DNA of 64,000 bases. Source: Lentzea atacamensis (lineage in GTDB: Bacteria; Actinomycetota; Actinomycetes; Mycobacteriales; Pseudonocardiaceae). The translations under genes and the position numbers were made by a program. The stretch is from contig NZ_QLTT01000003.1 in assembly GCF_003269295.1 (NCBI RefSeq), positions 868,001 to 932,000 on the forward strand, written 5' to 3'. Below, in pieces: positions 1 through 64,000 of this stretch. The notes below the pieces were generated by a model. That model saw nothing but the letters and a program-made list of their open reading frames with translations, was not told the origin of the DNA and searched no databases. Every line of letters begins with the position of its first letter. Position 1 is the stretch's first letter.

Positions 1-1563
1 GGACGCACCGGTCGTTGCGCGTGCGTTTTCGAGTGCTGTGACTTCTTCTGGCGGGTCCGGCCGCCACAGAGTTCCGGAGAGCGGGCGTCCGGCGAGTCCG
101 AGGTCGTTCATGCGCTTGGGCAGAGGGGTGGCTTGGTACGTCAGCGGTTTCTCGGCCAGTGGCTGGTGCACCTCGATGAACTGGCCGTGCGGCAGCCGTT
201 TGATCACGCCGGTGGCGATGCCGTGCTCCAGCACTTCGCGGTCTGCGCGTTGCAGTCCGACGCACGCGCGGTAGGTCAGGAAGTAGGCCAGCGGCGGGAG
301 CACCAGCATCCCGATGCGGCCGGCCCAGGTCATGGCGTTGAGCGAGAGCTGGAACTTCTCGGCTATGACGTCGTTGCCGCCCGAGACGAGCAGGACGCCG
401 AAGAACGTGATCGACATGGCACCGAGGCTGGTGCGCACCGGCACGTCCCTGGGGCGCTGGATCAGGTGGTGGTGGGCGTGGTCACGGGTGAGGCGGCGCT
501 CGATCCACGGGTACAGAGCGGCGAGGCCGAGCATGACCAGCGGCAGTATCACCGTGGGCCAGAACTGGGCGGGGATGCGGTAGTTGCCGAGGTAGGTCTC
601 CCACGGTGGCCACAAGCGGGTGGAGCCGTCCAGCCAGCCGATGTACCAGTCGGGCTGGGAGCCTGCCGAGACGTGCGCGGGGTTGTAGGGGCCGAACAGC
701 CAGATGGGGTTGATCTGGAACAGTCCGCCCATCAGCCCGAGCACGCCGACGACGGCGGCGAAGAACGCGCCGCTCTTGACCGCGAAGACCGGCAGGATGC
801 GGACGCCGACGACGTTGTTCTCGGTGCGTCCCAGGCCGGGGAACTGGGTGTGCTTCTGGTACCAGACCAGTGCGAGGTGCGCTGCGACCAGGGCGACGAT
901 GATCGCCGGAAGCAACAGGACGTGCACGAGGTAGAGCCGGGGGATGATCTCTGTGCCGGGGAACTCGGACCCGAAGATCAGCCAGTGCAGCCACGTGCCC
1001 GCAACCGGGATGGACTGCACGATCCCGGACATGATCCGCAGGCCCGTGCCGGACAACAGATCGTCGGGCAGCGAGTAGCCGGCGAACCCCTCCGCCATGC
1101 CGAGGATGAACAGCAGGACGCCGATCACCCAGTTCATCTCACGTGGTTTGCGGAAGGCGCCGGTGAAGAACACCCGGAACATGTGCACGACGATGGCCGC
1201 CATGAAGATGAGCGCGGCCCAGTGGTGCACCTGCCGGACGAACAGGCCGCCGCGCACCTCGAACGAGATGTCCAACGCGCTCTCGTACGCCCGTGACATG
1301 TCCATGCCGCGCAGGCCGTCGTAGCTGCCGGTGTAGACCACCTCCTCCATCGAGGGATCGAAGAAGAGGCCGAGATACGTGCCGGTCAGCAGCAGCACGA
1401 CGAAGCTGTAGAGCGCCACCTCGCCGAGCAGGAACGACCAGTGCGTCGGGAACACCTTGTTGATCTGCCGCCGGACCGCGGCGGCGAAGTGCAGGCGGTC
1501 CTCGGCGAATCCGGCGGCGCCGGCGACGATCCGGCGCGGTGGCCTGGTCGGACGCGTGCTCAT
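1..1563 (-). CDS. qcrB: Cytochrome bc1 complex cytochrome b subunit, 3' end outside window
   Basis: This is the membrane subunit that carries the two b haems and the quinol sites of the bc1 part of the actinobacterial bc1-aa3 supercomplex. The start is the ATG at 1561-1563, which overlaps the Rieske stop codon in an ATGA. 521 residues are visible and the frame is open to the left edge. Seen in the translation: hydrophobic helices, a helix with haem-ligand-type histidines ([20 protein letters not shown]), [13 protein letters not shown], and PDWYIGW, which corresponds to the PEWY-type quinol-site motif. It is the last of five co-directional genes. The identification is secure; only the C-terminus is missing. 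Confidence 0.95.
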
Positions 1564-2681
1564 GGCTGCAGCTCCCAGAATCCCGGGCCGACGACCTCGG
1601 CGAAGTCACCGCGAGCGGTGAAGTAGCCGTCCTCGCCGACGGTGATCGGCAGCTCCGGCAGCGGTCTGGTGGCCGGGCCGAAGATCGGTACGGCGCCCGC
1701 GAAGACGTCGAACTGCGACTGGTGGCACGGGCACAGCAACCGTCCGGTCTGCTGTTCGTACAACGACGCCGGACAGCCCAGATGCGTGCACACCTTGGAG
1801 TAGGCGTAGAAGTCACCGTGGTGGAAGTCCTCCTGGCCGGGCCGGGTCGTGACCGGGGTGCCGGGCCGGAAGCGGAACAGCATCACCGCGCTGTCGGCGC
1901 GGCGGAGTGCGGCGTGCAGCTTCTCCGGATCTTCACGTTCGGATTCACGGAACGGAAAGACCGTCACGTAGCCGCCCGCGCGCAGGTCCTCCGGCCGGAC
2001 GAGCACGACCTCGTCCGGGACTCCGGTGTCCAGCCGCAGGTAGACCGTCTCGCCGTTGGTTTCCTTCCACCCGGTGTGCCACAGCGAGTCCGGGCTGTCG
2101 CTGCGTTTCCACGGATCCCGCACCAGCGGCCCGATCGCCATGACCCCGAGGCCGACGCCGAACAGCCCTGCGGAAGTGGCCGCGACACGCCGGAAAGCGG
2201 TGCGGCGGTTCAGTCCACCACGGGTGGCGGCATCGCGGAACTCGGCGGCGACCGTGCGTTTGTCCGCCTCCGCCGAACTACCGGAATGTCGTTGCTGGAC
2301 CGCGAGTTCCTGCGGAAGGAACTTCTTGGCGTAACCGACGGCACCGACCGCGAGACCGAACAGCGTCAGCCCGAACGTCAAGCCGACCATCGGCGTGTAG
2401 AGCGTACGGAGGTGGTAGCCGGGTGCGCCTGGCGGGCGGTAGTCGTACGGCCAGAACACGAACACACCGATCAAGGCGAGCGCGGACAGACCGGCGAGCA
2501 CGAACCAGCCGATGACGTGCCGCATCGCGCGCCGTTCCATGGTCGTGCCCGGCACCGGCCACCGGTCGGCGTACTGCACCAGTTCCACGTCGTCGAGGCG
2601 TGTCCCGAGCCGGACCAGCTCGTCGTCGCTCATGCGGTCCAGCTCCTCGGCCCGGATCCCGTCCTTGTCGCGTTCGCTCAT
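1560..2681 (-). CDS. qcrA: Rieske iron-sulfur subunit of the bc1 complex
   Basis: This subunit passes electrons from quinol to the di-haem cytochrome c. The 373-residue protein has an N-terminal soluble stretch, about three membrane helices (residues roughly 70-210) typical of actinobacterial QcrA, and a C-terminal Rieske fold. The two cluster-binding motifs CTHLGC and CPCHQS are present and followed by the usual glycine/proline-rich loop. The ATG at 2679-2681 was chosen because it overlaps the qcrC stop in an ATGA; an in-frame start 19 codons upstream would run deep into qcrC. It overlaps qcrB by 4 bases, so the three qcr genes are translationally coupled. Confidence 0.95.
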
Positions 2682-3466
2682 GCGCGCGCCCCGATCCAGA
2701 GGGCGAGCAGCACGAGGGCGGCGATGCCGACCACCCATGCGACCGCGCCCTCGGACACGGGCCCGAGTGTGCCGAGGGGATGACCGCCGTAGTTGTTGCG
2801 TTCGTGCTGCACCGAATCGACGTAGGCGATGATGTCGCGCTTCTCGTCGGGGGAGAGCTGCCGGTCGCCGAACACGGGCATGTTCGACGGGCCTGTCAGC
2901 ATGGCGGTGTAGATCTGCTCCTCGTTCGCCGGATCGAGGCTGGGCGCGAACTTTCCGGAGGTGAGCGCACCGCCCCGGCCGGTGAAGTTGTGGCAGGCGG
3001 CGCAGTTGAGCCGGAACAGCTCACCGCCACGCGCGACGTTCCCGCGCAGCGCGGTGCCCCGCTCGTCCGGCATCTCGGCGCCGCCACCGAAGCTGTGTAC
3101 GTACGCCATGAGGGCGCGGATCTGGTCCTCGCTGAACTCGGCGGGCTTGCGCTGACCCTGCGCCTGCTGCCGGGGCAGCGGCATGCGTCCCGTCGACACC
3201 TGGAAGTAGACCTTCGCCTCGCCCGCCCCGATCAGGCTCGGCCCCCGGCCTTCCACGCCCTGCAGCTGCGGGCCGTGACAGTCGACGCAGGAGTTCAGGT
3301 AGAGCTGCTGGCCCTGTCGCGCCAGGCCGGCGTCCTGTGCGGCCGCCGTTTGCCGCTGCGGGGTCAAGGCGCTCGCGACGATCCCGGCGGCGACGAGCGC
3401 CAGCAGCAACGAGAACCAGCGCCGGAGCCGGCGCTGGCGAGGGGAGGTGCGCTTTCCTTGCGGCAT
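2678..3466 (-). CDS. qcrC: Di-haem cytochrome c subunit of the bc1 complex
   Basis: This 262-residue cytochrome replaces both cytochrome c1 and soluble cytochrome c in actinobacteria, shuttling electrons within the supercomplex. It has an N-terminal signal/anchor helix (about residues 15-35), two haem-attachment motifs, CVDCH and CAACH, each followed by a methionine-containing segment, and a C-terminal membrane helix ([18 protein letters not shown]). GGGAG lies about 5 bases before the ATG and supports this start. In most actinobacteria ctaE precedes qcrC; here the upstream gene is a DUF3040 reading frame and then ctaD. Confidence 0.95.
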
Positions 3467-3553
3467 AACCGCTCCCGTGCCGTCGAACGGGTGGTGGGCC
3501 CGGCTGGGCTACCACCTGGGGCCGGGTTCAATCCGATTGCGCGCTATTCCCGG

Positions 3554-3706
3554 TCAGGTGAGCCACTGGCCGCCGGTGACACTGAGGACCTCTCCGTCGG
3601 TGAACAACACCATCAACCGGTCGGCTTCGCGGCGCACGACCGTGCCCCCGACCCCACTGTTCGTGGCGTACAACGAGTTCGGCGGAGCACGCCGGTCGCC
3701 ACGCAC
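3554..3706 (-). CDS. Short C-terminal-like reading frame behind DUF3040
   Basis: This 50-codon frame (GTG start at 3704-3706) is not recognised as a family. It ends in LMVLFTDGEVLSVTGGQWLT, which looks like a small beta-strand-rich domain. From about 3690 downward the high-GC third-position signal moves from the DUF3040 frame into this one. It may therefore be the true 3' end of the DUF3040 gene after a frameshift rather than a separate gene. It ends about 90 bases before qcrC. Confidence 0.35.
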   Translation of the reverse strand: MRGDRRAPPNSLYATNSGVGGTVVRREADRLMVLFTDGEVLSVTGGQWLT

Positions 3707-3864
3707 GCCACGCCGGCGAGATCGACGGTGAGCCGCACGGATCGGCGGTTGGCGTGCAGCGGTTCGGCACCGGGTGCGCTCAGTGCCGCGGCCAGATCCG
3801 GGTCGTTGACGGCGAGCCAGCGCTCGATCCGGCGGAGCTCGTGGCGTTCGTGGGCGGAGTCCAC
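3613..3864 (-). CDS. DUF3040-like small protein, possibly frameshifted
   Basis: This 83-residue product begins with the DUF3040 pattern of charged residues (ERHELRRIERWLAVNDPDLA) followed by a hydrophobic stretch. DUF3040 proteins are small actinobacterial membrane proteins of unknown role. The GTG start at 3862-3864 lies 3 bases after the ctaD stop, so it belongs to the ctaD-qcrCAB operon. The last 25 residues are unlike the family and have poor codon use, which suggests a frameshift near 3690 into the overlapping frame that ends at 3554. Confidence 0.6.
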   Translation of the reverse strand: MDSAHERHELRRIERWLAVNDPDLAAALSAPGAEPLHANRRSVRLTVDLAGVACVATGVLRRTRCTPRTVGSGARSCAAKPTG

Positions 3865-3867
3865 GGG

Positions 3868-5622
3868 TCAGTGCTTCGTGTCGCGGTCGGTCGGCGCGAG
3901 CACCTTGTCGGTGGTCTTGTCGATGTCGGCGGGTCCTGGTTTGGTGATGGAGACGTGCGACTCGTTGCGCATGCGTTCGACCATGTGCGGGTAGTGCAGC
4001 TCGAACGCCGGCCGCTCGGACCGGATCCTCGGCAGTTCGTGGAAGTTGTGCCGTGGCGGGGGCGAGGTGGTGGCCCATTCCAGCGAGTTGCCGAAGCCCC
4101 AGGGATCGTCGCGTCCTGCGGGTTCGCCGTAGAGGTAGCTGCGGGCGATGTTGTAGAGGAACGGCAGCACGGACAGGCCGAGCACGAAGGACCCGATGGT
4201 GGAGAAGGTGTTGAGAACCGTGAAGTTGTCGCTGGACAGGTAGTCGGCGTAGCGGCGGGGCATGCCCTGGTTGCCGAGCCAGTGATGGACCAGGAAGGTG
4301 CCGTGAAAGCCGAGGAACGTCGTCCAGAAGTGCAGCTTGCCCAGCGGTTCGTTCATCATCCGGCCGGTGATCTTGGGGAACCAGAAGTAGATGCCCGCGT
4401 AGGTGGCGAAGACGATGGTGCCGAAGAGGACGTAGTGGAAGTGCGCGACGACGAAGTACGTGTCGGTCACGTGGAAGTCGAGCGGCGGTGAGGCGAGCAG
4501 GATGCCGGACAGGCCGCCGAACAGGAACGTGACGATGAACCCGAGGCTGAACAGCATCGGAGTCTCGAACGTGAGTTGTCCCTTCCACATCGTGCCGATC
4601 CAGTTGAAGAACTTGATCCCCGTCGGTACGGCGATGATGAACGTGGTGGCGGAGAAGAACAGCAGCAACACCGCGCCAGTGGCGAACATGTGGTGCGCCC
4701 ACACCACCACCGAGTACAACGCGATTGCGATCGTCGCGAAGACCAGGCCCTTGTAGCCGAAGAGCGGTTTCCGGCTGAACACCGGGAAGATCTCCGACAC
4801 GATGCCGAAGAACGGCAGCGCGACGATGTAGACCTCGGGGTGGCCGAAGAACCAGAAGAGGTGCTGCCACAGGATCACGCCGCCGTTGGCCGGGTCGAAC
4901 ACGTGTGCGCCGAAGTGGCGGTCGGCGAGCAGGGCGAGCAGGGCCGCGGTGAGGATCGGGAACGCGAGCAGCACCAGCACCGACGTCACCAGGATGTTCC
5001 AGGTGAAGATCGGCATGCGGAACATCGTCATGCCGGGCGCGCGCAGGCAGACGATGGTGGTGATCATGTTCACCGCGCCGAGGATCGTGCCGAGACCACC
5101 GACCACGAGCCCGGAGATCCACAGGTCGCCGCCGATGCCGGGGGAGTGTCGCGCACTCGACAACGGCGTGTAGGCGGTCCAGCCGAAGTCGGCCGCGCCT
5201 GCCGGGGTCAGGAACGATCCCACGACGATCAGGCCGCCGAACAGGAACAACCAGTAGGAGAAGGCGTTCAGGCGCGGGAACGCCACATCCGGCGAGCCGA
5301 TCTGGAGTGGCACCACGAAGTTGGCGAACCCGAACACGATCGGTGTCGCGTAGAGCAGCAGCATCACCGTGCCGTGCATGGTGAACAGCTGGTTGTACTG
5401 CTCGTTGGACAGGAACTGCAGGCCGGGCCGGGCGAGTTCACCGCGCATCAGCAACGCCATCACGCCGCCGACCATGAAGAAGCCGAACGACGTGATCATG
5501 TACATGATCCCGATCAGCTTGTGGTCGGTGGTGTTCAGCAGCTTCAGGAAGGCGGCGCCCTTGCGCCCATGAGCGGTCCTGTTCGGGTGCGGAACGACCG
5601 GGCCGGGCTTCAACGTGGTCAT
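3868..5622 (-). CDS. ctaD: Cytochrome c oxidase subunit I (aa3 type)
   Basis: This is the catalytic subunit of the aa3 oxidase, holding haem a, haem a3 and CuB. The 584-residue protein shows the usual twelve-helix pattern. It has the CuB/a3 region [15 protein letters not shown] with the cross-linked His-Tyr pair, VWAHHMF, and HFHYVLFG with haem ligands. GAGGGGGAACC precedes the ATG at 5620-5622; a possible start 7 codons upstream has no ribosome site. It is the first gene of the operon leading through DUF3040 to qcrCAB. No ctaC or ctaE lies in the visible part, so this may be a secondary respiratory locus. Confidence 0.95.
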
Positions 5623-6158
5623 GGTTCCCCCTCGGCGATGCACGGCAGGCGCGCCGCGCAGTGCCCGGGCTACCCCGCGGAATCCTCACGACACCTGCCG
5701 GAGCGCGTCCATCCAGGCGAATCTCCATGGCGCGCGAAGCTTTCTGACCTGCAGTTTCGGTGGTGTGCGCGGGAAAGTTCGTTGCGGAGCGCTGGAAGCC
5801 GGTGTGCGTGTGGTGAACGATGAGTTGCACGAGCTCGTAGACGCCTACGGGTGGCGACCTGGTATCGGAGTGCCGGCCAGGAGCGCGTTGAGGTGGATGC
5901 CATCGGTGTTGCGCGCTGTGCCGGCTCAGTCTGAGGTGGACACGTCGAGCGAGTCGCCCGCCCAGTTCTGGTGCGTTCGACAGGCGAACAAGTTGGTGCG
6001 CTGGACGAACGTCTGCGTCCTGGGACGCCTGCGGTGAACCAGTGAAACGGGTTTTTGCTGCGAATCACCGCCGCGGGGTGCGCACGGAGGAGGTAACGTC
6101 CGAATTGTGTGTCCCCAAGCTTCAGCGTGTTCTCGGGCGAGAGGGTGGACGACACGAC
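5623..6158. other. Intergenic region before the MEDS/ATPase gene
   Basis: This stretch separates the minus-strand ctaD operon from a plus-strand gene and should hold two divergent promoters. I see no convincing gene. A 70-odd-codon open frame from about 5814 to 6037 has no ribosome site and resembles no family. Confidence 0.5.
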
Positions 6159-7136
6159 GTGACCACCATCGAATCTGACGCCTGGACAGTCCCGCCTGCG
6201 GGACCGTTCGTGCATCCAGCCCTGTTCTACGTGTCGGACGACGAGTATCTCGCGGTGCTCGTGCCGTTCATCGCCGAGGGCGTGGCCAGCGATCAGCCGG
6301 TCGCCGTGGCGGTCCCCGCTGCACGCCTGGAGCTGCTGCGCTCCGCTGCCGGAGATGCGGCGGACAGGGTGACGTGGGTGGACATGACCCAGGCGGGCCG
6401 CAATCCAGGGCGGATCATCCCGTTGGTGCTGCGCCGGTTCGCCGACGCGCACCCGGACCGGCACGCGCGCATCGTCGGCGAACCGATCTGGCCTGGCCGT
6501 ACCGCCACCGAGTATCCGGCCTGCGTGCAGCACGAAGCGTTGATCAACCATGCGTTCGCCGGCAGCGACGTCACCATCCTGTGCCCGTACGACACAGTCG
6601 GGCTGGAGGACCACGTGGTTGCCGATGCGCGCGCCACCCATCCCGTGGTGTGGGAGCCGAACCGCCGGTATTCCAGCGATCTCTACGCGCCTGACGAGGT
6701 GGTGGCGCGGTACAACCAGCCCCTGCCAGAGCAGCCGGACGTGGACGAGCTCCCGGTCACCGAGCCGACACAACTCAGTGCCGTCCGCCGCTGGGCCGCC
6801 GAACGGGCCCGCAGGCACGGACTTGAGGCGGATCGGATCGCGGACCTGGAGTACATCGCCACCGAACTGGTCACGAACAGCCTGGTCCACACGCCCGGTG
6901 GATGCCGGCTGCGACTGTGGCGTCACGAGAACCACGTGGTCTGCGAGGTCCGCGACACCGGACAGCTGGCCGACCCCCTCGCCGGACGGAGACCCCGGCC
7001 GCCCGGACTGCGCGGCGGACGTGGGGTGCTGCTGGTCAACCAGTTCGCCGATCTCGTCCGCGTCCACGCGACCCCGCACGGCACCACCATCTACGCCTTG
7101 CTCCGCCCGGCAGCCGGGACAACCTCGGGCGACTAG
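6159..7136 (+). CDS. MEDS-domain / anti-sigma-type ATPase regulator
   Basis: The N-terminal half (residues about 8-165) matches the MEDS sensory domain found in DcmR-like and RsbA-like regulators. The C-terminal part (about 200-320) is a HATPase_c domain of the RsbW/anti-sigma kind, with an N-box (YIATELVTNSLVHT), a DTG motif (EVRDTGQLADP) and a G-rich box (GGRGVLLVNQFAD). Such proteins bind ATP and control sigma factors or anti-anti-sigma factors. The GTG at 6159 starts right at the domain; an ATG at 6042 would add 39 unremarkable residues. The adjoining decayed SpoIIE phosphatase on the other strand would be a natural partner. Confidence 0.8.
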   Translation: MTTIESDAWTVPPAGPFVHPALFYVSDDEYLAVLVPFIAEGVASDQPVAVAVPAARLELLRSAAGDAADRVTWVDMTQAGRNPGRIIPLVLRRFADAHPDRHARIVGEPIWPGRTATEYPACVQHEALINHAFAGSDVTILCPYDTVGLEDHVVADARATHPVVWEPNRRYSSDLYAPDEVVARYNQPLPEQPDVDELPVTEPTQLSAVRRWAAERARRHGLEADRIADLEYIATELVTNSLVHTPGGCRLRLWRHENHVVCEVRDTGQLADPLAGRRPRPPGLRGGRGVLLVNQFADLVRVHATPHGTTIYALLRPAAGTTSGD

Positions 7137-7153
7137 GCTTTCCCAGGGAAGCC
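7136..7153 (+). terminator. Hairpin after the MEDS/ATPase gene
   Basis: An imperfect inverted repeat (GGCTT-TCCC-A-GGG-AAGCC) starts at the last base of the stop codon and is followed by a short T run (ACTTTT). It probably ends transcription between two convergent units. Confidence 0.55.
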
Positions 7154-7192
7154 GACTTTTCGCAGCAGGCCCTTCATTCCTCGATTCAGCGT

Positions 7193-7555
7193 TCAACGGC
7201 CTGGTCTGTGGCGGAGTGCGAGTACGCAAATGTCGTCGCGAGCTTCCTGCGGGGCGACGGCGTTGATCACCGCCGGCACGAGGTCGTCAAGGCGTTCGGG
7301 CAGATGCGGCGCTGTCACGGCGTCGCACAGGGATTGGATGCCCGTGTCGATGTCGTTCTCGCGGTGTTCCACCAGTCCGTCGGTGTAGACGACCAGCACG
7401 TCACCCGGTCGTAGCGATGTCTCGAACGTGACGGCCGGTCGGCAGGAGCCCGTGGTGGCGCCAAACAGCACCACCGCGAGCGCCCCGCAGCGCCGGATCG
7501 TCGATCCTGATGTTCTTTCGATGGCACGCAGTGCGCGTTGCTCCCGGCGGCTCAC
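7193..7555 (-). pseudogene. Chimeric remnant: DUF3040-like start joined to a SpoIIE/PP2C phosphatase tail
   Basis: The first 17 or so residues (SRREQRALRAIER) look like the start of a DUF3040 protein. From about residue 36 the product is the end of a SpoIIE-type serine phosphatase: LRPGDVLVVYTDGLVEHR is the classic metal-binding D-G block and RDDICVLALR is the terminal block. The bulk of the phosphatase domain is missing, so catalysis is not expected. The GTG start lies 10 bases after the universal stress gene stop. An internal deletion fusing two genes explains it best. Confidence 0.65.
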
Positions 7556-7565
7556 GGCATGGGGC

Positions 7566-8474
7566 TCATCGCGATGTTTCCGCGTGAGTGCTCGGATCCG
7601 GCCTCACGACGACGACCGGGCAGGGGGAGTGGTGCAGCAGCGCGTGGCTGACGGAGCCCAGCACGAGGCCGGCCGCGCTGCCCCTGCCGTGCGACCCGAC
7701 GACCACCAGCTGCGCCGAGCTGGCGGTCGCCTGCTCGATCAGGGCGTGCGCGGGTCCGTCGCTCACGACCACGCGCCGCACCTCGACATCGGGATACTTC
7801 TCGCTCCACCCCGCCAGCCGCTCGGCGAGCAGCCGATGCTCCTCGGCTTCGGCGGCGTCCCACTCCACCGGCTCCGTCACGGCAAAGGCGACCGCGTGGT
7901 CGTTCCACGCGTGCACCGCGATCAACGGCACTCCGCGCGCGTCCGCCGCGTCGAACGCGAACTCCAGTGCCGCCTCACTGACCGGTGAGCCGTCGATGCC
8001 GACGACGACCGGTCCGGTGTCGGACGAGTCGTCGCCGCGCACGACGACGACCGGGCACTCCGCCTGGGCGGCCAGTCTGATCGCGACCGAACCGATCAGC
8101 AACGACGTGAACCCGCCGAGGCCGCGGTCACCGATCACGAGCAGCCCGGCCGTGCGCGACTCGGTGACCAGCAGCGGCACCGGGAAACCGTCGAGGGTCA
8201 GCTCGGAGATCTCCACACCCTCGGCGACGTGCCGGGCCGCCTTGGCAGCAACGGCGACCGTCCTCCAGGTGTCCGCCAACATCGACTCCCGGTAGCCGCC
8301 GAGTCCAGGGTCGCCGAGGTGCCGGTGCCCCGACCAGCCGAAGGCGCTGACCAGGTACACAGGCGCGCTGCGCCGCGCGGCCTCGCGCGCGGCCCATCGG
8401 GCGGCATCGAGGGCTGAGGACGATCCGTCGATGCCGACGACGATCGGCAGGTTCTTGTCTTGCCACTGTCCCAT
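7566..8474 (-). CDS. Universal stress protein with two Usp domains
   Basis: This 302-residue protein contains two tandem Usp domains (about 8-150 and 158-295). Each carries the ATP-binding glycine motif: GDRGLGGFTSLLIGS in the first and GSHGRGSAAGLVLGS in the second. In actinobacteria such proteins bind ATP and are often induced under hypoxia or dormancy; the target here is unknown. CAGGAG stands about 7 bases before the ATG at 8472-8474, which is preferred to an ATG 11 codons upstream. It is followed closely by the SpoIIE remnant. Confidence 0.92.
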   Translation of the reverse strand: MGQWQDKNLPIVVGIDGSSSALDAARWAAREAARRSAPVYLVSAFGWSGHRHLGDPGLGGYRESMLADTWRTVAVAAKAARHVAEGVEISELTLDGFPVPLLVTESRTAGLLVIGDRGLGGFTSLLIGSVAIRLAAQAECPVVVVRGDDSSDTGPVVVGIDGSPVSEAALEFAFDAADARGVPLIAVHAWNDHAVAFAVTEPVEWDAAEAEEHRLLAERLAGWSEKYPDVEVRRVVVSDGPAHALIEQATASSAQLVVVGSHGRGSAAGLVLGSVSHALLHHSPCPVVVVRPDPSTHAETSR

Positions 8475-8546
8475 TGCGTGCTCCTGTCCGAAGTGGCCCT
8501 GTGCCAACTAGGACAGATCTGGCCGCGGCGTTGTGACATGGGCCGG

Positions 8547-8895
8547 TCAGCTCGGCACCGCGCAGAGCTCCCTGCGCGAGGCGGCGTCGAGCTTGGCGAA
8601 CACCTTGCGCAGGTGCCATTCCGCGGTGCGAGGGCTGAGGAACAGCTCGGCGCCGATCTTGGAGGTCGTCCTGCCGGCTTCCTGCGCGGTGAGGGGTTCA
8701 CGCGTCGCATCCGTGCGTTGGTGTCCGGCCTCGCCGATGGCGCCCTCGACGTAGCCGTCGGCGAACCGCGCGGTCAGCCCGTCGAGAAGGGCGTCGACCG
8801 GCGCAAAGGCGATCTGCGCGCGGAGCCGGGTCAGCCGTCCGCGTTGGAGCGCGTCCAACGGGCTCATCTCTGCGGCGGGGGCTCCTGCCGGGCGG
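8547..8895 (-). pseudogene. Decayed large LuxR-type ATPase regulator
   Basis: Three pieces of a LAL regulator remain in one frame: a helical segment (LQRGRLTRLRAQIAFA), a second one (ALLDGLTARFADGYVEGA) and the C-terminal GerE helix-turn-helix (GAELFLSPRTAEWHLRKVFA). In the intact regulator at 13989-16751 the matching segments lie hundreds of residues apart. The ATPase domain and most of the repeat region have therefore been deleted. A single HTH remains, but no start or ribosome site fits it. Confidence 0.75.
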
Positions 8896-8944
8896 ATGGG
8901 TGTCCTGGCGCACCTCGAACGTCTGCTCATCGACGACGCCCTGG

Positions 8945-9277
8945 CCCACCGGTGTGCCGCATTGACGAGTTCTTCGACCCACAGCACCGAGGAGGCCACC
9001 GCCGCCGCGATCAGCCGGTCACCGCCGGACAGCGCGGCGGTGTGGAACACGGACTGCGGCGCCGTGCCCACACGCTCAGCACCATCAGGGCCAGGTTGAG
9101 CGCTCCCACGTTGCGGGCCAGATGCTCGTTGTCCGGGCTGAGCGCCGCCACCCAGTGGAGTCCTGGGCCGGGGAAGTCGTTGTAGAAGGACAGTGGGAAC
9201 GCCGCCGCCCACACTCCCTGGTAGGCCGCCGCGAAGGCCGGCACGCCGGCCATCCAGTGCTTGGCCGCCACCGTCAT
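8945..9277 (-). pseudogene. Frameshifted small integral membrane protein
   Basis: Reading from the ATG at 9275-9277, about 70 residues form two hydrophobic segments (AFAAAYQGVWAAAFPLSFYN and ALNLALMVLSVWA) of a small actinobacterial membrane protein whose family I cannot name. Near 9065 the coding signal jumps to another frame, where VFHTAALSGGDRLIAAAVAS continues a plausible third segment before running into the LuxR remnant. The start overlaps the upstream dehydrogenase stop by an ATGA, so the ancestral gene was translationally coupled to it. Confidence 0.55.
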
Positions 9278-9987
9278 CGCGACTTCGCCCATTGTTCGAA
9301 GGTGATCTTCCCGCGGTGAAAGTCGCCGGTCGGCAGCACGCCACCGTTCGCCATCGCCTTGCCGACGGGCACCGTCAGCACCAGCTTGCCCTTGGCCAGG
9401 CGGCGCATCATGGATGCCATCGTCAGCACCTCGGGGCCTGCCAGCTCGGTCGCCCGACCCTGGGCGGGTCCCTCAGCCAGGCGTACGAGCTCGGTGGCGA
9501 CCTCGGAGGCGGCGACCGGCCGGCTCTTCATCAACGGCGCCACCTTCACCGGGCCAGGCACCTTGTCGAGCATCTGCGCCGCGAACTCGTGGAACTGCGT
9601 CACCCGGAGCAGCGTCACCGGGATCGGGCCGGCCAGCGCCAGCTCCTCCTGGCGGCGCTTGCCGAGGTAGTAGCCCGAGTCGACCCGGTCGATCCCGACG
9701 ATGGACAGGAGCACGTGGTGGCCAACGCCCGCCCGCTGCTCCGCTGCCAGCAGGTTGCGCGTCTCGGTTTCGAAGAACGCCACCGATGCCTTGCGGCTGA
9801 GCGTCGACACGTTCGCCACGTCGATCACGACGTCCACGCCGCGCAACGCGTCGTCGAGACCGGCCCCCGTCATCAGGTCGACGCCGCCCGACCGGGAGAT
9901 CACCACGACCTCGTGACCCCGCTCACGCGCCTGCTCGACCACCAGTTTGCCGACGCAGCCGGTTCCGCCGGCCACTGCCATCTTCAT
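9274..9987 (-). CDS. NAD(P)-binding atypical short-chain dehydrogenase
   Basis: This 237-residue protein has an N-terminal Rossmann motif (VAGGTGCVGKLVVEQ) and the layout of NmrA/NAD(P)H-binding atypical SDRs that act on nucleotide-sugar or quinone-like substrates or serve as redox sensors. GAGAGG precedes the ATG at 9985-9987; longer in-frame starts lack a ribosome site. It overlaps the broken membrane-protein gene downstream. A TetR remnant lies upstream on the other strand and may once have controlled it. Confidence 0.85.
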   Translation of the reverse strand: MKMAVAGGTGCVGKLVVEQARERGHEVVVISRSGGVDLMTGAGLDDALRGVDVVIDVANVSTLSRKASVAFFETETRNLLAAEQRAGVGHHVLLSIVGIDRVDSGYYLGKRRQEELALAGPIPVTLLRVTQFHEFAAQMLDKVPGPVKVAPLMKSRPVAASEVATELVRLAEGPAQGRATELAGPEVLTMASMMRRLAKGKLVLTVPVGKAMANGGVLPTGDFHRGKITFEQWAKSR

Positions 9988-10118
9988 CGTGTCTCGTCCT
10001 CTCGCATCGACTCGACAGACAAGACAAGGACGAGGGTCTGAATGTGACAGCCGAACGCGCCGATGGTGTCGCGCCGGTACAACGATGACGAAAACCACAT
10101 TCGCCGCACGGCAGCCCG

Positions 10119-10259
10119 GTGTCTCTTGGGCTCACTGCCGGGCGAGACGTGGTGCTGCTGATGACCGGCCTTCATCAGGTCCCCGCGCCGTTGCAGGACA
10201 CTGAGCCCGAGTCGTGGCGGCGCTACCTGGACCTCCTCTTCGGCGGCCTGCTGAGGTGA
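10119..10259 (+). pseudogene. C-terminal remnant of a TetR regulator
   Basis: A 46-residue open frame ends in LQDTEPESWRRYLDLLFGGL, which is typical of the last helix of TetR-family regulators. The DNA-binding N-terminus is absent. It sits divergent to the dehydrogenase at 9274-9987, the usual position for a TetR regulator and its target. Confidence 0.5.
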
Positions 10260-10373
10260 CACCCGCGACAGGTGGCACAGACCCATTCGACCTGGGACGG
10301 CCACGGCACGGATGATCGTCGTCGTGGATCGTGCGTGATCAGCACGATCCAGCGCGGCGATTGGGGCTTGACG

Positions 10374-13112
10374 GTGGTGTTCCGAAGAGATGCCGGACTG
10401 GTGGGGCGAGAGCCGGAGCTCGCCGTCCTCGATCAGACGATCGCGGCGGTCCGCACCGGTGAAAGCCGTGTGCTCGTGGTGCACGGCCCTCCCGGGATCG
10501 GGAAGTCGGCGTTGCTGGAGCACGTGGAGAGCGCGGCGACGGGCATGCGCGTGCTGCGGGCGGTCGGTGTCGAGTCCGAGATGGAGCTGGCGTTCGCCAC
10601 CCTGCACCAGTTGTGCGTACCGCTGCTGGACTCGCTGAAAGACCTTCCCGCACCGCAGCGCGAAGCGCTCGAGACGGTGTTCGGCATGCGCGCGGGCACC
10701 CCACCGGAGAAGTTCCTGGTCGGGCTGGCGGTGCTGAGCCTCCTGTCGGACGCCTCGGAAAGCAGCCCCGTGCTGTGCGTGATCGACGACGCGCAGTGGA
10801 TGGACCAGGCCTCCGCTCAGGTCGTCGGCTTCGTGGCCCGCCGGCTGCTGGCGGAGTCGGTCGCCCTCGTGTTCGGCGTGCGTGAGCGAGGCCAGGACCT
10901 GCTGGGGCTCCCGGAGCTCGAGGTCACCGGGCTCGGCAAGGCCGACGCCGGCACCCTGCTCAAGGCGGCGTTCCACGCTCCGCTCGATCAGCACGTCCGC
11001 GATCGGATCGTGGCCGAGACCAGGGGCAACCCTCTGGCTCTGCTGGAGCTGTCCCGCGAGCTGACTGCCACGCGGGTGGCGGGCGGCTTCGGCCTGCCGC
11101 ACGCCGGCACGCTGCCGGGCCGGATCGAACAGAGTTTCGTGACGCGGATCGAGGAGCTGCCCCCGCAGAGCCGGCTGCTCCTGCTGGTCGCCGCCGCCGA
11201 GCCGGTCGGCGATCCCACCCTGGTGTGGCGCGCCGCCGAACGGCTCGGCGTCACGCCCGCAGTGGCCCTCAACGACGAGATCGACGAGCTGGTGTCGTTC
11301 GAGGTACGCGTGATCTTCCGCCACCCGCTCGTGCGGTCGGCCGTGTACCGGGCGGCCGATGACGAAGATCGGCGGGCAGTGCATCTGGCGCTGGCCAGGG
11401 TCACCGACCCCCAGGTCGACCCGGACCGCCGTGCCTGGCACCTCGCCTCCGCCGCGCCAGGGCCGGACGAGGACGTCGCCGCGGAGCTCGAGCGGTCCGC
11501 CGAACGGGCGCAGGCACGCGGTGGGCTGGCCGCCGCTGCCGCGTTCCTGCAACGGTCCGTGGCACTGACCGTCGACCCCGCCCGACGCGCCGAGCGTGCC
11601 GTGGCGGCTGCGGACGCCAGCCTCCGGGCGGGTGACCTCGCGGCCGCACGTGTTTCGGTCGACGTGGCGGAACGCGATGCGCGGGACGAGTTCCTCCGGG
11701 CACGCGCTCACCTGGTGCGGAGCCAGATCGCGTTCTCGGCCGGCCTCGGCAACGAAGCGCCGCCGATGCTGCTGGCGGCCGCGCAACGGATCGAATCTTT
11801 CGACACGGACCTCGCACGGGAGATCTATCTGCAGGCCTGGGGCGCAGCGGCACTGATCGCCGCGGACGGCGAGAGCCTCATGGCGATCTCCCAGGCGATC
11901 AGGGACCTGCCGCCGCCAGACGGGACACCGCGTCCCATCGACCTGGTGCTCACCGGCTACGGGCTGCTCGTCACCGACGGCCGGTCCGCCGCGGTCCCCG
12001 TGCTGCAGCGGGCAACGGCCGTGCTCTCGGATCTTCCAGCGCAGGACGTGCTGAGGTGGGGATGGGTGGGCAACGGCGCGAACGCGGCCGTCTGGGACGA
12101 CGAGGCCATGCGCCTGACCTACGTCCGAGCGGTCGAGGTGGCCCGGGGCGCCGGCGCCCTGACCCTGCTTCCCATCTACCTCGCCTCACTGGGGATCGCG
12201 ACGACGTGGACAGGGGACTTCGCCGGCGCCGCGACGATCGCCGCCGAGGCGGAGGCCGTCTCCGCCGCGACCGGCGTCCCCATCGCGCCACACACCAAGC
12301 TTCTGCTGACAGCGATGCAGGGCAAGGAGACCGAGGCCACCGAACTGATCGCCACCACCATCGAGTGGGCAGGGCAGGACGGCCAGCTCATGGGCGTCAC
12401 GACCGCGAACTGGGCCGCCGCCGTCCTGTACAACGGCCTGGCCCGGTACGAGCAGGCGATACCGGCGGCCCAGGTCAGCACCAGGATCGCCGAGCTGTGG
12501 GTCTCGGTGTGGGTGCTGCCGGAACTCATCGAGGCGGCGGCACGCGTCGGCGAGGACGGGATCGCCCGTGGCGCACTCGACCGGCTGGCAGAGGCTGCGG
12601 AACCCTGTGACACGGACTGGGCGCAGGGGATCCTGCGGCGCAGCCAGGCGTTGCTCAGCGACGAGATCGCCGCGGAACGCCTCTACCGCGAGGCCGTCGA
12701 GCGGCTGAGCCGGACGAAGCTGCGTCCCGAGCTGGCGCGCGCCCATCTGTTGTACGGCGAGTGGTTGCGCAGGCAGTCCCGGCGCGTCGACGCACGGGAA
12801 CAGTTGCGGACGGCGTTCGACATGTTCGTCTCGATCGGCATGGACGCGTTCGCCGAGCGCGCCCGCCGCGAGCTTCTCGCCACCGGCGAGAAGGTGCAGA
12901 AACGCACGGTCGATCAAGCGGCGGGTGACGACCTGACGCCCCAGGAACGGCAGATCGCCCTGCTCGTCCGGGAAGGCTTGTCCAACCCGGAGGTCGGTGC
13001 GCAGCTCTTCCTCAGCCCGCGGACGGTCGAGTGGCACCTCGGCAAGATCTTCACGAAGCTGTCGATCACCTCCCGCAGGCAGCTCGGGGACGCCTTGCCA
13101 CGCGACGAATAA
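10374..13112 (+). CDS. Large ATP-binding LuxR-family regulator (LAL)
   Basis: This is a transcription regulator of the MalT/LAL type, about 912 residues. An AAA/NB-ARC-like ATPase with Walker A (GPPGIGKSALLEH, about residues 37-49) and a Walker B-like segment (VLCVIDDAQWMD) is followed by a helical repeat region. The C-terminus is a GerE helix-turn-helix (residues about 850-905, LSPRTVEWHLGKIFTKL). The GTG at 10374 (or 10377) begins just before LVGRE, the usual LAL start; a GTG at 10272 would add 34 unconserved residues. A hairpin follows the stop immediately. The target genes are unknown; the downstream SDR is a candidate. Confidence 0.88.
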   Translation: MVFRRDAGLVGREPELAVLDQTIAAVRTGESRVLVVHGPPGIGKSALLEHVESAATGMRVLRAVGVESEMELAFATLHQLCVPLLDSLKDLPAPQREALETVFGMRAGTPPEKFLVGLAVLSLLSDASESSPVLCVIDDAQWMDQASAQVVGFVARRLLAESVALVFGVRERGQDLLGLPELEVTGLGKADAGTLLKAAFHAPLDQHVRDRIVAETRGNPLALLELSRELTATRVAGGFGLPHAGTLPGRIEQSFVTRIEELPPQSRLLLLVAAAEPVGDPTLVWRAAERLGVTPAVALNDEIDELVSFEVRVIFRHPLVRSAVYRAADDEDRRAVHLALARVTDPQVDPDRRAWHLASAAPGPDEDVAAELERSAERAQARGGLAAAAAFLQRSVALTVDPARRAERAVAAADASLRAGDLAAARVSVDVAERDARDEFLRARAHLVRSQIAFSAGLGNEAPPMLLAAAQRIESFDTDLAREIYLQAWGAAALIAADGESLMAISQAIRDLPPPDGTPRPIDLVLTGYGLLVTDGRSAAVPVLQRATAVLSDLPAQDVLRWGWVGNGANAAVWDDEAMRLTYVRAVEVARGAGALTLLPIYLASLGIATTWTGDFAGAATIAAEAEAVSAATGVPIAPHTKLLLTAMQGKETEATELIATTIEWAGQDGQLMGVTTANWAAAVLYNGLARYEQAIPAAQVSTRIAELWVSVWVLPELIEAAARVGEDGIARGALDRLAEAAEPCDTDWAQGILRRSQALLSDEIAAERLYREAVERLSRTKLRPELARAHLLYGEWLRRQSRRVDAREQLRTAFDMFVSIGMDAFAERARRELLATGEKVQKRTVDQAAGDDLTPQERQIALLVREGLSNPEVGAQLFLSPRTVEWHLGKIFTKLSITSRRQLGDALPRDE

Positions 13113-13137
13113 CACCCTGGTTCCCGGGACCAGGGTG
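13113..13137 (+). terminator. Strong hairpin directly after the LAL gene
   Basis: Nine-base arms (CACCCTGGT / ACCAGGGTG) enclose a CCCGGG core, giving a near-perfect 25-base palindrome that begins one base after the stop codon. There is no T run, so it may be a Rho-assisted terminator or a dyad operator for the SDR gene downstream. Confidence 0.55.
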
Positions 13138-13215
13138 ATTCCCTGGCGCGCCTCGCGAACCGGACGAGCGAGTCTGGCCGCGAGGAGCAGCAGCCTGGGA
13201 AGGGACGAGAAAGCC

Positions 13216-13974
13216 ATGTCCGACAAGACGTTGGTCGGGGCGGTCGCGCTCGTTACGGATGCCGGCAGCGGCATCGGTGCCGGCGCGGCGCACCGCCTCG
13301 CTCGCGAGGGTGCGGCGGTCGCGCTGGTCGCGCGCAGCAGTGACCGCCTGGACCAGATCGCGGACGACATCAGGAACCTGGGCGGCCAGGCCATCACGGT
13401 GACGGCCGACATCACCGAACCGGAGTGTGCCTACCAGGCTGTGCAGGACACGCTCGATCGGCTGGGGCGCCTGGACGTCCTGGTCAACAACGCCGGCGTG
13501 GTGTTGCTCGACACGGCGTTGCACGCTCCGCTGGAGGAATGGGACCGGTTGGTCGCGCTCAACGTGACAGCGCTCCTGCATGTCACGCACGCCGCCGTCC
13601 CGTACCTGATCGACGCGGCCGCGACGTCGCCACGGCGGGTGGCGGACCTGGTGAACGTGAGCCTGACGGCCGGACAGCTCCCCCGGCAGGGCAGCAGCGT
13701 CTACAACCTCACCAGGTCCGGTCTCGAGGGGTTCACCGAGTCGTTGCGCCAGGAACTGCTCGTCGAACGGGTGCGGGTCAGTCTGGTGGAGCCCGCCGTC
13801 GTGGAAGCCGACCTGGTGAACCACTTCAGCACGGCAACCCGGAACGCGATGCGCCGGCACGTCGGCGGAAGGGAGGCGCTGCGGCCGGAGGACGTCGCGG
13901 ACGCGATCGGCTACATCGTCACGCGCGACCGCCGGGTGGCGGTCAACGAGATGCGCGTTCGCGCTGCGGAGTAG
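13216..13974 (+). CDS. Classical-type short-chain dehydrogenase with altered active site
   Basis: This 252-residue SDR has a Rossmann motif TDAGSGIGAG, where TG is normally expected in place of TD. NNAGV is present, and a serine precedes the catalytic tyrosine. The active-site YxxxK reads YNLTR, so the lysine that normally lowers the tyrosine pKa is arginine. The enzyme may be weak, changed in function or inactive. AGGGACGAGAAAGCC precedes the ATG. It may be co-regulated with the LAL gene just upstream, though a hairpin separates them. Confidence 0.85.
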   Translation: MSDKTLVGAVALVTDAGSGIGAGAAHRLAREGAAVALVARSSDRLDQIADDIRNLGGQAITVTADITEPECAYQAVQDTLDRLGRLDVLVNNAGVVLLDTALHAPLEEWDRLVALNVTALLHVTHAAVPYLIDAAATSPRRVADLVNVSLTAGQLPRQGSSVYNLTRSGLEGFTESLRQELLVERVRVSLVEPAVVEADLVNHFSTATRNAMRRHVGGREALRPEDVADAIGYIVTRDRRVAVNEMRVRAAE

Positions 13975-13988
13975 AGCTGGTGTGATCG

Positions 13989-16751
13989 TCAGTTGTCGAT
14001 CAGAGCGCCGCGGAGTTGCCTGCGCGAGTCGACGCCGAGCTTGGTGAACACCTTGCGCAGGTGCCATTCGACCGTGCGGGGGCTGATGAACAGTTCGGCG
14101 CCGATCTCCGTGTTCGTCTTCCCGTCACCGGCGAGGCGGGCGATCTGGGCTTCCTGCACCGTGAGCACCGGACGCGCCTCGACCGCACCTCTGTGCACCG
14201 ACTCGCCGGTTGCCGTGAGCTCGCGCCGAGCGCGCTCGGCGAAGGCCTTGGCGCCGAAGCGGTTCAGCATCTCGTACGCGGTGCGCAACTGCTCTCTCGC
14301 GTCGAGGCGCCGGCCCTCTCGGCGGAGCCACTCGCCGTACACCAGGTGCGTGCGTGCGAGGTGCACAGCGATTTTGGTGCGTTCGAGGCGCTCGATGGCC
14401 TCGCGGTACAGCCGGTCGGCGGCCGGGCCGTCGCTGAGCAGCGCTCGGGACCGGGCCAGCACGCCGAGTGCCCAGTCCGTGCCGCTGGCGGTGGCGCGTT
14501 CATCGAGTTGCCGCAGGGCAGCGGCGGCCGCGTCGGGTGCATCACCACGGGCACCCGCCTCGACCAGCTCGACGAGGGACAGGCCGAAGGCCATCAGATC
14601 GTCGTGCTCGCAGGCCCGTTCCGCGTCGGCCATGGCGGCCCGGTACTGACCGAAGCCGTTGTGCAGCACCGCGGTCAGGTAGGCACCGAGACCGATCGCC
14701 CGTCCCTCGCCCCACGTGGTCGCCCGGTGGACCTGGGCCCCGATCAGCTCCGCTGCCTGGAGATCCTCGCCGCGCCAGGCGACGAGCAGGAGCGAGGTGT
14801 AGCCGAGTGGCGAGTTGCGGGTCGCCTCCGTGATCGCCTCGGACTCCTCGACCAGTGCCGAGGCCACGTCGAACTCCCCGGCGTGCACGTGCACGGCAGC
14901 GCGGTAGGAGAGGGCCAGGGGGAGGTAGTTCAGCGCGCCGGTCTCGCGCGCCGTCCGGACCGCGTGCGTGCTCAGTTCGCGCCAGGCCTCGTCGTCCCAC
15001 ATGTCGCCGGCGGCCGGCCATGCCAGCCAGAGCCAACGCATGATGTCGTCCCCGGTGTGTTCGGCATCGCGCCGGAACGCCTCCAGAGCGCGCTTCACCT
15101 GCGGCGCGCCCGCGACGTGACCGTCGGCGAACCGCGTCGCCAGGCCGCCCAGAAGTGCGTCGGCCGGTCGAGCCGCTCGCGGTTCCCCCGGTGCGGCGCG
15201 GGCGGACTCGGCCACCTCCCGCAGTCCGTCGGGTCCGTTGAGCCGACCGGCGAAGATGGCTGCTCCCACTGCTTCGAGATACGCCTCGCGCGCCTGTCCG
15301 TCGTCGACTCGTGCCAGCTGGGCGGCAGCGTCGAGCAGCAACGGCAACGCTTCGCCGCCGCGCCTGCGCGCGAAGACGATCTGGCCGCGCAGCCGCGCGA
15401 GCCGTCCGCGCCGCACCTCGTCCAGCACGCCCATCTCCGCGGCGGCGACGAGTTCGAGCGCGGCATCGGGAGCCCCGGCCTCGAAGGTCGCCTGCGCCGC
15501 CGCCAGCGCTCTCGCGCCACGCCAGTCCGGATCAGGTGTCAGCTCGGTCGCCCGCCGCAGGAACGCGGCCGCCGCCGCGAGCCCGCCGCGAGCCTGGGCT
15601 TGATCAGCGCGGCGCTCCAGCTCGGCGGCCACGGCCTCGTCGGGCTCGACCGCCGCGTGGGCGCGATGCCACGCGCGACGGTCCGGGTCGGACTCGGGAT
15701 CTGTCAACTCGGCCAGCGCGCGATGCACGTCCCGGCGATCCCCGGGGCCTGCCGAGCGATACGCCGCCGAGCGGACCAGCGGATGCCGGAACCGCACCTG
15801 CGCGCCGAACTCGACCAGCCCGGCCGCCTCGGCGGGCCCCGCCGCGTCCGGCCCGATGGCGAGCCGCTGGGCCACCCGCCGCAACAACGCCGCGTCTCCG
15901 ACCGGCTCGGCGGCCGCCGCCAGCAGCAGCCGTTGCGTGGCGGCCGGGAGCGCCTCGATCCGCCGCAGGAAGCTCTGCTCGATCTGCCCCGCCAGCGGCC
16001 GCGCGTCGGGCTGCGCGAACCCGCCGGCCAGCTCCGCCGGTGTCAGTCCGCGCGGCAACTCCAGCAACGCCAGCGGGTTGCCGCGGGTCTCGGCGATGAT
16101 CCGGTCCCGAACGCGTTCGTCGAGCCGCCCCGGTACCGCCGAATCGAGGAGCGCACCCGCGTCACGGTCACGCAGCCCCCGGACGACGAGCTCGGGCAGC
16201 CCCGTCAGCGGATCGTCGTCCGGCGCGAGCGCCTCCCCTCGCACCGCGAACACCAACGCCACCGGCTCCGCCAGCAACCGCCGCGCGACGAACGCCAGCG
16301 TCTGCGCGGACACCCGGTCGAGCCACTGGGCGTCGTCCACGACGCAGACCAGGGGCCGCTCCTCCGCCGCCTCGGCCAGCAGGCTGAGCACCGCCAACCC
16401 GACCATGAACCGGTCCGGGACACTCCCCGAGCTCAGTCCGAACGCGACGGCCAGCGCGTCACGCTGCGGACCCGGCAGACGATCGAGATGCGTCATCATC
16501 GGCGCACACAGCTGGTGCACTCCGGCGAACGCCAGCTCCATCTGGGACTCGACGCCGACGGCCCGCGCGACCCGGCAGCTGGAAGCGCTTTCCACCAGGT
16601 GCTCCACCAACGCGGACTTGCCGATTCCCGCCTCGCCCCGCAGGACCAGGACCTGGCTGCGGCCAGACCGCGCGTCGGCCAGCAAGCGGTCCAGCACAGC
16701 GGTTTCGGCGCGCCGGCCCAGCAAGCTGCGCGCAGGATCATCGGTCGACAT
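13989..16751 (-). CDS. Large ATP-binding LuxR-family regulator (second LAL)
   Basis: This is a 920-residue paralogue of the regulator at 10374-13112. It has Walker A (GEAGIGKSALVEH), a Walker B-like segment (LVCVVDDAQWLD), a long alanine-rich helical repeat region and a C-terminal GerE HTH (LFISPRTVEWHLRKVFTKL). The start is uncertain: the ATG at 16749-16751 lies just before LLGRRAE, while another ATG at 16806-16808 would add 19 residues; neither has a clear ribosome site. It converges on the SDR gene at 13216-13974 with a 14-base gap and diverges from the sigma factor gene. Confidence 0.88.
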   Translation of the reverse strand: MSTDDPARSLLGRRAETAVLDRLLADARSGRSQVLVLRGEAGIGKSALVEHLVESASSCRVARAVGVESQMELAFAGVHQLCAPMMTHLDRLPGPQRDALAVAFGLSSGSVPDRFMVGLAVLSLLAEAAEERPLVCVVDDAQWLDRVSAQTLAFVARRLLAEPVALVFAVRGEALAPDDDPLTGLPELVVRGLRDRDAGALLDSAVPGRLDERVRDRIIAETRGNPLALLELPRGLTPAELAGGFAQPDARPLAGQIEQSFLRRIEALPAATQRLLLAAAAEPVGDAALLRRVAQRLAIGPDAAGPAEAAGLVEFGAQVRFRHPLVRSAAYRSAGPGDRRDVHRALAELTDPESDPDRRAWHRAHAAVEPDEAVAAELERRADQAQARGGLAAAAAFLRRATELTPDPDWRGARALAAAQATFEAGAPDAALELVAAAEMGVLDEVRRGRLARLRGQIVFARRRGGEALPLLLDAAAQLARVDDGQAREAYLEAVGAAIFAGRLNGPDGLREVAESARAAPGEPRAARPADALLGGLATRFADGHVAGAPQVKRALEAFRRDAEHTGDDIMRWLWLAWPAAGDMWDDEAWRELSTHAVRTARETGALNYLPLALSYRAAVHVHAGEFDVASALVEESEAITEATRNSPLGYTSLLLVAWRGEDLQAAELIGAQVHRATTWGEGRAIGLGAYLTAVLHNGFGQYRAAMADAERACEHDDLMAFGLSLVELVEAGARGDAPDAAAAALRQLDERATASGTDWALGVLARSRALLSDGPAADRLYREAIERLERTKIAVHLARTHLVYGEWLRREGRRLDAREQLRTAYEMLNRFGAKAFAERARRELTATGESVHRGAVEARPVLTVQEAQIARLAGDGKTNTEIGAELFISPRTVEWHLRKVFTKLGVDSRRQLRGALIDN

Positions 16752-17049
16752 CAGCACCGCCGCGGAGGTGGGGAGCCCTGCTCGATCGACGGCGGGCCCC
16801 TCAATCATGCACCCGCCGCGGCAACGAACCGGGCAGCCACCTCGGTGGTGTGTGCCACAGCTTCTCCAGCCGGGCCTCGGCGTCGGTGAACGCGCTCCCC
16901 ACCGAGCACCACGGGGACTGGCCCTCAGGCCCGGGCCAGCCCAGGGACTCGGCCCAGGGGATGTACCCGTGCCTTCCACTGGCGCGTCCATGCCCCTGAT
17001 CGGGCGACGGTTGCCGTGACACAGCGGCCACGCGACCAGGGGGAGCCTC

Positions 17050-17676
17050 ATGCACACGTCCAACGCCACCGCCACCCTCGAAGACGCGGCGGCCTTCCAG
17101 AACGTTCGCCCGCGCCTGTTCGGGATCGCGTACCGGATGCTCGGCAGAGTCGCCGACGCCGAAGACGTCGTCCAGGACGTCTGGGTCCGCTGGCAGAGCA
17201 CGGACCGGGAGGGGGTGCGTGACCGGGCGGCGTTCCTCGTGAAGGTCACGACGCGGGTCGCGCTCAACCTCGTCGGCTCGGCTCGCGTCCGCCGTGAGGT
17301 GCCCGTCGACGGCCGTCTGCCGGAGCAGGCCTCGACCGCCGACGACCCGATGAAGGTGGCCGAGCGGTCGGAGGACGTGGCGCACGCTGTCCGGCTGCTG
17401 CTGGAGCGGTTGTCGCCGAAGGAACGCGCGGTCTTCGTGCTCCGGGAGGCGTTCGACTACCCGTTCCGCGAGATCGCGGAGGCGCTCGCGATCAGCGACG
17501 CCAGCGCGCGGCAACTGGCCCGGCGAGCCCGCGCGCACCTCGCCGAACAGCGGCACGGACCTGTCCTGCCCGCGGAACTGGATCGCCTGCTCACCGCGTT
17601 CCTCGACGCGGCGCAGGTCGGTGAGGTGGCAGACCTCGAGCGCGTCCTCGTCGACGACGTCGTCGTCTCCCGCTGA
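17050..17676 (+). CDS. ECF sigma factor (SigJ/ECF41-like) lacking its SnoaL domain
   Basis: This 208-residue protein has sigma region 2 (FGIAYRMLGRVADAEDVVQD, residues about 23-42) and region 4 (LSPKERAVFVLREAFDYPFR, about 118-140). ECF41-type factors normally continue for another 90 or so residues as a SnoaL-like domain that tunes activity. Here the frame stops just after the linker (LVDDVVVSR). GGGGGAG precedes the ATG. The last codons form one arm of a long hairpin reaching into the next gene. The truncation may change regulation or reflect a deletion that brought in the DUF3040 gene. Confidence 0.88.
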   Translation: MHTSNATATLEDAAAFQNVRPRLFGIAYRMLGRVADAEDVVQDVWVRWQSTDREGVRDRAAFLVKVTTRVALNLVGSARVRREVPVDGRLPEQASTADDPMKVAERSEDVAHAVRLLLERLSPKERAVFVLREAFDYPFREIAEALAISDASARQLARRARAHLAEQRHGPVLPAELDRLLTAFLDAAQVGEVADLERVLVDDVVVSR

Positions 17677-17693
17677 GCGGTCGGGAGACGACG
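17661..17693 (+). promoter_or_regulatory. 12-base-arm hairpin covering the sigma stop and the next ribosome site
   Basis: CGTCGTCTCCCG and CGGGAGACGACG are exact inverted copies around a 9-base loop. The left arm codes for the end of the sigma factor. The right arm holds the GGGAG ribosome site and ends on the G of the GTG start of the DUF3040 gene. It could act as a terminator or as a translational lock opened by ribosomes finishing the sigma gene. Confidence 0.6.
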
Positions 17694-17941
17694 TGAACTG
17701 GCAGGAGCACCGCACGCTGCGCGCCATCGAGAAGAATCTGACCATCGAGGACCCGAGGCTGGCCGAGTTGCTCGGCTCGCCACGGGTCAGCCGCGTCCAG
17801 TGGCTCGCGCGATGGCTCGCCCTCCCTTTCGCACTGCTGGGTTTCGTGCCGGACGAGGTGACATCGCTGCTGACCGTGGCACTGCTGGCGGCCGGAGCCG
17901 TTCGCACGTGGTGGCAGTCGCGGACCGGCGAACAGCTCTGA
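17693..17941 (+). CDS. DUF3040 small membrane protein
   Basis: This 82-residue protein shows the DUF3040 layout. A charged N-terminal helix (EHRTLRAIEKNLTIEDPRLA) is followed by two hydrophobic segments (ARWLALPFALLGFV and SLLTVALLAAGAV). The function of the family is not known. The GTG start is supported by GGGAG 5-9 bases upstream, which is buried in the hairpin described separately. It is probably cotranscribed with the truncated sigma factor and is the most intact of three DUF3040-like sequences in the window. Confidence 0.75.
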   Translation: MNWQEHRTLRAIEKNLTIEDPRLAELLGSPRVSRVQWLARWLALPFALLGFVPDEVTSLLTVALLAAGAVRTWWQSRTGEQL

Positions 17942-17950
17942 CCCCGGTGT

Positions 17951-17986
17951 CGATCACCCCGTCACCTCGTCGTGGCGGGGTGATCG
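17951..17986. terminator. Bidirectional terminator hairpin
   Basis: Eleven-base perfect arms (CGATCACCCCG / CGGGGTGATCG) lie between the convergent DUF3040 gene and the alpha/beta hydrolase gene, just past the stop of one and just past the stop of the other. Confidence 0.75.
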
Positions 17987-18003
17987 ACCTGTCCCGGATT
18001 TCC

Positions 18004-18726
18004 TTACGCGGCCGAGCCGTCGACGGCGTCGAGGATCGCGGCCGCAACCGCGGCCGGGTCCGACACGGTGAGGGCGTGCGACCCGCCCGCCACCTCCCGG
18101 ACGCCCTTGGCGTTGGCGCGTTCGGCCATGTAGCGGTGAAGTGCGACGGGGATGTTGAGGTCCTGGTCGCTGAAGACGAACCAGGACGGGATCGACCGCC
18201 ACGCCGGGGTTTTCGTCGCCAGGCCCGCGGTGAGCGCCGCCTCGGTGACCGGGCGTTGCGTTGCCGCCATCAGCGCCGCCTCGGCGGGCGCGACGTCGGC
18301 GGCGAACTGGTGGTGGAACGCGTCCGGCCGGATGGCGAACTCGTTGCCGCCGGTGGCGACCGGGTAGGCGGTGAGCGTCTGGCCGAGCGTGCTGCCCGGG
18401 AACTTCGCCGACAGCTGCAGCGCGCTCTCCCCGTGCTCGGGTGCGAACGCGCACACGTAGACGAGCCCGGTCACCGCCGCGTTGCCGGCCGCCGCCTCGG
18501 TGATCACCATGCCGCCGTAGGAATGTCCGGCCAGCACGACGGGGCCGCCGATGCCGGCGACGACGTCGCGCACGTACGCGGCGTCGCTCGTGAGGCCGCG
18601 CAGAGGGTTCGCCGCCGCGACGACGTCCACGTGTCTTGCCTGCAGTCGTTCGACGATCCCGTACCAGCTCGCGGACTCCGCGAACGCACCGTGCACCAGG
18701 ACGACGGTCGGCTTCTGTTCGGTCAT
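18004..18726 (-). CDS. Alpha/beta hydrolase
   Basis: This 240-residue alpha/beta hydrolase contains an oxyanion-type HGA motif (VVLVHGAFAES), the nucleophile elbow GHSYGG, an acid in FVFSDQDLN and the histidine in GGSHALTV. The size and motifs match the small esterase/haloperoxidase-like group common in actinomycetes; the substrate cannot be told. AAGGAG stands about 9 bases before the ATG at 18726. It lies 28 bases downstream of the esterase gene and may share its transcript. Confidence 0.9.
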   Translation of the reverse strand: MTEQKPTVVLVHGAFAESASWYGIVERLQARHVDVVAAANPLRGLTSDAAYVRDVVAGIGGPVVLAGHSYGGMVITEAAAGNAAVTGLVYVCAFAPEHGESALQLSAKFPGSTLGQTLTAYPVATGGNEFAIRPDAFHHQFAADVAPAEAALMAATQRPVTEAALTAGLATKTPAWRSIPSWFVFSDQDLNIPVALHRYMAERANAKGVREVAGGSHALTVSDPAAVAAAILDAVDGSAA

Positions 18727-18754
18727 GGGTTCTGTCTCCTTCTGCGTCGGTGGT

Positions 18755-19702
18755 CTAACCGTGGAGCGCCCTCCGCAGCACGTGGCACGCCTGCTCCACC
18801 GCGGCGGTCGCGGCCGCGGACCCGCGGAGCGGGTTGAGCATCATGAAGTCGTGGAGGGTGCCGTTGTAGCGGGCGCAGGTCGTGCGCACCCCGGCCGCGA
18901 CGAGCTTGCGCGCGTAGGCCTCGCCCTCGTCGCGCAGCACGTCGCTCTCGTCGACGACGACGAAGGTCTCCGGGAGTCCGGAGAGGTCCTCCGGCCGTGC
19001 GCGCAGCGGGGACGCGGTGACGTCGGCGCGCTGGGACACGTCGGGCAGGTAGGAGTCCCAGTAGTAGGCCATGGCCTTGGCGGTGAGATGTGGTCCGTCG
19101 GCGAACTCGCGGTAGCTGTCGGTGTCCTGGCCGGCGTCGGTGACCGGGTAGTACAGCGACTGGTGCCGGAACGTCACGTCCCCGCGCCGCTTGGCGAGGA
19201 TCGCGACGACGGCGGACATGTTGCCGCCGACCGAGTCACCGGCGATCGCGAGACGAGAGGCGTCCAGGCCCTCGGCGGCGCCGTCGGCCGTGATCCACCT
19301 CGCGGTCGCGTAGGCCTGTTCGACCGCGACGGGGTACCGCGCCTCGGGCGACCGTGAGTACTCGACGAACACCACCGCGGCATCGGCGCCGACGGCCAGT
19401 TCCCGCACCAGCCGGTCGTGCGTGCCCGCGTTGCCGAGGACCCAGCCACCGCCGTGGACGTAGAGGACCACGGGGAGGGGGCCGTCCGCACCGGCCGGCT
19501 TGACGATGCGCACGCGCACGTCGCCGACCTCGGCCGGCACCGTGATCCACTTCTCGTCGACCGGCAGCAGGTCGATCGGGCCGGACTGTACGTCGTCGAG
19601 AACCTTCCGCGCGCGTTCGGGGCCGAGCTCGTACAGGAACGGCGGCTTCGCCGTCGCGTCCGCGAAGTCCTGCGCGGCCGGTTCGAGGATGTGCTCACTC
19701 AT
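18755..19702 (-). CDS. Hormone-sensitive-lipase-type esterase
   Basis: This 315-residue hydrolase of the HSL/acetyl-esterase family has the oxyanion motif HGGGW, nucleophile GDSVGG, acid in the DESDVLRDEG segment and histidine in LHDFMML. Such enzymes cleave short acyl esters. The ATG at 19700-19702 overlaps the ltrA-like stop in an ATGA, so the two are coupled; GAGG lies upstream. A longer in-frame reading to 20056 is only the shadow of the neighbouring gene. Confidence 0.9.
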   Translation of the reverse strand: MSEHILEPAAQDFADATAKPPFLYELGPERARKVLDDVQSGPIDLLPVDEKWITVPAEVGDVRVRIVKPAGADGPLPVVLYVHGGGWVLGNAGTHDRLVRELAVGADAAVVFVEYSRSPEARYPVAVEQAYATARWITADGAAEGLDASRLAIAGDSVGGNMSAVVAILAKRRGDVTFRHQSLYYPVTDAGQDTDSYREFADGPHLTAKAMAYYWDSYLPDVSQRADVTASPLRARPEDLSGLPETFVVVDESDVLRDEGEAYARKLVAAGVRTTCARYNGTLHDFMMLNPLRGSAAATAAVEQACHVLRRALHG

Positions 19703-20898
19703 GACAGATTTCCTCTTCTTCTTTCGGCGGTGACGGTGAAAGCGACCAGCAGTGCGCAGGCCGCCGCGATTCCTGCGATCACGACGGCCACGCCGGTCGA
19801 CGGCGTGGCGAGCGGGAGCAGGAACACGAAGGTGGCGCAGCCCAGGACCGCGCCGGGACGCAGGACGGGCCTCGCCACGATGGGCACCTGGACCAGCCAC
19901 AGCAGCACGAGGAACACGCCCACGGAGACCGCGACCGCGTAACTGATCACGAGTGGTGAGACGTGCAGGTGGTGCCCGGTGTACTCGACCGCGACCTCCA
20001 GGCTCGCACCGAGTGCCGCGAGCGCGGCGAAGATGCCGAAGTGGCCGTAGCCCCACAGGTAGGACCCGTCGCGGCGATCACTCAGCCCGTGCCCTGCCGG
20101 TTCCAGGAAGTACAGCCACCAGGCGGCGAAGAGCAGCACGAGGCCGGAGACCGCGATCGTGATGAACGAACCGCTGATCTCGGCCGCCTCCAGTGCCCCG
20201 CGAACACCTGTGGTCGCGGCCAGGAGGCTCTCGCCGAGCAGAATGATCGTGAACAGGCCGTAGCGCTCGGCGATGTGGTGCGGATGCCAGGTGGTGGCCG
20301 TCATCCGCTCCGCCCAGCGCGGCACCGCGAGCTCCACGGCGACCAGCGCGACGAAGAGCGCCGGTTGGGTGACCGGTGACAGGACACCCGTCTCGGAGAG
20401 GACGAGCCACCCCACCCAACCGGCCTGCAGGACCGAGATGCCCGTGGCGTAACGGAACGCGGTCCGCCTGCGCGCCGGGTCCTCGACGCCGGCCCGCACC
20501 CACTGCGCGACAAGCCCGATCCGCATGATGAGGTAGCCGACCGTGACGGCGCGGTAGTCGGCGACGGCCGTGGCGGGTACGCCGGCGGCGAGGACGAGCA
20601 CGCCGGCCATCTGCACCATGGTCAGCAGCCGGTACGCCACGTCGTCGGTGTCGTAGGACGACGCGAACCACGTGAAGTTCATCCACGCCCACCAGATCGC
20701 GAAGAACACCTGGAGGAACCCGGCGAGGCCGGTGAGGGCGTGGCCTTCGCCGATGCGGTGCGCGAACTGCGCGGTGGCGGCCGCGACGGCGACCACGAAG
20801 ACGAGGTCGAACAGCAGCTCGAGCTGGCTCGCCGCGCGGTGCGGTTCGTCGATCGGGCGCGCGCTCATCCGGACGCGGATCCTGATCCTGGTGCTCAT
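19699..20898 (-). CDS. Low temperature requirement protein A (LtrA) family membrane protein
   Basis: This 399-residue polytopic membrane protein has about ten to twelve hydrophobic segments. It shows the LtrA family start (QLELLFDLVFVVAVA), WAWMNFTWFASSYDTDD and HHIAERYGLFTIILLGE. LtrA was first linked to growth in the cold in Listeria; its biochemical role is unknown. The ATG at 20896-20898 was chosen; an ATG 3 codons upstream is equally possible. It is first in a three-gene run with the esterase and hydrolase. Confidence 0.88.
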   Translation of the reverse strand: MSTRIRIRVRMSARPIDEPHRAASQLELLFDLVFVVAVAAATAQFAHRIGEGHALTGLAGFLQVFFAIWWAWMNFTWFASSYDTDDVAYRLLTMVQMAGVLVLAAGVPATAVADYRAVTVGYLIMRIGLVAQWVRAGVEDPARRRTAFRYATGISVLQAGWVGWLVLSETGVLSPVTQPALFVALVAVELAVPRWAERMTATTWHPHHIAERYGLFTIILLGESLLAATTGVRGALEAAEISGSFITIAVSGLVLLFAAWWLYFLEPAGHGLSDRRDGSYLWGYGHFGIFAALAALGASLEVAVEYTGHHLHVSPLVISYAVAVSVGVFLVLLWLVQVPIVARPVLRPGAVLGCATFVFLLPLATPSTGVAVVIAGIAAACALLVAFTVTAERRRGNLS

Positions 20899-21075
20899 CG
20901 GCAGCACGGGTTCGCTCCGTTCACCACTCGGTCGGTCGCGAACAAGGACCGCGCAGCGCCGGCATTCGTGACGGGCACGGAGATTGCGCCGCGGCTGTCA
21001 CAACGCGGCGGGCTGCCTGGTCTCCCTTGGTGACCGGGCGGCGAACCGCGCGCCGGCGAACGGGAAGGGTTCGTC

Positions 21076-21171
21076 ATGAAGATCGTGGTGATCGGGGGAA
21101 CCGGGCTGATCGGCTCGAAACTCGTCCCGGAGCTCGTCGGCGAGGCCACCGGCGACGGCACGGTCCGGTGA
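21076..21171 (+). pseudogene. 31-residue stub of an NAD(P)-binding protein
   Basis: The stub has a good Rossmann start (MKIVVIGGTGLIGSKLVPEL), identical in style to NmrA-like reductases, but stops after 31 residues. Its TGA overlaps the GTG start of the methyltransferase, so it still acts as the first, translationally coupled frame of the operon. An internal deletion is the simplest explanation. Confidence 0.6.
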
Positions 21172-21929
21172 CCGCGCCGGCCATGGTCGCCGAGTTCGAC
21201 GACGTCGCGGGCTGGACCGCCGACGCCGTCGAGCAACTCGGCCATCGGCACGCGATCCCCGCCGCCTGCCGCGGCAGTGCCGACCCGGCCGCCCTGGCCT
21301 GGCTGGCCGAAGCCTGTGAGCTGGGCCCCGGCGCCACGCTGCTGGACGTGGGCGCGGGTGTCGGCGGACCGGCGGCATGGGCCGCGCAACGGTTCGGGGT
21401 TCAGCCGATCCTGCTGGAACCGATGCCGACCGCGGGCCGGGCCGCGGCTCGGCTCTTCGGGCTGCCGGTCATCACGGCGGACGGCAGGCGGATTCCACTT
21501 CGGACAGGTTCGGTCGACGCCGCCTGGTGTCTCGGAGTGCTGTGCACGGTCGAGGACAAGGCGGCTGTGCTCCGCGAGATCCACCGGGTGCTGCGGCCCG
21601 GTGCCCCGCTGGGCCTCCTGGCGGTCGTCGCCGAAGGTCCCCTCACCGCGCTGCCCGTCCCGGAGGGCAACCACTTCCCCACCCGGCCGCAGCTGGCCGA
21701 CCTGCTCGCCGGCACCGGGTTCCGCCTCGTCGAACAGGTCCGGCCGGCCGGCCGCACGCCGCGGTCCTGGTCCCGGCGCGCCGCTCGGGTCACCGCGCTC
21801 GTCACCGCCCAGCACCGGACCGAACCCGCCCACGCGCTGGCCGCGCGGCAGGGCGAGCGCTTCACCCACCTGTTCGCCACCGGACGGATCGCCACCTGGC
21901 TGGTCCACGCACGCAAAGAGGACACATGA
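21168..21929 (+). CDS. SAM-dependent class I methyltransferase
   Basis: This 253-residue product has the SAM-binding motif LLDVGAGVGGPAAW (about residues 61-74), motif II-like LLEPMP and a post-motif segment (AAWCLGVLCTVEDKAAVLRE) as in Methyltransf_11/25 families. The GTG at 21168 overlaps the stub stop; an ATG 5 codons further in is an alternative. Its stop overlaps the next start (ATGA). The company of an acidic small protein, a ferritin-like protein and a CDGSH protein suggests it modifies a substrate made or held by them; the substrate is unknown. Confidence 0.88.
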   Translation: MTAPAMVAEFDDVAGWTADAVEQLGHRHAIPAACRGSADPAALAWLAEACELGPGATLLDVGAGVGGPAAWAAQRFGVQPILLEPMPTAGRAAARLFGLPVITADGRRIPLRTGSVDAAWCLGVLCTVEDKAAVLREIHRVLRPGAPLGLLAVVAEGPLTALPVPEGNHFPTRPQLADLLAGTGFRLVEQVRPAGRTPRSWSRRAARVTALVTAQHRTEPAHALAARQGERFTHLFATGRIATWLVHARKEDT

Positions 21930-22144
21930 GCAACCCGGAAGAGAACGAGTTCCTGCACGGGCTCGAGGTCGAGGTGGAAGCGGAGATCGACATCGCCGTG
22001 TCGAGCCACTTCGAGGAGGTCGCCGGCACACCGGTCACCGAATGGCAGTTCGATCCGGCGGACGCCGAGCGCTACGAGGTCGGCCTCCGCGGTCTTCTCG
22101 GCGCGGTCGAAGCAGTCGAGGATGCGGAAAGGGGACACCGGTGA
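21926..22144 (+). CDS. 72-residue acidic protein of unknown function
   Basis: No family is recognised. The protein is rich in Glu/Asp, has no cysteine, and begins with an acidic helix-like stretch (EENEFLHGLEVEVEAEIDIA). It then has a short linker with TPVTEWQF and an alanine/glutamate helix. Both ends overlap neighbours by 4 bases (ATGA with the methyltransferase, GTGA with the ferritin-like gene), which supports it being translated. It may be a subunit, an adaptor or a modified peptide for the flanking enzymes; none of these is shown by sequence. Confidence 0.75.
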   Translation: MSNPEENEFLHGLEVEVEAEIDIAVSSHFEEVAGTPVTEWQFDPADAERYEVGLRGLLGAVEAVEDAERGHR

Positions 22145-23178
22145 GCCGAGGAGCACGCATCGCGACACTCGACAGCCTGCGCGAGCACCTCCAGTGGGCG
22201 ATCGAGCTGGAGCACTCGACCCTGCCGCCCTACCTCTGCGCGCTCTACTCCCTCGATCCGGACCGCAACCAGGACGCGGTCGAGCTCGTGGGCAGCGTGT
22301 TCGCCGAGGAGATGCTCCACCTCGCCCTGGCCGCGAACCTGCTCAACGCGGTCGGCGGCCGGCCGCGGCTGGACATCCCGGAGATGCTGCCGCCGCATCC
22401 CCGGCCGATGCCCCACGGCGACCGTTCACTGGAGCTGTCGCTCGTGCCGTTCGGGCCCGACTCCCTCGACCTGTTCCTCCGGATCGAACGGCCCGCGCCC
22501 GCGGGCGCCCCTGCGGAGAGCGACGACTACGAGACGATCGGGCAGTTCTACGCGGCGATCGAGGACGGGCTGCGCCACCTGTGCGAGCAGCTCGGCGAAC
22601 AGGAGGTGTTCACCGGCGACTCCGCCCGTCAGGTGACCTCGACGCACTTCCGGCACAGCGCGGGGAAACTGGTCGCCGTCACCGAACTGGCCTCGGCGCT
22701 CGAGGCGCTCGCGGAGATCGTCGAACAGGGCGAGGGCATGTCCCGGGACGAGGTCTGGGACGGTGACGAGGACGTCTTCCACCCCGGCCGAGAGGAAGTC
22801 GCGCACTTCTACCGGTTCGAGGAGCTCAAGCTGGGCCGCCGGTACCAGCGCGGTGACACACCCGCCACCGGGCCGACCGGCGAGACGATCTCCGTGGACC
22901 CGACGGGGATCCACCCGATGCGCCCGAACCCGCGGCTGGCCGACCACGCGCCGGGCAGCCCGATTCGCGCCGCACAGGAGGAGTTCAACCTCACCTACTG
23001 CGGTCTCCTGCACCTGCTGGAGCAGGCGTTCGACGGCAGTCCGCGCATGCTGGCGGTCGCCGTCGGCGAGATGTTCGCGCTGAAAGCACAGGCCGAGGCC
23101 CTGCTGCGGATGCCGGACGACAGCGGCGGGACGGCAGGCCCCACGTTCGAGTACGTGCCAGTGGAGCAACGCCGATGA
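22141..23178 (+). CDS. Ferritin-like (VioB / iminophenyl-pyruvate dimer synthase type) protein
   Basis: This 345-residue protein begins with the ferritin-like four-helix domain seen in VioB-type and related proteins. Candidate metal ligands are QWAIELEHS, FAEEMLHLALAANLL (ExxH), AVTELASALEAL and EEVAHFYRFEEL (ExxxH). The remainder (about 230-345) contains another helical region (EEFNLTYCGLLHLLEQAF). Family members bind iron and act in secondary metabolism or unknown oxidations. GTG start overlaps the small acidic protein; its stop overlaps the CDGSH gene (ATGA). Confidence 0.85.
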   Translation: MSRGARIATLDSLREHLQWAIELEHSTLPPYLCALYSLDPDRNQDAVELVGSVFAEEMLHLALAANLLNAVGGRPRLDIPEMLPPHPRPMPHGDRSLELSLVPFGPDSLDLFLRIERPAPAGAPAESDDYETIGQFYAAIEDGLRHLCEQLGEQEVFTGDSARQVTSTHFRHSAGKLVAVTELASALEALAEIVEQGEGMSRDEVWDGDEDVFHPGREEVAHFYRFEELKLGRRYQRGDTPATGPTGETISVDPTGIHPMRPNPRLADHAPGSPIRAAQEEFNLTYCGLLHLLEQAFDGSPRMLAVAVGEMFALKAQAEALLRMPDDSGGTAGPTFEYVPVEQRR

Positions 23179-23900
23179 CGGGCCGGCACGAGCGGCGGAT
23201 CGTCGTGCTCCGCAACGGCCCGTACGTCGTGTACGGCGGCGTACCGCTACGACGCAAGCGCAAGATCATCTCCGCGGACGGCGACTCGGTGACCTGGCAG
23301 ACCAGTGAGCCCATCCCGACCGAGGAGATCTATGCCCTGTGCCGCTGCGGCCGGTCGAGCGCGAAACCGTTCTGCGACGGGACCCACGCCGAGATCGGGT
23401 TCGACGGCACCGAGGCCGCCCCGATGCGGCCGTACGCGGAGCTGCAGCACGTCCACGACGGGGTGGACGTCTCCGCGCAACGGGTCGGCGAACTGTGCGT
23501 CCACGCCGCGTTCTGCGTCGGCCGCACCCGGCCGATCGCGAAGATGCTCGCCGACACCGACGACAGCGACATCCGCTCGGACGTCATGAGCCGGATCGAC
23601 CACTGCCCGTCCGGGTCCTACAGCTACGCACTCCACCGCGGCGGCGACACCGTCGAGGTCGACCTGCCACAGGCGATCTCCGTTCTCGAAGAGGAGAACG
23701 GACAGGCGAGCGCGTTGTGGGTCAGCGGACGAGTACCGGTCCACCGGTCGGACAGCCGGCCACAGGAGACCCGCAACCGGGTGACGCTGTGCCGGTGCGG
23801 TCACTCGGCCAACAAGCCGTTGTGCGACGGGACGCACCGGAAGATCGGCTTCCGCGAAACGGGGGAGGCGGTCACGGACAGTTCGTCCACATTGGACTGA
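23175..23900 (+). CDS. Double CDGSH iron-sulfur protein
   Basis: This 241-residue protein has two CDGSH [2Fe-2S] motifs, CRCGRSSAKPFCDGTH (about residue 55) and CRCGHSANKPLCDGTH near the C-terminus. Between them is a divergent iron-sulfur segment with spaced cysteines (ELCVHAAFCVGRT and DHCPSGSYSY). Such proteins are electron carriers. The ATG overlaps the ferritin-like stop, so it probably supplies electrons to, or shares iron with, that protein. It is the last gene of the operon. Confidence 0.9.
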   Translation: MTGRHERRIVVLRNGPYVVYGGVPLRRKRKIISADGDSVTWQTSEPIPTEEIYALCRCGRSSAKPFCDGTHAEIGFDGTEAAPMRPYAELQHVHDGVDVSAQRVGELCVHAAFCVGRTRPIAKMLADTDDSDIRSDVMSRIDHCPSGSYSYALHRGGDTVEVDLPQAISVLEEENGQASALWVSGRVPVHRSDSRPQETRNRVTLCRCGHSANKPLCDGTHRKIGFRETGEAVTDSSSTLD

Positions 23901-23987
23901 TTGCGTCGACCTGGAGAGCAGGCCGAGCCGTTCGGCTACCGGGCTGAATCACGGTGCCGGGCCGGTGGCGCCGGGTACCTTGGCGGC

Positions 23988-24722
23988 GTGGCAACCGTCC
24001 ACGCGCTGACGTCGTACCCGATCAAAGGGTGTGCCGGGGTCGTCGTGGAGCGGGCAGAGGTCACCCTGGCCGCGTTGGCCCACGATCGGCTGTTCGCGAT
24101 CGTCGGGCCGGACAGGATGACGGTCTGGCAGGGCGAGGCGCCGCGGCTGGCCAGGGTTCGGGGCCGGAGTGGGGCCGACCTGACCGCGCTGCTGGTCCTC
24201 TCACTGTCCTCACTGGATGATCCGGACGCGCGGATCGTGGAGCGGGGCAGATCCCGTTCCGATGAACCGGTTCCGGCCGAACATCGTGATCAGCGGCTGG
24301 CCCGCGCACACCGAGGACCGGGTGGCCGGATGACGATCGGCGGCCTCGGTGAGCTGGCCAGCCGCTGCGCGTCACCCTCGTCCGGTCTGCTCGAACCGGA
24401 GAACGCGGCTGGAACCCTGATGTCCGAGGCGCACATGGTGAGGGCGGCACTCTCACGAACGCGTTGGGGGACCGGTTCATGTCCTGCAGCGCAGGGAACT
24501 GTCCGCGATCTCGGCCCGCGCGACCCTGGAGTGCGCCCTCGAACGTCGCGGGACCCGCGGCTGTCACAACCGGTCGGACGGCCCGGACCTGCATCCCGCA
24601 CAGCAGCCGAACATCGTCTGGTCAGGCCCCGGCTGGGCCGACGGGAGGAGATCCCTCCCGTGCCGGACGAGATCGCGTCCCTGATGAGGGATGTCGACAT
24701 GGCCGGCAAGCTGGTCGAGTGA
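23988..24722 (+). pseudogene. Decayed MOSC-domain protein
   Basis: The first 60 or so residues from the GTG at 23988 are a good MOSC N-terminal barrel (TVHALTSYPIKGCAG, AHDRLFAIVG). Further on, the canonical MNRFRPNIVISGWPAHTED block is present but in another frame (from about 24261), and the rest is a patchwork of frames. The last residues (VPDEIASLMRDVDMAGKL) look like another gene end. At least two frameshifts or deletions are needed, so a working molybdenum-cofactor-binding protein is unlikely. Confidence 0.65.
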
Positions 24723-24727
24723 CATGA

Positions 24728-24765
24728 GAGAGGGGCGGGAGCGCCGGGTGGCTCTCGCCCCTCTC
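24728..24765. terminator. Bidirectional terminator hairpin
   Basis: Ten-base exact arms (GAGAGGGGCG / CGCCCCTCTC) lie between the convergent MOSC remnant and the cupin gene. Confidence 0.75.
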
Positions 24766-24768
24766 CCG

Positions 24769-25101
24769 TCACGGCAGCCTCAGTGCCGTGGTGAAGAGGA
24801 AGACGCTGTCCTCCAGCGCCTCCACCCGATGCCTGCGCTCGGGCAACGTCAGCAGATCACCGGGCAGGGCCTCCCACGAGTTTCCCCCGGCCACCAGGCG
24901 CACGTGACCGAGCAGCACCTGCACGGTCACCTCACCGGGGTGTTCGTGCTCGTGCATGTGCTCGCCGGCCCGCAGCGCCATCACCGTCTGCCGCAGCGCC
25001 CGCTCGCGTCCACCGTGGACAGTCGCGGCACTGCGGCCGCTCGAAGCGTCTCGCGCCAACGTGAGGTGGTTGTGCGCCAACGCGGTCAACGACGTTTTCA
25101 C
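24769..25101 (-). CDS. Small cupin protein
   Basis: This 110-residue single-domain cupin has a metal-binding motif 1, HMHEHEHPGE, and motif 2 near LPGDLLTLPERRHRVEAL. Proteins of this size bind a metal and may be sensors or small enzymes; no substrate can be named. The GTG start at 25099-25101 overlaps the stop of the larger cupin gene (GTGA), indicating coupled translation. Confidence 0.82.
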   Translation of the reverse strand: MKTSLTALAHNHLTLARDASSGRSAATVHGGRERALRQTVMALRAGEHMHEHEHPGEVTVQVLLGHVRLVAGGNSWEALPGDLLTLPERRHRVEALEDSVFLFTTALRLP

Positions 25102-25532
25102 GGACGCGGCGCCCGGAGGTGCTTGCGCGCCTCCAGCTCGTCCGGTTCCACGACCGTCAGCATCGGCTGGCCGGGTGCGCAGAACATCGTGACCACGAAA
25201 GCGGATTCCTCCTCGCTGAGGTGGTTGCCGTCCTGGTAGTGGATGACGTCGCCACCCGGCTCCCAGAACGTCTCGCCCGCGCGGACGACCCGCTCCGGCT
25301 CGCCTTCGAGCTCGAAGACGATGGCGCCCTTGAGGACGTAGCCGTACGCGGGACCGGAATGCCGGTGTGGCGGTGCACCGGGGCTGCTCGGCGGCAGTGT
25401 CACGAGGATCGTCATGGCCTCGGCGCCGTCCGGGATCTGCGGTGCTCCCGGCACGGTGCCGATGACCTCGATCTTCGGTGGCGGGCCGCTCTTGTCGGGG
25501 TTCTCCAGCTGATGAGTGTGTTCGTGGCTCAT
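25098..25532 (-). CDS. Cupin-domain protein
   Basis: This 144-residue cupin has motif 1 PPHRHSGPAYGYVLKG and motif 2 (GETFWEPGGDVIHYQDG). It resembles cupins annotated as quercetinase-like or anti-sigma ChrR-like. The ATG at 25530-25532 lies just before an HExH-rich start (MSHEHTHQLE); an ATG 12 codons upstream is possible. Its C-terminal 40 residues are duplicated, in decayed form, immediately upstream. Confidence 0.85.
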   Translation of the reverse strand: MSHEHTHQLENPDKSGPPPKIEVIGTVPGAPQIPDGAEAMTILVTLPPSSPGAPPHRHSGPAYGYVLKGAIVFELEGEPERVVRAGETFWEPGGDVIHYQDGNHLSEEESAFVVTMFCAPGQPMLTVVEPDELEARKHLRAPRP

Positions 25533-25533
25533 G

Positions 25534-25668
25534 TCAGCTAGACCGGACACCCGGCTGATTTGTGACACGCAGGTGCTTGCGTGCCTCCAGCTCCTGGTCC
25601 GGGACCAGGGTGAGCACCGGCTGGTCCGGCTCGCAGATCAAGGTCGCGATCAGCGAGGACTCGTCGTC
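25534..25668 (-). pseudogene. Duplicated cupin C-terminal tail
   Basis: The tail DDESSLIATLICEPDQPVLT followed by LVPDQELEARKHLR closely matches the end of the neighbouring intact cupin (EEESAFVVTMFCAPGQPMLT then LEARKHLR). No cupin motif lies upstream in any frame. It is a leftover of a tandem duplication whose 5' part was lost, probably when the adjoining transposase remnant inserted or recombined. Confidence 0.6.
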
Positions 25669-25839
25669 GCCGGCGCTCGGATCGCTTGCCGAACAGGGCA
25701 TCCACGCCGATGGGGTGGACGGCGAACGGCTGATCGCCGGGGCAGGGCGCAACCCTCTGCGGATCGCGGCGCAGGTGGCGACTGTGCTCAGACCGGGCTG
25801 CGTGCGCGTCAGAAGCGGGATGTGCATCGTTGTTCTTCT

Positions 25840-25890
25840 GTGGGCGTGGCGCTGCGATTGCTCTATCTCGTCTTTGTCCAAATGCGAGGA
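25840..25890 (+). mobile_element. Fragment of an integrase-type transposase gene start
   Basis: A short frame reading GVALRLLYLVFVQ matches the start of an actinobacterial integrase-core transposase. 37 of 41 bases are the same as in the longer remnant at 57726-57766, on the same strand. Only about 15 codons survive. It marks the left edge of the carbohydrate/Ebo island. Between it and the cupin tail (25669-25839) I see nothing identifiable. Confidence 0.55.
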
Positions 25891-26194
25891 GTCGTCATGG
25901 CTGAGCGGGGGCCTGACGAGCAGCGGAGCACGGGCGGTGCTCGGCTTGGCGGTGATCGGCTGCTGTCCTGCGCGCTGGGCAACGTGCTGCTCGCGGTCAC
26001 CGAGTCCGTGTGGTGGCCGCTGGCCGCGGGCGTCGGTTGGCGGGGTGTCGCGGTCGGCGTGGCGATCCAGGCCGAGGCGGCCACGACGTCCGAATCGAGA
26101 GCGCCCCGCGTGGCACCGGGGCAGGTGGCTCCAGCTGTTCCAGCTAGTCGCGCGTGAAGTGCGGGTCTCCGCTTCGGTGTCAGGGCTGGCAACT

Positions 26195-26212
26195 GTGGCA
26201 GATATCTGCCAC
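26195..26212. promoter_or_regulatory. 18-base perfect palindrome, candidate ROK operator
   Basis: GTGGCAGATATCTGCCAC is a perfect dyad about 150 bases before the lectin pseudogene. Its core TGGCA-N6-TGCCA recurs before the sugar isomerase (39432) and the sugar ABC operon (46928), which points to a shared regulator. Confidence 0.55.
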
Positions 26213-26360
26213 TGCTCCCCAGCGCCGCCCAGCTTGCTGGAAGGTGACGTTGGTTCGCGGGTGGCGTGGTCCGAGGCTGGCCGTTGGGCGCTCGTCACTG
26301 CTGCGGACCGGTGCTCCACCACGGCCTGTCTGTTCGCGAACAAGCGAAGGGGAGAGCAAG

Positions 26361-27034
<674 letters not shown>

Positions 27035-27590
27035 AGCGGCTGAGGGCTGGGACATCACTGCTCAGCCCTCTGCCTGGGCACGCGACACTTCGTCCTGCGA
27101 ACTCGGCCGGGCAACCATCCCTTTCGGACTGTCCACAGCGGTGTCGCGCACGGCGTCGCTCCGTGAGATCCGTGCCGTGACGCCCCGGACGGGGAAGGCA
27201 TAACTGATCAATCTATCGTCGGCCTGTCAGGGCGAGGGCAAATGAGTCATACTAATACGGCCAAGTCGTGCAACAGTGGGTCATCGGGTGGCCGCTACGG
27301 CGGGTCGGCGGCACGTCGTGGAAGCGGTCGAGAAGCTCGTCGCAACCTCGGCAAGACGTTCGAAGGCAAACCGCCGCGGTAAAGCGTCCGATGTTCGGCT
27401 GTTTGGAGCTTGTCCTTGTTGCTGGTGGACTAGTCCAACTCATCCAAGCTTCATGTACTACCTATTGACCGTGTTTGCGGCTGGTCCTACCGTAGGAGTG
27501 TCGTACTAATCGGGTTCTGGCCGGTCAGCCAGCAATCAGGTCGGTCGTGCGTGTCGGCGCGCTTCCCGCGTTCGATTCAAAGGAGTACCT
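27035..27590. other. Intergenic region with lower GC and a palindromic site
   Basis: About 550 bases without a convincing gene and with visibly lower GC than the surroundings. A 12-base perfect palindrome TGGACTAGTCCA at 27426-27437 is the kind of dyad bound by GntR or LacI regulators. TTGACC at about 27466 may be a -35 element. It probably served as promoter for the reading frame starting at 27591. Confidence 0.5.
27426..27437. promoter_or_regulatory. 12-base palindrome TGGACTAGTCCA
   Basis: A perfect dyad in a low-GC intergenic stretch, about 160 bases before the strong ribosome site at 27582-27588. Its regulator is unknown; symmetry and position suggest an operator. Confidence 0.4.
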
Positions 27591-27713
27591 GTGACAACGC
27601 TGTCTCATACTCTCTTCAGACCATCGTGTTCGACGCGGTGGCGCTCGCGTCCTCCAGGCACGCCGGGTCCGAGAACCAATGGGATTGAGGATCGGGTATG
27701 GCGCGAGTGCTGA
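27591..27713 (+). pseudogene. Short frame with a perfect ribosome site, probable gene stub
   Basis: AAAGGAG five bases before a GTG opens a 40-residue arginine/proline-rich frame that stops inside the DJ-1 gene. No family is recognised and the composition is unlike a real protein. It looks like the retained start of a lost gene, as at 26361 and 30662. Confidence 0.35.
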
Positions 27714-28264
27714 TGCTGGCGGGGGACGCCGCGGAGGAGCTCGACTCGATGTACCCGTTGTTCCGGCTGAGGGAGGACGACCACGAGGTGGTCGTGGCCG
27801 CGCCCACGACACGTCCGGTGCAGCTGGTGGTGCACGACTTCGAACCGGGGTGTGACGCCTACACGGAGAAGCCAGGTCGTCGGTTGCCCGTGGACCTGGC
27901 GTTCGCGGACGTGCGTCCGGAGGAGTACGACGCGCTGGTGATTCCGGGTGGCCGGGCACCGGAGTACATCCGCACGGACCCGGACGTTGCCCGCATCGTC
28001 GCGCACTTCTTCGCGAACGAACTTCCGGTCGGCACGATCTGCCACGGCCCGCAGGTCCCGGCCGCACTGGGGCTCCTGCGCGGTCGTACAACGGCCGCGT
28101 ACCCGCCGCTGAAGGTCGACGTGGAGCAGGCCGGCGCCACCTTCGCCGACGGGCCGGACGTCGTGGACGGCGCGATGGTGTCCTGCCGCGGCTGGCCCGA
28201 CCTGCCCCAGTGGTCGCGTGCGTTCCTCCGAGTGCTGGCGAAGTCGGGTGTCCCGACCGGCTGA
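27698..28264 (+). CDS. DJ-1/PfpI family protein
   Basis: This 188-residue protein has the nucleophile elbow with cysteine in GTICHGPQVPAAL (about residue 115) and the conserved glutamate near the N-terminus (AEELDSMYPLFRLRE). Family members act as deglycases, glyoxalases or amidases. The PfpI-like type is often found with sugar-degrading genes, where reactive keto-aldehyde sugars may need repair; that link is inference. GGGATTGAGGATCGGGT precedes the ATG without a strong ribosome site; translation may be coupled to the overlapping stub. Confidence 0.85.
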   Translation: MARVLMLAGDAAEELDSMYPLFRLREDDHEVVVAAPTTRPVQLVVHDFEPGCDAYTEKPGRRLPVDLAFADVRPEEYDALVIPGGRAPEYIRTDPDVARIVAHFFANELPVGTICHGPQVPAALGLLRGRTTAAYPPLKVDVEQAGATFADGPDVVDGAMVSCRGWPDLPQWSRAFLRVLAKSGVPTG

Positions 28265-28332
28265 TCATCCACAATGGATGGTCGCCGACACCCGTCGCGA
28301 GATGCTGCGTCGACCACTGGTCAAGGAAAACA

Positions 28333-28401
28333 TTGGCCGATATGTGACACCGCCGCGACCTTGACCGTGCGAAAGCGGCTCATTGGTCCGACCGTTCGGA
28401 C
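28333..28401. promoter_or_regulatory. Candidate operators before the truncated ABC gene
   Basis: TGGCC-GATATG-TGACA (28334-28349) matches the TGGCA-N6-TGCCA pattern with two changes, and shares GATAT with the site at 26195. A second dyad, GTCCGA-CCGT-TCGGAC, lies at 28386-28401. Both stand in the 240-base gap before the ABC ATPase remnant. Confidence 0.35.
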
Positions 28402-28508
28402 AGCCGAATTCTCTGCTCTCGCAGCAATTCTCGGGGCTCGGAGGACTCAATGGTGAGCTCGCCCAGGCGTGACCGCGCCCTGGTTCGCCCGTGGACGGGA
28501 GTGATCGG

Positions 28509-29459
28509 ATGACGGTCGCGTCGACTCCACTGCTGGCAGTCAGAGGGTTGGTGAAACGCTTCCCCGGCGTGATGGCGTCGCAGGGCCTGGACTTCGAGGT
28601 TCGCGCGGGTGAGGTGCGCTGTCCGCTCGGGCAGAACGGGGCGGGCAAGTCGACGCTGATCAAGGTGCTGTCCGGGGCACATCGGCCTGACGAAGGTGAG
28701 ATCCGCTGGCAGGGTGAGATCGCGGAGTTCGGCAATCCGACCGCCGCGATGCGCAGCGGTGTGGCCGTCTTGTACCAGGAACTGGATCTCGTGGCGGGCC
28801 TGTCGGTGGCCGACAACGTGTTCCTCGGTCACGAACTGTCCACAATGGGCTTCGCCCGGCGGGCAGAGGCGCGGCGCAGGATCCGTGCGCTGCTCGACCG
28901 GCTGGGGCACCCGGACACTCCGCCGGATCGCGACGTGGGCCCGTTTTCCGTGGCTCACCAGCAGGTGGTCAGCATGGCGCGGGCGCTGTCGCTGGTCGGG
29001 CAGCTGCTGATCATGGACGAGCCGTCGGCCGTGCTGGACGCGGACGAGGTGCGAGTCCTGTTCGGTGTCATCCGGGAGCTGCCCGCCCAGGGCGTGGCCG
29101 TGGTCTACATCTCGCTCCGGATGGCGGAGATCCGCGAGATCGGTGACCGGGTGACCGGGCGTGCGCTGGAGAACGTGTTCCCCCCGCGGGTACCGGAGAC
29201 GCCGGAGGTGCTGGTGGTGCGCGGACTGGCCGAAGGCGACCGCTTCAGCGGCGTGAACCTCACCGTCCGCCGGGGTGAGGTGGTCGGGCTCGCAGGGCTC
29301 GTCGGGGCGGACCGCTCGGAGATCCTCGAGACCGTGCACGGCGCGCGCAAACCGACGGACGGCACCGTCGAGGTCGACAGCGAGCAGCTGCGACAGAGGA
29401 GTGTCGGGACGCTTTTGACGCGCCGGCCAGGGTCGGCTGACGAGAGGAGATGGTCGTGA
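28509..29459 (+). pseudogene. Truncated sugar ABC transporter ATPase
   Basis: The first nucleotide-binding domain of an MglA/RbsA-type protein is present, with Walker A (GQNGAGKST) and Walker B (LLIMDEPSAVLD). The H-loop histidine is replaced by leucine (VVYISLRM, normally YISHR), about 25 residues are missing before GRALENVFPPR, and the protein ends after the first 80 residues of the second domain. Full-length relatives have about 500 residues; this has 316. It overlaps the inositol phosphate synthase by GTGA. The intact version of such an importer is at 46988-50501. Confidence 0.75.
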
Positions 29460-30601
29460 CCGAACGAGTCGGCTTGTGGTTGAACGGGGCCAGGGGATCG
29501 GTGGGGACCACCGCCGTGAGCGGGCTGCTCGCGTTGCGCGCGGGTCTCGTGCCGCCTGTCGGCTGCGTCACCGAGCTGCTGGACGCGCGTCTGGCGCCAT
29601 GGGACGCGTTCGTGGTCGGCGGGCACGACATCACGACCACTCCGCTGGCGAAGCGGGTCGAGTCGCTGCTGCGCGACGGCGTGCTGCCGTACGACGTGAC
29701 GGGGTGCATCGCGAGCGGCCTGGACGCCGCGGACGCGGAGATCCGGCCCGGTTACGACCCCGCGGCGTCGTCCGGAAGTCAGGCCGACGCCGCCCGGCGG
29801 CTGGCCGAGGACATCGCCGACTTCCGCGCCCGGCACGACCTGGCGCGCGTCGTGGTGGTGAACGTGGCGTCGACCGAGCCACCAGTGCGGGTCGAGCACG
29901 ACTCGCTCGCCGCGCTGGAGGAGGCGCTCGCCGTGCCGGGAAACGCCGTGCTGCCGCCGAGCTCTCTCGTCGCTTACGCCGCTTTCCAGGCGGGGTGCGC
30001 CTTCGTGGACTTCACGCCGTCCACCGGGGTCGCGGTGCCCGCACTGGACGAGCTGGCGGTGTGGAAGGGACTGCCCTACGCGGGAAGGGACGGCAAGACG
30101 GGGGAGACGCTGGTGCGGGCGGCGCTCGCACCGATGTTCACCTCGCGGGCGCTGCGCGTGCTGTCCTGGACGGGCACGAACCTGCTCGGCGGTGGTGACG
30201 GGGCCACGCTGGAGGACCCGGCGCACGCGGACAGCAAGCTGGCGTCCAAGGCCAGGGGGCTGGCGGCGTTGCTCGGCGAGGACGTGACCGCGCCCCTGCA
30301 CATCGACCACGTACCCGATCTCGGCGAACGCAAGACCGCGTGGGATCACGTGTCGTTCGAAGGGTTTCTCGGCGCGCGGATGTCACTGCAACTGACCTGG
30401 AGCGGCCTGGACTCGTCCCTGGCCGCCCCTCTGGTGCTCGACCTCGCCCGCCTGATGGCCGCCGCCCACGCGGCCGGCAGGACCGGTGCCCAGGGTGCGC
30501 TCGCGTTCTTCTTCAAGGACCCGTTGGGCAGCGACGAGCACCGGCTCGCGGAACAGGCCCGCGAACTCCACGCCTGGGCCCGGAGCCTCGACGCCCGCTG
30601 A
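29456..30601 (+). CDS. myo-Inositol-1-phosphate synthase family protein
   Basis: These enzymes isomerise glucose 6-phosphate to inositol phosphate through bound NAD. The 381-residue protein has the NAD-binding start LWLNGARGSVGTT, VVVNVASTEPP, SWTGTNLLGGGDG and the lysine-containing FFFKDPLGSDEH near the end. GAGAGGAG lies 6-7 bases before the GTG at 29456; the ATG at 29450 is too close to it. The gene follows a broken importer ATPase. Relatives of this divergent synthase accompany the Ebo-type genes in streptomycetes, so it likely serves the Ebo operon 16 kb downstream. Confidence 0.85.
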   Translation: MTERVGLWLNGARGSVGTTAVSGLLALRAGLVPPVGCVTELLDARLAPWDAFVVGGHDITTTPLAKRVESLLRDGVLPYDVTGCIASGLDAADAEIRPGYDPAASSGSQADAARRLAEDIADFRARHDLARVVVVNVASTEPPVRVEHDSLAALEEALAVPGNAVLPPSSLVAYAAFQAGCAFVDFTPSTGVAVPALDELAVWKGLPYAGRDGKTGETLVRAALAPMFTSRALRVLSWTGTNLLGGGDGATLEDPAHADSKLASKARGLAALLGEDVTAPLHIDHVPDLGERKTAWDHVSFEGFLGARMSLQLTWSGLDSSLAAPLVLDLARLMAAAHAAGRTGAQGALAFFFKDPLGSDEHRLAEQARELHAWARSLDAR

Positions 30602-30661
30602 CCGATCTTTTCGACCCGGTTGGACTCCGCTGCGCAACCCTTTCCCTGCAAAGGAGCAGGC

Positions 30662-30916
30662 GTGAACACCACCACGAGGAAACGGCGCGGCCGCAACGGC
30701 GGAGCCAACCAGCAGTTCACCCTGCGCAAGGTCAGCTACGCGGGCAGCGCTCCCACCGATTTCCAGCTCGTCGCCCGGCACAGCGGCAAGTGCGTCGCGG
30801 TCGTGGGCGCCTCCACCGCGTCGGGTGCCCTGCTCGACCAGCGGATTTGCAACCCCGTGAACCAGGGCAGCCCGCTCAACCAGACCTGGCGCCTGCCCGG
30901 CCGCCAAACCACCTAG
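30662..30916 (+). pseudogene. Lectin-tail remnant behind an intact ribosome site
   Basis: AAAGGAG precedes a GTG that opens an 84-residue frame. The N-terminus is a basic stub, then GANQQFTLRKVSYAG and FQLVARHSGKCVAVVGAS are fragments of a ricin-type lectin with a final QTW. The catalytic part and signal peptide are gone. It fits the same pattern of internal collapse as the gene at 26361. Confidence 0.6.
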
Positions 30917-30971
30917 CACAACTCGGCCCGCGCTCCCGGCAACGGGAGGCGGACCGAATTCCGACCCCTTC

Positions 30972-30985
30972 TGGGAGCGCTCCCG
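30972..30985. promoter_or_regulatory. CebR-like LacI-family operator
   Basis: TGGGAGCGCTCCCG differs in one base from TGGGAGCGCTCCCA, the operator of the cellulose-utilisation repressor CebR in streptomycetes. It sits 45 bases before a ribosome site and the run of secreted carbohydrate enzymes that starts at 31231. Confidence 0.65.
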
Positions 30986-31030
30986 GAAAGGGTCTCGATC
31001 GGCAGAGACCTTCAACGAAGAAGGACGATC

Positions 31031-31234
31031 ATGGCCTCGTACCTGCATCCCCCGGCGCCACCGCCGGGTTTTCGCGCGTTCCGCGGTCTTCTGGCTCGTC
31101 TCGGCCGACGCCGTGACGCTCGCACCGAGGCTGCCGCTGACGGGTCCGCTCACCAGGACCGGCTCGACGCCCAGGCCGTCCACAGCGAACCCGCATCAGC
31201 ACGCCAACGAGACCGAAGGTATGACCTGCCATGA
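31031..31234 (+). CDS. 67-codon leader-like frame before the dehydrogenase
   Basis: GAAGGA precedes the ATG and the stop overlaps the dehydrogenase start (ATGA), so ribosomes could pass from one to the other. The product is proline/arginine-rich and unlike any family. It may be a translated leader or the stub of a collapsed gene. Confidence 0.35.
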   Translation: MASYLHPPAPPPGFRAFRGLLARLGRRRDARTEAAADGSAHQDRLDAQAVHSEPASARQRDRRYDLP

Positions 31235-34065
31235 GAAAACGACTCACCGCGGTGCTCTCCGCCGCGCTCCTGACCGTGGCCACCGCCGTGGCCGTCTCCG
31301 CCGTCACCGCACCGCCCGCCGCCGCGCACGTGGTCAACCCCGCCGACTTCCAGCAGGTCGAACTGGCCAAGGGCGTCGCCGAGATGGGCGAGCCGATGTC
31401 GATGACCGTGCTGCCGGACCGCTCGGTGCTGCACACCTCCCGCAACGGCACCCTGCGCCGCACCACGGCGGCCGGTGCCACCAGCGTGATCGCCAACATC
31501 CCCGTCTACACCCACGACGAGGAAGGGCTGCAGGGGGTCGCGGCCGACCCCGGCTTCGCCACCAACCGCCACATCTACCTCTACTACGCGCCGCCGCTGT
31601 CGACACCGGGCGGTGACGCACCGGCCAACGGCAGCGACTTCTCCGCGTGGAAGGGGGTCAACCGGCTGTCCCGGTTCACCCTCAACGCGGACTTCACGGT
31701 CAACATGGCGAGCCAGGTGACCGTGCTCGACGTGGAGACCAGCCGCGGGATGTGCTGCCACGTCGGCGGTGACATCGACTTCGACGCGGCGGGCAACCTC
31801 TACCTGTCCACCGGCGACGACACCAACCCGTTCGACTCCAGCGGTTACACGCCGATCGACGAGCGCTCGGGACGCAACCCCGCGTATGACGCGCAACGCA
31901 GCGCGGGCAACACCAACGACCTTCGCGGCAAGGTGCTGCGGATCAAGGTGAACCCCAACGGCACCTACTCGATCCCCGCCGGCAACCTGTTCCCGCCCGG
32001 TACGGCCAGGACGCGCCCGGAGATCTACGCGATGGGCCTGCGCAACCCGTTCCGGTTCAACGTGGACCCGGCCACCGGCACGATCTACCTCGGTGACTAC
32101 GGACCGGACGCCGGCTCCACCACCTCCAGCCGCGGACCGGCCGGGCAGGTGGAGTTCAACCGGATCACCTCGGCGGGCAACTACGGCTGGCCGTACTGCA
32201 CGGGCACGAACACCACCGACGAGAACTACGTGGACTACACGTTCCCGTCCGGGCCGTCCGGCAGCCGGTTCAACTGCGCCGCCCCGGTCAACAACTCGCC
32301 GAACAACACCGGCCTGACGAACCTGCCGGCCGCGCGCCCGGCGTGGATCAAGTACGACAACTGCTCCTTCGCCGCGTTCGGCTGCGGGTCGGAGTCCCCG
32401 ATGAGCGCGCCCATCTACCGCTACGACGCCGCCAACCCGTCGACGGTCAAGTTCCCCGCCTCGCTGGACGGGCACGTGTTCGCCACCGAGTTCGGGCGGC
32501 GCTGGATCAAGACCATCGACGTCAACCCCGACGGTTCCGCCGGGCAGGTCGGTGACTTCCCCTGGCGCGGCACCCAGGTCATGGACGCGAGCTTCGGTCC
32601 GGACGGCGCTCTCTACGTGCTGGACTACGGCACCGGCTGGGGCAGCGGTGACGCGAGCTCCGCGCTCTACCGCATCGAGTACATCGGTCCGGCGGGCAAC
32701 CGCGCGCCGGTGGCACGCGCGTCCGCCAACCGCCTGTCCGGCACCGCGCCGCTGACCGTGGACTTCTCGTCGGCCGGATCCTCCGACCCGGAGAACGGCG
32801 CGCTGACCTACGCGTGGAACTTCGGCGACGGCAGCACGTCCACGGCGGCCAACCCGAGCCACACCTTCACCGCCAACGGCCAGTACACCGTCACGCTCAC
32901 GGTGAAGGACCCGGCCGGGCTCACCGGCAGCACCAACGTGATCATCACCGTCGGCAACACCGCACCCGTGGTCACGTTGAACACCCCGGTCAACGGAAGC
33001 CTGTTCAGCTTCGGTGACAGCATCCCGTACACGATAACGGTTTCCGACGCGGAGGACGGGACGATCGACTGCACGAAGGTGACGTTGTCCTACCTCCTCG
33101 GCCACGACAGCCACTCCCACAAGATCACCTCGCGCACCGGTTGTTCGGGCACCATCGACATCCCGGTGGACGGTGAGCACGACACGGCGGCGAACATCTA
33201 CGCGGTCTTCGACGCCGAGTACACCGACAAGGGCGCGAACGGCGTGCCGCCCGCGACCACGCACACCCAGCACGTGCTCCAGCCCCGGCACCGGCAGGCC
33301 GAGCACTACACGACGCAGTCGGGCACCGGCCTGTTCGACAAGACGCCGGCCGAGGGCGGCCGCACCGTCGGCGACATCCACAACGGCGACTGGATCGCGT
33401 TCGACAACTACAACCTCACCGGCGCGAACCGGTTCACCGCGCGCGTGTCCTCCGCGGGAGCGGGCGGCACGATCACGGTGCGCAGCGGTTCCCAGACCGG
33501 TCCCGCACTGGCCACGCTGACCGTGCCGGTGACCGGCGGGTGGGACACGTTCCGGGAGGTCTCCACCGCGCTGACGAACGTGCCCACGACCACCGGCAGG
33601 CTGTACCTGACGTTCGCGGGCAGCGGCACCGGTTACCTGTTCGACGTGGACGCCTTCACGTTCGACACGTCCACCGGCGGCGGCCGCACCGGGCCGATCA
33701 CCGGGGCGGCGTCCGGCAAGTGCGCCGACGTCACCGGTGGCAACAGCGCGGACGGCACGCGGATTCAGCTGTACACCTGCAACGGCGCCGCGAACCAGCA
33801 GTGGACGGTCGACGGGACCACGTTGCGGGCATTGGGCAAGTGCATGGACGTCGCGAACGGTGGCACCGCCAACGGCGGCGCCGTGCAGCTGGGGACCTGC
33901 AACGGCGCCACGAGCCAGAACTGGTCCGCCGGAGCCAACGGTTCCGTGGTCAACACGAAGTCCGGCAAGTGCCTCGACGCCAACGGCGCCGGCACCGCCA
34001 ACGGCACGCTGCTGATCATCTGGACCTGCCACGGCGGCACCAACCAGCGCTGGACGCTGCCATGA
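31231..34065 (+). CDS. Secreted glucose/sorbosone dehydrogenase-type protein with PKD, CBM6-like and ricin domains
   Basis: This 944-residue exported protein has a signal peptide (1-33, ending PAAAH). A six-bladed beta-propeller of the GSDH family (about 40-490) contains DERSGRNPAYDAQRSAGNTN and RPEIYAMGLRNPFRF. A PKD domain (491-575), a beta-rich segment (576-685), a CBM6-like domain (690-812) and a ricin lectin with three QxW repeats (817-944) follow. GSDH propellers oxidise sugars, often with PQQ; the cofactor here is unproven. It heads a run of secreted enzymes below a CebR-like operator. The same propeller fused to ThuA recurs at 40399. Confidence 0.9.
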   Translation: MRKRLTAVLSAALLTVATAVAVSAVTAPPAAAHVVNPADFQQVELAKGVAEMGEPMSMTVLPDRSVLHTSRNGTLRRTTAAGATSVIANIPVYTHDEEGLQGVAADPGFATNRHIYLYYAPPLSTPGGDAPANGSDFSAWKGVNRLSRFTLNADFTVNMASQVTVLDVETSRGMCCHVGGDIDFDAAGNLYLSTGDDTNPFDSSGYTPIDERSGRNPAYDAQRSAGNTNDLRGKVLRIKVNPNGTYSIPAGNLFPPGTARTRPEIYAMGLRNPFRFNVDPATGTIYLGDYGPDAGSTTSSRGPAGQVEFNRITSAGNYGWPYCTGTNTTDENYVDYTFPSGPSGSRFNCAAPVNNSPNNTGLTNLPAARPAWIKYDNCSFAAFGCGSESPMSAPIYRYDAANPSTVKFPASLDGHVFATEFGRRWIKTIDVNPDGSAGQVGDFPWRGTQVMDASFGPDGALYVLDYGTGWGSGDASSALYRIEYIGPAGNRAPVARASANRLSGTAPLTVDFSSAGSSDPENGALTYAWNFGDGSTSTAANPSHTFTANGQYTVTLTVKDPAGLTGSTNVIITVGNTAPVVTLNTPVNGSLFSFGDSIPYTITVSDAEDGTIDCTKVTLSYLLGHDSHSHKITSRTGCSGTIDIPVDGEHDTAANIYAVFDAEYTDKGANGVPPATTHTQHVLQPRHRQAEHYTTQSGTGLFDKTPAEGGRTVGDIHNGDWIAFDNYNLTGANRFTARVSSAGAGGTITVRSGSQTGPALATLTVPVTGGWDTFREVSTALTNVPTTTGRLYLTFAGSGTGYLFDVDAFTFDTSTGGGRTGPITGAASGKCADVTGGNSADGTRIQLYTCNGAANQQWTVDGTTLRALGKCMDVANGGTANGGAVQLGTCNGATSQNWSAGANGSVVNTKSGKCLDANGAGTANGTLLIIWTCHGGTNQRWTLP

Positions 34066-34102
34066 CGACTCCGCCGCGTGCTTCGACACCAAGGAGGATG
34101 AG

Positions 34103-35806
34103 ATGACCTACCAGGCTTGGCGACGGGTGCTCGGTGTTGCCACCGCGGCACTCGTCGTGGGCGGGGTCGCTTCCGCACCACCGGCGGCGGCCGCTGACAC
34201 ACCTTACGACGTGCTGGTGTTCTCCAAGACCGCGGGCTTCCGGCACGACTCGATACCCACCGGCATCCAGCTGATCCGCGACCTGGGCGGTGCCAACAGC
34301 TTCACGGTGACCGCCACCGAGGACGCGGCGCAGTTCACGAGCGCCAACCTCGCGAAGTACGAGGCCGTGGTGTTCCTCAACACCACGGGGGACGTGCTGA
34401 ACGCCACCCAGCAGAGCGCCTTCGAGTCCTACGTCCGCGGCGGCGGCGGTTACGTGGGTATCCACTCGGCGGCCGACACCGAGTACGACTGGCCGTTCTA
34501 CGGCGAGCTGGTGGGTGCGTACTTCGCGTCGCACCCGGCCATCCAGCAGGCGACGATCCGGACGGAGAACCGTGCGCACGCCGCCACCGCGCACCTCTCC
34601 CCGGCCTGGGTGCGCACCGACGAGTGGTACAACTACCGCACCAACCCGCGCAGCGGCGCCCGTGTTCTGTCTACTTTGGACGAGTCGACCTACTCCGGCG
34701 GGTCGATGGGTGCCGACCACCCGATCACGTGGTGCAAGCCCATGGCGAGTGGACGCTCCTTCTACACCGGCACCGGCCACACGAGGGAGAGCTATGCCGA
34801 TCCGGCTTTCCGCACGATGATCCTCGGCGGCATCCGGTACGCGGCGAACAGGACGAAGGCGGACTGCCGTCCCGAGACCGGCTACACCACCCTCTACAAC
34901 GGGTCGACGACCGGGTGGACGCAGGCGGGCCCCGGCGGTTTCACCAACAGCGACGCCACGCTCACCTCGTCCGGCGGTATGGGCATGCTGTGGTACAGCG
35001 CCAAGGAGTTCCGGTCCTACTCGCTCAAGCTCGACTGGCGGATGCCGGGGGACGACAACTCCGGTGTGGTGCTCGGGTTCCCGGCGGGCAGCAGCCCGGA
35101 CTCGGCTCTCGCCAACGGGTACGAGGTCCAGATCGACGCGACCGACACCGCGGACAAGACCACGGGGGCGATCTACGGGGTCAAGGCCCCCGACACCGCC
35201 GCCAGGGACGCCGCGCTGAACCCGCCCGGCGAGTGGAACACCTACGAACTGCTCGTCGAGGGCGAACGCCTCCAGGTGTTCCTGAACGGCGTGAAGATCA
35301 ACGACTTCACCAACACCGACCCGGCGAGGTCGCTCACCTCTGGCCACATCGCCCTGCAGAACCACGGGTCCGGTGACGACGTGTCGTTCCGCAACGTCCG
35401 GATTAAGGAGCTCGGCGGGACCGTGCCGCGCACCGGGCGGATCACCGGCGGCTCCGGCAAGTGCGTCGACGTCGCCGGCGGCAGCAGCGCGGACGGCACG
35501 AAGATCCAGCTGTGGACCTGCAACACCAACGCGAGTCAACAGTGGACGGTCAGCGGGAACACGTTGCGCGCCCTCAACAAGTGCATGGGCGTCGCCGGTG
35601 GCAGCACCGCCAACGGCGCGCTGGTGCAGCTGATGACGTGCAACGGCAGCGGCTCGCAGAACTGGACGGCCGGGGCGAACGGCTCACTGGTCAACCAGCA
35701 GGCGAACAGGTGCCTGGACGCCAACGGCGCCAGTTCGGCGGACGGCACCCAGCTCATCCTCTGGACCTGCCACGGCGGCACGAACCAGCGCTGGACCCTG
35801 CCATGA
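34103..35806 (+). CDS. Secreted ThuA - DUF1080 - ricin lectin protein
   Basis: In this 567-residue exported protein a signal peptide (1-31) is followed by a ThuA-like domain (36-248; VLVFSKTAGFRHDSI, GGYVGIHSAADTEYDW). A DUF1080 concanavalin-like domain (about 261-438; LKLDWRMPGDDNSGVVLGFP) and a ricin lectin (443-567) follow. DUF1080 proteins include 3-keto-glycoside hydrolases, and ThuA relates to trehalose utilisation, so a role in cleaving oxidised disaccharides or glycosides outside the cell is likely but inferred. AAGGAGGATGAG precedes the ATG. It lies 37 bases after the dehydrogenase and is probably cotranscribed. Confidence 0.9.
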   Translation: MTYQAWRRVLGVATAALVVGGVASAPPAAAADTPYDVLVFSKTAGFRHDSIPTGIQLIRDLGGANSFTVTATEDAAQFTSANLAKYEAVVFLNTTGDVLNATQQSAFESYVRGGGGYVGIHSAADTEYDWPFYGELVGAYFASHPAIQQATIRTENRAHAATAHLSPAWVRTDEWYNYRTNPRSGARVLSTLDESTYSGGSMGADHPITWCKPMASGRSFYTGTGHTRESYADPAFRTMILGGIRYAANRTKADCRPETGYTTLYNGSTTGWTQAGPGGFTNSDATLTSSGGMGMLWYSAKEFRSYSLKLDWRMPGDDNSGVVLGFPAGSSPDSALANGYEVQIDATDTADKTTGAIYGVKAPDTAARDAALNPPGEWNTYELLVEGERLQVFLNGVKINDFTNTDPARSLTSGHIALQNHGSGDDVSFRNVRIKELGGTVPRTGRITGGSGKCVDVAGGSSADGTKIQLWTCNTNASQQWTVSGNTLRALNKCMGVAGGSTANGALVQLMTCNGSGSQNWTAGANGSLVNQQANRCLDANGASSADGTQLILWTCHGGTNQRWTLP

Positions 35807-35834
35807 GCGGACAGACCTTCCCAGGAGGTGCGGA

Positions 35835-37328
35835 ATGAGACTCTCAGCAGTCTCTCCGGCGGCGCGGACCCGGATCGCCTTGGCGGTGACCGTGTTGGCC
35901 GCGGCCACGTTGACGTGGTCCACACCGGCACCTGCGGCGGCGGCGACCACCGGACCGTGTGACATCTACGCCAGCGGCGGCACGCCCTGCATCGCGGCGC
36001 ACAGCACGACGCGGGCGCTTTACGGTTCGTACAACGGAAATCTCTACCAAGTCAGGAGGGCGTCGGACAACACCAGCAAGGACATCGGCCTGCTCGCCGC
36101 GGGCGGCAACGCCAACGCGGCGACGCAGGACACGTTCTGCGCCGGCACCTCGTGCGTCATCACGGTGGTCTACGACCAGTCCGGTCGCGGGAACGACCTG
36201 TGGTACCAGGGATCGAGCGTGGTCCCCGGCTCGCCGCAGAGCCGGCCCGCGAACGCGACCTCCGAGTCGCTGGTGATGGGTGCTGACAAGAGCAAGGCGT
36301 ACTCGCTCTACATCAACCCCGGCAACAGCTACTGGCGTGACGGCAGCCGGACCGGCGTCCCGACGGGCGCCGCGCCGGAGGGCATGTACATGGTGACCAG
36401 CGGTACGCACGTCAACGGCGGCTGCTGCTTCGACTACGGCAACAGCGAGACGACCCGCAAAGCCGACGCGGCCGGAGCGATGGACGCGATCAACTTCAGC
36501 ACGCAGTGCTGGTTCGGCGGGTGCGTCGGCCGCGGTCCGTGGGTCCAGGCGGATCTCGAATGGGGCCTGTTCCCGGGCGGAAGCCAGCAGTGGAACCCGA
36601 ACCAGCGGGCTTTCACGGACAAGTTCGTCACGGCGATCCTGAAGAACAACGGGACCACGCGGTTCGCGCTCAAGGGCGGCAACGCCCAGGCGGGTGATCT
36701 GACCACGTTGTACGACGGTTCGCTCCCGCCCGGCTACAGCCCGATGAAGAAACAGGGCGCCATCGTCCTGGGCAGTGGTGGTGACTGCTGCAAGCCCGAC
36801 GGTGGTGCGAACCTCAGCGCGGGCACCTTCTACGAGGGAGCGATGGTCGCGGGCTACCCGTCCGACGCGACCGAGAACGCCGTGCAGGCCAACATCATCG
36901 CTGCCGGGTACGGCGGTGGCGGCGGCAATCCGCCCGTGCCCGGCGGCGCTGTGCGTGCGGTGGGCGCGGGCAAGTGCCTGGAGACACCGAACGGCACCGC
37001 GGGCACGCAGACCCGGATCTGGGACTGCTCGGGCAGCGCGGGCCAGAAGTGGGCCCGGTCGGCGTCGGGTCAGCTCACCGTGTTCGACGGCACGACCCAG
37101 CGGTGTCTCGACGCGTACGGCCAAGGGACCACCGCGGGCACCAGGGTGGCGATCTGGACGTGCAACGGTCAGACCAACCAGCGGTGGAACGTCAACGCCA
37201 ACGGCACGATCACCGGCGTGCAGTCCGGTCTGTGTCTGGACGTGTCCGGCGCATCCACGGCCAACGGCGCGCTCGTCCAGCTGTGGACGTGCCACGGCCA
37301 GTCCAACCAGCAGTGGAGCTTGACCTGA
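35835..37328 (+). CDS. Secreted GH54 alpha-L-arabinofuranosidase with ricin lectin
   Basis: In this 497-residue exported protein, a signal peptide (about 1-36) precedes a GH54 arabinofuranosidase B catalytic domain (37-360). The domain shows the typical start (GPCDIYASGGTPCIAAHST), YDQSGRGNDLW and the cysteine pair in HVNGGCCFDYGN. A glycine linker and a ricin lectin (369-497) replace the CBM42 found in fungal members. It removes terminal arabinose from arabinan or arabinoxylan. AGGAGG precedes the ATG. A strong terminator follows. Confidence 0.92.
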   Translation: MRLSAVSPAARTRIALAVTVLAAATLTWSTPAPAAAATTGPCDIYASGGTPCIAAHSTTRALYGSYNGNLYQVRRASDNTSKDIGLLAAGGNANAATQDTFCAGTSCVITVVYDQSGRGNDLWYQGSSVVPGSPQSRPANATSESLVMGADKSKAYSLYINPGNSYWRDGSRTGVPTGAAPEGMYMVTSGTHVNGGCCFDYGNSETTRKADAAGAMDAINFSTQCWFGGCVGRGPWVQADLEWGLFPGGSQQWNPNQRAFTDKFVTAILKNNGTTRFALKGGNAQAGDLTTLYDGSLPPGYSPMKKQGAIVLGSGGDCCKPDGGANLSAGTFYEGAMVAGYPSDATENAVQANIIAAGYGGGGGNPPVPGGAVRAVGAGKCLETPNGTAGTQTRIWDCSGSAGQKWARSASGQLTVFDGTTQRCLDAYGQGTTAGTRVAIWTCNGQTNQRWNVNANGTITGVQSGLCLDVSGASTANGALVQLWTCHGQSNQQWSLT

Positions 37329-37337
37329 TCAGCGGTC

Positions 37338-37377
37338 GTGCGTGCTGTCCTCCGCTCCGGCGGCGAACAGCACGCAC
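37338..37377 (+). terminator. Terminator after the GH54 gene
   Basis: Eleven-base exact arms (GTGCGTGCTGT / ACAGCACGCAC) begin 10 bases after the GH54 stop. The hairpin probably closes the transcript that starts near 31 kb. Confidence 0.75.
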
Positions 37378-37410
37378 GGCCATTCCCATCACTGACAAAG
37401 GAGTCGAGTG

Positions 37411-38118
37411 ATGCGCATGTCAGAGCCGACGATGTACGACACCAGCCCGGCCGCGTGCTGGACGGACGGCTTCCGCACCGCCAACGGCGAATGCGGTGCG
37501 GTGCTGTACGGCGAGCCCGCGATGGAGAAAGTGGTCTTCGAGGCCGGCCGGTCCTGCCACCCGGCGTACGAGTTCCGGATCTCCAGTCCCGGCATGGCCG
37601 CCGTCGGCGGCTACGGCCGGATCACCGACTCCCGCACCGGCGAGGTCATCTCGACCTGGACCGACGGGCACGGCACCTGGGCCCGCCGGGCCTTCGCGTC
37701 CAGAGCCGACCAGGTGATCGCACACGAGCTGCTGCCGGCACCTGGCCGGACGGTCGACACCACGCTGAGCGTCGACACCGCGCTCGACGGGCTGCTCGGC
37801 AGCACGCGTTTCACGACGAGAGCCACTGTCAGCAACGGCTCGGGCTACCTCACCTTGCGACGCGTCGGCCTGTCGGGTTGCGGTGCCTTCGGCTACGAGG
37901 GCATCACCAGGGTGGTGGCCTTCGGCGGCAGCATCCTCGCCAGCGGGACCACCCTCGTCGTCATCGGGGCGGCCAGGCTGCTCCTGCTCACCAAACTCGA
38001 CCGGTACGAGCCGTCCTCGACCGGCTGGTTCTTCCCCGCGCTGCGCACGGCACTCGCCGGGCTCGACAACGACTATGCCACCCTGTTCGCGCGGCACGCG
38101 GCCGCCACACCCGCTTGA
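37411..38118 (+). pseudogene. Truncated GH95-type fucosidase (N-terminal domain only)
   Basis: AAAGGAG lies 7 bases before the ATG. The 235-residue product begins like GH95 alpha-fucosidases (YDTSPAACWTDGF, GAVLYGEPAMEKVVF) and follows their N-terminal beta-sandwich. Its end (ALAGLDNDYATLFARHAA) matches the end of that domain. The alpha/alpha-barrel with the catalytic residues, about 500 residues in family members, is absent, and there are signs of internal deletions. Catalysis is not expected. Binding by the remaining domain is possible. Confidence 0.65.
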
Positions 38119-38209
38119 CCCGGCCACCGGCATCGAGAGTTCGGGCGACGATCACACGCAAGCGTGACGTTGCGCCGGGTCCTTTCGTTGCCGGTGTGAC
38201 AATTACCCG

Positions 38210-39424
38210 ATGGAGAGCACCCAGGGCATTGAGTCCGGTTCGCCAGCCGCAGTGCTGCGCATGCTGATGGACGGCAGGCCGCGCACCCGAGCGGAGATCG
38301 TGGCCGCGACCGGCCTCTCCCGCTCCACCGTGCGGGCGAGGCTCGACCTGCTCCTGGCCGCCGGTCTGGTGACCGGCGGCGGTACCGGGGAGTCCACAGG
38401 CGGACGGCCGGCGAGCCGGTTCGTGTTCAACCCCGGCGCGCGCCTCGTGCTGGTGGCCGAAGTGGGCGCCACCCATGCGACGGTCGCCGTGACCGACCTC
38501 GGGTGCCGGTTGATCGCGGTCGAACAGGTCGGCCTCGATGTCGCGGACGGACCGGAGGTGATCCTCCAGCTCCTGGTCACGACCTGGCGCGAGCTGCTGC
38601 GCGACGTGGACCACCCGGAGACCGGGTCGGAGATCGCTGGAGTGGGCATCGGGCTGCCGGGGCCGGTCGAGCACTCCACCGGCCGGCCGAACAACCCGCC
38701 GATCATGCCGGGCTGGGACGGGTTCGACGTGCCGGCGGCGATCGCGGCGGAGTTCGGCGCACCGGTGCTGGTCGACAACGAGGTCAACCTGATGGCGCTG
38801 GGCGAGCACACGGCCTCGCACCCGGACGTGCGGCACATGATCGTGGTGAAGGCGGCGACCGGCATCGGCGCCGGGCTGATCAGCAACGGTGTGCTGCACC
38901 GCGGCGCGGCGGGCGCGGCGGGGGACCTGGGGCACATCAGGGTGCCCGCCGGTGAGGAGGCGCTGTGCCGCTGCGGCAACACCGGGTGCCTTGAGGCGGT
39001 CGCCGGTGGTCCGGCGCTGGCGGCGAAGCTGAGAGAGCTGGGGCTCCCCGCGCACTCGACGGCCGACGTGGTGCACATGGTCCGGTCCGGCAACCTCGAG
39101 GCCGGCCGGGTCGTGCGGCAGGCGGGCAGGGACATCGGCGAGGTGCTCGCGGGCGGCGTGAGCATGTTCAACCCGTCGCTCGTGGTCATCGGCGGTCTGC
39201 TGGCGGACGCGGGGGAGATGCTGCTGGCGGGCGTGCGTGAGTCGATCTACCGGCGTTCGCTGCCTCTGGCCACGGAGGACCTGAGGATCGTCGCGTCGAC
39301 GGCGGGTGCGACCGCCGGTGTGCTGGGCGCCGCGGCGATGGTCGTGCAGCACGTGCTGTCGCCGGAGGTGCTGGACGCGCGGCTCGGCGCGGTCGTCTCC
39401 GCGATCTCCGCCGGGGAGGCCTGA
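38210..39424 (+). CDS. ROK-family transcription regulator
   Basis: This 404-residue protein has an N-terminal winged HTH (residues about 12-70; RPRTRAEIVAATGLSRSTVR) and a ROK sugar-kinase-like domain. The domain has the zinc motif CRCGNTGCLE, GIGLPGPVEHSTGR and VDNEVNLMALGE. Such regulators usually repress sugar genes and release DNA on sugar binding. It is about half identical by eye to the divergent regulator at 45693-46865. Its likely targets are the isomerase directly downstream and the ABC operon, which share an inverted repeat. Confidence 0.92.
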   Translation: MESTQGIESGSPAAVLRMLMDGRPRTRAEIVAATGLSRSTVRARLDLLLAAGLVTGGGTGESTGGRPASRFVFNPGARLVLVAEVGATHATVAVTDLGCRLIAVEQVGLDVADGPEVILQLLVTTWRELLRDVDHPETGSEIAGVGIGLPGPVEHSTGRPNNPPIMPGWDGFDVPAAIAAEFGAPVLVDNEVNLMALGEHTASHPDVRHMIVVKAATGIGAGLISNGVLHRGAAGAAGDLGHIRVPAGEEALCRCGNTGCLEAVAGGPALAAKLRELGLPAHSTADVVHMVRSGNLEAGRVVRQAGRDIGEVLAGGVSMFNPSLVVIGGLLADAGEMLLAGVRESIYRRSLPLATEDLRIVASTAGATAGVLGAAAMVVQHVLSPEVLDARLGAVVSAISAGEA

Positions 39425-39431
39425 GCTACTT

Positions 39432-39447
39432 TGGCAGAAAGTAGCCA
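39432..39447. promoter_or_regulatory. Candidate ROK operator (TGGCA-N6-AGCCA)
   Basis: The site lies 8 bases after the ROK stop and differs in one base from TGGCA-N6-TGCCA, the dyad seen at 26196 and 46928. It precedes the isomerase promoter by about 30 bases. Confidence 0.5.
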
Positions 39448-39453
39448 TAACTT

Positions 39454-39472
39454 AGTCCGCTTCTACCGGACT
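39454..39472 (+). terminator. Small hairpin with T run after the ROK gene
   Basis: AGTCCG / CGGACT arms are followed by TTTTG. It could end the ROK transcript or be a second operator half-site upstream of the isomerase promoter. Confidence 0.4.
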
Positions 39473-39478
39473 TTTGCA

Positions 39479-39508
39479 TTGACCTTGCCATATGGTCGGG
39501 TTTACGTT
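39479..39508 (+). promoter_or_regulatory. Leaderless-type promoter of the isomerase gene
   Basis: TTGACC (39479-39484) and TACGTT (39503-39508) are spaced by 18 bases. The ATG follows the -10 element by only 7 bases, so transcription probably starts at or next to the start codon. The same arrangement and spacing is seen before 46988. Confidence 0.55.
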
Positions 39509-39515
39509 CACCTGC

Positions 39516-40367
39516 ATGTGGGACATCGGCGTCAACACATGGGTTTGGACGTCACCGCTCACCGATGACGGATTGGCCGCGCTCGCGCCGAAGGTTCGCG
39601 AGTGGGGGTTCGACGTCATCGAACTGCCTGTGGAGCAGCCGGGTGACTGGGACCCGCGCCGCGCCGCCGACCTGCTGGCCGAGTTGAAGCTCCGGGCCAC
39701 CGTCTGTCTCGTCATGCCGTCGGGCCGTGAGCTGGTCGCGGCAGACACGGTCGCGGAGACCCAGGACTACCTGCGGCGGGTCGTGGACGTCGCGGCGATC
39801 GTCGGCAGCCCGGTCGCGGCGGGCCCCGCCTACAGCTCGGTCGGCCGCACCTGGCGCATCGACGACCGGCCGCAGGTGTACCGCGAGCTGCGCGCGAACC
39901 TCCACCCCGTCGTCGAGTACGCGGCGCAGCGCGGTGTCCGCATCGCCGTGGAGCCGCTGAACCGGTACGAGACGAGCCTGCTGAACACCGTGGACCAGGC
40001 GCTCGAGGCGCTGGACGGGCTCCCCGCCGAGGGGTGTGGGCTGGCGCTCGACACCTACCACCTCAACATCGAGGAAGCGGCGCCGGTGAAGGCGATTCTC
40101 GCCGCCGGCGCGCGCATCGCGCACGTTCAGGTGTGCGCCAACGACCGCGGTACGCCGGGTCGCGATCACCAGGACTGGCCCGCGTTGCTGGGCGCCTTGG
40201 GCGATGCCGGCTACCGCGGTCCGTTGTGCATCGAGTCGTTCACGCCGGACAACGCCGCGATCGCGACCGCTGCCTCGATCTGGCGGCCGCTGGCCGACTC
40301 ACCGGACGCCCTCGCCGTCGAAGGCCTGGCCTTCCTGCGCGCTGCCGCCGCCGCTCTCACACGTTAG
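39516..40367 (+). CDS. TIM-barrel sugar isomerase/epimerase
   Basis: This 283-residue AP-endonuclease-2-type TIM barrel is related to D-psicose/tagatose 3-epimerases. Metal ligands are likely in VEPLNRYETSLLNT (Glu), LALDTYHLNIEE (Asp, His) and CIESF (Glu). Proteins of this family neighbour DUF1080 and ThuA genes in keto-sugar pathways, so it may act on the sugar released by the secreted enzymes; this is inference. The ATG at 39516 lies 7 bases after a -10 element, indicating leaderless translation; an ATG at 39492 would fall upstream of it. Confidence 0.88.
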   Translation: MWDIGVNTWVWTSPLTDDGLAALAPKVREWGFDVIELPVEQPGDWDPRRAADLLAELKLRATVCLVMPSGRELVAADTVAETQDYLRRVVDVAAIVGSPVAAGPAYSSVGRTWRIDDRPQVYRELRANLHPVVEYAAQRGVRIAVEPLNRYETSLLNTVDQALEALDGLPAEGCGLALDTYHLNIEEAAPVKAILAAGARIAHVQVCANDRGTPGRDHQDWPALLGALGDAGYRGPLCIESFTPDNAAIATAASIWRPLADSPDALAVEGLAFLRAAAAALTR

Positions 40368-40398
40368 CCGACCGCGTCACCACCCCGGAGGAGTGGCA

Positions 40399-43300
40399 AT
40401 GCAACGCAGACTCAAGCGATTACTGTCGGTGTTGGCCGGTGCTCTGGTGGTGATGGGGCTAGTCACGCCGACCACCCCGGCACAGGCTCATGGCCTGCAC
40501 GTCCTGCTGTTCACCAAGACCGCTTCCGGCGCCTACCGGCACGACTCCATCCCGGCGGGCATCACGATGATGGAGCAGCTGGCCGCCCAGCGCGGCTGGG
40601 AGATGACCAAGACCGAGGACGCGTCGGTCTTCAACGACGCCACGCTCGCCACGTTCAACGTGATCGTGATGCTGCAGACGTCGGGCATGGTGTGGGACAC
40701 CGCCGCGCAGCGCACCGCGATGCAGAACTACGTGCGCAGGGGCGGCGGTGTGGTGGCGATCCACAACGCCACCGACATGAACATCGAGCAGCAGTTCCCG
40801 TGGTGGGACCAGATGCTCGGCATGACCATGACCCAGCACTCGTCGATCGTGTCCGGCACCGCCAAGGTCGCAGACCGCAAGCACCCGTCCGGGGCGGGTC
40901 TTCCGGACCGGTGGACGCGGACCGAGGAGTGGTACAACTTCAACCGCTCCGCGCGCGGCGACGTGCACGTGCTGGTCACCGCGGACGAGTCGACCTACGA
41001 CGCGGGTCCGTCCAAGATGGGCTTCGACCACCCGATCTCGTGGTGCCGCAACTTCGAGGGCGGCCGGGTGTGGGCGACCGGCATGGGCCACCAGGCCTCG
41101 AGCTACTCCGAACCCCTGTTCCGCCAGCACATCACCGGCGGTGTGGAGTCGGCGGGCGGCATCGTGGGCGCGGACTGCGGTCCGACGGTGTGGAGCAGCT
41201 TCCAGAAGGTGCAGCTCGACAACTCCGTCATCGCGCCGAGCACGGTCGACGTCGCCCCCGACGGCCGGGTGTTCTTCAACGAGTACAACGGCAACCTGAA
41301 GATCTACAAGCCGGACACCAGGACGACGGTCGTCGCGGGCACGCTCAGCGTCTACGGCCAGGGACAGAACTCGGAGGACGGCCTGGTCGGCATGGCGCTC
41401 GACCCGGCGTTCGCGACCAACAAATGGGTCTACCTGAACTACTCCCCGGCGGGGACCCAGGAGATCGCCAGGATTTCGCGCTTCACCATGAACGGCGACA
41501 GATTGGACATGGCCAGCGAGAAGGTCCTGCTGACCCTGCCCGCGTCACGGCGTGAAGAGCCGGGGCACACCGGCGGCCAGCTGAACTTCGGGCCGAACGG
41601 CAACCTCTACATCAGCGTCGGCGACGACATCAACCCCAACGGCAACTCCGGCGGCTACGCGCCGATCGACGAACGCCCCGGCCGCGCGCTGTACGACGCG
41701 CAGGGCACCGCGGCCAACACCAACGACCTGCGCGGCAAGATCCTGCGCATCCACCCGGAGCCCGACGGCACCTACACCGTGCCCGCGGGCAACCTGTTCG
41801 CGCCCGGCACCGCCAGGACGCGGCCGGAGATCTACGCGATGGGCTTCCGCAACGCGTTCCGGTTCAGCGTGCACCCGACCACCGGCGTGATCTACGCGGC
41901 CGACTACGGCCCGGATGCGGGCAGCGACAACCCGAACCGCGGTCCGGCGGGACTCGTGGAGTGGAACGTGATCAAGTCGCCGGGCAACTACGGCTGGCCG
42001 TACTGCGTGGCGAACAACATCGCCTACAACGACTGGAACTTCGCCAGCAACACGTCCGGACCGAAGTTCAACTGCGCGTCGCCGGTCAACAACTCGCCCA
42101 ACAACACCGGTCTGACGACGCTGCCCGCGGCGCGGGGAGCGGACCTCTGGTACGGCAACGGTGCGAACGGCAACGCCTTCCCGGAGATGGGGCCGAGCAG
42201 CGGCGGCGAGGCGCCGATGGCGTTCCCCGCCTACCAGTACAACGCGAGCAACCCGTCGACGACGAAGTTCCCCGCCTACTTCGACCAGACGCCGTTCTTC
42301 GGAGAGTGGTCCCGCAACCGCATGTGGGAGTTCCGGATGGACTCCTCCGGGAACCTGCTGAAGGTCAACAACTTCCTGTCGAACATGTCGTTCGCCTCCC
42401 CGATGGACGCGAAGTTCGGCCCCGACGGATCGATGTACCTGCTGACCTGGGGCACGGGCTGGGACGACAACAAACCGTTGCCCGGCGCCGGATTGTGGCG
42501 CATCGACTACACGACCACCGGTGAACGGCTTCCGGTGGCGCAGGCGTCCGGCACTCCGCTGACCGGTCCGTCGCCGCTGACGGTGCGCTTCTCCAGCGCA
42601 GGTTCCAACGACCCCGGTGGTCTTCCGCTGACCTACCGGTGGACCTTCGGCGACGGCGCCACGTCCACGGAGCCGAACCCCACGCACACCTACACCACGA
42701 GCGGGAAGTTCACCGCCCAGCTCACCGTCACCAACTCGGCCGGCAAGATCGGTACCGCGAACGTGACCATCAGCGTGGGCAACACCGAGCCGGTCGTGCG
42801 GTTCACCGGTCCCGTCGACGGCGGCATGATCAACTTCGGTGACCCCATCCCGTACACGTTGTCCGTGACCGATCAGGAGGACGGCACGATCGACTGCGGC
42901 AGGGTGAACGTCCAGTCGAACATGGGCCACGACTCGCACAAGCACCCGATCGGCTCGCCCACGACCGGCTGCTCGGGGGCGCTTCAGACGGGCATCGACT
43001 CCGGGCACCAAGGGCTCAACGTGCACGTGATCGGCTCTGCCGAGTACACGGACAAGGGCGCGAACGGAGTGCCGCCTCTGACCGGCAGCGCGCAGGTCGT
43101 GCTGCAGCCCAAGCAGAAGCAGGCCGAGTTCTTCAACGGCTCGTCCGGCGTGACCATCGTGTCGCAGGCGGGCGCCGAGTCGGGCGCCAAGGTCGGCGAC
43201 ATCGGCAACAACGACTGGATCTCGTTCAAACCGGTCAACTTCACCGGGATCAACCAGGTGTCGTTCCGGGTGTCCGCGCCTTCCGGTGGCGGGGGCACGA

Positions 43301-43893
43301 TCGAACTGCGCGCCGGTTCGCCGACGGGCCAGCTCATCGCGTCGTCGCCGGTCACCAGCACGGGTGGCTCAAACACCTACGCCAGCACGCCCGCGGTGAA
43401 CGTGACCGCGCCGTCCGGCACCGTCGAGCTGTTCGCGGTGTTCAAGACGTCGTCGTCGGCCAGTTTCGACCTCGACTCGATCACCTACGTCGGACCGGGC
43501 GCCGGCGGGCCCGGTGGTGGCACCGCGAAGGAGATCGTCGGCGCGAGCGGCAAGTGCGTCGACGTCAACGGTGCCAGCTCGACCGACGGCGCGAAGGTGC
43601 AGCTGTGGACCTGCAACGGCGGCGCCAACCAGAAGTGGACGCAGAACGGCACCACGCTGCGGTCGCTGGACAAGTGCCTCGACGTCACCGGCAACAGCCA
43701 GGCCGACGGCGCGATCGTCCGGTTGTGGTCGTGCAACGGCTCGTCCGGGCAGAACTGGACCGCGCAGTCCGACGGCTCGATCCGCAACGGCACGAAGTGC
43801 CTGGACGCGAACGGCGCCAGTTCGGCGGACGGCACCCAGCTCATCATCTGGACCTGCCACGGCGGGACCAACCAGAGGTGGACCTTCCGGTAG
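40399..43893 (+). CDS. Secreted ThuA - GSDH - PKD - CBM6-like - ricin lectin multidomain protein
   Basis: This 1164-residue exported protein combines a signal peptide (1-30) and ThuA domain (32-245; VLLFTKTASGAYRHDSIPAG). A GSDH propeller (about 264-707; DERPGRALYDAQGTAANTND), PKD (710-795), beta-rich segment (796-905), CBM6-like domain (906-1030) and ricin lectin with three repeats (1036-1164) follow. It unites in one chain the activities carried by the separate genes at 31231 and 34103, without DUF1080. It probably binds plant polysaccharide and oxidises or cleaves a sugar at the cell exterior. GGAGGAG precedes the ATG; the gene follows the isomerase by 31 bases. Confidence 0.92.
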   Translation: MQRRLKRLLSVLAGALVVMGLVTPTTPAQAHGLHVLLFTKTASGAYRHDSIPAGITMMEQLAAQRGWEMTKTEDASVFNDATLATFNVIVMLQTSGMVWDTAAQRTAMQNYVRRGGGVVAIHNATDMNIEQQFPWWDQMLGMTMTQHSSIVSGTAKVADRKHPSGAGLPDRWTRTEEWYNFNRSARGDVHVLVTADESTYDAGPSKMGFDHPISWCRNFEGGRVWATGMGHQASSYSEPLFRQHITGGVESAGGIVGADCGPTVWSSFQKVQLDNSVIAPSTVDVAPDGRVFFNEYNGNLKIYKPDTRTTVVAGTLSVYGQGQNSEDGLVGMALDPAFATNKWVYLNYSPAGTQEIARISRFTMNGDRLDMASEKVLLTLPASRREEPGHTGGQLNFGPNGNLYISVGDDINPNGNSGGYAPIDERPGRALYDAQGTAANTNDLRGKILRIHPEPDGTYTVPAGNLFAPGTARTRPEIYAMGFRNAFRFSVHPTTGVIYAADYGPDAGSDNPNRGPAGLVEWNVIKSPGNYGWPYCVANNIAYNDWNFASNTSGPKFNCASPVNNSPNNTGLTTLPAARGADLWYGNGANGNAFPEMGPSSGGEAPMAFPAYQYNASNPSTTKFPAYFDQTPFFGEWSRNRMWEFRMDSSGNLLKVNNFLSNMSFASPMDAKFGPDGSMYLLTWGTGWDDNKPLPGAGLWRIDYTTTGERLPVAQASGTPLTGPSPLTVRFSSAGSNDPGGLPLTYRWTFGDGATSTEPNPTHTYTTSGKFTAQLTVTNSAGKIGTANVTISVGNTEPVVRFTGPVDGGMINFGDPIPYTLSVTDQEDGTIDCGRVNVQSNMGHDSHKHPIGSPTTGCSGALQTGIDSGHQGLNVHVIGSAEYTDKGANGVPPLTGSAQVVLQPKQKQAEFFNGSSGVTIVSQAGAESGAKVGDIGNNDWISFKPVNFTGINQVSFRVSAPSGGGGTIELRAGSPTGQLIASSPVTSTGGSNTYASTPAVNVTAPSGTVELFAVFKTSSSASFDLDSITYVGPGAGGPGGGTAKEIVGASGKCVDVNGASSTDGAKVQLWTCNGGANQKWTQNGTTLRSLDKCLDVTGNSQADGAIVRLWSCNGSSGQNWTAQSDGSIRNGTKCLDANGASSADGTQLIIWTCHGGTNQRWTFR

Positions 43894-43901
43894 CCCAGGA
43901 G

Positions 43902-43933
43902 CCGGTCAGCGGCCTTTTCCGGCCGCTGACCGG
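43902..43933 (+). terminator. Strong terminator hairpin
   Basis: Thirteen-base perfect arms (CCGGTCAGCGGCC / GGCCGCTGACCGG) are separated by TTTTCC and followed by TTTCCCC. The hairpin lies just after the stop of the large lectin enzyme. Confidence 0.85.
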
Positions 43934-43954
43934 TTTCCCCGTCGAGGAGGAACG

Positions 43955-44641
43955 ATGAGCAGGACCGTTCGGTCGCGCGCGACCAAGGCCGCAGCCTGGG
44001 CCACCCCGCCGCCCAGGGCGAAAGGACGGATGTGGGCCGGTTTCCTCACCGCCTTCCTGCTCGGGCTGGCGGTCGCGTTCCTGATCACCTCGGGGAACGG
44101 GCCGGACGCGACCCAGCGGCGGATCGCGGAACTGGAGCGAGAGGACGCCGCACGCGACGCCGCGCAGCTCGGCCCGTTGACCGACCAGGCCAAGGGCACC
44201 AGAGACAGCCTGGCTCCGGTGCTCGCGGCCATGGCGCAGGCGGCTCCCGTCGACGGGTCGGCACCGAAGTCGCCGCTCACGTCCGACGCGGTGACCGGGT
44301 GGCGGGACGTCGTTGCCGCAGCGGAGAAGTCGTACGAGCAGTCGCCGTCCGCGGGCAACGGGATCAACGTGGCGCGCGCTGGCCTGCGCACGGCCGTGCA
44401 ACAGCTCGCCGCGGCGGTCAGGGGGTTCGAGACGGCACTCGGTGTGGCCGAGCCGGTCAGGAGCACTCTCGTGGCGCTGGCGGGTGAGCAGCGCACGCTG
44501 GCACTGCGCACGTGGTCGGTGGCCGCGGTCCAGCTCGACGTGATCAACATCGAGGCGGGGAGGGGGCACGTGCACGTCCAGCTCTCCACAGGCGGCGACG
44601 CCGGCGTGATCGCACCCGACGGCGCGCCGGAGGGACGGTGA
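43955..44641 (+). CDS. Membrane-anchored protein of unknown function
   Basis: No family is recognised. The 228-residue protein has a basic cytoplasmic start, one membrane helix (MWAGFLTAFLLGLAVAFLIT, about residues 26-45) and an extracytoplasmic helical part that begins with a likely coiled coil (ATQRRIAELEREDAARDAAQ). GAGGAGG precedes the ATG, and its stop overlaps the prenyl synthase start (TGATG). The overlap suggests joint production, so it may anchor or regulate a membrane prenylation step; that is a guess from context. It lies past a strong terminator and needs its own promoter or readthrough. Confidence 0.75.
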   Translation: MSRTVRSRATKAAAWATPPPRAKGRMWAGFLTAFLLGLAVAFLITSGNGPDATQRRIAELEREDAARDAAQLGPLTDQAKGTRDSLAPVLAAMAQAAPVDGSAPKSPLTSDAVTGWRDVVAAAEKSYEQSPSAGNGINVARAGLRTAVQQLAAAVRGFETALGVAEPVRSTLVALAGEQRTLALRTWSVAAVQLDVINIEAGRGHVHVQLSTGGDAGVIAPDGAPEGR

Positions 44642-45657
44642 TGGCTGGTCATGGCGTTCGGCCGGCGACCGATGCCGTCCGCCTCCTGGTCGACGCGCGC
44701 ACAGTGATCGAGCCCGTGCACCGCGCCACGATCGACGAACTCGGTCCGGCGCTGCGTCGCGTCGCCGGCTACCACATCGGGTGGTGGGACGCGGACGGCA
44801 GACCCGCACCGTCGGGCGGCAAGGCGCTGCGGCCCGCTCTCACCCTCGCCTGTGCCCGCGCGCTCGCCGACGGGCCTGTGCCGCCGGACGTGATCGCGGC
44901 CGCGACGGCGGTGGAGCTGATCCACGACTTCTCGCTCCTGCACGACGACGTCATGGACGGCGACGAAACGCGGCGGCACCGTCCCTCGGCGTGGGCGGCG
45001 TTCGGGACCACGGCGGCGATCCTCGCCGGGGACGTCCTGGTGGGACTCGCGCTGCGCCGGGTGCCGCCGTCCCTGACGGGTGTACTCGCCGACGTGCTCG
45101 TCGACCTGTGCGAAGGGCAGTCGGCCGACGTGGCGGCCGAGACCGCGACGTCGGTCGACGTCGAGCAGTGCCTCGCCACCGCGGCGAGGAAGACCGGTGC
45201 CCTGCTGGGGGCAGCCTGCCGCCTTGGTGCTCTCGCGGCCGGAGCCGACCCTGCCGCCGCTGACCACTACCGGTGGTTCGGGGTGCACCTCGGCGTCGCC
45301 TTCCAGCTGGTCGACGACATCCTCGGCATCTGGGGCGACCCGGCGCGGACCGGCAAACCGGCCCACTCCGACATCAGGGCCCGCAGAAGAACCCTGCCGG
45401 TCGTGGCGGCACTCGCCTCGGACACGTCGGCGGGGCGCCGGCTCGGACGGATCTACCTCGAGGACCGCGGTGAGGACGAGACCGTGCCGTGCATCGCGGA
45501 GCTCGTCGCGGAGGCGGGTGGCCGGGCGTGGGCGGAGGCCGAGGCGGACCGCCGCGTGCGGCTGGCGTTCGACTGCCTGGACCGAGCGGATCCGCGTCCG
45601 TCCGCCGCCCTGGATCTGCGCGATCTGGCCCGGCTGGTCACGAGCAGGGACCGCTGA
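44641..45657 (+). CDS. Polyprenyl (short-chain isoprenyl) diphosphate synthase
   Basis: This enzyme condenses isopentenyl diphosphate with an allylic diphosphate. The 338-residue protein has the first aspartate motif DDVMD (without the two-residue insertion of bacterial FPP synthases), an RRHRP segment after it, and the second motif VDDILGIWGDP. These features fit actinobacterial geranylgeranyl or related synthases; chain length cannot be read with confidence. It starts within the stop of the membrane-anchored protein gene. It likely supplies the prenyl donor for the UbiA-type transferase at 51737. Confidence 0.92.
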   Translation: MAGHGVRPATDAVRLLVDARTVIEPVHRATIDELGPALRRVAGYHIGWWDADGRPAPSGGKALRPALTLACARALADGPVPPDVIAAATAVELIHDFSLLHDDVMDGDETRRHRPSAWAAFGTTAAILAGDVLVGLALRRVPPSLTGVLADVLVDLCEGQSADVAAETATSVDVEQCLATAARKTGALLGAACRLGALAAGADPAAADHYRWFGVHLGVAFQLVDDILGIWGDPARTGKPAHSDIRARRRTLPVVAALASDTSAGRRLGRIYLEDRGEDETVPCIAELVAEAGGRAWAEAEADRRVRLAFDCLDRADPRPSAALDLRDLARLVTSRDR

Positions 45658-45692
45658 ACCCGCTCGCGCCGAACGCGGCCTCAGGGGGACCT

Positions 45693-46865
45693 TCAGCCCA
45701 GTTGCTGGTCCACGACGCTGGGTGACAGGACGTGGTGGACCACCATGGCCGCCGCCCCGAGCACGCCTGCCACCTCGCCCGCACGGGACGGCACGATGCG
45801 GAGGTTCTCCGTGGCCAGCGGCAGTGAACGGCAGTAGACCGCCTCCCGCACTCCGGCCAGCAGCATCTCACCCGCTGCGGCGAGGTCGCCGCCGACCACG
45901 ATCAGCGAGGGGTTGACCATGCTGACACAGGCGGCGAGCACCTCGCCGATGGTGCGGCCCGCATGCCGGATCGCCTGACCGGCTTCGACGTTGCCCGCGC
46001 GGACCAGGGCGACGACGTCGGCGCTCGAGTGGGCCTCCACCCCCTTTGCTCGCAACCGGGCCACTATCGCGGAGCCGCTGGCGACGGCCTCCAGGCACCC
46101 GGTGTTGCCACAGCCGCAGGGAGCGTCGTCGCTGCCAGGCGCCTGGATGTGGCCGAGATCCCCCGCCGCGCCGACCGCGCCGCGGTGCAGGACGCCGTTG
46201 CTGATGAAACCCGAGCCGATCCCGGTCGCGACCTTCACGACGATCATGTGGTCGGTGCCGGGGAAGGAGTGCGCGTGCTCGCCCAGTGCCATCAGGTTGG
46301 CCTCGTTGTCCACCAGCACCGGCACGCCGAACTCGGCGCGGACGTGCGCCGGCACGTCGAAGCCGTCCCAGGCGGGCATGATCGGCGGGTGGTTGGGCTT
46401 GCCCGACGAGTGTTCGACCGGGCCGGGCAGGCCGATGCCGACACCGGCCGGCGAGACGGACACGCCGGCGTCCCTGACCAGTTCCCTCCAGGTCTCGGCC
46501 AGGCGCGCCAGCACCGGCTCCGGCCCGTCGGCGATGTCCAGGCTGAGCCGGCGCATGGCCAGCGGGCCGCCGGCGAGGTCGGTCACGGCGACGGTCGCGT
46601 GCGTGGCGCCGACGTCGGCGGCGAGGACGGAGCGGGCGGCCGCGTTGAACGCCAGCCGGCCGGCGGGCCTGCCGCCGGTGGACACCCTGATGCCGTGGTC
46701 GGTGAGGAACCCCGCGTCCCGCAGTGCGTCGAGCCTGGTTCGGACCGCGGCGCGGGTCAGGCCTGTCTGGCTCACCAGTTCGGCACGCGTGCGCGGCACT
46801 CCGTCGAGCAGCAGCCGCAGCAGCTGCCCAGGAGAAGCCGCAGGAGCCCAAGGTACGTCCGGCAC
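45693..46865 (-). CDS. ROK-family transcription regulator, divergent to the ABC/Ebo operon
   Basis: This 390-residue paralogue of the regulator at 38210 has an N-terminal winged HTH (about 10-65; RTRAELVSQTGLTRAAVR). Its ROK domain carries the zinc motif CGCGNTGCLE and VDNEANLMALGEH. The start is a GTG at 46863-46865. Its divergent position to the sugar ABC operon, with an inverted repeat between them, makes it the obvious repressor of that operon. It converges on the prenyl synthase gene. Confidence 0.92.
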   Translation of the reverse strand: MPDVPWAPAASPGQLLRLLLDGVPRTRAELVSQTGLTRAAVRTRLDALRDAGFLTDHGIRVSTGGRPAGRLAFNAAARSVLAADVGATHATVAVTDLAGGPLAMRRLSLDIADGPEPVLARLAETWRELVRDAGVSVSPAGVGIGLPGPVEHSSGKPNHPPIMPAWDGFDVPAHVRAEFGVPVLVDNEANLMALGEHAHSFPGTDHMIVVKVATGIGSGFISNGVLHRGAVGAAGDLGHIQAPGSDDAPCGCGNTGCLEAVASGSAIVARLRAKGVEAHSSADVVALVRAGNVEAGQAIRHAGRTIGEVLAACVSMVNPSLIVVGGDLAAAGEMLLAGVREAVYCRSLPLATENLRIVPSRAGEVAGVLGAAAMVVHHVLSPSVVDQQLG

Positions 46866-46926
46866 ACGCCCAGTGAACCAGGGAACGCCGAGTAATGGTG
46901 GTGTTCATCCGTAAGACATGTGCGCT

Positions 46927-46944
46927 TTGGCAGTGATGTGCCAA
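46927..46944. promoter_or_regulatory. Candidate ROK operator TTGGCA-N6-TGCCAA
   Basis: An exact inverted repeat 8 bases upstream of the -35 element of the ABC operon, between it and the divergent ROK gene. A second dyad, ATTGAC-AGTC-GTCAAT (46951-46966), overlaps the -35 element itself. Confidence 0.65.
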
Positions 46945-46951
46945 CTTATGA

Positions 46952-46981
46952 TTGACAGTCGTCAATAGTGGCCCCTACCTT
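46952..46981 (+). promoter_or_regulatory. Leaderless-type promoter of the ABC/Ebo operon
   Basis: TTGACA (46952-46957), an 18-base spacer and TACCTT (46976-46981) are followed after 6 bases by the ATG of the ATPase gene. The mRNA therefore probably starts at the start codon, and a repressor bound to the overlapping dyad would block it. Confidence 0.65.
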
Positions 46982-46987
46982 CGCCTC

Positions 46988-48508
46988 ATGGCTGTGACCC
47001 ACGGAACATCGGGGGCGGATGACCCCGTTGCCGTCGTACGGCTGGAGGGCATCGAGAAGAGCTTCTTCGGCGTACCGGTGCTGCGCGGCGTCGATCTCCT
47101 GCTGCACGCGGGTGAGGTGCATGCGCTGGTGGGGGAGAACGGTGCGGGCAAGTCGACGCTGCTGAAGGTGCTGGCCGGCGTCCACCGGCCCGACTCGGGA
47201 CGGATCGTGGTGCGGGACGAGGAGGTCTCGTTCACCGCGCCGCGCGACGCGCAGGCGGCGGGGATCGCGATCATCCACCAGGAGTTCACCCTCCTCGAGC
47301 ACCGCACGGTGGCCGAGAACGTGTTCCTGGGCCGGGAACCGGTGCGGCGCGGTCAGGTGGACCGGCGCGCGATGGAGACCCAGACCCGGCAGCTGCTCGA
47401 CTGGCTGGGAGAGGACGGCATCGAGCCCGGCACCGAGGTGGCCCGGTTGTCCGTGGCCCGCAAACAGGTGGTGGAGATCGTCAAGGCGCTGTCGGCGGAC
47501 GCCAAGGTCCTCGCGATGGACGAGCCCACCGCGGCGTTGGCGGACAACGAGGTCGAGCTGCTGTACGGCCTGGTGCGCAGACTTCGGGATCGTGGGATCG
47601 CGATTCTCTACGTGTCGCACCGGATGCGTGAAGTGTTCGACCTCAGCTCACGGATCACGGTGTTGAAGGACGGTGCGTTCGTCACCTGTGTGCCGACCGC
47701 CGATCTGGACACCGATCAGGTCGTGCGGCACATGGTCGGCCGTCCGCTGGAAGCGCTGTATCCCGAACGTACGAGCGTCCCCGGTGCGGTGCGGATCGCG
47801 TTGCGGGGAGCGGGAAACGAGCGGGTGCGGAACCTGACGTTCGACGTGCGGGCCGGGGAGATCGTGGGCCTCGCCGGGTTGCAGGGCTCCGGTCGTTCCG
47901 CGATCGCGCGGGCGATCTGGGGCGTCGAGCCGTTCACGACCGGCACCGTGGAACTCGATGGCGTGCCGACTCGCGTCACCGGTCCGCGGACGGCCGTCCG
48001 CAAGGGCATCGGGTACGTCACCGAGGATCGCAAGGGCGAAGGACTGGCGCTGCGGCAGTCGGTGCGGGACAACACCTTGCTGGTCCGTCGCGCGGCGTGC
48101 CGCGGTGCGGCGGCTCGTCAGGCCGCGGATCTGACACGGCTGCTCGGCGCGGTCGGTGTCGTCGCGCGCGGGCCGCATCAGGAAGTGCGCTACCTCTCCG
48201 GTGGCAACCAGCAGAAAGTGGTGCTGGGAAAGTGGCTCGCCGTGCGGCCACGCGTGCTGATCGTGGACGAGCCGACCCGCGGCGTCGACGTCGGCGCGAA
48301 ACAGACCCTGTACCGGTTGCTGCGCGACCTGGCGGACGACGGCATGGCGATCCTCATGATCTCGTCGGAGTTGCCGGAGCTGATCGGCATGAGCGACCGG
48401 ATCCTCGTCATGCACGAGGGCGCGCTGGCAGGTGTTCTGCCCGGCGGTGCCGACGAGGAAGCCGTGATGGGACTGGCCACCGGGCACCAGCCGGGGGCGG
48501 TGGCGTGA
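46988..48508 (+). CDS. Sugar ABC importer ATPase (RbsA/MglA type)
   Basis: This 506-residue protein has two fused nucleotide-binding domains. The first (about 14-245) has Walker A GENGAGKST, Walker B VLAMDEPTAAL and an intact H-loop (LYVSHRMREV). The second (about 260-500) has the degenerate Walker A GLQGSGRSAI usual in this family, signature LSGGNQQK and VDEPTRGVDV. It drives import of a monosaccharide or similar small sugar. No ribosome site is needed if the transcript is leaderless. It is the first gene of an operon reaching 57434. Confidence 0.95.
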   Translation: MAVTHGTSGADDPVAVVRLEGIEKSFFGVPVLRGVDLLLHAGEVHALVGENGAGKSTLLKVLAGVHRPDSGRIVVRDEEVSFTAPRDAQAAGIAIIHQEFTLLEHRTVAENVFLGREPVRRGQVDRRAMETQTRQLLDWLGEDGIEPGTEVARLSVARKQVVEIVKALSADAKVLAMDEPTAALADNEVELLYGLVRRLRDRGIAILYVSHRMREVFDLSSRITVLKDGAFVTCVPTADLDTDQVVRHMVGRPLEALYPERTSVPGAVRIALRGAGNERVRNLTFDVRAGEIVGLAGLQGSGRSAIARAIWGVEPFTTGTVELDGVPTRVTGPRTAVRKGIGYVTEDRKGEGLALRQSVRDNTLLVRRAACRGAAARQAADLTRLLGAVGVVARGPHQEVRYLSGGNQQKVVLGKWLAVRPRVLIVDEPTRGVDVGAKQTLYRLLRDLADDGMAILMISSELPELIGMSDRILVMHEGALAGVLPGGADEEAVMGLATGHQPGAVA

Positions 48509-49515
48509 GCGCCGTGCGCGAGCGGGCCCGCGGGCGCAGCGACGTGCCGCCGCGGACGAGGACGTTCGTGATCACCCCGGTCCTGGTCGTGTACCTCGCG
48601 CTGGCGGTGCTGCTGGTGGTCGGCAGTGTGCTGGTGGGCGTCCACGGAGGTGTGCTCCTCGATCACGGCGGCATTCTCAACATCCTGACGCGCGGCACGG
48701 TGCTCGGACTGGTCGCGATCGGGCAGACCCTGGTGATCGTCACCGGTTCCCTCGACCTGTCGGTGGCCTACCTGGTCGGCCTGTGCTCGCTGGTGGCCGC
48801 CGAGACGATGGCGGGCAGCCCGGCGATGATCGTGCCCGGTGTGCTGGCGGCGCTGGTGGTCGCGGCGGTGGTGGGGCTGGTCAACGGACTGGTGATCACC
48901 GTGCTGAAGGCCAACGCGTTCATCGCCACGCTGGGCGTCGCGCTGGTGCTGCGCGGCTACCTGGAGCACAACTACACAGGGCCGGCGGGCAGTGTGCCGC
49001 GCGCGTTCCAGCACATCGGCTACGACCGGATCGGACCGGTTCCGGTGGCGGCGCTGCTGATGTTGCTGCTCGCGGCGGCGGCGTGGTGGTACCTGCGGCG
49101 CACCCGCACGGGCTACCACATGTACGCAGTCGGCGGGGACGTCGACGTGGCCCGGCTGTCCGGCGTGCGCACCGGACGGACGATCGTCACCGCGCACGTG
49201 CTGTGCGCGGTCATGGCCGGGCTCGCCGGGGTGTTCCTGGCCGGTCGGCTGGGTTCGGGCGCCCCGTACGTCGGTACCGACGCCGGGTACGACCTGGAGT
49301 CGATCGCCGCCGTCGTGCTCGGCGGCACGGCCCTCGCGGGCGGTCGCGGCGGTGTGGCCGGCACCATCGGCGGCGTGCTGATCCTGTCCACATTGGACAC
49401 GATCTTCGACGACCTCGGGCTGGACTCCTTCTTCAAGGACGTCGTGCGCGGCGTCGTGCTCATCGTTGCGGTGGCGCTGTACGCCCGGCGCAGGGCTGCC
49501 AGGAGATCGACATGA
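48505..49515 (+). CDS. Sugar ABC importer permease (RbsC type), first copy
   Basis: This 336-residue membrane protein of the BPD_transp_2 family has about nine to ten helices. It has the conserved TLVIVTGSLDLSVAYLVGL after the third helix and a coupling-loop region (AVVLGGTALAGGRGGVAGTI). The GTG overlaps the ATPase stop (GTGA), and its own stop overlaps the next permease (ATGA). Two different permeases suggest a heterodimeric channel. Confidence 0.93.
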   Translation: MSAVRERARGRSDVPPRTRTFVITPVLVVYLALAVLLVVGSVLVGVHGGVLLDHGGILNILTRGTVLGLVAIGQTLVIVTGSLDLSVAYLVGLCSLVAAETMAGSPAMIVPGVLAALVVAAVVGLVNGLVITVLKANAFIATLGVALVLRGYLEHNYTGPAGSVPRAFQHIGYDRIGPVPVAALLMLLLAAAAWWYLRRTRTGYHMYAVGGDVDVARLSGVRTGRTIVTAHVLCAVMAGLAGVFLAGRLGSGAPYVGTDAGYDLESIAAVVLGGTALAGGRGGVAGTIGGVLILSTLDTIFDDLGLDSFFKDVVRGVVLIVAVALYARRRAARRST

Positions 49516-50501
49516 GAGCGCGGCCACGCCTGGCGGACGGCACCGGGCCCGTACTGGTCGTGCTGCTGATCCTGTTGGTGGGACTGGCGTTCGCCGGTCC
49601 CGCGTACGCTGAGCCCGGCGGCTACCTCGCGCTGCTCAAACGTGCGGCGCCACTCGTGGTGCTGGCCGTCGGCCAGTACTTCGTGATCGTGTCCGGTGGC
49701 TTCGACCTCTCCGTCGGCTCGCTGGTCACCGCCGAGGTGGTCGTCGCCGCCCGGCTGGTCAACGGTGATGACGCGAACACCGGGTGGGTGATCGCGCTGC
49801 TGTTGGGCTGCGGAATCCTCGTCGGGCTGGTCAACGGGCTGATCACGACGAAACTGCTGGTGCCGTCGTTCATCGTGACCCTGGGGATGCTGCTGGTGCT
49901 CGACGGTGCGGTGTTCCTGTGGTCAGGCGGAGCACCGCGCGGCGCCCTGTCCCCGTCGTTCCGCCTCATCGGCCGGGGCAGTGTTGACGTTCCGGTCCTC
50001 GGCCAGCTGCCGTGGTCGGTGATAGTGCTGCTGGTCGTGGTCGCCGCGGCGGTGTGGTTCATGCGCAGCGGAACCGGACGCACGCTGCTTGCCGTGGGGG
50101 ACAACGAGAACGTGGTCCGGCTCGCGGGCGGCCGGGTGGATCGGCTGCGCCTGCTCGCGTTCGTGCTGTCGGGGCTGCTCGCGTCGGTCGCCGCGATCCT
50201 GCTCGCCGGGTTCGCGGGCGTGTCGGCGCAGGTCGGTGAGGGCCTGGAGTTCCGTGCCATCACCGCCGTGGTGCTCGGCGGTGTCCTGCTCGGCGGTGGC
50301 CGCGGTTCCGTGGTCGCCGCGGCCGCGGGCGCGCTGTCGCTCGAAGCGCTCTTCTCCCTGTTGAACCTGCTGGGCGTCTCGGGCGCGCTCGAGTCCGCCG
50401 TGCAGGGCGTGATCATCATCGCGGCGGTGGCCTACGCCGCCCACGGGGCCGGGCTGTGGCGGGTGCTGCGGCCGCACCGGCCCGTTCCGGACACCGCCTG
50501 A
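49512..50501 (+). CDS. Sugar ABC importer permease (RbsC type), second copy
   Basis: This 329-residue BPD_transp_2 membrane protein has the family block QYFVIVSGGFDLSVGSLVTA and the loop AVVLGGVLLGGGRGSVVAAA. It pairs with the upstream permease. The start ATG overlaps the upstream stop. A 42-base gap with CGAGGAG then leads to the binding-protein gene. Confidence 0.93.
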   Translation: MRARPRLADGTGPVLVVLLILLVGLAFAGPAYAEPGGYLALLKRAAPLVVLAVGQYFVIVSGGFDLSVGSLVTAEVVVAARLVNGDDANTGWVIALLLGCGILVGLVNGLITTKLLVPSFIVTLGMLLVLDGAVFLWSGGAPRGALSPSFRLIGRGSVDVPVLGQLPWSVIVLLVVVAAAVWFMRSGTGRTLLAVGDNENVVRLAGGRVDRLRLLAFVLSGLLASVAAILLAGFAGVSAQVGEGLEFRAITAVVLGGVLLGGGRGSVVAAAAGALSLEALFSLLNLLGVSGALESAVQGVIIIAAVAYAAHGAGLWRVLRPHRPVPDTA

Positions 50502-50543
50502 ACAACCCGCCTGAACCCCGTCGACGAAGCCGAGGAGCAGCAC

Positions 50544-51731
50544 ATGAACAGCAGATGGTCCGTCGTGGCCCTGGTGGGCGCGTTCGCGGTGGCCGGGTGT
50601 GCCAGCGACCTTCCCGCCACCCCTGGTCCCGGCGGCACGTCCGAGTCCGCCAAGGCGAAGTCGGAGTTCTTCGACCCGGCCGAGTTCGAGCGCCAGCTGC
50701 GGTTCCGCACCGCGAAGGCGACCGGGCTGGACTCCCAGGACGGTACCGCCAAGCCCTGGGAGCAGATGCTCGAACCGCAACTGGTCGACACGGCCAAGTA
50801 CGCCAAGCCCGGCGGCGGCTACCACCTCTGCTTCTCCAACGCCTCGGTGGACAACCCGTGGCGGCAGGTCGGGTTCAAGACCATGAAGGAGGAGGTGAAG
50901 CTGCACCCGGAGATCACCAAGTTCACCGTGCTGGACGCGGAGGCCAAGGACGACAAGCAGATCAGCGACATCCAGTCGCTGGCCTCCCAGGGATGTCACG
51001 CGCTGATCGTCTCGCCGAACACGACCGCCACGCTCACCCCGGCTGTCGAGGCCGCCTGCGCGACCGGCGTGCCCGTGATCGTCTTCGACCGCGGCGTCAA
51101 GACCGGTTGCCCCGTGACGTTCATCCACCCGATCGGCGGGTTCGCGTTCGGCGCGGACGGCGCGGAGTTCCTCAAGGAGAAGGTGCAGCCGGGCGGCAAG
51201 GTCCTCGCGTTGCGCATCCTGCCCGGCGTCGACGTCCTGGAACAGCGCTGGGCGGCGGCCAACGAGATCTTCTCCGGCAGCCAGGTGAAGGTCGTGGGCG
51301 TCGAGTTCACCAACGGCGACGCGGCCAAGACCAAGAGCATCGTGAACGAGTACATCCAGCGCGAAGGCAAGATCGACGGCGTCTGGATGGACGCGGGCGC
51401 CACCGCGGTCGCGGCCGTGGAGGCGTTCCAGGACGCCGGCGCGGCGATCCCGCCGTTCGTGGGGGAGGACCAGCAGGACTTCCTGCGGATGTGGGCCGAC
51501 GAGAAGATGACCGCGGTCGCCCCGACCTACCCGACCTACCAGTGGCGCACGCCGGTCATCGCCGCCCTGCGCGTCCTCGGCGGCAAGCAGGTGCCGAAGG
51601 AATGGGTGCTGCCGCAGCCGAAGGTCACCCAGGACACCCTCAAGGACTTCATCAAGCAGGACATGCCGCCGCTGCACTACGCCATGTGCGGCTGCGAGGG
51701 CATGCCCGGCTACCCGGCGCCCTGGAAGTAG
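50544..51731 (+). CDS. Sugar ABC importer substrate-binding lipoprotein
   Basis: This 395-residue exported lipoprotein has a signal ending in a lipobox (AVAGC, Cys19) and a periplasmic-binding-protein type I fold. Typical stretches are SNASVDNPWRQVGFKTMKEE near the start and ALIVSPNTTATLTPAVEAAC. It delivers the ligand to the permeases. Odd features are several cysteines (such as the C-terminal AMCGCEGMPG) and a long N-terminal extension of about 80 residues before the binding fold. The ligand is unknown; the neighbouring enzymes suggest a pentose or keto-sugar. It is followed after 5 bases by the prenyltransferase gene. Confidence 0.92.
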   Translation: MNSRWSVVALVGAFAVAGCASDLPATPGPGGTSESAKAKSEFFDPAEFERQLRFRTAKATGLDSQDGTAKPWEQMLEPQLVDTAKYAKPGGGYHLCFSNASVDNPWRQVGFKTMKEEVKLHPEITKFTVLDAEAKDDKQISDIQSLASQGCHALIVSPNTTATLTPAVEAACATGVPVIVFDRGVKTGCPVTFIHPIGGFAFGADGAEFLKEKVQPGGKVLALRILPGVDVLEQRWAAANEIFSGSQVKVVGVEFTNGDAAKTKSIVNEYIQREGKIDGVWMDAGATAVAAVEAFQDAGAAIPPFVGEDQQDFLRMWADEKMTAVAPTYPTYQWRTPVIAALRVLGGKQVPKEWVLPQPKVTQDTLKDFIKQDMPPLHYAMCGCEGMPGYPAPWK

Positions 51732-51736
51732 CCGGG

Positions 51737-52519
51737 ATGATGAAGGCGTACGTGGACCTGGTGCGGGCACCAGCGGCACTCACGGTGCTGGGTGACACGC
51801 TGGTCGGCGCAGGAAAACCGTTGCGGGGCAAGGGCTTGTTGCTACCGCTGGCGTCCGTCTCGTTGTACTGGGCGGGAATGGCGCTCAACGACTGGGCCGA
51901 CCGCGACCTGGACGCGGTCGAACGACCGGAACGACCGATCCCGTCCGGCCGGATCAGCCCGGACGCGGCCCTGGCCACCGCAGCCGGACTGACCGCGCTC
52001 GGCGTCGGTCTCGCCGCGGCTGCCGGTCGCAACGCTCTGCCGCTCGCCGCGGCGGTGTGGGCTTACGACACCGTGCTGAAGGCCACTCCCGCCGGACCGT
52101 TCGCCATGGCAGCCTGCCGGGCGTTCGACGTGCTGCTGGGTGGCCGGGCCGTCCTGCCCGCCGGACTGATGGCCGCGCACACCCTTGGTGTGACGGTGTT
52201 GTCGCGGGGTGAGGTGCACGGCACGTCACCCCGCACGGCGAAAGCGGTCCTGTCGGGCACGGTGCTGACGGCGGTGGCGGCAGGCGTCTCCACCCGGCGG
52301 TTCACCGGGATCGCGGCGGCGCTGGGCTACGCGGTCACGGTAGGGCGTGCGCAGTGGCAGGTGGTCCGGCAGCCGTCGGGCGAGGCCGTCCGCACCGCGA
52401 CGAAGGAGGGCATCCACGGCATGGTGCTGCTCCAGTCCGCGCTGACCGAGCACGGCGCGGCGCTGCCGCTCGTGCTGCCGCTGGCCCGAGCGCTGAGCAG
52501 GAAGGTGAGCCCGACATGA
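51737..52519 (+). CDS. eboC: UbiA-type prenyltransferase (SCO3242 / EboC-like)
   Basis: This 260-residue integral membrane enzyme of the UbiA superfamily should transfer a prenyl chain to a small acceptor. The first aspartate motif is NDWADRDLD (residues about 52-60), followed by RPERPIPSG; the second region is less canonical (YDTVLKATPAGPFAM). Members with this sequence style are called SCO3242 family or EboC and occur with EboA, EboE and related genes. It directly follows the binding-protein gene, and its stop overlaps the EboA gene (ATGA). The donor may come from the synthase at 44641; the acceptor is unknown. Confidence 0.85.
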   Translation: MMKAYVDLVRAPAALTVLGDTLVGAGKPLRGKGLLLPLASVSLYWAGMALNDWADRDLDAVERPERPIPSGRISPDAALATAAGLTALGVGLAAAAGRNALPLAAAVWAYDTVLKATPAGPFAMAACRAFDVLLGGRAVLPAGLMAAHTLGVTVLSRGEVHGTSPRTAKAVLSGTVLTAVAAGVSTRRFTGIAAALGYAVTVGRAQWQVVRQPSGEAVRTATKEGIHGMVLLQSALTEHGAALPLVLPLARALSRKVSPT

Positions 52520-53844
52520 CGTTCCAGCTCGGCTACGGCACCAACGGGTTCGCCAACCACCGGCTCGACGACGCTCTCGCCGTGATCGCCGATCTCGGCT
52601 ACACGGCGGTGGCGCTCACCCTCGACCACCACCACCTCGACCCGTTCGCCGGCGACGTCGTCAAGCAGACCGATCGGCTTGCCGCACGCCTGCACGAACT
52701 GGGACTGGGCGTCGTCGTGGAGACCGGCGCGCGGTACCTGCTCGACCCGCGCCGCAAGCACCACCCGACCCTGGTCAGCTCGGACCAGGCGGTACGGGTC
52801 GACTTCCTGGTGCGTGCCAAGCAGATCGCGCTGGACCTCGGCGCGGACTGCGTGTCGTTCTGGTCCGGAGTGGGATCCGCGGACGACTGGGACCACCTGA
52901 GGTCGGGCGTCGCCGCGGTGCTGGAGAGCGGGCCGGGAGTCCCGATGGGACTGGAGCCGGAGCCGGGCATGGTCGTGCAGTGGCTCGACCAGGCACTGCG
53001 GCTGCGGACCGAGCTCGGGAACCCGGAGGAGCTGAGGATCACCCTCGACGTCGGGCACTGCGTCGCGGTCGAGCCGCAGGACGCGGCGGCGTGCATCAGG
53101 CAGGCGGGCGAGCTGCTCGTCAACGTGCAGCTCGACGACATGCTGCCCGGTGTGCACGAGCACCTGGAGTTCGGTGAGGGACAGCTGGACCTGCCCGCCA
53201 CGCTCGCCGCGCTGACCGGCATCGGCTACACCGGCGTCGCCGCGGTGGAGCTGCCCCGGCACAGCCACGCCGCACCGGACGTGGCGGGGCGGGCACTGCG
53301 GGCGCTGCGCGCGGCGGAGTGGCTGGCCGAGGCGGAACGGGCGGTCCGCGCCGATCCCGGCGCGATCGACACCCTGTTCCCCGCGGCGGGAAGGGCGGTG
53401 GGAGCAGGACAGGACGCCGCACGGGTCCGCCTGCTCACCGCGTTCGCCGACGTGTCCGGCGATCCGGTCGACGGCCTCACGAGGCTCTACCGGTACGGCA
53501 CCTCCGCGGAACGGCGAGGTGTCCTGCGCGGGCTGGCCGAGCTGGGGGACCGGGCTCCGGCAGCCGGGGTCGCGTTGGTCGAGGACGCCCTGCGCAGCAA
53601 CGAGACCGACCTGGTCGCGGCGGCACTCGGCCCGTTCGCCACCCGGCACCTCGGCAGGCACGCGTGGCGGCACGGCGTGCTCAAGTGCCTGTTCATGGGC
53701 ATTCCGCTGACCGTGGTCGACGGTCTCGACCGGCACTCGGACGCGGAGCTGCTGCGCATGGTCGCCGCGTTCGCCGACGAACGCCGCGCGGCCGGCCGTC
53801 CGGTGCCCGCCGACGCTCTCGCCCTGCTCGGAAAGGCTTCGTGA
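52516..53844 (+). CDS. eboA: Fused TIM-barrel isomerase and EboA domain protein
   Basis: This 442-residue protein has two parts. Residues about 1-275 form an AP-endonuclease-2-type TIM barrel with putative metal ligands in LEPEPGMVVQWLDQAL, LDVGHCVAVE and VAAVELPRHSH. Residues about 295-440 are an EboA domain (VRLLTAFADVSG, VEDALRSNETDLVAAALGPF, HAWRHGVLKCLFMGIPL). EboA has been linked to metabolite traffic, for example scytonemin export in cyanobacteria, but its chemistry is unknown. Fusion to an isomerase suggests both act on one sugar-derived intermediate. The start overlaps the prenyltransferase stop; the stop overlaps the TatD start (TGATG). Confidence 0.85.
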   Translation: MTFQLGYGTNGFANHRLDDALAVIADLGYTAVALTLDHHHLDPFAGDVVKQTDRLAARLHELGLGVVVETGARYLLDPRRKHHPTLVSSDQAVRVDFLVRAKQIALDLGADCVSFWSGVGSADDWDHLRSGVAAVLESGPGVPMGLEPEPGMVVQWLDQALRLRTELGNPEELRITLDVGHCVAVEPQDAAACIRQAGELLVNVQLDDMLPGVHEHLEFGEGQLDLPATLAALTGIGYTGVAAVELPRHSHAAPDVAGRALRALRAAEWLAEAERAVRADPGAIDTLFPAAGRAVGAGQDAARVRLLTAFADVSGDPVDGLTRLYRYGTSAERRGVLRGLAELGDRAPAAGVALVEDALRSNETDLVAAALGPFATRHLGRHAWRHGVLKCLFMGIPLTVVDGLDRHSDAELLRMVAAFADERRAAGRPVPADALALLGKAS

Positions 53845-54698
53845 TGCGCATCTTCGACCCGCACATCCACATGACGTCCCGCACCACCGACGACTACGAG
53901 GCCATGCGCGACGCCGGCGTGCGAGCGCTCGTCGAGCCCGCGTTCTGGCTGGGGCAGCCGCGGACGAGCGTCGGGTCGTTCGTCGACTACTTCGACAGCC
54001 TGCTCGGGTGGGAACGGTTCCGCGCCGCCCAGTTCGGCATTGCACACCACTGCGCGCTCGCCCTGAACCCCAAGGAGGCCAACGACCCCCGGTGCACCGA
54101 GGTGCTGGACGTGCTGCCGCGCTACCTGGCCAAGGACGGTGTGGTCGCGGTCGGCGAGGTCGGGTACGACTCGATGACGCAGGAGGAAGACGACGCGTTC
54201 GCACGCCAGCTGGAGCTGGCGCTCAGGCACGACCTGCCGGTCCTCGTGCACACACCGCACCGGGACAAGCAGGCGGGCACGAAGCGAACGCTGGACGTGG
54301 TCCGCGAGTCGGGCCTGGCGCCGCACCGCGTCCTGGTCGACCACCTCAACGAGACCACCGTCCGGATGGTGGCGGACGCGGGCTGCTGGATGGGGTTCTC
54401 CGTCTACCCGGACACCAAGATGGACGAGGCTCGGATGGTGGCGCTGCTCGCCGAGTACGGCACCGAGCGGATGCTGGTCAACTCCGCCGCCGACTGGGGC
54501 CGGTCCGATCCGCTGAAGACCCACAAGACCGGGTTGGCGATGCTGGACGCCGGGTTCGGCGAGTCCGAAGTGGACACGGTGTTGTGGCACAACCCGGTCG
54601 AGTTCTACGGCCAGAGCGGCAGGCTGGCGCTCGAGCCGGTGGCGGCGGGTGCGGTCGACGCGGCCACCGGCAGCTCGGTGCTGCGGGGTGAACGGTGA
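53844..54698 (+). CDS. eboB: TatD-type metal-dependent hydrolase (EboB-like)
   Basis: This 284-residue amidohydrolase-fold protein begins with the metal motif DPHIHM. It also has VVAVGEVGYDS, VLVHTPHRDK and VDHLNETT, and ends the barrel with NSAADWGRSDP. It matches the TatD-like member of Ebo clusters (EboB). The TatD family includes nucleases and lactone- or ester-hydrolysing enzymes, so the substrate is open. It is translationally coupled to both neighbours. Confidence 0.85.
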   Translation: MRIFDPHIHMTSRTTDDYEAMRDAGVRALVEPAFWLGQPRTSVGSFVDYFDSLLGWERFRAAQFGIAHHCALALNPKEANDPRCTEVLDVLPRYLAKDGVVAVGEVGYDSMTQEEDDAFARQLELALRHDLPVLVHTPHRDKQAGTKRTLDVVRESGLAPHRVLVDHLNETTVRMVADAGCWMGFSVYPDTKMDEARMVALLAEYGTERMLVNSAADWGRSDPLKTHKTGLAMLDAGFGESEVDTVLWHNPVEFYGQSGRLALEPVAAGAVDAATGSSVLRGER

Positions 54699-55786
54699 TC
54701 GCCTACTGCACCAACGTCCACCCGGCTCCCGACCTCGCGGGCATCCTGGCTCAGCTCGACCGGCATGCGGTCCGGGTGCGGGAGGCGCTGGAGGCGGACA
54801 CGCTCCCCTTGGGACTGTGGCTGCCCGCGCCGGTCGCACGAGGACTCGCGGAGGACGGCACCGCACTGCAGCACTTCCGCGCCGAGCTTGCGAGCAGAGG
54901 ACTGACGGTCTCCACGCTCAACGCGTTCCCGTACGGTGACTTCCACGACGAGGTGGTCAAGCACGCGGTGTACTTCCCGACGTGGACCGATTCGCGCCGC
55001 CTGCGGTACACAGTGGACTGTGCGGCCGTGCTGGCTGACCTGTTGCCCGATTCCGCGTCCTACGGCAGCATCTCGACCCTGCCACTGGCCTGGCGGGAGC
55101 CGTGGACGGGCCGCGACGACGACCGTGCCGCGGAGGCTCTCGCCGAGCTCACCCTGTCCCTGCGCGCCGAGACCCGCCGGCACGGCAGACCGATCAGGCT
55201 GGCCGTCGAGCCGGAGCCGGGTTGTGTGCTGGACACCGTCGCCGACGCGGTCGGCTGGCTGGCCGGCCGGGTCGATCCCGACCACATCGGGATCTGCCTG
55301 GACACCTGTCACCTCGCGGTGTCGTTCGCCGATCCGGCCGAGACGGTCGCGTCGATCCGCCGGGCAGGGCTGGAGGTGGTCAAGGTGCAGGCGTCGGCGG
55401 CACTGGAGGTGGCGGAACCCGGCACTGCGGCGGGCAGGCGGGCGATCGCGGAGTACAGCGAACCCCGCTACCTGCACCAGGTCCGGGAGAACACCCCCGG
55501 CGGTGTCCTGGCGGCGGACGACCTGCCGGAGGCGTTCGAGACCCTGCCCGCCGAGCACCCGTGGCGCGTGCACTTCCACGTGCCGCTGCACGCTGTTCCG
55601 CCCGCACCGCTCACGTCGACCACCGACGTGCTCGTGGCCGCTGTAGCGGCGGTGGACCCCGGCACGCACGTCGAGGTGGAGACCTACACCTGGACCGTGC
55701 TGCCGGGTGCGGGCGACCTCGCTGACGGCATCGCGGCGGAACTGCGCTGGGCGGCGCAGCACCTGCGGACGGGAGTGGCGGTGTGA
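54695..55786 (+). CDS. eboE: EboE-type TIM-barrel protein
   Basis: This 363-residue xylose-isomerase-like TIM barrel is typical of EboE metabolite traffic proteins. It shows YCTNVHPAPDL at the start, TLNAFPYGDFHDEVVK, the metal glutamate in AVEPEPGCVLDT, and ICLDTCHLAVSFADP. Its C-terminal third has VHFHVPLHAV and VEVETYTWTVL. EboE is thought to act on a sugar-like precursor, but no reaction is established. The GTG start overlaps the TatD stop; the stop overlaps the next gene (GTGA). Confidence 0.88.
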   Translation: MIAYCTNVHPAPDLAGILAQLDRHAVRVREALEADTLPLGLWLPAPVARGLAEDGTALQHFRAELASRGLTVSTLNAFPYGDFHDEVVKHAVYFPTWTDSRRLRYTVDCAAVLADLLPDSASYGSISTLPLAWREPWTGRDDDRAAEALAELTLSLRAETRRHGRPIRLAVEPEPGCVLDTVADAVGWLAGRVDPDHIGICLDTCHLAVSFADPAETVASIRRAGLEVVKVQASAALEVAEPGTAAGRRAIAEYSEPRYLHQVRENTPGGVLAADDLPEAFETLPAEHPWRVHFHVPLHAVPPAPLTSTTDVLVAAVAAVDPGTHVEVETYTWTVLPGAGDLADGIAAELRWAAQHLRTGVAV

Positions 55787-57171
55787 AACCGCTGGTGGTC
55801 CTCAACGTCGTCGGCATGACGCCGGCGCTCCTCGAACACATGCCCAATCTCTCGCGGCTGGGCTGGCAGGCCGAGCTGGGCACGGTGCTGCCCGCCGTGA
55901 CGTGCAGCGCGCAGGCCACGCTGCTCACCGGTCTCACCCCGGCGCAGCACGGGATAGTCGGCAACGGCTGGTACTTCCGCGACCTGGGCGAGATTCACCT
56001 GTGGCGTCAGCACAACCGCCTCGTCGGAGGGGAGAAGCTCTGGGAGACCGCGCGTCGCGCCCATCCCGGCTACACCGCCGCCAACATCTGCTGGTGGTAC
56101 GCGATGGGCGCCTCGACCGACATCACCGTGACCCCTCGGCCGATCTACCACGCGGACGGGCGCAAGTCGCCGGACTGCTACGTCCGCCCACCCGGCCTGC
56201 ACGACGAACTCGTCGGAGCTCTGGGCGAGTTCCCGCTCTTTCAGTACTGGGGCCCCACGGCGGCACTGGCGTCGAGCGAGTGGATCATCGGCGCCGCGCG
56301 GAAAGTCCTCGCCGAAAGGCGGCCTGACCTGTTGCTGGTCTACGTGCCACATCTGGACTACGACCTGCAGCGGTTCGGACCGTCCTCACCGCAGGCGGTC
56401 AAGGCGGCGGCGGACGTGGACCGGGCGCTGGCGCCTCTGCTGGCCGACGCGTCGGACGCCACCATCGTGGCGTTGTCGGAGTACGGCATCACCGACGCAC
56501 GCCGCCCGGTCGACATCAATCGGGCGTTGCGAGCAGCAAACCTGCTCGAGGTCTACTCGCAGTCCGGGATGGAGTACCTGGATCCGTGGACGTCGCGGGC
56601 GTTCGCGGTGGCCGACCACCAGATCGCGCACGTGTACGTCGCCGATCCGGCCGATCTCCCGAGGACGAGAGCGGTCCTCTCGGACCTTCCGGGTGTCGAC
56701 GTGCTGTACGGCCGGGACGCGCAGGCGTCCGTCGGGCTGGATCACGAGCGGTCCGGTGAACTGGTGGCGGTGGCCGAGCCGGACGCATGGTTCACCTACT
56801 ACTACTGGACCGATGACCACCGCGCTCCGGACTTCGCCCGTGGTGTGGACATTCACCGCAAACCCGGCTACGACCCCGCCGAACTGTTCTTCGACCCGGC
56901 CGACCCGCTCGTCAAGGCCAGAGCTGGGTTGAACCTGGCCCGCAAGAAGCTCGGGCTGAGATACACGATGAACGTCGTGCCGCTGGACCCGTCGTGCGTG
57001 CGCGGCACGCACGGCAGGCTGCCCGACCGGGCGGCGGATGGACCGGTGCTCTTGTGCTCGGGTCCGGTGGCACCGCGGTCGGTCGAGCGCACCGGCCGGA
57101 TCACCGCGACCGAAGTCCGCAGTCTCCTGCTCGAACTGCAGGGGATTCCCGCGGAGGAGCTCACCCGATGA
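55783..57171 (+). CDS. eboF: Alkaline-phosphatase-superfamily phosphodiesterase (EboF-like)
   Basis: This 462-residue nucleotide pyrophosphatase/phosphodiesterase-fold enzyme has the nucleophile region LPAVTCSAQATLLTGLTPAQHG (catalytic Thr or Ser after VTC). Metal ligands are likely in YVPHLDYDLQRFGP, SEYGITD and the late HRKPGYDP. It matches the phosphodiesterase encoded last in Ebo clusters and may cleave a phosphate or nucleotide from an intermediate. No signal peptide is seen, so it acts in the cytoplasm. It overlaps EboE and the following HTH gene by 4 bases. Confidence 0.88.
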   Translation: MKPLVVLNVVGMTPALLEHMPNLSRLGWQAELGTVLPAVTCSAQATLLTGLTPAQHGIVGNGWYFRDLGEIHLWRQHNRLVGGEKLWETARRAHPGYTAANICWWYAMGASTDITVTPRPIYHADGRKSPDCYVRPPGLHDELVGALGEFPLFQYWGPTAALASSEWIIGAARKVLAERRPDLLLVYVPHLDYDLQRFGPSSPQAVKAAADVDRALAPLLADASDATIVALSEYGITDARRPVDINRALRAANLLEVYSQSGMEYLDPWTSRAFAVADHQIAHVYVADPADLPRTRAVLSDLPGVDVLYGRDAQASVGLDHERSGELVAVAEPDAWFTYYYWTDDHRAPDFARGVDIHRKPGYDPAELFFDPADPLVKARAGLNLARKKLGLRYTMNVVPLDPSCVRGTHGRLPDRAADGPVLLCSGPVAPRSVERTGRITATEVRSLLLELQGIPAEELTR

Positions 57172-57434
57172 TCAGCCCCTTGACCGAGGTCACCATGGCG
57201 CACCCGAATTGCGATTGCTCGGTGGTCGTGGGCAAGGAACCCACGGCGGCAACCCAGCGCCTGCTGAGGCTCATGCAAACGGGCGCGACCGACCGCGCGA
57301 TCGCCCGCGAACTCAGTGTCAGCCTGCGCACCCTGCACCGGCGCATCGCCCGGCTGCAGTCGTTGCTCGGCGTTCAGTCGCGGTTCCAGCTCGGCGTGCT
57401 CGCCGCCGAGCTGGAGTGGCTCCGTCCGGGGTGA
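57168..57434 (+). CDS. Small LuxR-type helix-turn-helix protein
   Basis: This 88-residue protein is little more than a GerE-like HTH (LLRLMQTGATDRAIARELSV then RTLHRRIARLQSLLG). Relatives are usually the last 70 residues of a 300-residue regulator with a TrmB-like sensor. Here there is only a 25-residue start with a CDC segment. The ATG overlaps the phosphodiesterase stop, so it is made with the operon and could feed back on it. It could also be the tail of a lost regulator. Confidence 0.65.
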   Translation: MISPLTEVTMAHPNCDCSVVVGKEPTAATQRLLRLMQTGATDRAIARELSVSLRTLHRRIARLQSLLGVQSRFQLGVLAAELEWLRPG

Positions 57435-57518
57435 ACGAGACGCGACCGAACGTGTGCCGCTCGAAAGTCGTCACCGCAGCGTGGCAGCGCATCTCTTCCA
57501 GGCTGGGAGCATGCTCGG

Positions 57519-57686
57519 GTGATCGTGCCTCTGCTGTACGAGGTGACTTGGAAGATGCTGTCCGCCGCATAGGTGCTGCTCCGTGGTGAAGCGGAGAAGG
57601 ATGCGGAGCTGCTTGTGCTGCGGCACGAGAACACCGTGCTTCGTCGGCAGTTGGCCTGTGGGGTGCCAGAACTCTGCGCTCGCTGA
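57519..57686 (+). mobile_element. Remnant A: start of an integrase-type transposase, with internal stop
   Basis: The frame VIVPLLYEVTWKMLSAA, a TAG, then EAEKDAELLVLRHENTVLRR matches the beginning of actinobacterial integrase-core transposases. One stop codon interrupts it and the sequence leaves the family after about 50 codons. It lies 85 bases after the Ebo operon. Confidence 0.6.
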
Positions 57687-57719
57687 GCTGCAGTGATCGG
57701 GTTCTGGTGTTCCGGCGGC

Positions 57720-57968
57720 ATGATCGTGGGCGTGGCTCTGCGACTGCTCTGTCTCGTCTTTGTTCAGCTGGGTGGTTGGTCGGTTCTGCTCGGCCGGTCG
57801 TCGGCGGCGAAGGATGTGGAGTTGCTGGTGGTGCGGGATGAGGTCGCGGTGTTGCGCCGGACTCACGGTCGTCCGCGTCTGGATCGGGCTGATCGTGCGG
57901 TGCTGGTCGCATTGGTGCGGCGGTTGCCTGTCTGGTTGGGGGAGCACCGATTGGTGACTCCAGGCTGA
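57720..57968 (+). mobile_element. Remnant B: start of a second integrase-type transposase
   Basis: An 82-residue frame (GVALRLLCLVFVQLGGWSVL, KDVELLVVRDEVAVLRRTHG, HRLVTPG) is the N-terminal part of an integrase-core transposase, cut off before the catalytic DDE domain. Its first 41 bases recur at 25840-25880 with four differences. It marks the right edge of the carbohydrate/Ebo island. Confidence 0.65.
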
Positions 57969-58406
57969 GAAGGGCCGTGCCCGGTCTCGCTGACGGCGAT
58001 ACCGACCGGGCCTGCGGACGTCGGAGCTGCCTATCTCGCCCGGTTCCAGCGATGCGGCCGTGACACGGCTGACCTGGCGCAGCTGATCAACGAGTACGAA
58101 CCTGCAGCAGCCTGATGCGCAGGTCAGACGGTTAGACCGTGTTTTGGCACCCCGCAGGCGGCGAACGAGCGAAGTCGGGCTTTTCAGCACCCCGCAGGGC
58201 ACCGAGAAGGACCCGACCGTCACCATCGGCTCCGAGGCGCGCTGGGCGAACCCGAGCAGCGGCCCAGCCTGTCGGCTCGAACTGATCGACGACAACGCCT
58301 TTCTGCTCACGGGCTACAACCCCAGGCAGCAGGGGGAGTGACCTGCGCAGCGAAGCCCGCATCTTCGTCGCCCAGGTCTTCGAAGCCGTGCAACTGAAGT
58401 GAGTCG
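57969..58406. other. Gap with two orphan C-terminal-like frames
   Basis: No complete gene is seen. One frame ends in YLARFQRCGRDTADLAQLIN then EYEPAAA and a stop (58110-58112). Another ends in SDLRSEARIFVAQVFEAVQLK at about 58402. Both look like protein ends without beginnings. A short direct repeat, GCACCCCGCAGG, occurs at about 58147 and 58189. The region appears to be debris next to the transposase remnants. Confidence 0.4.
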
Positions 58407-60137
58407 TCACGGCAGCGGCAGCCGGGCGGTCACCCGGCCACCTTCGGGCCCTGGACCGGCGACCAGGGTGCCGCCGAGCTCCTCGGCGCGTTCCCGCATC
58501 GAGGACAGGCCGACACCAGGATGCCAGTCGTCACTGCGCCCACGGTCGGCGATCTCGACCTCGAGCCAACCCTCACCGGTCACCAGCCGGACCGTCGCCG
58601 ACGGGCTGTCGCTGTGGCGGGCGATGTTGGTCAGCGCCTCGACGACGATCCGGTACGCCGCGACCTCGACGGCGGCCGGCAGGGTGGGAAGGGCGTCGGG
58701 AGCGCTGATCTCCACGGCCACGGGGGCACCCGCGCGGTTGCGCAGGCCCGTCGCCCGCTGGCGCAACGCGGGTACGAGGCCCAGCTCGTCGAGGGCGGGC
58801 GGGCGCATCGCGTAGACCATCCTGCGGATCTCGTCGATCGCCTGGACCGTGTCCGATCGCAGCTGGGCGATCAGCTCCACTGCCGCGGCCGGGTCGGAGT
58901 GCACGAGGTTGCTGGCGGCGTCGGAGGTGAACGCCACACCGGTCAACCGAGGGCCGAGGCCGTCGTGGAGGTCGCGCCGGAGCCTGCGGCGTTCCTCCTC
59001 CACCGCGGTGATCGTCTGGCCCCGCGACTCGATCAGGTCGGCGGCGAGAGCTCGTGCCCGCAACGCCTGTGCCAGCAGGGGAACCGTCAACCGGAACACG
59101 TGCTCGTCAGCCTCGGAGAAGGCCAGATCGCCAGGCCTGAGCCCCACGACCAGCAGCCCGGCGCCATCGAGGTCGAGGGTGCGGGAATGGGTCGTCTCGG
59201 TGCCCGACGAGGCCACCTGCTCGTCGCCGACGACCAGTGCCGCGTACGGCAACACCAGCGCTTCGCGGATCGCACGGAGCGCGAGCACCGGATCCTCGCC
59301 TATGGTGCCGGCGACCTGGGACGCGGCGCCGAGAGGATCGGGCCGCTCGCCGAACAGCAGGTGGTCGATCACCCCGCGCAGCACCGTGCGGGTGGGCTGC
59401 AGCGCCAGCGCCGAGAGTGCCGCGACCAGTGCGAGCGCGCCGACGTTGAGCTGGGTGGCGCCGACGGCGTGCAGCAGGGCCAGCGCGAGCACGAACACGG
59501 ACATCACCGTGATCAGGCCGACCACCGCGACGACGGCGTGGACCACCAGGCCGCGCACGTCGACCAGGTCCGGGAGCGTGGCTCCGATGTACATCGCGGG
59601 ACCCACCAGCGCGAACATCGCCACCGCGACCGCCGGCAGCACCGTGCCGGAGCCCTCCGCCGCGAACACGACGAAGCCGCAGACCAGCGTCGTGACGGCG
59701 AGGGACAACGCCATCCACACCAGTGCCCGCCGGCGTCGTTCGGTGGCGACCTCGATCCGCCACCACGTGTGCGCGAGCACGACACAGGCCTGCACGAGTC
59801 CTATCAGCGCGGCAACGTCCGCGGTGCGGTAGACGGTGGTGATCGCGCCACCCCCGAGGACGGTCACCAGCGCGGCGAAGTCGGCGGGGTGTCGCCATCC
59901 CGCCGCCGGATAGGTCACCAGTGCCAGCGGCGCGAGGACCGCGACTGCTGCGGCCACGACGATCTCGCCGAGCCGATCACGACCGGTGGCCAGCAGCACC
60001 GCGGCCGCGACACCTCCGCTCCCGGCGAGCACCATCACCGTCGCCGACACGACGGCTCGCTGCCGCAGCAGAAGCCCGGCACCGCTCACCGCGGTCGCGA
60101 CCGACGCCACCGCCAGCCCGAGAGGAAGGGCCTGCAC
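58407..60137 (-). CDS. Sensor histidine kinase (NarL/LiaS-type, HisKA_3)
   Basis: This 576-residue membrane kinase has about eight hydrophobic segments in the first 255 residues and a GAF-like linker. The dimerisation/phosphoacceptor helix is EEERRRLRRDLHDGLGPRLT, and the HATPase domain ends with HPGVGLSSMRERAEELGG. It phosphorylates the response regulator encoded 3 bases upstream in the same unit. The GTG start at 60135-60137 directly follows the regulator stop. The signal is unknown. Confidence 0.93.
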   Translation of the reverse strand: MQALPLGLAVASVATAVSGAGLLLRQRAVVSATVMVLAGSGGVAAAVLLATGRDRLGEIVVAAAVAVLAPLALVTYPAAGWRHPADFAALVTVLGGGAITTVYRTADVAALIGLVQACVVLAHTWWRIEVATERRRRALVWMALSLAVTTLVCGFVVFAAEGSGTVLPAVAVAMFALVGPAMYIGATLPDLVDVRGLVVHAVVAVVGLITVMSVFVLALALLHAVGATQLNVGALALVAALSALALQPTRTVLRGVIDHLLFGERPDPLGAASQVAGTIGEDPVLALRAIREALVLPYAALVVGDEQVASSGTETTHSRTLDLDGAGLLVVGLRPGDLAFSEADEHVFRLTVPLLAQALRARALAADLIESRGQTITAVEEERRRLRRDLHDGLGPRLTGVAFTSDAASNLVHSDPAAAVELIAQLRSDTVQAIDEIRRMVYAMRPPALDELGLVPALRQRATGLRNRAGAPVAVEISAPDALPTLPAAVEVAAYRIVVEALTNIARHSDSPSATVRLVTGEGWLEVEIADRGRSDDWHPGVGLSSMRERAEELGGTLVAGPGPEGGRVTARLPLP

Positions 60138-60140
60138 AGG

Positions 60141-60788
60141 TCAGCCTCCGAGGCCGCGCTCGCGGGCGCGGATCATGGCCTGCGTGCGGTCGGAAACCTG
60201 GAGCTTGCCGAAGATCGCGGTCAGGTTGTTGCTCACGGTCTTGGGGGACAGGTGCAGCGTCCGTGCGATGTCGGCGTTGCGCCGTCCTCCCGCCAGCAGC
60301 ACCAGGATTTCGTGCTCCCGCGGGGTGAGCTCGGGAAACGGGTCGGCGGGCGCCGGCACGGGCGCGGCGGCGAAGTGGTCGAGCACGCGCGCGGCGATCC
60401 CAGGCCCGAAGATGGCCTGCCCTGCCGCGACCGCACGGATAGCACCGGCGATCTCGCCTTGCCCCGCGCCTTTGAGAAGATAGCCGCGGGCGCCGGCCTG
60501 CATGGCGGTGAACACCGTGGCGTCGTCGTCGTACATCGTGAGGATCAGCACCGCGGCGTCCGGCACGCTCGCACGGATACGACGCGTGGCACCGACACCG
60601 TCGCTTCCCGGCATCCGCACGTCCATCAGCACGACATCGGGACGCAGCAGCATGGCCTCACGCAGCGCGCTGTCCCCGTCGACGGCCTCACCGACCACCT
60701 CGAACTCGTCGAGCGTGCCGAGCAGCGCCCGCAGTCCCTGACGGACCACCGGATGGTCGTCGGCGATGAGCACGCGGATCGTTTCCAC
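60141..60788 (-). CDS. NarL-family response regulator
   Basis: In this 215-residue protein a receiver domain with phosphoacceptor Asp56 (VVLMDVRMPG), Thr in ILTMYDD and Lys in YLLKGAG precedes a GerE HTH (ELTPREHEILVLLAGGRRNA and HLSPKTVSNNL). The start is a GTG at 60786-60788. It is the first gene of the pair with the kinase and diverges from the membrane-protein gene at 60948, a likely target. Confidence 0.94.
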   Translation of the reverse strand: METIRVLIADDHPVVRQGLRALLGTLDEFEVVGEAVDGDSALREAMLLRPDVVLMDVRMPGSDGVGATRRIRASVPDAAVLILTMYDDDATVFTAMQAGARGYLLKGAGQGEIAGAIRAVAAGQAIFGPGIAARVLDHFAAAPVPAPADPFPELTPREHEILVLLAGGRRNADIARTLHLSPKTVSNNLTAIFGKLQVSDRTQAMIRARERGLGG

Positions 60789-60947
60789 CTGACCATGATG
60801 ACCCCGGCGTGCCCGGCAGGATCGGGACGTTCTTCCCGAGTCGGGCGCACTTTCCGGGAACGGGCGAGGGAGCGCATGCTCTGCGGACGGGATGGTCGCA
60901 CGACCGATCGTGGACGTGTCCGCACCACGACAACCGAAGGAGCTCCG

Positions 60948-61334
60948 ATGTCCACGACCGCCCGCGGGGCAACCACCACCAAGCAGAAGGTGGGGCTGAC
61001 CCTCGCCGCCCTCTACTCGCTCGCCAACATCCCGAGCGCGCTCTTGCCCGCACCGGAAGGCGAGGTGGGCCCACCGCTGGCCATCCTCGTCGTCGGCAGC
61101 GTGCTGGGCGTGATCGGCCTGGTCGCAGCCGTGCTCGCGTGGCGGGGCAACCAGGTTGCGCTGCGCATCGCGGCCGGCGCCATCATCGTCGCCACCCTGA
61201 CCGGTCTGCCCGCGTTCTTCGTGGACGTGCCCATGGCGGTCAAGGCGCTGGTCGGCGTGAGCGTGGTGCTGACCGTCGTCACCGTCGTGCTCATGTTCTC
61301 CGGCAAGCGCCGCCTCCCGGCCGTCACCGACTGA
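60948..61334 (+). CDS. Small four-helix membrane protein
   Basis: This 128-residue protein has four hydrophobic segments (LTLAALYSLANIPSALL, LAILVVGSVLGVIGLVAAVL, IAAGAIIVATLTGLPAFF, LVGVSVVLTVVTVVLMF). No named family is recognised. GAAGGAG precedes the ATG. Its divergent position to the two-component genes suggests it is controlled by them. Confidence 0.85.
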   Translation: MSTTARGATTTKQKVGLTLAALYSLANIPSALLPAPEGEVGPPLAILVVGSVLGVIGLVAAVLAWRGNQVALRIAAGAIIVATLTGLPAFFVDVPMAVKALVGVSVVLTVVTVVLMFSGKRRLPAVTD

Positions 61335-61345
61335 GGAGCCGGGAC

Positions 61346-61642
61346 ATGATCGCGATCATCACCGTCGTGGCCGCGTTTCCGCTCGGCTGCTTCCTGCGCA
61401 GCCGCCTGGCGGCATCGGTCGCCTACGGCCTCGCCTACCTGTGGGCGTTCACGTTCCAGACCCTCTACCTGCTGCTCGACTCCCTGAACGGCGGCGCCGA
61501 CCCGGCGTTCACCACCGGCGAGTTCCCGTTCGAGTACGGAGCCGTGACTCTGGGGGTGCTCGTGGTCGGCTTCGGTCTGCTCAACCTGGGCCATTGGCTG
61601 CGTGCCCGGCGACGCGCAACACCGACTGCTCACCCCGCCTGA
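61346..61642 (+). CDS. Small membrane protein
   Basis: This 98-residue protein has about three hydrophobic stretches (IAIITVVAAFPLGCFL, AYGLAYLWAFTFQTLYLLL, AVTLGVLVVGFGLLNLGHWL). No family is named. It follows the previous membrane-protein gene by 11 bases with GAGGAG before the ATG, so the two form an operon. Its end overlaps an IS3 remnant on the other strand. Confidence 0.8.
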   Translation: MIAIITVVAAFPLGCFLRSRLAASVAYGLAYLWAFTFQTLYLLLDSLNGGADPAFTTGEFPFEYGAVTLGVLVVGFGLLNLGHWLRARRRATPTAHPA

Positions 61643-61853
61643 GCGCGACGCAGGACCTCGTTCTCCTGCTCCAGCAACTTGATCCGCTTGCGGGCCTCGC
61701 GCAGATCGGCCGAGTCGCTGCGGCTCACACCGGGTTGACGCCCTCGTCGGCGTCGGCCTGGCGCAGCCACTTGAACAACGTCATCGGGTGCACCCCGAAG
61801 TCCTTGGCGATCTGCTCGACCGTCACACCGGGCTCCTCGGACAGTTCGGCACG
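61630..61853 (-). mobile_element. IS3-family OrfA transposase remnant
   Basis: Read on the minus strand, ELSEEPGVTVEQIAKDFGVH and PMTLFKWLRQADADEG form the HTH of an IS3 OrfA. After a frameshift near 61740 the next frame gives SADLREARKRIKLLEQENEV, the leucine-zipper end of the same protein. The N-terminal 10-15 residues and OrfB are missing. Confidence 0.75.
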
Positions 61854-61879
61854 ATCTGGAACCGGTGCCCTGGCGGACC

Positions 61880-62002
61880 TTTATCCCGATCCTGGGCTAC
61901 CCCGACGACGCTGTCATCGTCACCGTTGTGCTGCACAGCGTTGTGTGCCGTGCAGGACTTGACGCGGTAGGTGCGCACTGGCCGGGACCAAGGTGTCCAT
62001 GA
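61880..62002 (+). pseudogene. C-terminal remnant of a DUF1232 protein
   Basis: FIPILGYPDDAVIVTVVLHS followed by VVCRAGLDAVGAHWPG matches the second half of DUF1232 (YkvA-like) proteins. The first half is replaced by the IS3 remnant. It is 40 codons long with no start of its own. Confidence 0.65.
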
Positions 62003-62062
62003 CCGGGGCATGCCCATTGAGCATCGCCGTCCTCGGCTCAGGTCGGTCAGGGTGGTCTCGTG

Positions 62063-63097
62063 TCAGTGCCACTCGGTGCGGCAGGCTGTCAGGGTCACGC
62101 CTGGTCCGAGGCCGATCAGCACGCCGCGGCTGCCCGGTGGCGGTGGATCGTCGAAGGTGCGGGCCAGGATGTCCATTGTGGATGGTGCACCCATGTTGCC
62201 GTGTGCTGAGAGGCTCTGGTGTGCCTTCTGCAGCAGTGCGGGGCCGTTTGGTATGCCGGCGGCGAGGATGCGCAGGATGCGCGGGCCGCCGGGGTGGGTG
62301 ATCACGAATTCTGGTGGGTCGCCGAGCCAGTCGGTGAGTCGTGGGACGAGGGTTTCGATGGTGGTGAGCAGTCGTGCCGAGTTGAATCCGTGGAAGCCGT
62401 CGTCGTCGAGTCGGTATCCGACGATGTCGGCGGTGCCTGGCTGGGTGTAGCTGTACGTGTCGGTGACCGACGGGCCGTGCGGGTCATCGGTGGTCTGGAC
62501 GACGCAGGCGGCAGCGCCGTCGGCCATCAGGCCGCGGAAGATCATGGTGTCCAGGCCGGTGTCGTCGGGGTGCAGGAGTGGGACGAACAGGTCCGCGCAG
62601 GTGACCAGGACTGCTTTGCCGGGGTGCCGCGCGGCTTGTTCGGTGGCGTGGCCGAGTACGTGGGGCGCCGCGGCACAGCCCAGGTACAGCACCGGCATCC
62701 GGCGCACGGTGGGAGGAAGTCCGAGCCGCTGGACGAGGGCCACGTCCAGGCCGGGCATCAGGTATCCGGCCGACGTCGCGGTGATCAACGTGTGCACGTC
62801 TTCAGGCGCAAGCCCTGCCTCGTCGAGTGCCTGGCGGGCGGCTGCCTCGCTGAGGTCGCACGCGTCGTCGAAGTGCCAGCGGACCCGTTCGCCGAGCGAG
62901 ACCTTGGCCAGGTCGGCCAGTGGTCTGGAGTAGCGGCGTGTCTTGACACCGCACGCTCTGACGGCGCGCAGCGCGCGGGCGAGATCCGGGTTGTCCGCGT
63001 ATTCGCGTTGCAGGTGTTCGAGGACCTCGTCGAGTGAGACCTCGTGTTCGGGCAGTGCGAGCACGGGGCGGCGGATGACCGGTGTGGCTGTGGGCAT
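62063..63097 (-). CDS. Type III polyketide synthase
   Basis: This 344-residue chalcone-synthase-like enzyme condenses malonyl units on an acyl or aryl starter. The catalytic triad is seen as Cys141 (VLYLGCAAAP), His268 (FVITHPGG) and Asn301 (SAHGNMGAPS). GGGAGG precedes the ATG at 63095-63097. It follows the FAD monooxygenase gene by 20 bases, a pairing known from alkylresorcinol, germicidin-like and tetrahydroxynaphthalene-type pathways where the monooxygenase hydroxylates the ring. The starter and product cannot be told. Confidence 0.93.
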   Translation of the reverse strand: MPTATPVIRRPVLALPEHEVSLDEVLEHLQREYADNPDLARALRAVRACGVKTRRYSRPLADLAKVSLGERVRWHFDDACDLSEAAARQALDEAGLAPEDVHTLITATSAGYLMPGLDVALVQRLGLPPTVRRMPVLYLGCAAAPHVLGHATEQAARHPGKAVLVTCADLFVPLLHPDDTGLDTMIFRGLMADGAAACVVQTTDDPHGPSVTDTYSYTQPGTADIVGYRLDDDGFHGFNSARLLTTIETLVPRLTDWLGDPPEFVITHPGGPRILRILAAGIPNGPALLQKAHQSLSAHGNMGAPSTMDILARTFDDPPPPGSRGVLIGLGPGVTLTACRTEWH

Positions 63098-63117
63098 GAG
63101 TCCTCCCTGCGCGTGGT

Positions 63118-64000
63118 TCAGAGCCGATAGAGGTAGTGGTCGTGACCGCTGAGCGCCGCTGTCATCCAGCCCGGCATGTCCTCCGGTGTCATCGACGTCC
63201 AGCAGGGCGTTCGTTCGACCATCGCGCGCCCGAGGCGTCGTCCGATCGCCACGAGCTCGTTGCCGGCGGGGCGGCGTTGTGCGTCGTAGATCGCCAGTAC
63301 CTCGTCCCGGTTGGCACCGGTGCGAAGCGCGTGCTCCAGGCTCTCCGCGTCCAGCATGGCCTTGGCGGCCCCGGACGCGGTGTGTGGCCGGGTCAGTGTC
63401 GCCGCGTCGCCGACGAGGAGGAACGGGTTGGCGGCGTAGCTGGCGGTGGTTACGTCTCGCACCGGGTGCACGCATCGCACGCCGGTGCGTCGGCAGACGT
63501 CGGCCCAGGCGGGCGGCAGAAAACGGGTGACCGTCGGCCAGACCTCGTCGGTGTCCGCGTGCCGGGGTCTGCGGGGGCGTTGGTAGACGGCCCAGAACAG
63601 TTGCCGGCCACCTGAGCTGGACGGAATGAGGTAGAAGATCGCGTGGCCGCCGGGGAAGACCGCGGTCACGAACGCCGTCGCCAGGAGGTCGGTGATCCAC
63701 GTGGGCAGCCGATCGTCGGTGACAATGCCGCGCCAGAGGGCGTAACCGGCTTCCTGCGGCCGGCTTTGCGGGCTGACCTTGTCACGGACCAATGACGCAT
63801 GCCCGTCCGCGCCGACCACCAGGTCGAAGGTGTGCGTTCGTCCGTCCTCGGTGGTGATGGCGCCGTTGCCGTGCACGCTCGTGACGCGGGCACCGGCGTG
63901 GTAGTCCGCGGCCACCTTGTCGGCGAGAGAGCGCCACAGCTGGCCCCAGCTGACGGCCAGGGCCGGTGCGGGTTGCCGCCACAACACGCGCCCGGCCGGC
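63118..64000 (-). CDS. FAD-dependent aromatic monooxygenase, 5' end outside window
   Basis: 294 codons of a PHBH-fold flavin monooxygenase are visible; the frame is open to the right edge, so the dinucleotide-binding N-terminus lies outside. Seen are the FDLVVGADGHASLVRDKV (DG) motif and the flavin-binding NPFLLVGDAATLTRPHTASG (GD motif). It is the gene just upstream of the type III polyketide synthase and most likely oxidises its product. Confidence 0.88.
   Translation of the reverse strand, partial: PAGRVLWRQPAPALAVSWGQLWRSLADKVAADYHAGARVTSVHGNGAITTEDGRTHTFDLVVGADGHASLVRDKVSPQSRPQEAGYALWRGIVTDDRLPTWITDLLATAFVTAVFPGGHAIFYLIPSSSGGRQLFWAVYQRPRRPRHADTDEVWPTVTRFLPPAWADVCRRTGVRCVHPVRDVTTASYAANPFLLVGDAATLTRPHTASGAAKAMLDAESLEHALRTGANRDEVLAIYDAQRRPAGNELVAIGRRLGRAMVERTPCWTSMTPEDMPGWMTAALSGHDHYLYRL

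Follow-up and report, generated by a model that had tools for sequence, protein, structure and literature searches.

The locus lies in a window of 64,000 nt, by which we mean the whole stretch of DNA analysed here, in the 9.3-Mb genome of Lentzea atacamensis. Reading frames and profile searches place ten co-directional genes between positions 46988 and 57434 (Table 1). The gene order from ATPase to HTH protein given in an earlier note on this sequence is borne out by the profile searches, and its count of eleven genes has to be corrected, as that note itself named ten. For the start codons adopted here, seven of the nine junctions are 4-nt overlaps and the other two are gaps of 42 and 5 nt, in agreement with the earlier description of overlaps of 1-4 bases at nearly all junctions and a largest gap of 42. 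This spacing suggests that the importer and the ebo genes are read as a single transcript. A sigma-70 scan of positions 46700-57900 gave no promoter-like site, and actinobacterial promoters may differ from such sites. The order ATPase-permease-permease-SBP-UbiA-TIM/EboA-TatD-EboE-EboF is kept in all eight comparable Lentzea loci (L036-L039, L041-L044), and in these same-genus loci only 5 to 12 bases separate the stop codon of the sugar-binding protein (SBP) gene from the start of the UbiA gene. The conservation of both gene order and short spacing in eight of eight loci argues that this junction is not due to chance, and the importer-ebo arrangement is a real, conserved operon fusion in Lentzea. 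The small HTH gene at the end of the operon occurs in 11 of 60 ebo loci of the family (L036-L044, L080, L081).

Table 1. Features of the locus; positions are counted from the first nucleotide of the window.
Feature	Position	Strand	Basis or remark
Truncated CUT2 ATPase of a second ("type B") importer, probable remnant beside MIPS	28551..29459	+	PF00005
Ebo-type myo-inositol-phosphate synthase (MIPS)	29450..30601	+	PF07994, PF01658
GSDH-PKD-CBM6-ricin-B protein	31252..34065	+	profile search
ThuA + 3-keto-disaccharide hydrolase (PF06439) + ricin-B protein	34211..35806	+	profile search
ROK-family regulator ROK1	38252..39424	+	profile search
Ketose 3-epimerase-like TIM barrel (SPI)	39492..40367	+	PF01261; profile and similarity searches
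ThuA-GSDH-PKD-CBM6-ricin-B protein	40447..43893	+	profile search; longest frame from 40204
Polyprenyl (GGPP-type) diphosphate synthase	44704..45657	+	PF00348; longest frame from 44512
ROK-family regulator ROK2	45693..46865	-	profile search; divergent from operon
Inverted repeats in the ROK2-ATPase gap	46927..46964	none	candidate operators
CUT2 ABC ATPase, two nucleotide-binding domains	46988..48508	+	profile search
CUT2 permease 1	48505..49515	+	profile search
CUT2 permease 2	49512..50501	+	profile search
Lipoprotein sugar-binding protein (SBP)	50544..51731	+	profile search; N-terminus ...AVAGC
EboC-type UbiA prenyltransferase, SCO3242 family	51737..52519	+	profile search
TIM barrel-EboA fusion	52516..53844	+	profile search, AF2 model
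TatD-family hydrolase (EboB)	53841..54698	+	PF01026
EboE	54695..55786	+	NF035939
EboF-like type I phosphodiesterase	55783..57171	+	PF01663
Small HTH protein, lineage-specific	57168..57434	+	GerE 23.7 bits, cut-off 23.5

The tandem-domain ATPase, the RbsC-type permeases and the periplasmic-binding-protein lipoprotein identify the importer as a member of the CUT2 class. Models of the AraG/RbsA, RbsC and RbsB-like types match its proteins, all of them below the equivalog cut-offs, and for this reason the substrate cannot be read from the profiles. The N-terminal motif of SBP is presumably a lipobox. Solved binding proteins match SBP with at most 65 bits, and an AlphaFold model built from 14 close homologues is weak (pLDDT 58). 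Among the best 80 of 383 relatives, the nearest named records come from Lentzea species, with up to 97% identity.

The second part of the operon contains EboE, EboA, an EboC-type UbiA protein with the Asp motif, EboB and EboF, and it lacks EboD. The UbiA protein reaches 307 bits with the curated NCBIfam model of the SCO3242 prenyltransferases (cut-off 260), whereas the EboC model itself gives 126 bits and stays under its cut-off of 250. The EboA domain of the fusion protein (146 bits, NCBIfam cut-off 50) and EboE (420 bits, cut-off 250) are clear matches, and the TatD and EboF domains score above the gathering score. The NDxxDxxxD motif of EboC is kept, with N51, D52, D55 and D59 present in 78 of 78 sequences and Y110, D111, K115, R128 and D131 in 76-78 of 78. 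EboE, EboF and TatD of the window retain the polar residues shared by 95% or more of 87, 85 and 85 sequences, respectively. The AF2 model of the TIM-EboA protein (pLDDT 92.6) combines a barrel that matches ketose 3-epimerases with an all-helical EboA half. These conserved residues suggest that the Ebo enzymes are functional.

The earlier note had called the Ebo pathway complete, which does not hold for EboD: four EboD queries gave no significant match in the window, and the gene was found in none of the 60 family ebo loci. Elsewhere in the same genome there is a single match of the cyclase family (C8) with 33% identity to EboD, which may be AroB or EboD. Instead, a MIPS gene is found in the window 21 kb upstream of UbiA; in most relatives MIPS immediately precedes UbiA. 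We compared 86 ebo loci, comprising the 60 family loci, 18 from other Actinomycetota, three from Streptomyces plasmids and five from other phyla; the family loci were chosen from places above the cut-off in 132 genomes and represent each of the 28 genera that gave a match. MIPS is present in 71 loci, EboD in five, neither in ten and both in none. The ten loci with neither gene are eight from the genus Lentzea, whose genomes carry MIPS elsewhere in eight of eight cases, and L076 and L185, whose genomes encode EboE twice. Within the genus, ebo-type MIPS occurs in all nine genomes with EboE and in none of the 15 genomes without it. The closest solved structure to the window MIPS is the Archaeoglobus enzyme (PDB 1u1i, 211 bits), and K263, K267 and K295 align with its residues K274, K278 and K306, which we take to be the catalytic lysines; 73-74 of 74 sequences have them. 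Both MIPS domains and these lysines are present, and the protein may act on glucose 6-phosphate. It is not the housekeeping Ino1, which is encoded separately (G000:C2:232051) and is 28% identical; an Ino1-like housekeeping protein with 26-29% identity to the ebo-type MIPS is found in all 24 Lentzea-genus genomes. Ebo-type MIPS thus appears to stand in for EboD, and because the two never share one of the 86 loci, a cyclitol is suggested as the common intermediate of ebo pathways.

The region between MIPS and the operon contains further genes for sugar-related proteins, two ROK-family regulators and a diphosphate synthase, which gives IdsB-like and encapsulin-cargo-like matches, both below cut-off, and is a possible source of the prenyl donor. 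ROK2 is 87-98% identical in seven of the eight comparable Lentzea loci, and L042 retains a 13% stretch. The inverted repeats between ROK2 and the ATPase gene could serve as operators; the first of them also scored as a terminator-like stem, with one such stem found versus 2.6 in shuffled sequences. A relationship of the GSDH proteins to ScyD/ScyE was considered and dropped, since no significant similarity was detected. At the upstream end, another Lentzea-genus genome (L203) carries genes for a CUT2 ATPase, a permease, a Gfo/Idh protein and an SCO6571-like protein in front of MIPS. About 4.9 kb of this arrangement is missing from the window, where the similarity ends near 29381 and resumes near 29416, and the short arrangement is common to the window and L202. 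From this alignment, the ATPase fragment is best read as a leftover of the type B importer module, with the importer joined to UbiA being the intact one.

The linkage of importer and ebo genes reaches well beyond the genus. Within a fetched region of 12 kb upstream and 8 kb downstream, CUT2 pieces were present at 41 of the 60 family ebo loci, in all cases co-oriented, versus none in 20 control regions of 20 kb taken from the same genomes at a 1.5-Mb shift. Extension of the upstream side by about 14 kb revealed a co-oriented importer at 16 of 16 loci (nine of the 19 family loci that had shown no piece, L093 with a partial piece already, and six loci of a second genus of the class). This brings the family total to 50 of 60 loci with CUT2 genes upstream of ebo; the remaining ten were kept at the original length (L063, which reaches a contig end, L079 with an SBP fragment, and L069, L074, L076, L078, L085, L086, L092 and L094). 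The importer type of the window itself accounts for 13 of the 60 loci, and the ATPase of the others, a second CUT2 importer located upstream in most other family loci, is about 40-44% identical. Among the other Actinomycetota, the initial 20 kb contained CUT2 genes at three of 18 ebo loci, and at two of these three the importer is on the opposite strand; the 15 loci without include the six extended ones of the second genus, all of which have an importer. Four of the five loci from other phyla lack CUT2 pieces. Azospirillum carries an Lsr-type importer beside an EboD-type cluster. At the Streptomyces plasmid loci, NRPS or cytochrome bd genes adjoin MIPS and ebo, with no annotated sugar importer.

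Viewed from the importer, the best 80 of 383 SBP relatives include 30 with ebo genes at the locus, in four arrangements: seven fused, three SBP-MIPS-UbiA, six co-directional with genes between and 14 divergent. The other 50 have none within the fetched flanks. Among 48 compared pairs of SBP and EboE places, 21 are no more than 15 kb apart and 27 are unlinked. The two sides also go together when unlinked. The earlier note had proposed a search for genomic co-occurrence, and here, of 65 family genomes that encode SBP at 360 bits or more, 59 have an EboE match and six have none, versus a match in 76 of 232 genomes without SBP, phylogeny being ignored in this comparison. Likewise, 25 of 30 genomes chosen from the 50 unlinked loci encode EboE above the cut-off and five do not, versus 18 of 396 genomes sampled from the phylum, again with phylogeny ignored; this set of 30 overlaps in part with the set of 65. 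Recurring linkage and co-occurrence show that the association of importer and Ebo is conserved.

What the importer usually serves can be approached through its neighbours. A gene for a ketose 3-epimerase (PF01261, SPI) follows SBP in 68 of the 80 loci from the best 80 of 383 relatives, including 48 of the 50 without ebo genes beside it, and the description of the importer as dedicated in the earlier note is not supported. The SPI homologue of the window is likewise closest to ketose 3-epimerases. At a type B locus of a relative (L050), levoglucosan dehydrogenase is the closest match of the Gfo/Idh protein; for the second SPI protein (SPI2) the best solved relative is 2zds (SCO6571), followed by a 2-hydroxy-3-keto-glucal hydratase. 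DUF1080 proteins have been tied to the cleavage of 3-keto-disaccharides in the accessible text of one report (PMC9007349). The accompanying enzymes suggest that the importer takes up a ketose or a 3-keto-sugar, and we hypothesize that the imported sugar is a precursor or ligand of the Ebo pathway.

Our preferred explanation, to which we give slightly less than even credence, is that genes for sugar uptake have been joined to an Ebo pathway of the MIPS type, which would build a putative prenylated cyclitol. ROK2 would sense the sugar and control the fused operon. The lipoprotein and the CUT2 importer would bring in a monosaccharide or keto-sugar, plausibly freed by the lectin-bearing ThuA, glucose-dehydrogenase and 3-keto-disaccharide-hydrolase proteins encoded upstream, and the ketose 3-epimerase would help to channel it into hexose phosphate. 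MIPS may then cyclise glucose 6-phosphate to inositol phosphate, a role thought to be that of EboD elsewhere; we infer all five steps, and this third one is the best supported. In the fourth, EboC would attach a prenyl group, for which the neighbouring GGPP-type synthase is a possible source, and finally TIM-EboA, TatD, EboE and EboF would tailor the membrane-borne cyclitol, which would be used at or beyond the membrane. We regard it as very improbable that the prenylated, inositol-derived Ebo molecule acts as carrier or redox partner of the secreted ThuA/glucose-dehydrogenase lectin proteins, with the importer recovering the released keto-sugar and both halves forming one regulated operon in Lentzea.

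The importer might instead serve only the use of ketoses or 3-keto-glycosides, the junction with Ebo in Lentzea being a chance rearrangement without metabolic link. The frequent epimerase gene behind SBP, also at loci without ebo, and the relatives of the L050 enzymes speak for this; it is nevertheless unlikely in our opinion, as four ebo arrangements, a second importer type in a similar position and the co-occurrence of unlinked genes are hard to square with chance. Alternatively, Ebo could be a system for the export or traffic of a metabolite, and the importer would take up or recycle an exported glycoside or cyclitol. This would fit the connection of ebo with the transfer of scytonemin intermediates to the periplasm (Klicki 2018, PMC6282210) and the ScyD/ScyE-family genes adjoining MIPS and ebo on two Streptomyces plasmids. 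However, the annotated genes, which cover part of the window, include none of the scytonemin type, and the Streptomyces ScyD/ScyE proteins have no detectable similarity to the GSDH proteins of the window, which makes this quite improbable to us. We give least weight to the idea that Ebo acts downstream of uptake and breaks the imported compound down, EboF, EboE and TIM-EboA being the hydrolase and isomerases of a catabolic route. The ketose 3-epimerase fold of TIM-EboA and the type I phosphodiesterase EboF would suit such a route, but MIPS and a UbiA prenyltransferase, which both retain their conserved residues, would have little place in it.

The fusion of sugar uptake with a putative cyclitol-forming Ebo pathway is of wider relevance, as the poorly characterised ebo genes span many phyla. 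The mutual exclusion of MIPS and EboD offers an enzyme-level handle on the cyclitol, and the recurring association with sugar importers of two kinds offers a second one, the ligand of the binding protein.

A link between MIPS and ebo genes was not found in the open-access literature searched. The UbiA protein of the window resembles Ubi-297 (EboC) of marine Flavobacteria, which belongs to the EboC group found in the ebo cluster, and a figure legend of that report (Figure 3) names Saccharomonospora loci (PMC9235831). The enzymes tested there come from Maribacter, Zobellia and Algoriphagus, and the word inositol is absent from the main text (PMC9235831). Members of the EboC group tested in vitro farnesylated quinoline acids, an observation that counts against the cyclitol model (PMC9235831). 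The levoglucosan (LGDH) loci are similar to the type B module of the relatives in their ABC importer, Gfo/Idh and PF01261 enzymes and ROK-type regulators, but MIPS or ebo genes are not mentioned in the accessible part of that report (PMC10066097). In addition, the Gfo protein of L050 reaches 344 bits with LgdA, for which the cut-off is 650, and no LgdA-type dehydrogenase is present among the annotated genes, which cover part of the window. The Streptomyces plasmid loci of the SCO3242-family/MIPS type have a similar order, MIPS-UbiA-TIM-EboA-TatD-EboE-EboF, but they encode TIM and EboA separately, and their annotation shows no CUT2 sugar importer in the vicinity. That actinobacteria have EboA in a hybrid with a xylose-isomerase-like protein has been noted before, and EboD has been placed in the sugar phosphate cyclase superfamily (PMC5133447). 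With the ebo cluster of cyanobacteria, Bacteroidetes and eustigmatophyte plastids, as far as the accessible text describes it, the window has the EboA domain, EboB, EboC, EboE and EboF in common (PMC5133447, PMC6282210); it differs from that cluster in that MIPS apparently takes the place of the missing EboD and a CUT2 importer is part of the same operon.

The inverted repeats in the gap between the divergent ROK-family regulator gene (ROK2) and the ATPase gene of the importer are partially conserved in an alignment of eight sequences and are candidate ROK operators. In a Saccharothrix-type genome, the SBP gene fragment upstream of MIPS is apparently a scar left by a lost importer. A short way 3' of the operon, a two-component system lies on the opposite strand.

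Features at the operon (window positions) and at ebo loci of other genomes (L-numbers, own coordinates)
Feature	Position	Context
Inverted repeats TTGGCA...TGCCAA and ATTGAC...GTCAAT	46927-46964	Between ROK2 and ATPase genes
Histidine kinase and LuxR-type response regulator	58407-60788 (-)	
SBP gene fragment	L079 12154-12381	5' of MIPS
ScyD/ScyE-family gene	L182 8185-9387	Streptomyces plasmid, adjoins MIPS-type ebo operon
ScyD/ScyE-family gene	L226 5927-7126	Streptomyces plasmid, adjoins MIPS-type ebo operon
Lsr-type (AI-2) ABC importer and deoC	L179 17951-22578	Azospirillum, adjoins EboD-type ebo cluster

Multicopper oxidase and cytochrome bd genes are found close to the ScyD/ScyE-family and MIPS-type ebo genes of the two Streptomyces plasmids. 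A Gemmatirosa (Gemmatimonadota) plasmid (L224) carries MIPS-type ebo genes together with Gfo-like and SCO6571-like genes, and therefore this variant extends beyond Actinomycetota.
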